Assembly: GCF_029633865.1 (NCBI RefSeq) | Contig: NC_079213.1 | Span: 90,632,429 to 90,696,428, forward strand | Direction of reading: 5' to 3' | DNA length: 64,000 nucleotides | DNA from: Lampris incognitus | Taxonomy: Eukaryota; Chordata; Actinopteri; Lampriformes; Lampridae | In this document: positions 1 to 64,000 of the stretch, one piece after another | How the letters are laid out: each line of letters begins with the position of its first letter | Numbering within the stretch: the stretch's first letter is position 1 | Position numbers and translations under genes: made by a program | Notes under the pieces: generated by a model | Database searches by the model: none | What the model was told of the DNA's origin: nothing | What the model saw: the letters and a program-made list of their open reading frames with translations, nothing else

Positions 1-2037
1 TCAGAAAAACCGTCATCGATATGTGCAAGAGATTGACTCTCTCCTTATGGTACAGATGGTTTCCTGGAGGGGTTACCTGATGATTGCCTTCTGAGATTTT
101 ACAATTTTTGGCTTTCACAACATGAGTTATCATTTTAGGAGCTAGTGAAGAAAAACCTTGGGGTCATGAATCATTCACTTGCTTCTAATAATGGGCAGTA
201 TTTTGAAAAACAAGCCTTTTGTGTGCCATGTAAGAGAAGACCTTGAACTACAGTCAAACAGGCTTATGAGTGCTATCACAGATAACTCAGAGTGTAGCAG
301 TCTTCTTGATATTGTTTGGACTATGGTATTGCATTGCTTAAGTAAGTTGCCAAGAAAGACCTTGGGCTGCACTTTTACAGAATTGGCATCCAAACGAATC
401 ACCGTGAAGAAAATCTAATTGAGACTCCTCCAAGGGAGCAAACCCGAGCACAAATCCTCTTAGCTGCTTCAAAAGGTTTGAATGGTATTGTGCTTTTCAT
501 GAGATGGCCGTGACACACATTTTATGAGGGAACGAGACAATCAAGCCCATATCCTGTACTTGAAATGTAAGTGTATTAATGAGGGTTATAGGGATTTTGT
601 GCTAAGCTTCCACACCACTCCACTCCCACCCATAACACTTTCTCTGATACATTGGAAACAATTTTGTGGTCAATGATTAGATTTTGTATCCCAAAATTTC
701 ACGAGTTCTTTCTCAAACATACCCTTATGTTAAAAGATCAACACTGGCTAAAAATAAAATAAGAAGATTCTGTCTACTATGATTTTGCCATTACCCATTG
801 TCCTCCAGAGGGACCGTGATTTCTTTGGTTTAATTGGGGTTAATTAAGGATCGCGTTTTCTAAATGAATGCAATCTCTTATGGGAGCAAAACTATGAACT
901 CAGGAGAGACATATATCCATTTGGGGTCCCAAAATGGCCACAACAGCGAGGGTACTTTTCCAGGATCACACTGCCCTCTGTTGTTGAGATTGTGTTATTA
1001 CATCATGGAGCTGGGAGAGAACGTGAGAGAAGTAGATGGTGAAATAGGAGAGTCTGACAGAAATTAGCCGTTATTTCCAATATCCCAATCCATCATTATC
1101 CATGGTATCATCTTGGATCAAGTCAATTGTATTGAGCCGTATATAGGCCGAAGATCACTGGTTGACTCAGAGGGTTTTACATTCCCACAGTAAGAAACAG
1201 TAGATGACAATGGACGAGACCCTTTACACAAAGACCAGACCCTCAATTTGGATGAGGAAAATCTGAGCACAAAAAAAAGGGGGCTACACAGATGACACCC
1301 ACGGAGGAGGGATACCTCCTCCAGGAGAAGTAGGCGTATAATAAGTTTAAGCAATAAAACACATCATGAAAGCACTAACAATTAACTTTACTATAACTTC
1401 AACAAGATATGATGTAAATAAGCAACATAGCAGGGGGAGAGAAGGTTAATAATTACCAGTTCTCACTTCAAAATGCTTCCTGTAGATGTTAAGAGAGTGC
1501 TAGTGTTCCTAATTTAAAGCCTGAAATTTAAAGCAGAAGTGTAGTAAACATTTTAGTAGCCTTGGGAATGAAGCTCCCTCTCCAAAAGTGTCATCGAGTT
1601 TTGTTGTGCTATCAGCCATTGAGTAAGAGTGGATATCCCACTTTAAAATGCTGGATTTGTAACAAAACCTCTAAGTCTCCGGGTCATAATGAGATAGAAA
1701 AGAATATCTGCCAATCTATTTGTCAAGTGGTTTGTTATTTCTAACAAGTTATTGGTACCCTTGTGGTTTCACTTGGACACATACTCAGAATTTTGCATAG
1801 GTTTAAGCAATCATGGTGTAAGAGACGATGCTGTCTTCTGTCCAATTTTGTTTTTCAGAGTTGTTTTTTTCACCTATCGCTTCACTGTCAAATGTAGGCA
1901 CTGCAGTCACACTTGCATGTTTAGGTACATCTATATTGCCAGGGTGCAGTGACCCAGTAGTCAAGCTCGCTCGCTCTCTTGCGTATTCTTTTGCAGTTTG
2001 CAAATACTGCAGAAATCCAGTAAAGGGAACGCTTAAT
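1..2037. other. Presumed gipc3 intron 1, no recognisable gene
   Basis: This stretch lies 5' of the first visible gipc3 exon and should be part of intron 1. Short open frames exist on both strands, but none resembles a known protein or has paired splice signals. I see no exon that could supply the proline-rich N terminus of the GIPC family, so coding exon 1 must be upstream of the window. No repeat family is recognised before about 2038. Confidence 0.5.
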
Positions 2038-2083
2038 ATCCATCCATCCATTATCCGAACCGCTTATCCTGCTGGGAAAGCTT
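2038..2083 (-). repeat. SINE tail fragment
   Basis: This is a short minus-strand piece of the tail seen complete at 12924-13299: a (CCAT)n run followed by the complement of the GGATAAGCGGTTTGGATAAT motif. Only about 45 bases remain. Confidence 0.6.
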
Positions 2084-2115
2084 AATATAAACATGCAAAA
2101 TATGGGTAAAGTTAA

Positions 2116-21483
<19,368 letters not shown>

Positions 21484-21504
21484 ACATGGATACTTGAGGG
21501 GGAG

Positions 21505-21518
21505 GGAGCGAGCGAGCG

Positions 21519-21594
<76 letters not shown>

Positions 21595-21600
21595 CGAGAG

Positions 21601-21682
<82 letters not shown>

Positions 21683-21688
21683 AGAGAG
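21505..21688. repeat. (GA)n microsatellite
   Basis: A GAGC/GA repeat with a few phase breaks, starting about 20 bases after the gipc3 stop and running into the assembly gap. Confidence 0.95.
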
Positions 21689-21888
21689 NNNNNNNNNNNN
21701 NNNNNNNNNNNNNNNNNNNNNNNNNNNNNNNNNNNNNNNNNNNNNNNNNNNNNNNNNNNNNNNNNNNNNNNNNNNNNNNNNNNNNNNNNNNNNNNNNNNN
21801 NNNNNNNNNNNNNNNNNNNNNNNNNNNNNNNNNNNNNNNNNNNNNNNNNNNNNNNNNNNNNNNNNNNNNNNNNNNNNNNNNNNNNNNN
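21689..21888. other. Assembly gap (200 N)
   Basis: Exactly 200 undetermined bases, a round number typical of a placeholder gap. It interrupts the (GA)n tract in the gipc3 3' untranslated region. Confidence 0.99.
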
Positions 21889-22250
21889 GACAAAAACGTG
21901 TTTCAATGACCTTTAACTTTTGTCTTGAAGAAATGGGCAAAATACATACCCCTTTACCTGCAGTTCCCCTTACTTTGTTCAATGCCTGAAAAATGAAGGT
22001 CTTCATGTTCCGTTTTCTCACCATTCTGTCATTTTCTCACGCTCACTTACTTGTTGAATATATTTCTAATAAGTAATTGTGAGACAATAATGTTATCTTG
22101 TTTGGTTTGGTTCGAAGACAATGTAAATAGGCGTTGTTCATATTTGTGTGTGATGCATCATCTCCGGGAATTTAATCTATAAACTTGGCTTAAAACATCT
22201 GCTGGATGTTTATTAGTCGATGACAAATGGCATCCTAGTGTCATCTCCAT

Positions 22251-22254
<4 letters not shown>

Positions 22255-22308
<54 letters not shown>
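22255..22308. repeat. (TC)n microsatellite
   Basis: Pure TC tract of about 54 bases. Confidence 0.95.
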
Positions 22309-22311
<3 letters not shown>

Positions 22312-22535
22312 GGCTAGGGACAGTCACAACACAGAGACATTAAAATGCATGCTGAACTAGAATGGCTTACTGTTTCCTGTCTTACAAGAGAGTCCTCATG
22401 CTGAAAGGAAGAGTGAAGTTCAATAATCTATAAAAGACTTTTGCAGACTTGTGCAAAGTAATTGTGTTTGCATGTGGGTAAGGAAGCACCACATCAAACA
22501 GTGTACATTTGGATATGGTGTACTCTCCCATATGA

Positions 22536-22772
22536 GAGAGAGAGACAGAGACAGACAGGCAGGCAGAGATGGACAGACAGACAGACAGGCAGAGACCAAC
22601 AGAGATAGACAGACAGAGAGAGAGAGACAGATGGAGAGAGACAGACAGGCAAAGAGAGACAGACAGGCAGAAAGAGAGACAAACAGAGAGACAGACAGAC
22701 AGGCAGAGAGAGACAAACAGAGCCAGAGACAGAGACAGGCAGATAGACAAACATACATAGAGAGACAGAGAC

Positions 22773-22848
<76 letters not shown>
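22536..22848. repeat. Compound (GACA/GACAGG)n and (AG)n tract
   Basis: About 310 bases of purine-rich GACAG-type units ending in a pure AG run at 22781-22848. Confidence 0.95.
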
Positions 22849-22850
<2 letters not shown>

Positions 22851-23443
22851 GGATACTGTTCATGATTCTAAGCTACAACAGTGTTGGTGTGGTGCTTAGG
22901 TTTTATTTTGACTCTGTTTATATATGACTTTGTGGAGACCTGACAACATCAACGGCATATTTCACATGTAGCAGCTGTTAATAAAAGAGATGGTGTCATT
23001 TGTGTTTGTCAAGTTCTTCTACACCTCGCGAAAGCGTGAAAAAAGGTCAAATGATCTCTTTTAATTTCTCTTCCATTTGAAACACATTTATTTCAAGATA
23101 TACACGTCATTTTCACTGGATTATCTCAACATCCAAACCATAATGACACAATACACTGGTAAAACGAAGGCAAGACATCTGGAAGGACATCTGAAACTGA
23201 GACATCCTCCATGTTGAAAAGTGACATTCTTTGACAACACGTGAAAGAATATTTTGTTGACCAAATGATACCGACTGACGTACTGATGTGCTCATATATT
23301 TTAGAAATACTGTACAAACTGCAGGTAATGTTTTATATAAAACATTACAACATACATTTATAAAAGAACAACTGATGTTTGTTTGTCAAATATTTTCAAA
23401 ACATGAGTATATCGCTATGTAAAAGTACAGATAGGTAGATAGC

Positions 23444-23615
<172 letters not shown>

Positions 23616-24025
23616 GTTTTGCTAATGGACACTTCATCAATACTGTAAGCTTTCATGCAGTGCAACATTTTAATTTTTTTTAAATAATTTTGTAATACTG
23701 ACAAATGTAAAAAGTGCAATTTGTAGAGTTGATGTGTGTGAGTTCTGTGGAAGTGTTTTTTTTTCCTTGCACGTGATCTGAAATAAAGGTCCTGTTTTGG
23801 GAGTGCCCCAATTCATCTAATAAGACAGTGAAGAACAACAAATTACAATGTTGGGTCCTTACACAAGGTCTGAAACTCTGGATATAAATCTAACCATGTA
23901 CAAGTCTTGAATTTTGAAAAAAAAATGCGCATGAACACCTGAGAAATACAAAAACATTCAATTCAGTCTTGATACATACATACATGGCCATGCAGTTCAT
24001 GCACATGAAGACCGACTGTCTTTTT

Positions 24026-24441
24026 TTTTTTTTTTTGGACCCCCCCCCACACCTTTTTCTCCCCAATTGTATCCAGCCAATCACCCGGTCACTGCTCCAA
24101 CCCCTCTGCCAATCGGGGAGGGCTGCAGACTCCACATGCCTCCTCCAATACATGTGGACTCGCCAGCCGCTTCTTTTCACCTGACAGTGAGGAGTTTCAC
24201 CAGGGGAACGTAGCGCATGGGAGGCTCATGCTATTCCCCCCCCCCCAACAGGTGTCTCGACCAACCAGAGGAGGCACTAGTGCAGCAACCAGGACGCATA
24301 CCCACATCCAGCTTCCCACCCACAGACACGGCCAATTGTCTGTAGGGACGCCCGACCAAGCCGGAGGTAACATGGGAATTCAAACCGGCGATCCCTGTGT
24401 TGGTAGGCAATGGAATAGACCTCTACACAACCTGGATGCCC
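24026..24441 (-). repeat. tRNA-derived SINE (family A), minus strand
   Basis: The body matches the family A copies. It is flanked by near-identical duplications agaccgactgtcttttt (24009-24025) and agaccaactgtcttttt (24442-24458), a convincing target-site duplication. Confidence 0.88.
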
Positions 24442-24458
24442 AGACCAACTGTCTTTTT

Positions 24459-25960
24459 GCCAAATCATATTTGCTAAGGTAAAGTGTTCTCTTTAGCTGT
24501 TTAGGTGACATAAACTAATTAGTATTCCTCTCAATGCTAATTGACTACCTTATCAATTCTAACTAAAATGTTCAGAACCAGAGAAATCTGGGGGAAATTT
24601 TTTGATTTTGAAAATGAAAGCATGTTAGTAACTCCGACTATACCACATTACAAGCACCATTTCACCTCAGTAAAAACTTTGTCATTTTAAGCACTTAAGT
24701 AGCAGTTCAGCAATGCGCAGTCTCTGACATCTGGATGCTATGGGCTCCAACAATCGCCAGTTTACCCCTCAGCTTTCCTCAAAGGCAAAACCTAACATCA
24801 CTTCATGAGATTTACGGTTCTACACACAGAAAAGAAATAATGGTGCGGGGCACTACTTTGCGGTGTTCATATGCGAGTTAGTAGTAGTTTACATTCTCTA
24901 AGGCAAGGTTCAAAGTCAGCATGGTAATCAGCATCCTCTGAGGGGCAAACTCAAATGGCAGGCTGCTTCCTAAGCTATAGAGTAAGTCCTATGAGAAGGT
25001 GACACTGGTTTACAACATTAATATATCACTTTAGACTGTGTGAATGATGGGTAGTGACACAAAATGAGAGTATATGCACATTGCAGATGATGCAGATGAA
25101 TGATTAATCACAGAGGACAGCGGTTTTCACTCAATTTATATCGGATGTTGCTGCTTGTAATGACTACTGAGATGGCTACACTGCCATAGTGAGCAGCTGG
25201 AAATCATTGGCAGGGTGCAGGCAGGTACTACGCAGTCGGGTTTGGAATGACGACGGACTGAATTTTGGAGGAGCAGACAGCTCTTTCCAGCATTGGAGAG
25301 CTGTTTGGCACTGGATCAGTGCTGATGAGCGTGGCCATGCTTCATACACCATCAGCCCTCAGCTACTCCAGATGCTGCTGTCAGACACCGCAGCTTTCAT
25401 CTCGTTTCAGAGCTTAGCAAGCTCAACTCACACTTGATCAGCACGTTGGCTAGGTATGTTCAAAAACCATTGGCCTTAAAATGAGTGAATCCATAGTCTG
25501 TGACAAAGCGTGGTTTGGAAAAGAACTTGATGGCAATTCAATGACTTCCCATGAGTTTTAAATTCAGCTTAGTTTGTGTGTCAGTGGCAAATAGTCAGCT
25601 TTCAGCTGGCAGTATGTCCAAATGGTAAGAGGCACTGTTCTTTCATCCAAAGGTTTCTACTTACAAACTCATCATAGGCTGCTCTGAGTGAGAGCTGACT
25701 TGGTAGTCACTGAGAATGTCACTGCTAAACTACAAAAATTTAACTGGGAAAGCAACTTGTAAATGTTTAATATATACTTGCAGATATGCTATCAGGTAGG
25801 AGGACCGATTTTCATTCTCTCCAGATGAAGGGTGCTCCCATGTCCATCACTATGAAGTCCAGCCTGAAGGTTTCAGTACACATGAACGCAGAAAGAATGA
25901 GGGCAGAAACACAGCATTCCTCAGGACTGACGAAAAACTAATGCCACCGAGTTACCCTTC
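24459..25960. other. Intergenic region downstream of tbxa2r
   Basis: Should contain the tbxa2r 3' untranslated region. A minus-strand ATTAAA hexamer is at about 25766-25771, roughly 190 bases past the stop codon, and could be a poly(A) signal. No other gene is seen. Confidence 0.4.
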
Positions 25961-26308
25961 TCATTGAACTGAGTGACAGCTCCCATCCACAGTGGGCGGG
26001 GTCTTCAGGGTAAATGGTGGCGTGCCATCGGTGGTCACCGTTCCCCCTGGTTCATCCCGGCCCAGGCTAAGCCCCAGCAAGGAGGAGCGTGTGAGCCTGC
26101 GAAGGGTGCCGCTGAAAGACGGGTACAGGGTCATGATGGAGCCCCGGGACCAGTCGAAATTGGGGTAGATGCGCTTGAGTACAGCCCGTCGAAAAAGGAT
26201 GTAGACCCAGGGGTCCAGGATCTGGTTCCACGTAGCGAAGCGAATCCACAGCACAAGGTAACGCTTTTGGAGATAGGTTTCAGACAGCACAGCCTGTGCA
26301 ATAAACAC
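25961..26308 (-). CDS. tbxa2r: tbxa2r terminal coding exon (TM7 and C-tail)
   Basis: The acceptor on the minus strand is ccaccaccag before GTGTTTATTG, giving VFIAQAVLSETY after the LL that ends the first exon. Ser/Thr-rich tail residues such as RRLTRSSLLGLSLG could be phosphorylated. The stop is TGA at 25961-25963. Confidence 0.9.
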   Translation of the reverse strand: MFIAQAVLSETYLQKRYLVLWIRFATWNQILDPWVYILFRRAVLKRIYPNFDWSRGSIMTLYPSFSGTLRRLTRSSLLGLSLGRDEPGGTVTTDGTPPFTLKTPPTVDGSCHSVQ

Positions 26309-26723
26309 CTGGTGGTGGAGAATAAGAGGACAGGAAGGAGGTCACACACACACAGGCATGCACACGCACACACACACACACAGACACACACACGGAACAG
26401 TGGAGGGAGGAAGACGGAGCATTCGCATGAGGGAAGGACAAAGAAGAAATTGAAAAAAAGATTTAAGACATTAATGATAAAACACGAATGGCAAAATTAA
26501 TCATTTAATATCATGATAATATCAATAATTAAAATATTTTTATCAATTAAGTGATAAGAATGATAGATTAATCATGGTACAAAAAAATAACGAGACAAAT
26601 TAAATAGAAAAGATAAAATGATCATGCTTATGGGTGTGCTCGTGCACGCGCACACACACATACACACACATACACACACACACACTGTTATAAGCCATCC
26701 AGGGAGTACAAGGCTTTGTCTCT

Positions 26724-26817
<94 letters not shown>

Positions 26818-29800
26818 AGACAGTGACTTTGGTAACACAATAACAGGTTTTTCTTTGCCTTAGCAAAAAAGCTTCTTATGAGAAGAGGTATTGCTTTATT
26901 TGTCCCTTATTAGCTCTAGCTCAATATTGTGCTGTAGGAGCTATGCACGGTAACAAGCTCCTTTAGAAATGGCAACGTGGCTAATCATTTTTCTCCTCCA
27001 AAAATATGCTAATGTCACAATACCTTCATGTCTCTGGCAGATTTCATGCTGGATGTACAACGCTCAGCATTTTCGGTTTTTACCAATTTTCACCGAAAAA
27101 TACCCTGATTTTTTAAAAGGAGCAGATTGGTTTAAACTGATTTTCACCCGGATTTTATGTTTCCATGGATCCAAAAGTTGTTCCTGTTCGTGTGAGGTTA
27201 TGTAACAGTGTCCTCTTGTGGCGAAATTCGGCATGCTGGATGGCTTTGAAAAATAAAAACCAAAAACGCTGAGCCTTGTGGATGTACAAGTAAATACTCA
27301 CATTAATACAGAGTGCACACCGCTAATACAGGTATTGTATATATGAAAAACTGGTGCATGCAAAAGGCCAGTGTTCCTTGGGCAATGATGTTATCATGTT
27401 TCCAATGAAAAGCCATCTGTATTAGTCAATAGGCATGACATCAGGTGCAGGGGTTATAAACAGACAAGAAAAACATTGCACAAGTGAGTTGTTTATTAGT
27501 AAATTGTTTATCGGCTGCTTGGAGATGGAACGAAACACAAAAAGCAGCAGCAACTTCAACATAGACACAATGGCTGCACCATGACACAAGCTCCAGATGA
27601 GCTACTCATGGGTAATGTAGTTAGTTTGGAAGCTATAAAGTGTGGATGATTCTTTGATGCATAAATGAGTCCATCAGTTTCTTTTTGGCTGATGTTTGAT
27701 ATTGATGATGCTAGCTGGCTAAACACAGCCCAAAGCCATGAGGGAGTGAGCAGTGACTCCGGGGAATGCGCTTATCTTTTTTTAGTTTTTGACTTCGTTT
27801 GGGTCTACTCGCCTTATTCGGGAATTTTGGCACATGATGTATATCCAGGGGTCAAATATCTGATTGCAGGTGGCCATTCGTATGTAGAATACGATACGGA
27901 TGGACTCTACAGTCTCACTGGTCACAGCACTCTTCAGAATATATATCTGTGCAGGACAGCACACACAGGGTTATGCAAAAGCTGTGGGGAAAAAAATCAT
28001 TACTATTGCTATGGCACTTTTGCTCTGCCCCTTGCATTTCATCCCATTAGTTTATTCGGGTGTGTTTAATGCTTGATAGCGAGCTGGAAATTTAAGATTA
28101 GTCTATTGCTGCACTCATTGTAGGGTGCTCTGTGTAAAAGCGCCCTACATTTTACATCCATAATGTGGATGTAAAATGAATGCAAGAATGAAAATTAAAT
28201 TTGAGAACTGTATGAACAAAAAGTAGAATTTGTGAAAATGTAAGGATCCATGTTGTTTTTTAAAGGACTGAGCAATTAACACTAGGCTGCTATAGTTTTT
28301 ATCATTAAATATGGATATGTAACGAAACATAAGTTAACAGCTAGTCCCATAGTGATAACTTGACAAGACAGCTCAAAGGCATCACTAATAATGACTAAAT
28401 ATTGATCTGTATAAAGTCGTGCTTGAAATCCACCAAAATGCTGTGGATTAGATGTGCCAGCTACAGGACTGAATCTAAATGGTGTGGGACAATCCTCTTT
28501 CATATCATGATTATTACCACATTGACCATTTGAAATGACGAAGGATATTTCAGTGATTGCTCACCTCTTCATCAAGACATTAGGAATGATGACGGTGTTG
28601 AGGAGGTAGAAAAAAAGATTAAAGCTGAAAGCTTGAGTCAATATCCAATCCATACTAAGCCACCACCAAGGCCAGATGGGCATTACAGCCCTATTGCTCC
28701 CGTTAGACACTGACCACATGCAAGCGGTTAAGAGCCATACTCTTACCCAAAGCGCAAAACCAAATACCACATCTAAACATCAGATAAAGATCAGTTTATC
28801 AGAATCAGAATAAAGTATTCTGATTCTGATAAACCCCATTCTCTACTTCACCCACCACACCACAAATTGACATCTTTCTTTTTTTTCCCCTTTGGATTCC
28901 CCCCCCCCCCCGAATTGTATTCGGCCAATTACCCCATTCTTCCGAGCTGTCCCAGTCGCTATTCCACCCCCTCTGCTGATCCGGGGAGGGCTGCAGACTA
29001 CCACATGCCTCCTGCGATACATATAGAGTCACCAGCCACTTCTTTTCATCTGAAAGTGAGAAGTTTCACTAGGGGGACGTAGCACGTGGGAAGATCACGC
29101 TACTCCCCCCAGTTCCCCTCCCCCCCGAACAGGTGCCCCGACCAACCAGAGAAGGCGCTAGCGCAGCAACCAGGACAAATACTCCCACATCCGGCATCCC
29201 ACCCGCAGACACGGCCAATTGTGTCTGAAGGGACGCCCGACCAAGCTGGAGGTAACACAGGGATTAGAACTGGCGATCCCCATGTTGTAGGCAATGGAAT
29301 ACACCGCCACGCTACCCAGACGCACACAAATTGCTATCTTTCAATATGAGAAACGAGGCGTGGATACTAAACAATGGTGTTTTATTTAGCTTTGGACCCT
29401 TAAGTGGAGGTTAATAACAAACACCGAAGCTGAGAGAGAGAGAAAAGCAGAAGAAAGTTGGAGAAACAAAAAGGGCCCAATGCTACTGGTCAGCTGAATC
29501 GTATATTTCATATATTACAGTAAGGAGACACCAAAACACCACACAACGCCACAAGCATATATAGTTAGTGTCGGTGTTCACGGTGCGAATCAAACCCCTT
29601 ATTCTTTCAGTATTACCGCCTTTTTCCCTTACATTTATCCATGCAGGACTGTAACATTGAACTGGTGAAGCAAATACAGTAAATGTCTTTGGGTGGATAA
29701 TTTTATCAAACACACAACAGGCTGACATAATTACATATTCTTTAATGTGGTATATCATATTTTGAATAAGAAGTTCACTGAAGAGAGATGTTGAGATAAA

Positions 29801-31715
29801 TGCTAAATCTAAGTTGTTGGACACTTTAAGCGGCACCTTATAGTATAAAGAGTGTGCAAATAATTAATATATACTTTACACTGTAGCCGTTTATATTCTG
29901 AAGTCAAAATCTATGTGACACAAATTGAATTGCAGGGAGAATGAAAGAGAGACCCAGATAGATAGAGGAAAATGAAGGGCAGGGTTGGGGTCTGGAGCGG
30001 ATATCCCCCTTCTGTCTGTAGCCTGAGATGGCCCACTCTCACATACTTTAAGCCTTATCACCCCACAACACACAAACACACACACATAAACATTCACACT
30101 GGCAGAAACAGGGCCAAAAGTGCTTCCTGAACAGTGCTAGCTCATGGCTTTACAAAGTAACAGCACCCTACTTCTTCCATGGCTTTCTAAAAAAAACCAC
30201 AAAAAAACCCCCATCAGCTCAGGGGCCATTCTGAAGAAAGGTGATCACAGTGGCAAAACTTTTAATAACGTTATCATAGGATTTCAGTGACCAGAGATAA
30301 CGGTCTATAAAAATCATATTATAAATATATATTAACAACAAATAATTCATGTATAATTAATATATTATTAATTATATTATATAAATTATTATATAATGAA
30401 ACGTATTATATAAATTAATTATTAATATAGTCAACGTATAATTAATAATAAATACATAAATAAATATAATGAACAATAAATAAGATAACTAACTAATAAA
30501 TATATAAGTATATACTACAACTTTTGGCTGCTCCTGTTAGAGGTTGCCACAGGGGATCATCCGTTTCCATCTCTTCCTGTCCTCTAATGCAGTTACTAAT
30601 TACTTTAATTACTTCTAATGCAGAAGATAGAATAATTTTTTGCCTTTACTAAGTGTTGGTGAAATGTCCATTGTAAACAACAATAAATGAATCAGTGACA
30701 ACAGACCCCTGAAATCTGGACTAACCAGCATGTGAAAATACACTAAGAAACTCTTGGCAAACTCTTTCAAAGCTGCACACACATTTCGTCACTACAGACA
30801 ATACATTTATACACACATCAATGGGAAACTGCTTCTTATTATAGTTGTATTATATCCCTGTAAAAGCGAACCCTATACATGTACATTTGCACATAAAAGA
30901 AACAGGGCACTCACCAGCAGGGGGCACCAGCAGATAGAGGCAATCACCATTATCAGGATGAGCTGCACCATCATCTCCACTTCGTGGTCACGGCGGCGCT
31001 GCATCCTATCTTGCCCACAGCACACTTTGACCAAAGTCACCACGCTCACCGTGTTTAGCACAAAAGACACAGCAACAGAGAACAGCCCGACCAGTGAGAA
31101 AATGATAGAGAACACCAGGTCAGTGCCCAGAGAGCTAATGTTGAGGAAACACCAGGAGCCTGGTGACTGGAGGTGGTAGCTGCCTACACCAATGAGGGGC
31201 AACAGAGCCACGCTGCCAGCAAATGTCCACACCATCAGCACCATGGACAATGCCCGGCTCTTGGGTGCACTGGCAGAGCGCTCAAAGGGCCGGTTGATGC
31301 CCACAAAGCGTTCCACGGCCATGGCGGCACCAAGCAGCAGTGGGCACAGGCCATAGAAGACCATGGACATTCCCATGAAGTTGCAGAAGTGGCATCCTGG
31401 GTCCAGGTGGCGCCAGTTGAACTGGGTGGCGTAGAAGGATATGACAATGCATCCTGTGACCAGGAGTCCCATGAAGTCGGTGACCACCAGGCCGCACAGA
31501 AAGATGAGGAAAGAGGAGCGCCAGCGGCTGTGTGTGCGCTTATAGGACTGCAGTAACACTAAAAAGGCGATGAAGTTGGAGGTGAGGCCCAGAGCCGTGA
31601 AGACAGATGGGAAGATGACTGAGGGGATGGTGTGGTTGGACTTGAAAGGGGGGCTGTTGATGGAGAAGCAGAATGGGACGGTCTTGTTGGCGAGATGGGA
31701 GACGGAAACATTCAT
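25961..31715 (-). CDS. tbxa2r: Thromboxane A2 receptor, prostanoid GPCR
   Basis: Seven-transmembrane receptor for thromboxane A2/prostaglandin H2 at the cell surface, normally coupled to Gq and G12/13. Two coding exons, 30915-31715 (267 codons, N terminus to the end of TM6) and 25961-26308 (115 codons, TM7 and tail), join in phase 0 across a GT-AG intron, giving 382 residues; human TP is 343. The start ATG 31713-31715 has a good CCACC context. The N terminus has glycosylation sequons (NVS, NKT, NHT). Diagnostic features are SSFLIFLCGLVVTDFMGLLV (TM2), PGC before TM3, AVERFVGINRPF in place of DRY, the prostanoid loop-2 motif GSWCFL, and IRFATWNQILDPWVYILF in TM7 with the ligand-binding Arg and DPxxY. 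The match to TP is closer than to EP or FP receptors. The neighbour gipc3 supports the name. The intron also holds a second TM7 exon. Confidence 0.9.
26346..26395. repeat. Impure (CA)n tract
   Basis: CA repeat within the tbxa2r intron, close to the terminal exon acceptor. A second CA tract lies at 26650-26686. Confidence 0.85.
26396..27781. other. tbxa2r intron, unassigned sequence
   Basis: No genes. A minus-strand AATAAA lies at 27492-27497, about 290 bases past the stop of the alternative TM7 exon. Confidence 0.45.
26730..26816. repeat. (TC)n microsatellite
   Basis: Pure TC tract of about 87 bases in the tbxa2r intron. Confidence 0.97.
27782..27946 (-). CDS. Candidate alternative terminal exon of tbxa2r
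   Basis: Inside the tbxa2r intron, the minus strand encodes 54 residues and a stop that resemble the receptor's TM7 exon: FYIRMATCNQIFDPWIYI against LWIRFATWNQILDPWVYI. The conserved Arg that contacts the prostanoid carboxylate and the DPxxY motif are kept. A usable acceptor (gctgtcctgcacag) precedes ATATAT and is in phase 0 with the first exon's donor, so splicing would give a receptor of about 321 residues with a short basic tail. An AATAAA lies about 290 bases downstream. A stronger-looking acceptor 35 bases upstream (ttttttccccacag) would run into stops. It could instead be the relic of a tandemly duplicated receptor whose first exon was lost. The Trp-to-Cys change in TM7 is odd. Confidence 0.5.
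   Translation of the reverse strand: MYILKSAVTSETVESIRIVFYIRMATCNQIFDPWIYIMCQNSRIRRVDPNEVKN
27947..28793. other. tbxa2r intron, unassigned sequence
   Basis: AT-rich. A small perfect hairpin with 13-bp arms (cattttacatcca and its complement) occurs near 28148-28178. No gene is seen. Confidence 0.45.
28794..28834. repeat. Perfect 19-bp hairpin
   Basis: Arms 28794-28812 and 28816-28834 are exact reverse complements (gtttatcagaatcagaata) with a 3-base loop. Confidence 0.9.
28879..29324 (-). repeat. tRNA-derived SINE (family A), minus strand
   Basis: Full body of family A in the tbxa2r intron. It is flanked by 18-base duplications differing at two positions: cacaaattgacatctttc (28861-28878) and cacaaattgctatctttc (29325-29342). 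Confidence 0.88.
29343..30520. other. tbxa2r intron, AT-rich
   Basis: No gene. The part 30300-30510 is extremely AT-rich (ATTA/TATA-like low-complexity sequence). Confidence 0.45.
30521..30592 (-). repeat. RTE-type LINE 3'-end fragment
   Basis: The 72 bases ('ttggctgctcctgttagagg' onwards) are the diverged reverse complement of the 3' end of the intact LINE at 59888-63018 (last codons plus the gggagcagccgaaag tail). This is a severely 5'-truncated copy or a SINE sharing that tail. Confidence 0.75.
30915..31715 (-). CDS. tbxa2r: tbxa2r first coding exon (TM1-TM6)
   Basis: It starts at the ATG in context ccaccATGa and ends CTGCTG before the donor gtgagt (30909-30914 on the complement). It contains TM1 to TM6. 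The intron position at the end of TM6 is the one shared by prostanoid receptors. Confidence 0.92.
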
Positions 31716-34700
31716 GGTGGCCAGCTGGTGAAGGAGTTTTCTGTTTCAGGCAGCTTGAAGACAGAAAGACAAGATCATTGTGAGGAATTTGATTTTCTTT
31801 ACTTTGTCGTTTATCTTCAAACTGCCATTGAAAACAGACTAAGCTAATGGCCTAATGTCCATGATGACAAATTAGACTTGCAACAGGTTACAGAACAATT
31901 ACAGACATACAAGGAACATTAAAATAACCAAATGGAGCAGTAGATTCAATCATCTGAACATTAGCAGAGTGGAGTGCCTAGTTACAGTATTGGTTTCTGT
32001 TACAGTGGTACTTATTCATGACAAATGGGATGAACGAGAATGTCAATGAGAACTTCAATGTGGAACTGATAATAGTAGTTTCCATTTTAAATTTTCTTTT
32101 CTTTTTTTTAAATGACTGAGTTCTAACTTGAACTCTGTTTGCATCCAGTGGGTGTAAAACGACCAATAAATACATGTACAGTTAAAAAACAACGTAGAAA
32201 AATGGCCAATTCTAAAAATACAGGACGCTTCGTGTCTATAAAGCAGCAGATTTCAGGGAAAAATTGCTATTTGAAATGTGTTCTTTATGTGACTCCAAAA
32301 TCATAGAATCTGTTGAACAGCTCTTCAAAACACATTTTTTTTGTCCATTTTGAGAAGCATTTTAGCCTGTAGCTTCACAATTTTTGTATTGTCCCAAGTC
32401 CAGTTTTGATGTTTCACTATATGCTTATTTAAATCCCCAGTAATTAAAACATATTTAATCTATTTAGGTGCAAAAAAAGAGCTATGAAATCTACATGAGA
32501 CTTTAATGTCAGCATGCATTCTGTCTAATTGATTACAGTAATTATACCTGTCACATACAAGTGGTGTCATTTCTACCACGATAGCAACAATGCTATCAAC
32601 AAAGCTTTGACGTGGTGACCGTGACACATGCTCCCCAAGTCAATAACATATAAGAGAGGGAAGACTCCAGCGATTATTTTCAGAAGACGATAATAAATTG
32701 AGATAAATATCACGGAGTAGCGAACATTTTCATTGTGTCATTACCAAACTAACTTAAAAGTAATTGACTAACTATAGAAATATGAAATGTCTGTTTTTGT
32801 TTGCATAATGTGTGCACATCAAAAGCTAACTAAGCAAAATTGTATCAATATGTCAAGCCCCTTGTCTTTAATAGTTAAAAACCGAAGTTTTTATCATTCT
32901 ATACATATATATATATATTTTTAGCTGTGGAGGTTGGATGTGGATGTGGTGGTGGGACACATCCTTTCACAGTGCCTTGTTTAAAAAGTGCAAATCATTG
33001 TATGTGAATTTTGTAGGAATTTGACAGTTAACAGGTGCGATCTAACCCTTATCCCTGGCATTGTCAATGCCCTGTTCTGCACAGCACAGCTACATTGGAC
33101 AGTGCAGCTACACAGAGTTTAGCTGGAGTTAAGTTAAAGTTCAGCTACAACACGTCTACAACACATAACTGAGAATGGTCAGTATATTAACAGTCACATA
33201 AACACTCACACAAGCAGCCATATGCATGCAGACAATGACAGTATGCATGCATGTGCACATTAGAAAGACACTGAGTGACAGAGACAGAGACAGAGAGAGC
33301 GAGAGACAGAGAGAGAGACAGAGAGACAGAGTAAGCATTGCAAGCTGGCATATCTTACTAGGAAATGCAGTTACGCCAACAGAAGTGACAGGGATAGTAA
33401 CAGGAAGCCCGTGCTAGATATGGCAGCTGTCCCAAACCTGATGACATACGTCAATGCTTTTTAATTAAACAAACTGGATGAAAGGGTCAGTGTGGAATAC
33501 AAGATGAAGTTGATTATGCTAAAAACATGTATTTTCTCAAAACAGGATATTGTTTTGAGAATTCATCATTTAATGTTGACGTAAACCTGAGAAAACCACA
33601 AGGGGTAAACAGGAAATATACTAATTCCATTGATCTTCTCACAGAAGAATGCAGATAACACAAAAAGCTCTCTTAGGCCCTGTATTCTAAATGCTCAAAG
33701 GATGTGCAAAAATGAAAGGCTCAAAGGCACTCGGTGATGTAATGTGAATAAATATTTTGGTCAGTTATGACATTAAGGCAGCCACAGGGATGAGCAGAAA
33801 ATAATCTCATTTATGGCTTATCAGTAAAGAGCCTATCTTCACACTAACACATCAGTGTGACACCAATAATTCTGATGTTGACTGTGTATTAACGTCATAT
33901 TAATGGCAGGTTTAAAAGGTGAGTAAACACCACTCTTCAAATAAGATGCTGGGTAAACACAGTTGGGGGGGGGGGACTCTCCTTCCACTACATCCCTTTA
34001 TCCAACTCCATTTATCCTTTATTTTAGTCCTGATGAATGCAAACTGATGGCTATTGCTTTAACTCCAAAAACATGTTATCATTTTGTACATGGGGAGTTA
34101 ACAATAGCCAAATTCAGTGGCAGGTTTGATGTCATGACAGCAAGTCTTGCTGAAGCAGTTCCAGAGGTCGATATCGGTTTGATCCAAAACTCGGGGATTA
34201 AAAGAGACAAAAGAAGAAGAGGGAGGGAGAAGCCCCTCACATCTTTCCACTCCCAGCTAACTACATCCTTATTAGGTCACATTACAGCTGTCCCTCAGGG
34301 GACATACTACAGTACACCGGCGCCTATGCTCAAGTGACCTTCACAACCTTCTAAGTACACCATTAGTCAGGAGCATCTGGTAGGGTCCAAAATCAATACC
34401 CTGCAATCCAAATTGCTTTCCTGATGCCGTCACGCTGTCTCCAGTTCAAACTGATGGGGAAAATACAGAACTCAACTGTGTTGTGTGTTGGCGGATGACA
34501 TAAACACCACAGAATGGAAAGTGTTGAGCATCTAGGGTAAACTATGCAGGGGTTACAGAGTGTGGGTGTACCGTGAGGGTGTTCCTCAGGGTTTTGTGAA
34601 ACATTTTGTATCCCCAAGGGGGTGTCACCCCCCCCCCCCCAGCTCTGCACAGTTTTAGTACCGTATTTTAACAACAGGGGGAATGGAGCCCCAAACCATA

Positions 34701-34899
34701 GCATTGTTACCATGTCAGCACACTGTTTTTATTTCAACTTCACAGGATCAAATAAAAACTTCTGGTTCGTGGAAATATTTGGAACCAGCAATGAAGTTTG
34801 TGGCTAACTAATGAACGATTCATGCATTTTTGGGAACATTGCAGGGGGTAGGACCAATTAATCTGTTCTTTATTATCAATTCAAAGAAACCCTCTGCCA
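31716..34899. other. 5' region of tbxa2r, mostly unique
   Basis: No further coding exon is seen. On the minus strand a possible 5'-UTR acceptor (tctgtcttcaag) lies about 50 bases before the ATG, hinting at an upstream non-coding exon. A GA-rich patch is at 33270-33330. Other open frames look random. Confidence 0.45.
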
Positions 34900-35295
34900 G
34901 TTATCCAAAGGAGTTGAAACAAGTGCAACTGGACTTGGTATATATCCGTGAAGACGTTTCGCCTCTCATCCAAGAGGCTTCTTCAGTTCGTGCCTTTCTG
35001 ACTAGACCAAGCTAGTCTGACTGGCTGGTGACGAGACTCAGCATTTATCCTCTAGGAGTCGTTATCGGAGCTATTGATAACGATGGTACACAAAAGAGCC
35101 ACTCATATCTATGACTCTGTTAGCAACGGGTGTTGGTAAACACCGGATCACAAAGAGCCACGCATATCTATAGCTTGGTCTAGTCAGAAAGGCACGAACT
35201 GAGGAAGCCTCTTGGATGAGAGGCGAAATGTCTTCACGGATATATACCAAGTCCAGTTGCACTTGATTCAACTCCTTTGGATAACCATGACCTGG
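34900..35295. repeat. Fold-back element with ~115-bp inverted arms
   Basis: The left arm (about 34900-35013, beginning ttatccaaaggagttgaaac) is matched by a reverse-complement right arm (about 35172-35284). The 160-base centre contains smaller repeats. Arm divergence is a few percent. No coding sequence; probably a MITE-like or other palindromic repeat. Confidence 0.75.
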
Positions 35296-36125
35296 ATGAA
35301 TGAGAACATTCACAAACACCTCTGCCAGTTGCAGAAAACATGCCAAGAGCTTATTTTCTGCTCAACTTCTTTAACAAGGGAAGTGGCTGTGGTGTGGGTT
35401 GATATGACTAACCTACTTTGATTCTACCTCCACATGGCTGTGAAATATAATCCCTAATTTCTAACTGAGGCTTTCCACATGTCATGGTTTGCTGTAACAA
35501 ATTTTGGCAATCAATAACAAGAAAGGTTTTGAGTTTCTAGTCACTCCAACATCCTTAAACTTATTCCATGTGTTGTTGTGTATGTCTGTGCAGCAGCTGC
35601 ATGTGGTCTGAACACCCAAAATGGAGAACAAAGAGGGGCGCAATGGGCATTCACTTAAATGACACATGTTGTCAATTTAAAGCCTGAAACTACAAACTAA
35701 AGGATTAGGGCAACTGATGTTTGTGCTTTGTGTCAGACTGCATTGGGTCCAGTTCAGCTTATTATAGAATACGTGCAAAACGTGCGTGAATTGATTTGAA
35801 CGGAAATCCTTCCAACACTAGATATTCACAAGTTTGTGACAGCCCACACCCACCTCAGTTTTACCAAACCGTGATTAGTTGTGAGAGCACACCTTTAGAG
35901 AATGATGGGCAACTTTTACCATCTCTATCACATATAATGCACGTATTCTGGTTTTTCCTCAGTATCCACGTGTTGTTGTGCAACTGCTGCACACTTTAAG
36001 AATGACAACACAACTATAGTGTCAGCTGATGGACCACTTATTGGCAGTAAAATTGCTGCCATGTATTGGCAGTAAAAATGCTGCCATGTATTGGCAGTAA
36101 AAATGCTTCCATGTATATAGCCTAT
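35296..36125. other. Unassigned, with a 25-base x 3 tandem repeat
   Basis: Three units of about 25 bases ('tattggcagtaaaaatgctgccatg'-like, each shown here only in part: ggcagtaaaaatgctg) occupy 36043-36115. Nothing else is recognised. Confidence 0.5.
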
Positions 36126-36480
36126 ACATGACCTACCTTGCGGGAGCGCGTCGTGAGAAGAGATGGTCACGCTTCACCAAGTTGACGCACTCCGTTGTTT
36201 CGTTCGAATCCACTTCCATCACAGGTCCGGTGACAGTGAACGAGCGTCATGTCGCCGTCCGGGCACGGGAAAAGACTGCACGGAAAGTTCTGAGCTGCGG
36301 GGCCCGTGGCGGAGCATAGACATGTCACACATGGGTCGGAACAACACACACGTCTCTACCGAAACGTTTAGGTCTCTACCGAGACGTTTAGATCTCCGCC
36401 GGTTTTAAGTTGGCTCGTCTCTCGCTGCTCCGCTCACCCCTCCCCGGAAGAGGAAAGGGGGAAGGGCCTGGAGAGAAGAG
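36126..36480. promoter_or_regulatory. GC/CpG-rich patch, possible tbxa2r promoter region
   Basis: This stretch is clearly richer in G+C and CpG than the surrounding AT-rich sequence. It lies about 4.4 kb upstream of the tbxa2r start codon, on the side where a promoter and non-coding first exon would sit. I see no TATA box or splice donor that settles it, and it could equally be the edge of an unrecognised repeat. Confidence 0.25.
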
Positions 36481-36507
36481 GAACACGAGGGTTCATGAAA
36501 AGGGCCA

Positions 36508-36590
36508 AAAGTTCAACATGTGTGTGTGTATCGATGAGAATAACCAGGTCCAAAAGTTCAACATGCGTGTGTGTATCGATGAGGATAACC
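36508..36590. repeat. Tandem duplication, about 42 bases x 2
   Basis: The unit containing aaaagttcaacatg and tgtgtatcgatgag occurs twice head to tail with three or so differences. Confidence 0.85.
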
Positions 36591-36881
36591 AGATATTTAC
36601 GCGGCCTCATCCTTGGATCCACCCAGCCTGTCAGAATGAATTAAAAGAGAGAGTAAAAATAGAAAATTCTGGGATGATTTGTTTACAAAAATGCTTGAAA
36701 GAATACTTTTCTTAAGTGTGTGTGTCTGTGTGCGTGTGCGTGCGTGCGTGCGTGTGTATCCGTCCAATGGGCTTGATAAATTTGTCTATTTCCACTCGTA
36801 AACAGCCTCTGTCTGAAATTTCCTCAGACACTTGTTCCAATGAAATTCTTCAAATGAGAGAATGTGACATGGAATTATTTG

Positions 36882-36886
36882 CCTTT
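36882..36886. other. Left target-site duplication of first gypsy element
   Basis: CCTTT, repeated at 42701-42705 immediately after the 3' LTR. Confidence 0.8.
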
Positions 36887-37558
36887 TTTTGTGGTTACAC
36901 CGCCGCGAGCTGCCTCCCCGGCACGTTCAAGCCACTCCCCCAGCTCGGACGTGCCGGAAACATCCGAGCGCTCGGCTCGCGCTCTGAGACGAGCGCTGCA
37001 CTGCACCAGGTGTTTGCCATCATCCATCAGGCACACCTGTGGCAATCAGGCAGCCTTCTACAAAAAGCCTCCCAGAACGTCTCTCAGTGCTTCGACGTAT
37101 TGAACCCTGCGACTCTCCCTCCGCGATTTCCACGGCTCCCCGCGTCTCCAGCGACCTTCACGTTTCTCCCCGGACCTCTGCTGCGATCTCCCCCCTTGTC
37201 CCTCTACCTGGACCCCTCCTTTCGGACTCGACTTCCCGGATCTCGGACCTGGACTTTCTCGGACAACCCCTCTTGGATCACGGACTGGACTTTCTCGCCA
37301 GGTGCACGCACATTTCGTCAACACCTCCTGGTCATTTACATACCGCACCACACATTGGCTAAAAACACTCACACAGTTATACACGCAAACCACGGGACAC
37401 CACACAGTTTATTCACACATCCCACTAACAGAACGCCCTTTTTCACCATACATTTCCCTCCCACAATAAAACCCCCCTTTGTAGACTTAGAAGTCATCTC
37501 GTGTCTGTCTGTCTTGGGTTTCGCCACACGGGTCAGGTTCTGGTGCGCGAGCATAACA
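36887..37558 (+). repeat. 5' LTR of first gypsy element
   Basis: 672 bases. A TATA-like tacaaaaa sits at 37059-37066, and the predicted RNA start is GCTTCGACGT at 37089. The 3' copy differs by scattered substitutions and a few small indels. Confidence 0.9.
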
Positions 37559-37560
37559 GA

Positions 37561-37570
37561 ACGTCGAAGC
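37561..37570 (+). promoter_or_regulatory. Predicted self-priming primer-binding site
   Basis: ACGTCGAAGC, two bases after the 5' LTR, is the exact reverse complement of GCTTCGACGT at 37089-37098 in the LTR, about 30 bases after a TATA-like box. This is the arrangement used by self-primed Tf1-type elements; no tRNA-type TGG site is present. Confidence 0.6.
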
Positions 37571-37574
37571 CATT

Positions 37575-39227
37575 ATGGACCCAGGCAAACCCAAGGAGCG
37601 GACGGTCCCTGTGACGCCCCTGAGCCCCGTCCCCCTAGAGGCAGTAGTAAGAAGTCACAGTTGCCAACTTGCCTCTCTCTGCTCAGAGCTTACTACTGCC
37701 TTCACCCGTGTCACCGGAGAGATCAGCGATCTTCAGTCCGGCTCCCAGGCCGCGACGAGCACGTTAGATGCCCTCACCGCGCAGATCGCTGCACTCTCCA
37801 CAGCGGTCTCCAGGATGAGCGACCACCCTGCCCTGGCCTCCGGTTTCCCCGTTCCTGGTCCCGACGTTCCCCCTCCGAGTCAACCCCCACTGGACCCCCG
37901 GTGCGAGCCTAACCTCCCCTGCCCCAAGGCCTTCGGTGGGGAGTTCGAGCTGTGCAGGGGTTTCCTTGGTCAGTGTGAGCTCCTGTTCAAACACCAGCCA
38001 GCTAGGTATAGGACAGGAGAGACCAAGGTAGCCCTTGTCATGTCCCTCCTCACCGGCAAAGCCCTCAGCTGGGCCATAGCGGCGGTAGGCCATACCGAGC
38101 AGCTCGCCTCGGACTATGGTGCCTTCCGCCGCGAGTTCAATCTGGTGTTCGACCACCCAGCTGACGGGCAGGACGCTGCCGGCCGCCTCCATTCCATCCA
38201 ACAGGGAGCCAGGTCGGTGGCAGAGTATTCCCTGGAGGTAAGGATACTCGCGGCAGACAGTGGGTGGGATGACACTGCGCTCAAGAGCGCGTACAGGAGG
38301 GGGCTGAGCGAGCCCATCAAAGATCTTATCGTTCGGGACCGCCCTGCCTCCTTCAACGAGCTCGTCACCCTCGCCCTCCAGGTGGACGAACGGCTGCGGG
38401 AGCGGCGCCAGGAACGCGCCCCGCGCGCTGGCCCCTCCCATAGACCAACCCCCGTCCGTCCTACCGGTGCCTTCCCTGGGTCAGCGTCCCGTGGGCTCTC
38501 TCCACCCTCACACTCCCCCTCGCAACCCTGGGTGGCTTCTGGATCCAGGCCGGAGGAGGAGCCCATGCAGTTGGGTCGGTCACGGCTCCCGCTGGAAGTT
38601 AGGGAGCAGAGGATGCATGGCCACCTCTGCCTCTACTGCGGGAGGTCGGGCCACTATATCAAGGCCTGCCCGACTCGCCCAAAAAGACCCGGCTCACTAG
38701 TGAGGGGTGTCCTAGTGAGTCTGACGACCCTTCCTCAGCCCCAGCCCAAGAAGGAGCACAACCACCTTTTTCCGGTCACTCTCACCTGGGGTAACCGCTC
38801 ACTGTCTGTTGGTGCACTCCTGGATTCGGGGGCGGACGAGTGTTTGATGGACACCTCGCTGGCCCGGCAGGCCGGCATTCCACTCGTCCCCCTAGACACA
38901 CCCCTCACAGCCCAAGCCCTAGATGGACGTTCACTTGGTAAAATCACACACAGCACTGCTTCCCTCACCCTCACTCTTTCGGGTAATCACGTGGAAGCTA
39001 TCCGTTTCTTGGTTTTGCGCGCCCCTGGTGTTAGGAAGACCGTGGTTGGAACGGCACGATCCCTACATCTCTTGGTCTACTGGGCGGATTTTGGGTTGGA
39101 GCGTTGCGTGTCATGCCAACTGCCTTCGCTCCGCCCACTCCCCGTCCAGCGGCCTCAGACCCGTGCCTCCTCCCACGGATCTCACTGGTGTTCCTTCCAT
39201 TTATCACGATTTAGCCCCTGTATTTAG
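37575..39227 (+). pseudogene. gypsy gag and protease
   Basis: The open frame starts 16 bases after the LTR. It contains a capsid-like region (CRGFLGQCELLFKHQP, GRLHSIQQGARSVAEY), a single zinc knuckle CLYCGRSGHYIKAC at about residue 350, and a retropepsin core LLDSGADECLMD near residue 415. Around 39020-39035 the protease-to-RT sequence continues in another frame, so a one-base indel, or less likely programmed frameshifting, ends this frame early. It is part of an old retroelement copy and not a host gene. Confidence 0.85.
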
Positions 39228-40965
39228 TAAAGAGAGTGCACTTTCCCTCCCCCCTCACCGTCCCTATGATTGTGCCATAGATCTCTTTCCCGGGGCCGCC
39301 CTTCCCACCGGTCGGTTGTATAACCTCTCCGTCCCAGAGAAGGAGGCTATGCGCAATTATATCAGAGTCCCTGGCCTCAGGAATCATAAGGCCCTCGTCT
39401 TCCCCGGTGGCGGCGGGCTTCTTTTTTGTGGCAAAGAAGGAGGGCAGCCTGAGGCCTTGCATAGATTATCGAATGTTAATATCATGGTGAAAAATAAATA
39501 CCCACTCCCCCTTATGAGTTCCACGTTCGAGCCACTCACTCACGCCACGGTGTTCACGAAGCTGGACCTGCGCAGCGCGTACCACCTGGTGCGCATCCGG
39601 GAAGGGGATGAATGGAAGACGGCCTACAACACCCACCTAGGGCATTTCGAGTACCTCGTTATGCCCTTCGGCCTCACCAACGCCCCGGCCGTCTTCCAGG
39701 CATTGGTCAACGACGTGCTCCGGGACATGCTGAACACGTTCGCGGTGGTGTACCTGGATGACATACTCGTGTTCTCCAGGACTGAGGAGGAACACCACCA
39801 GCATGTCCGCCTGGTCCTCCAACGGCTGCTGGAGAACAGGCTCTTCGTGAAAGCCGAGAAGTGCGTGTTCCACTCCGCCTCCGTGGAGTTCCTTGGCCAC
39901 ATCGTGGAGAAGGGGCTCGTCCGCACTGACCCCAGGAAGACCCGAGCGGTGGAGTGGGCACGGCCCACCAACAGGACGCAACTCCAGCGCTTCCTGGGGT
40001 TTGCAAACTTCTACCGGCGCTTCATCAGGGGGTTCAGCCGTGTGGCCGCCCCCCTCACTGCACTCACCTCCAACCTCCGCCCCTTCTCCTGGACCTCGGT
40101 GGCGGAAGCCGCCTTCTTGGCCCTGAAGAGGCTGTTCACAACGGCTCCGGTGCTCGCCCACCCGGACCCGTGCAGACAGTTCATCGTGGAGGTGGACGCA
40201 TCGGACACGGGCATCGGAGCCGTCCTCTCCCAGCGGTCGGAGGAGGACCAGAAGATCCACCCGTGCGCCTTCTCCCGGCGTTTCAGTCCTGCGGAGAAGA
40301 ATTATGACATCGGCAACAGGGAGTTGCTGGCCGTCCACGCCGCCCTAGAGGAGTGGAGACACTGGCTGGAGGGAGCAGGGCAGCCGTTCATCGTATGGTC
40401 CGATCACAAAAACCTGACCTACGTACGGACGGCTAAGAGGCTCAACCCCAGGCAGGCGCGCTGGGCTCTCTTCTTCAGCCGGTTCGACTTCACCCTCACC
40501 TACCGCCCGGGCACCAAGAACGTCAGGGCAGACGCCCTCTCCCGTCTGTTTCCCGAGGGGTCCCCTGACGCCCCAGACACCATCCTTCCCCCGGCCCGGG
40601 TGGTGGGCGCCGTCACCTGGGCCATCGAATCAGTGGTAAGGGCCCAGCGCGCCCATCCCGACCCAGGCAATGGACCCCGGAACCGGCTATTTGTGCCTCC
40701 CTCTGTCCGGCCCCAGGTGCTGGAGTGGGGCCGCCCCAGGTGCTGGAGTGGGGCCACTCCAGCCATCTTGCCTGCCACCCCGGTGTCTACCGAACGGCGG
40801 CCTTCATCCGCAGGGGTTTCTGGTGGCCCACCATGGAGGCAGACACCAGAGAGTTCGTGGCAGCCTGCGCCCGCAGCAAGGCTCTCCATCGCCCTCCAGC
40901 AGGTCTCCTGCGCCCCCTTCCTGTCCCCGGCCGACCTTGGTCCCACATTGCCTTGGACTTTGTAA
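39020..40965 (+). pseudogene. gypsy reverse transcriptase and RNase H
   Basis: Follows gag-protease in a shifted frame. It contains the RT palm with [31 protein letters not shown] and the active site [11 protein letters not shown] (about 39745), then RNase H with [16 protein letters not shown] (about 40190) and SDHKNLTYV. Between about 39366 and 39475 the family-like reading is in a different frame, so two compensating indels flank this piece. After the 23-bp duplication near 40740 the frame is lost and ends at 40965. Confidence 0.88.
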
Positions 40966-42242
40966 CTGGCCTCCCCGTGTCCCAAGGCAATGACACCATC
41001 CTGACCATTGTCGACCGGTTTTCCAAGGCCGTCCATTTTGTTGCCCTCACCAAACTCCCCTCTGCAGCCGAGACGGCTGACCTTCTCGTCTCCCACGTCG
41101 TCCGACCTCATGGGATTCCCCTGGACATTGTCTCTGACCGTGGTCCCCAGTTCACTTCGAAGGTATGGCAGGCCTTCTGTAAGGGGATTGGGGCCACGGT
41201 CAGCCTCTCCTCCGGGTATCACCCCCAGACCAATGGGCAGGCAGAGCGGGCCAATCAAGCCCTGGAGGCGGCTTTGCGTTGCGTTACCACCAGCAACCCC
41301 GCCTCCTGGAGCAAGTACCTGCCCTGGGTGGAATACTCGCTCAACTCCATGGAGAGTTCGGCTACCGGTTTGTCCCCCTTCGAGTGTTCCCTGGGCTATC
41401 AACCCCCTCTGTTCCCCCATCAGGAGTTGGAGGTAGCGGTCACGTCCACGAGGGCCCATCTCCGCCGATGCCGGCGCGTTTGGAAGACCGCCCGGGCCGC
41501 TATGTTGCGAGCTACAGAGCGGGCCCGGCGCAGCGCCAACCGGCGGAGAGTGCCGGCCCCAGCTTATCGACCTGGCCAGAGGGTATGGCTCCTGGCCCGG
41601 GACCTGCCCCTCCCTACCCTCAACCGGAAGCTGGCTCCCCGCTACGTCGGTCCCTACACCATCGACCGCATCGTCAACCCTTCGGTGGTGCGTCTCCATC
41701 TCCCTACCTCACTCAAGATCCATCCCGTCTTCCATGTCTTGCGCCTCAAACCGGTAGCCACCAGCCCCCTGTCTCCCCCTGTCCAAGCTCCTCCACCCCC
41801 CAGGGTCCTCGACGGTGGTGACATGGTCTGGGATGTCGACCAGCTGCTCGCCGTACGCCGCCGGGGGCGTGGGTACCAATACCTGGTAGACTGGGTTGGC
41901 TATGGGCCCGAGGACCGCAGCTGGGTTCCCCGGTCCTACCTGGCCGACCCCGCACTCCTGGAGGAGTTCTATCGGGCCAACGCCATCGGACGGTCGCCCG
42001 GTGTCTCCCGTAGGAGGGGGGGTCCTGTTGTGGTTACACCGCCCCGAGCTGCCTCCCCGGCACGTTCAAGCCACTCCCCCAGCTCGGACGTGCCGGAAAC
42101 ATCCGAGCGCTCGGCTCGCGCTCTGAGACGAGCGCTGCACTGCACCAGGTGTTTGCCATCATCCATCAGGCACACCTGTGGCAATCAGGCAGCCTTCTAC
42201 AAAAAGCCTCCCAGAACGTCTCTCAGTGCTTCGACGTATTGA
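40725..42242 (+). pseudogene. gypsy integrase with chromodomain
   Basis: The reading resumes after the 23-bp duplication. It contains an integrase zinc-binding segment, catalytic core parts ([40 protein letters not shown]) and a C-terminal chromodomain ([20 protein letters not shown] and the following WVPRSYL) at about 41820-41960. The frame runs on past the polypurine tract into the 3' LTR and stops at 42242. Confidence 0.88.
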
Positions 42243-42700
42243 ACCCTGCGACTCTCCCTCCGCGATTTCCACGGCTCCCTCGTCCCCAGCGACCTTTACG
42301 TTTCTCCCCGGACCTCTGCTGCGATCTCCCCCCCTTGTCCCTCTACCTGGACCCCTCCTTTCGGACTCGACTTCCCGGATCTCGGACCTGGACTTTCTCG
42401 GACAACCCCTCTTGGATCACGGACTGGACTTTCTCGCCAGGTGCACGCACATTTCGTCAACACCTCCTGGTCATTTACATACCACACCACACATTGGCTA
42501 AAAACACTCACACATAGTTATACACGCAAACCACGGGACACCACACATAGTTTATTCACACATCCCACTAACAGAACGCCCTTTTTCAACATACATTTCC
42601 CTCCCACAATAAACCCCCCCCTTTGTAGACTTAAGTCATCTCGTGTCTGTCTGTCTTGGGTTTCGCCACACGGGTCAGGTTCTGGTGCGCGAGCATAACA
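42026..42700 (+). repeat. 3' LTR of first gypsy element
   Basis: 675 bases beginning TGTTGTGGTTACAC and ending GCATAACA, followed by the CCTTT duplication. Confidence 0.9.
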
Positions 42701-42705
42701 CCTTT

Positions 42706-42934
42706 ACTTGGTTATAAATTGTTTTCCACTTGTTTTTTTTCTTTTTTTATAAACCCACAACTTTACTCTTACATATGAAATAATGTGCTAGAATAGAGAA
42801 AAACTGAAGAAAAAAAGAAGCTAAAACTGCTTCAATGGGCCTTTAATGAGTCAGAATAATGTGCAGGAAACAACTGACTAAAGATCGCCCCAAAGGGAGA
42901 AGGAAAATTGAGGTGCTTGGTTGAATGACCCCCC
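42706..42934. other. Spacer between two gypsy elements
   Basis: About 230 bases of AT-rich sequence with no recognised feature. Confidence 0.6.
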
Positions 42935-43144
42935 TGTTCTGATCCGTTATTCCCACCTATATGCTTATTTAGGTGTCGATTATAAATGATTAGGCACACC
43001 GTTATTACACAATGCCTAACGTGGCTTGCTTTATTCCACCGTATTGCAAGCCTGCCCGAACAATATTCCTCGCGCTTCTCCCCACATCAACAGGTGACGT
43101 CACATACATACGGGTGCCCTTACATGCCAAACCGGTACATGACA
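42935..43144 (-). repeat. 3' LTR of second gypsy element
   Basis: 210 bases; in element orientation it starts TGTCATGTACCGG and ends CAGAACA. Confidence 0.9.
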
Positions 43145-43423
43145 TCCCTCCTTCTGGGAAATAAACTTCAGGTTATTTTCAATTCAAAAATATGAACTCA
43201 TATAATGACAGTATCAAAACTTTCCTAACCAAAACACATACCACATATGTATGCTTTCACCTTAATTAGAACCATGTATTAATTCTCCATTAACACATAT
43301 TCACTTATGAACAGTCTGTAAACATATAAGACTTTTTAACATGTTAATTTCACATTTGCATCATCAAACAACAATCGTCACTGAACTTGACCCAACAGTT
43401 TTTTTACATTTCTCCAGTCTACG

Positions 43424-46400
43424 TCATATCATAGTCTGCCAGCCTCGATGGCAAGCGTGTCTCTCTCTTGGAGGCCTGTCTGCCCCCGGGGTGTCATTGC
43501 TGGTGTTGCTCCGCTCTGCGTTTTGAGCACCCAGTGTCTCTCTGTTTGATGTGCAGTCCTCGGCATCCTGTGATGCTTCTGCTCCGGCAGGTGTCTCCTG
43601 AGTACTGGTGTATCGCTTCACGAATGTTGTGTTCCGTGTGTATCTGGCTCCGGTTGGAGATTCGACGACAACTTGGTTTCCTGATTTGCTCACCACCTTG
43701 TGTGGCGTTGTGTTGAATAGTGTTGTCAGTTTATCAGTCTTTTCTTGTCTCACCAGGACCGTGTCACCGACACTGACATCCGAGTACCTGGCGTGATGCC
43801 GTTCGTCTGCACAGATCTTTGATTGTCCTTTCTGTTCTGCGTCTCTGTCTCTTACCTCCAGATCAGCGTGTGCTGCTGTGATGCTTGGCAGCTTCCCCCT
43901 CATCTTTCTTTTGAAGAGCAACTCCGCGGGACTCTTCCCTGTGGTCGCGTGATCGATGCTCCGGTATACTGTCACATACTTTCTAAGTTCTCGCTTCCAA
44001 TTGAGTCCATCTGAAACAGCGATGCGAATCCTCTTCATCAGCGAGGCGTTTTGACGTTCTTCCTCACCGTTCGCCTGCGCCCATCGTGGCGTTGTTTTCA
44101 CATGCTTGATTCCGTTGGTGTCACAGTACTCACTGAACTCCTCTGATTTGAACTGAGGACCCTGGTCCGACCTCAGTGTGACGGGAAGTCCATGTCGACT
44201 GAAGATTGTCTCTAGACTGTCTATCACTGTTGACGTGGTTGTGGACTTTAACACGTCATACTCATAGTAGCGGCTGTAGTAATCAACTACAACTAGAATC
44301 GAGTCACCTGTCGGCAGGGGTCCGAGTAAGTCAATGGCAATATCTTGCCAGGGCCCCTCTGGTAACTCTGTTGGTCTTAACGGTTCCGGTGCGTCTGGCC
44401 GAGCAACAACTTGGCATCCGTGGCATGACCTACAATGTCTCTCGGCTGCTCTGTCCATTGTTGGCCACCAGACTTTGCTCCTGAGGTGCTGTTTAGTTCC
44501 GACCATTCCTAAGTGTCCTTCGTGTGCTAGTGAGAGAGCGCGTGCCCGCAGTACTTGTGGCAGCACAATACGCGTTCCACGTAGACCCAACTGTCCTATT
44601 ACACATAACTCACTAGCCACCGCAGCATATGCTGCGCACTTCTCAAAGTGTCCACTCTCAATAGCTTTACGCACCTCGATCAGCTCCTCGTCGTGGGCTG
44701 ATGCCTCCTCCACCTCGCGGGTTGTCAATGCTCTGGGTGTGGCACTCACTGCAACAAATCTCACATACTCGTCGGATCCGTGTGCATGTTTCTGTTTCAG
44801 TGCGCTGTTCCCCAGCAGACGTGATAGTGGGTCTGCTATGTTCTTTTTGCCCGAGATATGTACTACTTTAAAATCATAAGGCTGTAACCTTAGGACCCGT
44901 CGCTCTATACGAGCGCATGGTTTCGAGCGTGGGCTGTAGATAGATTCAAGAGGTTTGTGGTCTGTAACCAAGTCAAATCGTCTACCATAGATGTATGGGT
45001 GTAACCTTTCACACGCCCATACCAGACCTAAGGCCTCTTTCTCTGTCTGAGAATACCTGCGTTCACAGTCGGTTGGACCACGACTGACATAACAAATGGG
45101 AACATTTTCTCCATTCTGGGTCTGTACTAACACTGCTCCTAATCCCACTGGACTAGCATCTGCAATGATTTTGGTCGGTGCATCTTTGTTAAAGTAGGCT
45201 AGTGTTCCTGCTTTGGCTAAGCCCTCTTTCAGCGCCTCAAACGCTTGTTTCTGTTCTGGACCGAATTCAAACGGAGTGTCTTTTATCTTGGCCTCCACAG
45301 GCGCCCGTAGGTTGAAGGGTATACGCCTGAGTGGCTGTGCTACTGGTGTCACCTCTGGGTCTATGTGTAGCTTTATCTGTTTTGTTTTCAGCTTCCCTAC
45401 CCCCTGAAATACAGTCGGGTACTGCTGCTGAAGTGATCGGTTCATGTCTCTGACGGCTGATATGTTGGCACCTATTTTCAGTACACCTAGTTTCATGGCC
45501 AACTCTTTTCCTAGTAGTGGTTCTCCATCACCTCTGATTACTATGAATTCTGCTTGTTCACAGCGTTCTCCTATTTTTACTTTGCATGTGAACGCCCCTT
45601 TAATGGGTAGAGGTTGGTTAGATGAATAAGAAAATAGTTTCCTTTCCGGCTTTGGGACATATGAGTGGCACCTAATTTTCTCTGACTTTAAACCCTCCCA
45701 GGTCTTTTCGTCTATCACATTGCAAGTAACCCCGGAGTCGACAAGCATCTTCAAGCTAACTCCTCCCACATTTATGTTGAGCCTATCTGACTTGTTTGTA
45801 TCACTCAATACAAAGGCATAATCATGTTCTTCCAACTCTATTTTATGCACTTTTTCCTTTCCTGTTGCACCTTTTGTTTTGCATTGCTTTGCGAAATGGT
45901 CTCTACCATTGCATTTGCGACACGTTTGGCCGCGCGCTGGACAATTGGGGTCTTTCCCAAAGTGGTCTGAATGTCCACATCTAAAACACGTTTTGTCCAT
46001 TTTGTCCGTTTTTCCTCTATCCGCGCCCGGTCTCCCTTGTCCTCTCTCCTGATATTTCCCTCCTTTCTGTGAGACACGACTCACAGTCGCCTCTGCTTTC
46101 CCCTCCCTCACAGACATCTCCGCCATTTGTTCTTCAATTTGTTCACACTGTGCCGCCAACTCGAGAGCACGAGCAAGCACCAAACCACGCTCCTCAAGGA
46201 GTCTACGGCGAGTATAACTTGACGTGCATTTGCTTACAATTGCGTCTCTAATCTGATCGTCTGTGTCTCCACCAAAACCGCAGTCTTTTGCCGCACGTCT
46301 CAAGCGTGTAGCGAATTGTTGTACTGTCTCCCCTTGATTCTGAGAGATTTTCTGAAATGTCTGGCGGGCGAATGTAGCATTTACTTGAGGCACTAAATAT

Positions 46401-46669
46401 CTGTTCAAAGCTGCAACAGCGGCATCATAATCAGTCACCTCTCCGGTGCCGTCCAAAGTTGAAAAGATGTCCTGTGTGTCTGGACCTGCGTGATGCAGAA
46501 GAAGTGCTCTCCGGCGCTGCTTCACTGCATCCTCGGTGTTATCATCGATGATCAGACCTTTCCCATCAGCAAACAGTTCAAATGACATTAGCCATCTTGT
46601 CCACCGCGGCCCCAAAGTCGCCGGGTCGGAGTAGCAATAAAACGCCGGTACGCATGCTGTCTTTTCCAT
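43424..46669 (-). CDS. gypsy Gag-protease-RNase H-integrase ORF, RT deleted
   Basis: An uninterrupted 1081-codon frame. In order: gag with two zinc knuckles (CFRCGHSDHFGKDPNC and CRKCNGRDHFAKQC, about residues 230-265), retropepsin LVDSGVTCNVID (about 310), the start of pol (PVAQPLRRIPFNLRAPVEAK, about 445-460), then directly FGPEQKQAFEALKEGL and RNase H IIADASPVGLGAVL (about 503). Integrase follows with its HHCC finger (HEGHLGMVGTKQH...CRSCHGC, about 715) and DDE core (LRSDQGPQFKSEEF, about 835). The RT fingers and palm with the xxDD box are absent, and the deletion is in frame (junction near 45280). It has no chromodomain. Whether it is translated is unknown. This is a retroelement, not a host gene. 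Confidence 0.88.
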   Translation of the reverse strand: MEKTACVPAFYCYSDPATLGPRWTRWLMSFELFADGKGLIIDDNTEDAVKQRRRALLLHHAGPDTQDIFSTLDGTGEVTDYDAAVAALNRYLVPQVNATFARQTFQKISQNQGETVQQFATRLRRAAKDCGFGGDTDDQIRDAIVSKCTSSYTRRRLLEERGLVLARALELAAQCEQIEEQMAEMSVREGKAEATVSRVSQKGGKYQERGQGRPGADRGKTDKMDKTCFRCGHSDHFGKDPNCPARGQTCRKCNGRDHFAKQCKTKGATGKEKVHKIELEEHDYAFVLSDTNKSDRLNINVGGVSLKMLVDSGVTCNVIDEKTWEGLKSEKIRCHSYVPKPERKLFSYSSNQPLPIKGAFTCKVKIGERCEQAEFIVIRGDGEPLLGKELAMKLGVLKIGANISAVRDMNRSLQQQYPTVFQGVGKLKTKQIKLHIDPEVTPVAQPLRRIPFNLRAPVEAKIKDTPFEFGPEQKQAFEALKEGLAKAGTLAYFNKDAPTKIIADASPVGLGAVLVQTQNGENVPICYVSRGPTDCERRYSQTEKEALGLVWACERLHPYIYGRRFDLVTDHKPLESIYSPRSKPCARIERRVLRLQPYDFKVVHISGKKNIADPLSRLLGNSALKQKHAHGSDEYVRFVAVSATPRALTTREVEEASAHDEELIEVRKAIESGHFEKCAAYAAVASELCVIGQLGLRGTRIVLPQVLRARALSLAHEGHLGMVGTKQHLRSKVWWPTMDRAAERHCRSCHGCQVVARPDAPEPLRPTELPEGPWQDIAIDLLGPLPTGDSILVVVDYYSRYYEYDVLKSTTTSTVIDSLETIFSRHGLPVTLRSDQGPQFKSEEFSEYCDTNGIKHVKTTPRWAQANGEEERQNASLMKRIRIAVSDGLNWKRELRKYVTVYRSIDHATTGKSPAELLFKRKMRGKLPSITAAHADLEVRDRDAEQKGQSKICADERHHARYSDVSVGDTVLVRQEKTDKLTTLFNTTPHKVVSKSGNQVVVESPTGARYTRNTTFVKRYTSTQETPAGAEASQDAEDCTSNRETLGAQNAERSNTSNDTPGADRPPRERHACHRGWQTMI

Positions 46670-46777
46670 GCTGCCGCGCTAGCTAGCTACAACTGTTAGC
46701 TACACTTCAGATCTAACTAAACGTTACGAACTTTAGCTCATCACTTAGCTTAGGCTCGGTACATCACTCGTCGCCAT

Positions 46778-46990
46778 TGTTCTGATCCGTTATTCCCACC
46801 TATATGCTTATTTAGGTGTCGTTGATTATAAATGATTAGGCACACCGTTATTACACAATGCCTAACGTGGCTTGCTTTATTCCACCGTATTGCAAGACTG
46901 CCCGAACAATATTCCTCGCGCTTCTCCCCACATCAACAGGTGGCGTCACATACATACGGATGCCCTTACATGCCAAACCGGTACATGACA
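46778..46990 (-). repeat. 5' LTR of second gypsy element
   Basis: 213 bases. In element orientation a TATA-like tcatttataatc lies in the second half. Confidence 0.9.
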
Positions 46991-47287
46991 CCCCCCTCCC
47001 CCCATTCAGATTTGAGGAAGATGGTGTAATCCAGGTTCCTATAAATTATCAACTCTGTTCGTAAAGAAATACAAAAACGTCTTACAATCCTCTCTGGAAT
47101 GAACAGAGCTGCTGTTGCTGGCTGCAGTATTAACAGCTTGATAGATCAGCTTTCTAAAAGAGGCCACGTAGACATAACCCCAGGTTAGAAAAATAGTTTA
47201 CTCTTACAACCTTGGCTGCTCTGTTGTGGTCTAATAGCGTTTTCATTGGTAAATAAACCAGACTGGATCAAAACCTATGGCTGGACC
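46991..47287. other. Spacer before the hAT element
   Basis: About 300 bases with no recognised feature. Confidence 0.55.
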
Positions 47288-47774
47288 CAGTGCCGCCGGA
47301 AGTAGGGGTGCCCTGGCGTGGAGCCCAATTGAAAAAAATGGCGGGGGGGGGTAAAAGATAAATAAATAAAAATGTTTTAACAAAAAAATTTATTTATTAA
47401 TTCGTCTATTCATTCAAATTCATTGGAAACGTTAATGACTTGACTGCAAAAAGTCACAATGACAACAAGCAGCAATTTTCTCATGACGGCACCCGTCAGT
47501 GACTCAGTCAGGTCAAGTGTCTGAACACCAGTCCAAATGGCGCAAAAACGCATTTCTGAGTTTTTTTGGGGAGCCCAAAAAAGACAAAAAGAGGTTGAGC
47601 CTCGAGCTGGCGGATCAAGGAGGAGGAAGCAGACTTGGAGCTAAGCCGAATAGGCCTACCAGCAGCAGCTGCAGCGCCTCCGAAGCGCCAATTCAAGCTA
47701 ACGTCGCGGCAGTAGCGGGACGAAATGCTAGCGCTAACGTGGTTTCAGTCGAGGCAATCACTCCGCAAATGTAG

Positions 47775-48322
47775 TAGTCCATGGGCCAGACGATATTTCG
47801 GTACACTCAAGGTGGCAAAACTTACTTATAATTTTTGAAAGGATCCATGTCTGTAGATGATATTTTGGTATGATAACCATTCCTGAGTGGCAGCTGTATC
47901 ACAGTTATCAGCTCATGAAGTTAACCACCCGCTAAACTAAATTGCATTTTAGACGCTGGTACATATCCTGGTTTAGCCTCATGGTCAGGACATTTTTCAA
48001 TGTTCTATAATATTGTCTTTGGTATCATTTTAAAGGGGACCTTCTTAGCTTTCATTCAAGCCCTGTTGTGGATATTTCTCACAAATATAGAGGTCACTTG
48101 AGCTCTTCAACCCGTCAATAACACACATCTTTCTGCAATGTTCGCCTAAACTATATACTTTCTTTTAGCCCTGTGGCATCTAGGAATATCAGGGACACAA
48201 AACACAAAAACTGGAATACTCACAGGACTGTAAAGATTCAGGAAATGTATAATATACCCATACTATTTCATTGTGTGAGGTGATTGTGAGCCTTAAATGA
48301 GAACTAGACCAAAGCCAGTTAG
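47775..48322. repeat. Left terminal inverted repeat
   Basis: 548 bases matched in reverse complement by the right repeat, with small indels, ending at ccagttag. Confidence 0.85.
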
Positions 48323-48629
48323 GTCACAAACTGGTCTCTATACATTTGTTTAAATACACAATCAAAATACATGATAAAAAGGAATACCATAGTGAGGTAA
48401 TGAACTATTTTAATATTTTAAACAACATTGACATTTACATATACTTAGTCAATGATACATGTAATCCCATATCATTAGTGGGTATATGTAATGGTAATGG
48501 GTAGGGTAATGGGTATATGTGAATATGGTTACATTATTGTTATCAAGCTCTGGGTAACCAAGTCCAGAATCAACATCCTGTGCGTCAATAGACTACTACC
48601 ACAGTAATACCATCAGAATCATCACACTG
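48323..48629. other. Transposon 3' non-coding region
   Basis: Between the left TIR and the end of the minus-strand coding region. It contains a degenerate 'gggtaatgggtatatg' repeat and nothing else recognised. Confidence 0.5.
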
Positions 48630-51600
48630 TCATTCATCAAACTGCTCGTTTCTCTCATCATCTGACTCCCCAAGTTCAAAGTCCGGTTCTGGACCATCCT
48701 GCTGTTTTTGGTTACTGCAGGTCTGTAACCTGCACATGTCTGTGCATGGAAGTCCATTTGACAGGCACATGCAGCTTGGCATTTTGCATGAATGCACACA
48801 CTTGCATGTTAGCATTTCCAAGACCACATCTGGTGCAGGTGGGGAGCGCATCCAGTAAATGGCCAGCTTGCCTTCATCGTCTGTCCATCCATACTCAGTA
48901 GGGCTTGGCACCACAGGGTTAGCCTGCAGACAGCACTTCCATATTGCTGCCTGATAGTTGGCTCGTTGAACATGCATAAAGAGACAGTCTCTACATGGTG
49001 GCAGCTGGCTGGACTCAACCTCTCCCCTTTTGGTGCAGAAGAGCTGGTAACGCAGTTTGTTCACCTCAGCAGTGCTGCTATTAGCAACAGACATCCGACA
49101 GGTGAACTGCTCAATTTTCTGGAACAGCTCATCACTCACATTCCATGTCTGTCCCAGTTGACTAAAAGTCTCTTGGCAGGAAGTGTGCTTTCTCACTATT
49201 TTCAGGGCATTCAGCTTCCCTCGACCAGCGAATGCACTGACAGTGTGAAGGCATGTAAGCCAATTAGGCTGTCACAGATGCTGTCTCCAAGTGAACTTGC
49301 CAGTTTGGTGATGTCGACAAACCGTGTGCGGTTCTGAGTCCCACACTTCTGGTAGATGGGACAGGTGATGTCCTTCTGGAAGCCAAGACAAAGCACCATG
49401 ACATCAGTGTCCTCAGCTGTGATGATAACGGACTTTGAGCCCGCATTTGCTGCATGCAATGCATGCAGGAGCAGACAGGTGTCAGCTTCTTCATGTGTGG
49501 AGTGCAGTTCTGCTGCTTCCTCACACCCATCTTCTGTCAACTTGTAGCAGGTTTCCTCACAGGTCATGTACAACACCTTGCCATGCAGCATAGCTCTGTA
49601 TCGTGGGAGTTTCCACTCTTCCACCAGAAACTTGATGAGACTGGTCTTGTTGGAGGAACTGCACAGAAATTTTCTTCACTGCTGGACGTGGTGTCCCCCT
49701 GCAAGATTCTTGTACTGGAGAGTGATGTCTCCACCCCGGTTCAGTCGTTCAGCATCTTTGATCGAAGTCTGGTGATAGACATCAAAAACAACATCAATCC
49801 TCCCACTCTGTGCTCCCTCATGGAGGACCTGGGTCAAGGCTGACTCTGCCACCTGTGCAAAGGTTTTGTTGTTGCCATTCATTTTTTGGACCAGGCTCAT
49901 TCCATCAATGACGGAAGTAGATGGGATTGGGATGTCTTCAGCAGGAGATACATTCTTTTCAAGCTCTCTGGCAAGTGCAGCCTTGTTTGTTTTTCGTAAG
50001 GACCCATCAGCATTTGCCAGTGCCCATGGTAGTGGGCCCAATGGGTAGGCAAGGACATCCTTCAGATTCACCTTCCTGCTTTCAGCCACCAGGATCATGT
50101 GACTGAAAAGGTTTCTATCTGCCTTCAGAACCACATCCTGTGCTTTCTTTCCATGAGCTTGTTTTGTGCTGACATTGGAGAATGTTTTCAGACTTTGCTT
50201 GGTCATCTTGTCGTGGAATTTCACAGGTGGTGGGTCTGCATCTAACCTTGTTTGCTGGAATGCTTGGTAGGCCTCTTCTCCTTTCTCAAGAGCTCTCAAG
50301 AGATCTATGGTCACATCAGGTGGAGCCATGTTGCCAGTGGAGAGGCTAACCAAATCAATCTCATCAGGGGACATAGGATTGAGCCAGTTATTCTCCATAA
50401 GGTCCATGAGAGACTGGACATCTGCTTCATCTCTCTTGATCCTTGGACTCTGTAGATCTGGATGAGACCATTTGCACCTGCCTTGACCTGTCAGGTCTCT
50501 CAGCTGTCTGAGGTACATGCTTCTATACTCAGCTGTGAGATAATATTTGGTCACAGCTCCTGGCTTCAAGCTTAATCCCTTTGTCCCTCCAGCTGTTTGG
50601 GTGTCTTTGTTCACCGTTTCTTCTATAGCTTGGTCAACAGGGATTCGGCCAAAGGGATTGGTGGAGCCCAGTTGGACTGAGAAGCCTCCTTCCATGAATT
50701 CTGTGTACACATCTGGGTGTGTGATGGGCAGCTCAGACATCTGGGCGTAGTAGTAGGGGAGGTAGCGTGCATAATTCATCCTGTCATAAGCAAAGCACCA
50801 TGGGATCATTGCTCGAATGCTAGCCAAGTGTAGCATCCAGTCTCCCTCTCTGGATGCTCGGATGAGCCCCAACAAGATTTCAACCATGTCCAAATAGGAC
50901 ATCCAGAAGTTCGAGAGGCTGCCGTTTCCACCTCTAAGGAACTCACGGTAGACTTCAAATAGATCCATGATGCGTGTACAAGAGCTGTTCTCGAGGACCT
51001 TCTTCAAAGCATTTTGTGAGACTTCTTTCCCAAGGCTGTCAATGGTCTTCAGTGTCTCATTCAGGTGAACCATGTCATTCCTGTGAGTTTCTTCCAACCA
51101 GGACAGGAAACCATTCAAGGTCAGTCGCATGAGAGCCTCATACAGGAGCTTGTGTAGTCGCACTGCCCTGTTGTACTTGCGGCCATCCATAACACCAGCA
51201 ATTGAGCCTTCTGCAATCATGCCAGACTCAATGCAGAGGTCTTTGAGTCCAGCATCTTGGAAACGCTTTCCTATTATTGCCAGCAGTGTGCAGATGGTGT
51301 GGAATACCCCAAGCCTAACGATGATATCATGGAACTTGTCATGGTGTTTCCATGTGATCTCGACAGCCTTCGCATACAGGGCTTGGTCAAAGACACAGAC
51401 AATCTTCCTCAGGCCTAAGCACTGCATGAGCTCAGTGACTGGTTAAGCACCTCGTCGACAGTAGACATTTGTGTCGCTGGAGCATTGATGGTAGGCAGAT
51501 AGCCTATATTGTCGGGGATGACCGTCATCTCTCCTCGAGTCAGGATGTTGAAGCCTGTCCAGCTGCTGACTGACTGTTCTTCTTGTTGTGACATGCGTGC

Positions 51601-53295
51601 TAGGACCCAAAGAAGGTTTTTCTCTCTGGCAAGCTTAGTATTGGCTGCAGTATCGGCATCTGACTTTTTGCTTTGTGGTGGCCCTACCCGTTGTCCAGCA
51701 TTGTAAGTTGGTAACATTGGTGGGGGTCCATCAATGCTTCTCTTCTTTGTTTTGGGAACAGTGGGCATGGGTTGGACAGGAAGTGGGTTGACTGGCTTTG
51801 CTTGCACAGCAATCCCATTGACTCTGTGAGATGTTCCCTCACCACTGACAGTTTCTTCAAGACGGTCGATATTGTCCCAGGCTAAAGTTGTGAATATGCC
51901 AGGATGGATGTTAGCTGGAAGGGCAATGCCACTTCCTGATGATGAGAGTTTCTGGAGACACAGGGCAGTGTTGATCTCTTCCATCTGTGAATAGGACACA
52001 CTGTGACCAAGTCGGTTGAGGATGTTTATCAACTCTACATTTCCTGTCAACGATTTGACACTGAATGGCAGAACAATGTGCTTGGAAGGCTTGGTATTTC
52101 CACATGTCACTGCATATACTATGTCATGGCCAAATGACTGCAGAAGGCACTGCACTCTCTGGGATGCATGATCAGGATCATTTGAGCCTGTGAGTAGAGA
52201 GTACAGGAAGATAATGAGCAACTCTGGAATGGTAGGACATTCTGCTTCTGGTTTGACTTCAGGCGGCCAGGTTTGAGGAACATCTTGACTTTTAATGTCT
52301 GCTCTCAATTTGATGGCTGCTTTGGCTATAACATCTTGTGCACTGACACTTTTTAGGGTCTGCAGCTCCCTTTTGAGAGACTGATTTTCTTTGGCAAGTT
52401 CCCTCATGGACAAGTTATCGGGATAGAGGAGGAATTTTCCTTTCTCATCAGGGAATATCTGCAAGGCTCCAGCAAACTCACTCTCCAGGTTTCGCCTTAT
52501 GTGCTTCTTGGTTGATTCCTTGACTTGGGCAATGCCTTGGGAGTTCATTGAAGCTACCAGTCTAGAAGAGAGATCAGTCATTGTCATCACTTGAGGATTG
52601 CCAAAAAGCTCCATCCTGATGAAGAGGAACAGCTCATTGTATGCCTTATTCACAGCAGCTTCATACTGGGCTGCAGCATCATCATCTTCATTGCTGGCAA
52701 CCTCTCCTTTGGAAACCTCTTCTTTGGTGTAAAGTCTATAGCATGACCTGTGGTAGTGCCCTTCAGCTGCTACAAGGTCTCTACTCACAATGGCAAGGAT
52801 TCAGCTGTCCTTTTTCTTTGTGGCTGCACTCCTGATCTTTGCATCAGCTCGCAGTTCTCGACACTGCACCAGTACTTCTCTCGTATTCTGTCTCTTGGAA
52901 TATTTGCTGTTTTTCTGACAAAATATGCACTCTGCATCATAAGTCCTAGATGTACTTGGAGCATGTCGAGCTACTCTCTTAGATTGTTTCTCTTCAGCAG
53001 AGACACAACTTTTCTTTTCTTTTGCAAGGAGGCCATCAAGAATTTGCTTCATAGTGAAGATACTGCGACACTTTCTGTGGTAGTAGATTGCTGGAATCTG
53101 TCCCTCAGGAATGTCTTTTGCCAGTTTCAAAACTGGTGCATGATTTCGTATCTGAGCTGCCCTGAGCAGAGTTCTCCTTGAGTCGACACTTTGTAGTGAA
53201 ACCAGCTTATCTGTATCATCAGAACAGTGGATAATGCACTCCACCCGTGGGCGCTTTGGTATTGGGTAAAAACTTGCTTGTTCACCAGTGGCCAT
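48630..53295 (-). pseudogene. Large transposon protein with PIN/FEN-like nuclease, broken
   Basis: Five aligned pieces of one reading, about 1550 codons from ATG 53293-53295. The N terminus is metal-binding (CIIHC, YYHRKC, CIFCQ, HYHRSC). The middle is a long unannotated domain (IVCVFDQALYAKAVEI, SLSNFWMSYLDMVEILLGLI, DWMLHLASIRAMIPWCFAYD, TKGLSLKPGAVTKYYL). Next is a PIN/FEN-like site with THEEADTCLLLHA, IITAEDTDVMVLC and LIGLHAFT. The end is Cys-rich (CKCVHSCKMPSCMC, CTDMCRLQTC). Breaks: TGA 52801-52803, probably from an Arg codon; a one-base deletion near 51430; TGA 49676-49678, probably from Trp; and an apparent 10-base deletion near 49236 right after AFT. Similar long proteins of unknown function are common in fish and cnidarian gene predictions (recollection, not a search). 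Confidence 0.72.
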
Positions 53296-53972
53296 ATTCA
53301 GTCAGTTTTCACCTGCCACATACAAACAAATACATGTAACTTAGGTGTATGAACACTACTAAAACAAAGTTTACTTTGCTTCACCAGCGTCATATTACCA
53401 TTATTTATCTTACATAGCCACAAATAGATACATTACCTAGTTGCTATGCAACAGCTGTATTTTGTCCACATGAGGCCGCTAAAATCAACACAAGATGAAA
53501 GTTCCTCGTAGCCACTTTAACTAATCATATTAACATATACATTAAAAGAACATGCTAACATTATGGGAAATTAGCTTACAATCTTCTCCAGAGTGAGACA
53601 AGAAGATAGATACCAGTTTCCTCTATATGTGTTTAGTAGAAAGCTATCTGGCTGCACGTTAGCCTAGCTTAGCACAATGAATGGAAGTACACAGTACTAG
53701 TTATCCTTGGTTGTTGGCCAACTAAGAACTGTCCCAGAGTTTAAGCTAGGCTAATCAGTACCAGGGGTGTTGAAATGCTATATTTGTAAAAATCTGGGCA
53801 AATACACAATCGTGAGAGGCACAGAAACAGGTTTCCTGAAAGAAAAATGAAATAGCTGCTCATTTGGAAAGGTTATCATGTATTATTTTACTTCTGTTAG
53901 TGTACCAAATAAAATGGCACCAGTGAAGTTGTGTCACCTTGGGTGATATCGATATCTGGTCTGACCCATGGA
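53296..53972. other. Transposon 5' non-coding region
   Basis: Upstream of the transposon's start codon on the minus strand; it should contain the element's promoter. No recognisable motif. Confidence 0.5.
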
Positions 53973-54553
53973 CTAACTGGCTTTGGTCTAGTTAGTTTCT
54001 TAGTAATAATGCCCTTCTAATTTAAGGTTCACAATCACCTCACACAATGAAATAGTATGGGTATATTATACATTTCCTGAATCTTTACAGTCCTGTGATT
54101 ATTCAAGTTTTTGTGTTTTGTGTCCCTGATATTCCTAGATGCCACAGGGCTAAAAGAAAGTATATAGTTTAGGCGAACATTGCAGAAAGATGTGTGTTAT
54201 TGATGGGTTGAAGAGCTCAAGTGACCTCTATATTTGTGAGAAATATCCACAACAGGGCTTGAATGAAAGCTAAGAAGGTCCCCTTTAAAATGATACCAAA
54301 GACAATATTATAGAACATTGAAAAATGTCCTGACCATGAGGCTAAACCAGGATATGCACCAGTGTCTAAAATGCAATTTACTTTAGGGGGTGGTTAACTT
54401 CATGAGCTGATAACTGTGATACAGCTGCCACTCAGGAATGGTTATCATACCAAAATATCATCTACAGACATGGATCCTTTCAAAAATTATAAGTAAGTTT
54501 TGCCACCTTGAGTGTACCGAAATAGGAAATTTTGGGCTCTGGCCCATGGACTA
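53973..54553. repeat. Right terminal inverted repeat
   Basis: 581 bases, reverse complement of the left repeat. Just inside it, at 53929-53975, is a degenerate direct copy of the outer tip (caccttgggtgatat... ending gacccatggacta). Confidence 0.85.
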
Positions 54554-55318
54554 TAGGTGGCTGCATTATATTGAGGAAAGTTATCGCGTTGTCTGTTTTA
54601 GCTGTGAAAGCAGTGGAGAAACGTTTCATCAATGAACATAGTGTGTAAGGTTTGACAGTAGTTTTGTCAAGGGAGGCTTCACAAACTGGCGGAAAGCCAT
54701 AGAAAATTCAACGAGCATGAAAAGTCTAAACTTAATAGTGTAACAATAGTGATGCCATTTTAAAAAAATCGCTGCTCTACAAAACACCCCAATTACTTCC
54801 CTTTTATCTGACGCTGCCCGCCAAACTCAAGACACAGCAAGGCATGTTTTGGAGCTGATGTTCAGGTCAGTGCTCTTCTTGGGAAAGAAGGGGGGTGGCT
54901 TTTCGGGGTGGCAGCACCCGTGATGGCATTTTGTATGAACTGATGCTTGAACGTACCTACAACCCCCCAGGAGAGAGACAGTGGATGGAGAGTAGAAATA
55001 ACTGGCTCTCGGACACAATCCAGAATGAAGTCATTCAACAGTGTGCCTGCGCTATTCAACGTGAGATTGTATCCCGTGCCAGAAATAGTCCGTACTATGG
55101 ACTCACAGCTGATGGTACCACCGACTCCAGTGCAATAGAACAGTTCTCATTGACGCTGCAGTATGTGGATGAGAAATTGGAGATTCACTCTGAATTCATT
55201 GGATTTTACAATGCCCCCGACAGCAGCGGAGAGACCCTGTTCAAGTGCATCAACGATGTATTTCTCAGGCTGAACATCCCAGTTGAGCGTCTCCATGGAT
55301 ATTGTTTTGATGGAGCCT

Positions 55319-55326
55319 CTAACATG
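55319..55326. other. Left 8-bp target duplication of MITE
   Basis: CTAACATG, repeated exactly at 56514-56521. Confidence 0.92.
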
Positions 55327-55439
55327 CAGTGGCACCCCCAGAAAATTTTCACAGGGGTGGCCAAATGGGGCCACTTAAAATCTTGGGGTGGCAAACCAAA
55401 GCCAAAAGCCATGACTGAATTTCAGGAATTCTATTATGC

Positions 55440-55590
55440 TGTTCCTGCCCTGTGATGGCATGGCGGCCTACCCAGGGTGTCTCCTGGCCTGCCGCCCATG
55501 CAATGATTGCTGGGATAAGCTCCAGCATCCCCGCGACCCTGAGAGCAGGATGAGCAGTTTGGATAATGGATGGATGGATGTTGTAGTATA
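55440..55590 (+). repeat. SINE tail inside the MITE
   Basis: Matches the 3' half of the SINE at 12924-13299 (gggataagctccagcatccc and the GGATGGATG end). Confidence 0.7.
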
Positions 55591-55810
55591 CTGTATAGGC
55601 TAGTTGAAAACTGTCAATATGAGAGTTAAGGAATCGCATACTGAAATACTTTGGTTTCTTATTTTTTTACGGTTAATGTTACTAAATATCTGATGTGCAT
55701 AGACTAATACCAGTACAGTCAACATTTCGAGCTCCACAACAATTCTGTTTTAATGTGTTATGTATCTGTACATATTGTAAGGTGTTAGACGATTCATTGT
55801 TATATTGTGT

Positions 55811-56190
55811 ATGTCCAAAAATGAAAAACAAAACAAAAAAGCATAATCATGGTCAACAATATACATTTAATTATAGCCTACTCACAACCTATTCATATCC
55901 CTGCTCTATTAGGCTACATTAATTTCAATACAGCTTTATTCACCTGTTGCTGTGTTTCGTGTAAACAAATATGTTATAGGCTATGTCCAAAAATGAAAAA
56001 CAAAACAAAAAAAGCATTATCATAGACAATGTACATTTTACTATAGCGTACTCACAACCTATTCATATCACTACTTTATTAGGTTACATTCTTTTCAACA
56101 CAGCTTTATTCACCCATTGGTGTCTTTTTGTAAACAAACATATTATAGGCTATGTCCAAAAATGAAAAACAAAACAAAAATAAAAAAACA
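55811..56190 (+). repeat. Tandem repeat, period 169-172 bases, 2.2 copies
   Basis: The phrase atgtccaaaaatgaaaaaca recurs at 55811, 55983 and 56152. Two full units and a partial third lie in the MITE. Confidence 0.9.
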
Positions 56191-56513
56191 AAGCTAGAAA
56201 CAGAAGCTGCTCAGCTGCTGTCAGAGGCAGACTGTGCACGAGGGAAGGAGTGTGACGCAGTGACGGATGATCAAAAGCGGCTGACTGCCTGGCTGTGAAT
56301 TTGTTATTTTCTTTGACATGAATTATTATGACAAATATACATTATTGATTTCAATGAACAGCACCTAATGTAAAATATCAGATAGAAGCATATTATGCAT
56401 AATCAGAAGCATATTCTGCATATGCGACTCGTGGCTGGGGGGCCAGCAGGGGGGCCAGGGATAGTATCAGGGTGGCCGTGGCCACCCCTGGCCACCCCTT
56501 GGGGGCGCCACTG

Positions 56514-56521
56514 CTAACATG
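56514..56521. other. Right 8-bp target duplication of MITE
   Basis: CTAACATG, identical to 55319-55326. Confidence 0.92.
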
Positions 56522-57796
56522 TCAGGACGGTTTTCGGGTGTTCAGGCGCAGCTAAAAGAAACATGCCCTGAGTCCCTTTTCGTCCACTGTGCCAACCATT
56601 CACTTGACCTAGTTCTTTAGGAGGCTGCGCGTGAGGTGGGTCTCATCGCTGATTCAGTGAACTTTGTTCAGGGTTTGGCTGTGGTAATCCGTAAATCAGC
56701 AAAACACAAGGAGCTCTATGAGTCCATGTTTGGCTGCAATGAGATAGTTACCATACTGGCCATATGTCCAACAAGATGGTGCATACGAACAATAGCTATC
56801 AAATGTGTGTGTAGTGCCTACAGAGAAATCATCAAAACACTGGAGCAGCTTAAGGATGACAAAAGTGTGAGGGGAGAGACAAGAGCTAAGATCGGAGGCC
56901 TGCTCAACCAAGCAATGAAGGCTAAAACTTACTTTGGCCTCCTCTGCTGTGAAGCAATATTTGAGCCGTGCGTGTCGGTGGCCAGGACTTTGCAGCATAC
57001 CAAAGCCAGTGCACTGGGCACCCTTGAGTGGGCCGAACTGCTTGGAAGGCGCATGGAGGCCCTTCGGGATGATACAGTGGTGGATAACATGCTACAACAA
57101 ACTGTATCCACAGCAGGACTTAAAATGCCAGGTGAGCACAGGGTGACAAAAATCCCAGCCTGCTATCGACACACAGCAGAGCCAGAGGCAGTCGCACAAG
57201 TTGTGCAACACTTGTGGAGATGAGAGTTCTGTGAAGCTGTGGACTCGGTCACAGCAGAAGTAAATAGGAGATTTGATCAAGATGGTATGAAAACAGCAGC
57301 TCTCAGAGAAAATGTGCTTATTAAGGCAGCCTACAAGGAACAAATAGTGGATATAGATTCCCATCACCTTCCCTTGCACTTTGACAAAGCCCGACTGAAG
57401 ATCCAGCTGAAAATGATGGGAGACCTCTGCAGTGATTCTCCAAAAACATTAAAAGACATCGCAACAACCATGTCTGAACTCCACCCACAAACAAGAGCTC
57501 TTTTCAATCAAGTTGAAAACCTCATCAAACTCTGCCTAAGTCTCCTCATCTCAGCTGCTTCATCGGAGAGGACATTTTCCGCTCTCCGCCGTCTGAAGAC
57601 ATGGTTATGCTCAACTATGGTTCAAAAAAGACTGACCCACCTTGCTCTGATGCATGTTCATGGAGATATATTGGACAGTTTGGACATTGATGCCCTCATG
57701 AGGGACTTTATCATTGCCAACCCGGAGAGAAAGGCCACATTTGGAGTTCTGCATGCAGGCCGGCCGTAAGGCAAGACAATTATATATTTCTTGATT

Positions 57797-58055
57797 GGAG
57801 ATTGTGGCTGATAGGTCTAATGTGTATGGGTTGATTTTTATATGCTGTCGCCGTGCAGCCTGCAGTTGTGTTTGGAGATTGCATGTGGCTGATAGGCCCA
57901 TGTGTTATTATAGGTTGATTTTTAGGCTATATGCTGCCGCCGCACAGCCTGCAGTTGTGTTTTGGAGATCGTGCTTTGGCTATAGGCATACATATTATGT
58001 GTATTTATGTGTTTGGTTTTTTTATACTGCCGCCGAGCAGTCTGCATTTGTGTGG
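57797..58055 (+). repeat. Three ~90-base tandem units, probable hAT subterminal repeats
   Basis: Units share ggagattg...ggctgatagg, gggttgatttt, atatgctg(c/t)cgccg and cagcctgcagttgtgtt. The third is the most diverged. Confidence 0.75.
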
Positions 58056-58163
58056 TGATGTGCTTTTATGTGTCATGCATAAATGAATGTTGATGTTCAG
58101 CATCACGGTCAGCGTACAAGCACTCCACATAGAAAAGCAGTGCCCATACCGTTAGGCCTGGCA

Positions 58164-58345
<182 letters not shown>

Positions 58346-58974
58346 CTAGTATTTGTCCCTCAGGAGCAACTAATCTCGCATTCTAGTCATTTATCAATGT
58401 TTTACTTAAGCATCTAGGCTATGCACAGTCATAACATCAATCTTGGCAAAACTCGACCTCCCCTCCTTTTTTTTTTTCCTCAGTCCACCCTGCTCAAAAT
58501 ACGTTCCCGCGGCTATGGCTGGACCATGTATCGTCAATGTTCAATATTGTGGCCAATTTGTTACAGGGATAGTCAATGGTAGTGCCTATAATGTGTATTC
58601 CTGGGTATTAAATGTTCATCTGCAATTTCCTGTAGTGGTCCCAGTAACTTTTGTTGTTAAAGTGTACTGAATTAGCATATCACATGACATGGTTAAGCTA
58701 CATTCGAGTAAAAAAAAGGTTATAAATGCAGTTGCATTAACAATACTTTACACTCATATCCTGGGATGCTTGATTTGAAAGAGAACTTAATTTAATTGTA
58801 ATTATTACTAATCTAATTATCTGTTAACTGCCCCTCCTCTTTCATCTGTTTCCATCTGCGGATGTCTAGTTTTTCTAGTGTTTTGCCAGAGAGATTATTA
58901 TTTGGACGTTTTAACTGTGGGTTCTCCCTCATTCCTCTCGGCGCATGGAGAGACGTTTTCTCTCCTACCCCGCT
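58346..58974. other. Unassigned sequence
   Basis: No gene or repeat family recognised; open frames are short. Confidence 0.4.
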
Positions 58975-59340
58975 CTATGCAAGAGCAGCAAAATATTCGA
59001 ACAGCAATATAGTCTGTTTGTCTAATGGCCATAAAAGAATGTGATGTTCTATATGTGATATCCCTGTGAAGGATCAGGTAACATACCTTGAAGTAATTAT
59101 CACCAAAGACCAAAATACAAGATGTCCACTGAATTTTAACCTAACTCACTGAAAAAACTCAAAAGAAACTAAATTCATGGTTACAAAGAGACTTATCCTT
59201 GAGAGGAAGAATCCTCCTCTCAAAAGCTGAAGGTATATCTGGACTTGCTTATCTCTCTCTTTGGATGTCGATAATGTATTATCCAAAATAATCGACAATG
59301 TGTTGTTTAACTTTGTTTGGAAAAACAAAACTCATTTTGT
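58975..59340 (+). pseudogene. L1/Tx1-like LINE C-terminal fragment
   Basis: Plus-strand pieces in shifting frames read IPVKDQVTYLEVIITKDQNT, CPLNFNL, then LSLDVDN and LFNFVWKNKTHFV. This is the order found downstream of the RT domain in fish L1/Tx1-type LINEs. Both ends are truncated, with several frame breaks. Confidence 0.6.
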
Positions 59341-59342
59341 AA

Positions 59343-59459
59343 TTCCCTCAAAGGACAGGCAGACACAAGTGGCTTTCTTGCTACTGGTTTATTTGAAGAC
59401 TTCTCTCCGAATCCACCAGTAGCAAAAAGCCATTTGTGTCTGCCTGTGCTTCAAGGGAA
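59343..59459. repeat. Long hairpin, ~45-bp arms
   Basis: The left arm (59343-59388, ttccctcaaaggacaggcag onward) and right arm (59415-59459, ending gcttcaagggaa) are reverse complements with a few mismatches. The loop is about 26 bases. It abuts the LINE fragment. Confidence 0.8.
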
Positions 59460-59728
59460 CTACAGTGAAAACTCGTTGGCTGCATGCTACAAAAAGGGAA
59501 TAGTCTTCAATTCTACCTTATAACCGCTCGCGTAAAATTAAATTCTGTTGAGACCAGCATAAACCTTTCACCGGCGCATATATGATATCCTTGCTTGCTG
59601 CTTGCTTGCCGGTATTGCTTAAGAGTCTTCCTCACATATACGTACGTACATATACGTATGTGTATGTGTACGTAACCTTAAACTGAGACTTCAAAATAAT
59701 AGTACTATTACTAGTGCTAAAGGAAATA
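59460..59728. other. Unassigned sequence
   Basis: Contains a short alternating 'acgtacgtacatatacgtat' stretch near 59640. Nothing else is recognised. Confidence 0.4.
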
Positions 59729-59870
59729 CAGGTGAATCTCAAAAACTTTGAATATTGTGGAAAAGTTCATTATTTTCCGTAATTTAATTCAAAAAGTGAA
59801 ACTTTCATATATTTTAGATTCATTACACATAAAGTGAAACATGTCAAGCCTTTTTTGTTTTAGTCTTGAT

Positions 59871-59887
59871 GATTACGGCTTACAGCT
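59871..59887. other. Left 17-bp target duplication of LINE
   Basis: gattacggcttacagct, repeated exactly at 63019-63035. Confidence 0.93.
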
Positions 59888-62800
59888 TAACCCAGCCACT
59901 GAGGATGCACAAGCCAGTGCATCCTTAGCGCCGGTCCCAAGCCCGGACAAATGGGGAGGGTTGCGTCAGGAAGGGCATCCGGCATAAAATCTTTGCCAAA
60001 TCAAATATGCGGACCATAAATAAGACTTACATACCGGATCGGTCGAGGCCCGGGTTACCAACGACCGCCACCGGTACTGTTAACCAGCAGGGTGTCGGTG
60101 GAAACTATGCTACTGTTGGGCGAAGGAGAAGGAGAGGGGGAAAGCATGTCCAGAGGCAGCTAGAGAGGAGGAAGGGTAGACATGTGGAGGTGAGAGTTGG
60201 AACTTTGAATTTTGGCACTATGACTGGTAAAGGGAGAGAGCTGGCTGACATGATGGAAAGAAGAAAGGTAGCTATACTGTGTGTGCAAGAGACCAGGTGG
60301 AAGGGGAGTAAGGCCAGGAGTATCGGAGGTGGGTTCAAACTCTTTTACCATGGTGTGAATGGGAGGAGAAATGGGGTAGGGGTAATTCTGAAGGAAGAGT
60401 ATGTCAAGAGCGTGCTGGAGGTGAAGAGAGTGTCAAACAGAGTGATGAGTATGAAGCTGGAAATTGAAGGTTTATTGCTGAATGTTATCAGCCCATATGC
60501 CCCGCAAGTTGGGTGTGAGATGGATGAAAAAGAAGAATTCTGGAGTGAGTTGGATGACATGGTGGAGAGGGTACCCAAGGAGGAGAGAGTGGTGATTGGA
60601 GCGGACTTCAATGGACATGTTGGTGAAGGGAACAGAGGTGATGAGGAGGTGATGGGAAGGTATGGAGTCAAGAAGAGAAATGTGGAAGGACAGATGGTGG
60701 TCGATTTTGCGAAAAGGTTGGAAATGGCTGTGGTGAATACATATTTCAAGAAGAGGGAGGAACACAGGGTGACATACAAGAGTGGAGGAAAGTGCACACA
60801 GGTGGACTATATCTTATGTAGAAGGCGCCATCTAAAAGGGATTGGAGACTGCAAGGTGGTGACAGGGGAGAACGTAGCTAGGCAGCATAGGATGGTGGTC
60901 TGTAGGATGACTTTGGAGACCAAGAAGAGGAAGCGAGTGAAGACACAGCTGAAGATCAAATGGTGGAAGTTGAAGAAGGAAGACTGTTGTGTGGAATTTA
61001 GGCAGGAGTTAAGACAGGCACTGGGTGGTAGTGAAGAGTTGCCAGATGGCTGGACAACCACTGCAGAAATAGTGAGGGAGACAGCTAGGAAGGTACTTGG
61101 TGTGTCATCAGGACAGAGGAAGGAAGACAAGGAGACTTGGTGGTGGAATGAGGAAGTACAGCAAAATATACAGAGGAAAAGGTTGGCAAAGAAGAAGTGG
61201 GATAGTAAGAGAGATGAAGAAAGTAGACAGGAGTACAAGGAGATGCAGCGTAAAGCAAATAGAGTGGTGGCAAAGGCAAAGGAAAAGGCGTATGGTGAGT
61301 TGTATGACAGGTTAGACACTAAGGAAGGAGAAAAGGACTTGTACCGATTGGCTAGACAGAGAGACCAAGCTGCAAAGGATGTGCAGCAAGTTAGGGCGAT
61401 CAAGGATAGAGATGGAAATGTGCTGACAAGCGAGGAGAGTGTGCTAAGAAGGTGGAAGGAGTACTTTGAGGGGCTGATGAATGAAGAAAATGAGAGAGAG
61501 AGAAGGTTGGATGATGTAGGGATAGTGAATCAGGAAGTTCAGCGGATTAGCAAGGAGGAAGTGATGAAGAGGATGAAGAGTCGAAAGGCAGTTGGTCCTG
61601 ATGACATACCTGTGGAGGCATGGAGATGTTTAGGAGAGATGGCAGTGGAGTTTTTAACTAGATTGTTTAACACAATCCTGGAAAGTGAGAGGGTGCCTGA
61701 GGAGTGGAGAAGAAGCATACTGGTACCTATTTTCAAGAACAAGGGCGATGTGCAGAACTGTAACAACTACAGAGGTATAAAGTTGATCAGCCACAGCATG
61801 AAGATTTGGGAAAGAGTAATAGAAGCTAGGTTAAGAGGAGAGGTGATGATCAGCGAGCAGCAGTATGGTTTCATGCCACGAAAGAGCACCACAGATGCGA
61901 TGTTTGCTTTGAGAATGTTGATTGAGAAGTATAGAGAAGGCCAGAAAGAGTTGCATTGTGTCTTTGTAGATTTAGAGAAAGCTTATGACAGAGTGCCGAG
62001 AGAGGAGGTGTGGTATTGTATGAGGAAGTCAGGAGTTGCAGAGAAGTATGTAGGAGTGGTGCAGGATACGTATGAGGGAAGTGTGACAATGGTGAGGTGT
62101 GCGGTTGGAATGACAGATGGGTTCAAGGTGGAGGTCGGATTACATCAAGGATCGGCTCTGAGCCCTTTCTTGTTTGCAATGGTGATGGACAGGCTGACGG
62201 ACAAGATCAGACAGGAGTCTCCATGGACGATGATGTTCGCGGATGACATTGTGATCTGTAGCGAGAGTAGGGTGCAGGTTGAGGAGAGCCTGGAGAGGTG
62301 GAGGTATGCACTGGAGAGAAGAGGAATGAAAGTCAGTAGGAGCAAGACGGAATACCTATGCGTGAATGAGAGAGAGGACAGTGGAATGGTGAGGATGCAA
62401 GGAGTGGAGGTGACAAAGGCATTTGAGTTTAAATACTTGGGGTCAACCATCCAAAGTAACAGGGAGTGCAGTAGAGGGGTGAAAAAGAGAGTGCAGGCAG
62501 GGTGGAGTGGGTGGAGAAGTGTGTCAGGAGTGATTTGCGACAGAAGGGTATCAGCAAGAGTTAAAGGGAAAGTTTACAAGATGGTTGTGAGACCAGCTAT
62601 GTTATATGGTTTGGAGACAGTGGCACTGACGAAAAGACAGGAGGCGGAGCTGGAGGTGGCAGAGTTGAAGATGCTAAGATTTTCACTGGGAGTAACGAAG
62701 AAGGACAGGATTAGGAACGATTATATTAGAGGGACCGCTCAGGTTGGACGGTTTGGAGACAAAGCAAGAGAGGCAAGATTGAGATGGCTTGAACATGTGT

Positions 62801-63018
62801 GGAGGAGAGATGTTGAGTATATTGGGAGAAGGATGCTTAATATGGAGCTGCCAGGGAAGAGGAGAAGAGGAAGGCCAAAGAAGAGGTTTACGGATGTGGT
62901 AAGGGAAGACATGCAGGTGGCTGGTGTGACAGAGGAAGACGCAGAAGACAGGAAGAAATGGAAAGGGATGATCCGCTGTGGCGACCCCTAACGGGAGCAG
63001 CCGAAAGTAGTAGTAGTA
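59888..63018 (+). mobile_element. Full-length RTE-type LINE
   Basis: 3131 bases from taacccagccactgaggatg to a (TAG)n tail, with an exact 17-bp target duplication. It has one ORF, a short 5' leader (including tgcgtcaggaagggcatccg) and a minimal 3' end (gggagcagccgaaag). The perfect duplication and intact ORF indicate a recent insertion. Confidence 0.92.
60007..62991 (+). CDS. RTE-type LINE endonuclease-reverse transcriptase
   Basis: An uninterrupted 994-codon protein able, in principle, to nick DNA and prime reverse transcription there. The N-terminal AP-type endonuclease (residues about 60-300) shows RVGTLNFGTM, VQETRWKG, VIGADFNGHVG and RQHRMVV, which supply the expected Asn, Glu, Asp/Asn and His. 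The RT (about 500-800) has LVPIFKNKGDVQNCNNYRGI, FVDLEKAYDRVPREE, GLHQGSALSPFLFAMVMD and the active site MMFADDIVI, with FADD in place of YADD as is common in this group. The C terminus holds RRWLEHVWRR-like (LRWLEHVWRR) and GRPKKRFTDVVRED motifs. There is no separate ORF1. The start is the first ATG of the open frame, 119 bases into the element. Clade assignment to RTE rests on EN-RT layout and the 3' tail. Confidence 0.9.
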   Translation: MRTINKTYIPDRSRPGLPTTATGTVNQQGVGGNYATVGRRRRRGGKHVQRQLERRKGRHVEVRVGTLNFGTMTGKGRELADMMERRKVAILCVQETRWKGSKARSIGGGFKLFYHGVNGRRNGVGVILKEEYVKSVLEVKRVSNRVMSMKLEIEGLLLNVISPYAPQVGCEMDEKEEFWSELDDMVERVPKEERVVIGADFNGHVGEGNRGDEEVMGRYGVKKRNVEGQMVVDFAKRLEMAVVNTYFKKREEHRVTYKSGGKCTQVDYILCRRRHLKGIGDCKVVTGENVARQHRMVVCRMTLETKKRKRVKTQLKIKWWKLKKEDCCVEFRQELRQALGGSEELPDGWTTTAEIVRETARKVLGVSSGQRKEDKETWWWNEEVQQNIQRKRLAKKKWDSKRDEESRQEYKEMQRKANRVVAKAKEKAYGELYDRLDTKEGEKDLYRLARQRDQAAKDVQQVRAIKDRDGNVLTSEESVLRRWKEYFEGLMNEENERERRLDDVGIVNQEVQRISKEEVMKRMKSRKAVGPDDIPVEAWRCLGEMAVEFLTRLFNTILESERVPEEWRRSILVPIFKNKGDVQNCNNYRGIKLISHSMKIWERVIEARLRGEVMISEQQYGFMPRKSTTDAMFALRMLIEKYREGQKELHCVFVDLEKAYDRVPREEVWYCMRKSGVAEKYVGVVQDTYEGSVTMVRCAVGMTDGFKVEVGLHQGSALSPFLFAMVMDRLTDKIRQESPWTMMFADDIVICSESRVQVEESLERWRYALERRGMKVSRSKTEYLCVNEREDSGMVRMQGVEVTKAFEFKYLGSTIQSNRECSRGVKKRVQAGWSGWRSVSGVICDRRVSARVKGKVYKMVVRPAMLYGLETVALTKRQEAELEVAELKMLRFSLGVTKKDRIRNDYIRGTAQVGRFGDKAREARLRWLEHVWRRDVEYIGRRMLNMELPGKRRRGRPKKRFTDVVREDMQVAGVTEEDAEDRKKWKGMIRCGDP

Positions 63019-63035
63019 GATTACGGCTTACAGCT
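63019..63035. other. Right 17-bp target duplication of LINE
   Basis: gattacggcttacagct, identical to 59871-59887. Confidence 0.93.
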
Positions 63036-63151
63036 CATGAAAATCAAAAATCCAGTATCTCAAAATATTAGAATATTACATGAGACCAATCAAAAAAAGG
63101 ATTTATAATGCAGAAATGTCGACCTTCTGAAAAGTATGTTCATTTATGCAC

Positions 63152-64000
63152 TCAATACTTGGTCAGGGCTCCTTTTGCACGAATTACTGCGTCAATGCGG
63201 CGTGGCATGGAGGCAATCAGCCTGTGGCACTGCTGAGGTGTTATGGAAGCCCAGGTTGCTTTGATAGCAGCCTTCAGCTTGTCTGCATTGTTGGGTCTGG
63301 TGTCTCTCATCTTCCCCTTGACAGTACCCCATATCTATGGGGTTCAGGTCAGGTGAGTAGGCTGGCCAATCAAGAACAGTAATACCATGGTAGTTTTGGC
63401 ACTGTGGGCAGGTGCTAAGTCCTGCTGGAAAATGAAATCATCATCTCCATAAAGATTGTCAGCAGACGGAAGCATGAAGTGCTCTAAAATCTCCTGGTAG
63501 ATGGCTGCGTTGACTCTGGGCTTGATGAAACACACAGGACCAACACCAGCAGCTGACCTGGCACCCCAAATCATCACTGACTGTGGAAACTTCACACTGG
63601 ACTTCAAGCAACTTGGATTCTGTGCCTCTCCACTCTTCCTCCAGACTCTGGGACCTTGATTTCCAAATGAAATGCAACATTTACTTCCATCTGAAAAGAG
63701 GACTTTGGACCACTGACCGACAGTCCAGTTCTTTTTCTCCTTAGCCCAGGTAAGACGCTTCTGACGTTGTCTCCGGTTCAGGAGTGGCTTGACACTAGGA
63801 ACGTGACACTTGTAGCCCAGTTCCTGGGCTCGCCTGTCCGTGGTGGCTCTTGATGCACTGACTCCAGTCTCAGTCCACTCCTTGTGAAGCTCCTCCAAGT
63901 TCTTGAATCAGCCTTGCTTGACAACCTTCTCAAGGCTGCGGTCATCCCTGTTGCTTCTGCACCTTTTCCTACCACACTTTTCCCTTCCAGTCAACTTTCC
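63152..64000 (-). pseudogene. Tc1-like transposase, decayed, N terminus outside window
   Basis: Minus strand. It begins beyond the window with an Arg-rich stretch. A stop follows near 63907 (KQG then stop then FKNLEELHKEW). It then reads GVSASRATTDRRAQELGY, LTWAKEKKNWTVGQWSKVLF with the first catalytic Asp in SDGSK, FGNQGPRVWRKSGEAQNP, and the second Asp in FQQDLAPAHSAKTT. After that a deletion shifts the frame. The SPDLNP segment is followed by a small deletion that removes the third catalytic acidic residue (near 63331-63337). The C terminus AVIRAKGALTKY ends at TGA 63152-63154. Not functional. Confidence 0.85.

Follow-up and report, generated by a model that had tools for sequence, protein, structure and literature searches.

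A candidate alternative TM7 exon in the opah tbxa2r gene and two-frame reading of the last coding exon in teleost thromboxane receptor proteins

In a genomic stretch of 64,000 nucleotides from the opah Lampris incognitus (hereafter, the window), the minus-strand segment 27946..27813, lying in the intron of tbxa2r, is quite probably a functional alternative exon that originated by tandem duplication and that may be skipped, spliced to the last coding exon in frame +1 or used as a terminal exon. Judging from the comparison of nucleotide and protein sequences, its inclusion most likely gives rise to a second form of the thromboxane A2 receptor (TP), with an altered lipid face and a helix 8 that could be palmitoylated. 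Moreover, database proteins of other teleost species show that the last coding exon of the gene is read in two frames, one for the canonical receptor and the other for the tail joined to the alternative exon.

Results

The tbxa2r Locus of the Opah

Exon A, shared by all isoforms, and the canonical last exon (Table 1) together encode a product of 382 aa, whose residues 262–382, i.e., those covered by the search, are identical to the 382-aa L. incognitus protein P0058 (thromboxane A2 receptor), and whose best PDB match is human TP (E 9.8e-99); on these grounds, the locus was identified as tbxa2r. The reading frame is kept at both junctions, whether exon A is joined to the alternative exon or to the canonical last exon. 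P0058 corresponds to the canonical protein and its name carries no isoform suffix; exon use in this species is thus something that we infer, and the opah would be expected to transcribe the alternative exon. The assembly holding the window has a size of 1.48 Gb.

A histidine at position 2.65 is said to be unique to TP (PMC13039517). In the opah, the aligned site is located in exon A and is occupied by Tyr, so that this residue is present in both isoforms; among the 167 fish proteins (of 176) in which the site could be matched, 29 have Tyr and 8 have Arg. The identity of the gene rests on its whole sequence.

Table 1. Coordinates of the tbxa2r features in the window
Feature	Position	Strand	Remarks
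Coding exon A	31715..30915	-	267 codons, from start Met to CPLL in TM6; common to all isoforms; Pfam 7tm_1, E 6.2e-26
5' splice site of exon A, GTGAGT, phase 0	30909..30914	-	read from sequence
3' splice site AG of the alternative TM7 exon	27947..27948	-	read from sequence
Alternative TM7 exon, 134-nt cassette	27813..27946	-	TM7 and start of helix 8; ends ...CQNSRI plus AG of a split Arg codon
GC-type 5' splice site, AAG/GCGAGT (27813/27812)	27807..27812	-	weight-matrix score
Alternative exon as terminal exon (read-through)	27782..27946	-	54 codons plus TAA; predicted 321-aa receptor
AATAAA, candidate polyadenylation signal of the terminal form	27492..27497	-	284 bases past TAA
AG acceptor of the canonical last exon, one site for both frames	26309..26310	-	read from sequence
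Canonical last exon, frame 0	25961..26308	-	TM7, helix 8 and tail; 115 codons
Canonical last exon, frame +1	26131..26308	-	58 open codons, CLLHRLCCLKPISK...STGPGAPS; stop 26133-26131

A first-pass annotation, made on the letters alone, had pointed to a 54-codon minus-strand segment resembling the last exon of the receptor, with an acceptor in phase with the upstream donor and an AATAAA about 290 bases past the stop. All of these were recovered: the segment, whose translation reads IYILKSAV...NQIFDPWIYIMCQNSRIRRVDPNEVKN before the TAA, matches the canonical exon with an E value of 2e-13, its AG follows CPLL/GTGAGT in phase 0, and the AATAAA lies at the distance given in Table 1. Two further elements, a GC 5' splice site within the segment and the open frame +1 of the canonical last exon, were not part of that annotation. 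The 20-base tract preceding the acceptor of the alternative exon contains 65% pyrimidines, versus 80% at the canonical acceptor. A second acceptor (27983-27982) was discarded, as its use in phase would give 15 codons and a stop, without TM7.

Homology and Origin of the Alternative Exon

BLAST alignment of the alternative and canonical exons of the opah gave 22 identical residues in 49 aligned columns (65% similar, with one gap). From the exon start through DPxxY and the nine residues that follow, both exons have 45 residues, and the 134-nt length of the cassette equals that of the corresponding opening part of the canonical last exon. Over a core of 18 codons, the exons agree at 14/18 first, 17/18 second and 6/18 third positions, i.e., the first two positions are kept and the third is scrambled, which is a coding signature. 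When the opah genome was searched with the alternative exon, two matches at E ≤ 0.001, the exon itself and the canonical exon, were found among the best candidates scored. The PDB matches of the alternative exon are headed by human TP (E 9.6e-7), followed by FP, EP3 and EP1. The insertion of an exon from another prostanoid receptor was therefore ruled out, the closest PDB entry being TP, then FP, and the length being equal to that of the TP counterpart. By these comparisons, the alternative exon arose through tandem duplication of the opening part of the canonical last coding exon.

The exon was found in 56 teleost TP proteins from 54 named species, ranging from eel to percomorphs and including a salmonid, pike, cypriniforms, characins, catfishes, Polymixia, Centroberyx and many percomorphs; for most of them the name given by automatic annotation is that of a thromboxane A2 receptor isoform. 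These proteins were pooled from searches with the opah exon and with a loach relative of it; the latter query, unlike the former, held part of a frame +1 tail, so that its results favour such tails. Among the database proteins returned, none from gar, bowfin or tetrapods carried the alternative exon. A tree based on 45 columns was built from 23 alternative and 22 canonical exons, with gar and bowfin in the canonical set and a Conger row that was overlong before trimming; all the alternative exons were set apart from the canonical ones by a branch supported at 100/100. A duplication predating the split of eels from the other teleosts sampled is the best explanation for this distribution. Evolution has been faster in the alternative exon than in its canonical counterpart (mean identity over 11 matched lineages of 0.61 versus 0.79), and the opah copy is among the more divergent.

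The suggestion, also made in the first-pass annotation, that the segment might be the relic of a tandem prostanoid receptor did not hold, the exon being intact and present in the 54 named teleost species; tblastn with exon A found no TM1-6 remnant either in the intron or in the flanking parts of the window, where the best E values were 0.22 and 0.05.

The GC Donor

In a simple weight matrix, the opah site AAG/GCGAGT scores 8.40 out of a maximum of 8.69. The next-best GT or GC site between 27946 and 27400 scores 1.34 and, among the 215 GC dinucleotides present in 30914..25961, no other reaches 8.40. In read-through proteins of other species, the sequence ...L-R-R-V... implies that an Arg codon begins with the second base of the intron, which must thus be C or A and never T. 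For Scatophagus argus, the read-through form (P0017, ...LRRV) and the spliced one (P0027, ...LRSLL) are both on record, from which it can be deduced that its intron starts with GC or GA, not GT, and is nevertheless spliced. Alternatively spliced genes show an enrichment of GC donors (PMC2490688).

Splicing Outcomes and Two-Frame Reading of the Last Exon

The 56 proteins were sorted by tail pattern into three classes. In 37 of them the exon ends in ...SRLR, or in a slightly different motif, and leads into a [C/S]LLHKLCC...-like tail corresponding to frame +1; in 8 there is another tail, resembling frame +2; the remaining 11 read through (...LRRVK...) to a nearby stop, so that a total of 19/56 are without the frame +1 tail. 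The frame +1 tails of P0015 and P0030 stop just past the first Cys. An alternative last exon, providing a different TM7 and a short tail, had been proposed for the opah segment: the different TM7 was supported, while the terminal, short-tailed form fits 11/56 proteins and in 37/56 the exon is internal and leads into frame +1.

In 9 of the 10 same-species pairs compared, one DNA sequence can account both for the canonical protein, read in frame 0, and for the entire alternative tail including its stop, in frame +1; in the tenth, from Channa, the two frames agree for 34/73 residues and depart afterwards. As one DNA sequence fits both isoforms, the tail of the class of 37 represents a frame +1 reading of the canonical last exon, and two-frame reading is hence shown, at the level of database proteins, in these other species. 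The Anguilla pair was mixed (alternative form from A. anguilla, canonical from A. rostrata) and was kept, the fit being full. The Salvelinus protein, compared with three other salmonids, fits 49, 11 and 7 of 57 residues and was left outside the statistics. The two Myxocyprinus proteins, which fit as a pair, are placed on contigs of different length and may represent two gene copies. Within the class of 8, the frame +2 reading was evaluated in two proteins and agreed for 43/43 residues in Sander and 19/50 in Scomber scombrus; in the opah, the corresponding use of donor B with frame +2 was ruled out by a stop after 8 codons.

One protein, P0025 (425 aa), predicted on an assembled contig of 2369 bases, combines exon A with the alternative exon and the frame +1 tail. 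The same parts span 5.7 kb in the opah, and the contig was accordingly taken for a transcript. In the opah itself, a terminal form making use of the AATAAA and a frame +1 form making use of the GC donor are both possible; the predicted cassette isoform with the frame +1 tail would be 370 aa long, the same length as Centroberyx P0009.

TM7 Residues and the Lipid Face

Residues R7.40, N7.45, Q7.46, D7.49, P7.50 and Y7.53 are kept in 57/57 alternative sequences, opah included, in agreement with the earlier view that retention of the ligand-binding Arg and of DPxxY argues against random decay; L7.36 and T7.43 are each kept in 53/57. The opah exon has V at 7.36 and all the other TM7 ligand residues, together with those of the TM7 switch motifs (IVFYIRMATCNQIFDPWIY). 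At 7.39 the alternative exons have Ile or Leu, like the canonical ones. In human TP, L7.36, R7.40 and T7.43 contact agonists (PMC13039517).

According to the same source, positions 7.37, 7.41, 7.44 and 7.48 line a cholesterol-filled cavity in the agonist-bound human receptor. At all four, the majority residue changes from the canonical to the alternative exon, namely Leu to Phe at 7.37, Phe to Met at 7.41, Trp to Cys at 7.44 and Leu to Phe at 7.48, the last position being Cys in 13/57 alternative sequences; canonical majorities were drawn from 119 proteins, i.e., the best 120 of 406 matches minus P0131, which is without the TM7 anchor. The chance of finding all four cavity positions among 7 or 8 changed positions of 19 is 0.009 or 0.018, respectively, in a post hoc calculation on outward faces, which vary more anyway. 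The Trp present at 7.44 in human TP is replaced by Cys in 45/57 alternative sequences and retained in 2/57. In the same 119 canonical teleost proteins Trp7.44 occurs in 84, and this variability indicates that the residue is not family-defining. In human TP, mutation of Trp299 (7.44) reportedly separates agonist from antagonist binding. Funk et al. (1993, among the references of PMC1298286) are reported to have described a TM7 point mutation with this effect.

Helix 8 and Its Cysteines

The frame +1 tail begins as the end of helix 8, with the pattern CLLxxLCC. A Cys is located at Tyr7.53+16 or +17 in 36/37 frame +1 tails, and at both positions in 20, while no Cys was present anywhere from Tyr7.53+10 to +20 in the 119 canonical tails (best 120 of 406 matches, P0131 excluded). 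The palmitoylated Cys pair of rhodopsin has the same spacing, and the helix-8 cysteines may be palmitoylated here too. The AlphaFold model of Centroberyx P0009 shows TM7 at residues 282-308 and a short helix at 311-320 which ends at the two cysteines, modelled with low confidence (pLDDT of about 50); the solved structure closest to this model is that of human TP-miniGq (9gg5). In the model of the canonical opah receptor, helix 8 is placed at residues 309-314.

Silent-Site Conservation in the Canonical Last Exon

The codons of the overlap between the two frames were collected for 12 species, being read directly in the opah and deduced from protein pairs in the other 11. Canonical codons 2–8 are TTT ATT GCA CAR ACT GTG CTG, with little variation at the third positions of codons 2, 3, 6, 7 and 8; elsewhere in the overlap, Phe, Ile and Thr favour TTC, ATC and ACC. 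Statistics were based on one species per lineage (9 lineages, treated as independent although they are not) and on codons largely deduced from proteins. Codons 3 and 6 (Ile/Thr) end in T in 17/17 cases, versus 3/30 elsewhere in the overlap (Fisher 4e-10), and the modal base is found at the third position of codons 3, 6, 7 and 8 in 34/35 cases, versus a simulated mean of 20.2, with 0 of 200,000 simulations reaching as high a count; adding codon 2, the count is 42/44. The third bases of codons 3, 6, 7 and 8 are the second positions of the frame +1 codons for Leu, Leu, Cys and Cys.

As a control, the first eight codons of eight paralogous last exons of the opah were inspected, the exon starts being placed by eye at an AG and L011, L014 and L015 being left out. 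Phe is encoded by TTT in 6/7 cases and Ile by ATT in 1/8, a frame +1 stop occurs within nine codons in 7/8 exons, and CLLxxLCC is encoded by none of the eight. Since TTT is the usual Phe codon also in these paralogues, its presence at codon 2 was no longer counted in favour of frame +1. Fixed third positions occur also at canonical codons 13, 17, 28-31 and 36-37 (0.82 for codons 28-37 taken together), hence the conservation of silent sites extends beyond helix 8, which slightly lowers our confidence in the preferred explanation; these sites may reflect either codon preference or a wider constraint. Taken as a whole, the codon comparison shows an unusual silent-site fixation at the helix-8 codons, though not there alone.

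Discussion

A course of events that would account for these observations starts with the tandem duplication of the beginning of the last coding exon, which would have provided early teleosts with a second TM7. Skipping of the new exon would give the ordinary TP receptor, while its inclusion would exchange TM7 along with the first part, about half, of helix 8. If the GC donor is used, the last exon would be entered in frame +1 and would complete helix 8, contributing one or two cysteines; if it is ignored, the transcript would end within the alternative exon and the receptor would have a short tail. The GC donor probably makes joining to the last exon inefficient, which would allow skipping, frame +1 inclusion and termination in the exon to coexist. 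We infer that the second receptor binds, probably, the same prostanoids and signals, but that it differs at its membrane and cholesterol face, in G-protein coupling and in internalisation, in a manner comparable to the difference between the palmitoylated human TP-beta and TP-alpha. In humans, TP-beta but not TP-alpha is palmitoylated, and this modification has an effect on Gq coupling and on internalisation (PMC2680975).

In its most complete form, the proposal is that fishes have had two thromboxane receptors per gene since before the eel split, that a TM7 exon with a GC donor switches both helix and frame, and that the last exon has since been under selection in two frames, the second giving a palmitoylated helix 8, with the same ligands and a rebuilt lipid and cholesterol face at the TM1-TM7 ligand entrance. 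We hold this full proposal to be an evenly balanced matter. A rival reading is that the fixed silent sites are exonic splicing signals close to the acceptor, the alternative exon being real (as in the first half of the preferred explanation) and its frame +1 tail a by-product. The fixed sites do lie within 24 nt of the acceptor, TTT for Phe is favoured near the acceptor of opah paralogues as well, and other codons of the exon are also fixed; on the other hand, the fixed third bases coincide with the second positions of frame +1 Leu, Leu, Cys and Cys, and in the opah paralogues 7/8 last exons have a frame +1 stop within nine codons and ATT is used for 1/8 Ile. We thus regard splicing signals as an unlikely explanation, albeit the one among the alternatives to which we give most weight.

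Regulatory unproductive splicing is somewhat less probable still. Inclusion of the exon would then give a non-functional or retained receptor, lowering the canonical TP or inhibiting it in a dominant manner, as might be suggested by the GC donor, by the different 3' outcomes among species and by the six-TM splice form of human FP, described as functionally inactive (PMC3477067). An off-switch, however, would need neither R7.40 and the switch residues, kept in 57/57, nor the helix-8 Cys, present in 36/37, and with the frame +1 stop falling in the last exon nonsense-mediated decay would not be expected. That the exon is a mere relic, either a decaying duplicate or the remnant of a tandem receptor strung into isoform models by gene predictors, appears very improbable: it evolves faster than the canonical exon and the opah database entry is canonical, yet it is open, with its motifs kept, in 54 named teleost species, its third codon positions are scrambled with the first and second kept, the P0025 contig resembles a transcript, and no TM1-6 remnant was found in the window. 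A functional alternative exon, giving a second TP form, is therefore the reading that we retain.

Several known systems share part of these features. As with TP-alpha and TP-beta of human TBXA2R, one gene would give two receptors, one of which carries C-terminal cysteines that are palmitoylated in TP-beta (PMC2680975) and may be so in the fish form. The human forms, however, have residues 1-328 in common, with the same TM7, and differ in the tail (PMC13039517), whereas the teleost exon exchanges both TM7 and helix 8 and changes the reading frame of the last exon. Other prostanoid receptors are likewise altered by splicing, such as hFPs of FP and the C-tail variants of EP3 (PMC3477067 and PMC7509579); hFPs, however, has six TM helices and the EP3 isoforms are identical across the seven, whereas in teleosts TM7 is replaced by a homologous TM7. 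The arrangement also recalls tandem duplicated exon substitutions, where isoforms differ in a homologous segment and most events are ancient (PMC9741552). Contrary to mutually exclusive exons, the commonest teleost form joins both copies, the downstream one out of frame. DNA read in more than one frame is reported for XL-alpha-s/Alex, for the PLEKHM2 frameshift and for SRD5A1 (PMC2329644, PMC12551717 and PMC13352861); in the teleost gene, unlike in those, it is a cassette exon with a GC donor that would shift and thereby set the frame, and the two frames yield alternative tails of one GPCR.

Teleost TP isoforms are already present in public annotation. Among the open-licence literature matches listed, titles and beginnings of abstracts did not describe a fish TP receptor with a second TM7. 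Fishes probably make this second kind of thromboxane receptor. If this is true, it would constitute a TP form lying outside the mammal-based pharmacology of this receptor, as well as a natural exchange of one GPCR helix in which ligand-facing residues are separated from lipid-facing ones, and the last exon would represent an ancient vertebrate exon selected in two frames by means of a frame-shifting cassette. In practical terms, work on fish thrombocytes, vessels and immunity that targets the last exon of tbxa2r may hit one or both of the isoforms.

Repeats and open frames around the alternative TM7 exon

In the intron of tbxa2r, simple tracts separate the alternative exon from the canonical last exon. 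The (CA/TG) ones are shorter than the (TC/GA) one, and the last of them sits a short way upstream of the canonical acceptor; these tracts might affect exon choice. Four copies of one repeat, each of about 340–470 bp and 82–84% alike, were found within the window. By eye, its beginning looks like that of a tRNA-derived SINE; no tRNA was detected in the repeat by ARAGORN. Among the five long open frames, gag-pol-like, LINE-like, hAT-like and Tc1-like types seem to be present, as judged by eye.

Repeats and mobile-element-like frames (window positions)
Feature	Position	Remarks
(TC/GA) tract	26729..26816	88 bases; between alternative and canonical last exon
(CA/TG) tracts	26672..26685, 26343..26382	between alternative and canonical last exon
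Repeat copy	28880..29345	tbxa2r intron, upstream of alternative exon
Repeat copy	3636..4029	
Repeat copy	18062..18458	
Repeat copy	24084..24421	
Long open frames	37557..42242, 43424..46678, 59929..62991, 54859..57769, 63344..63907	mobile-element-like, by eye

Related loci and the thromboxane receptor of teleosts

Unlike the eight paralogous last exons used as control, the opah locus L011, an EP3-like TM7 segment (G000:C3:100402186-100402293), showed no acceptor close to the usual site within 130 bases upstream, and the intron position is possibly different there. In Scomber scombrus, no single DNA sequence fits both the 'receptor-like' alternative isoform (P0002) and the canonical protein (P0074) (agreement at 19 of 50 residues), thus suggesting that this species may carry two tbxa2r copies; the database entries give a contig of equal size for both.

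The opah thromboxane receptor (TP) has, in exon A (31715..30915, minus strand), a Tyr at the site aligned to human TP His89 (2.65). Of 176 fish TP proteins, the 167 with a match carry at this position His (130), Tyr (29) or Arg (8), and PMC13039517 reports that human TP activity is abolished by H89Y/F. Given this loss and the presence of Tyr or Arg in some fish, the residue comparison suggests that the ligand carboxylate may be held differently in some teleosts.
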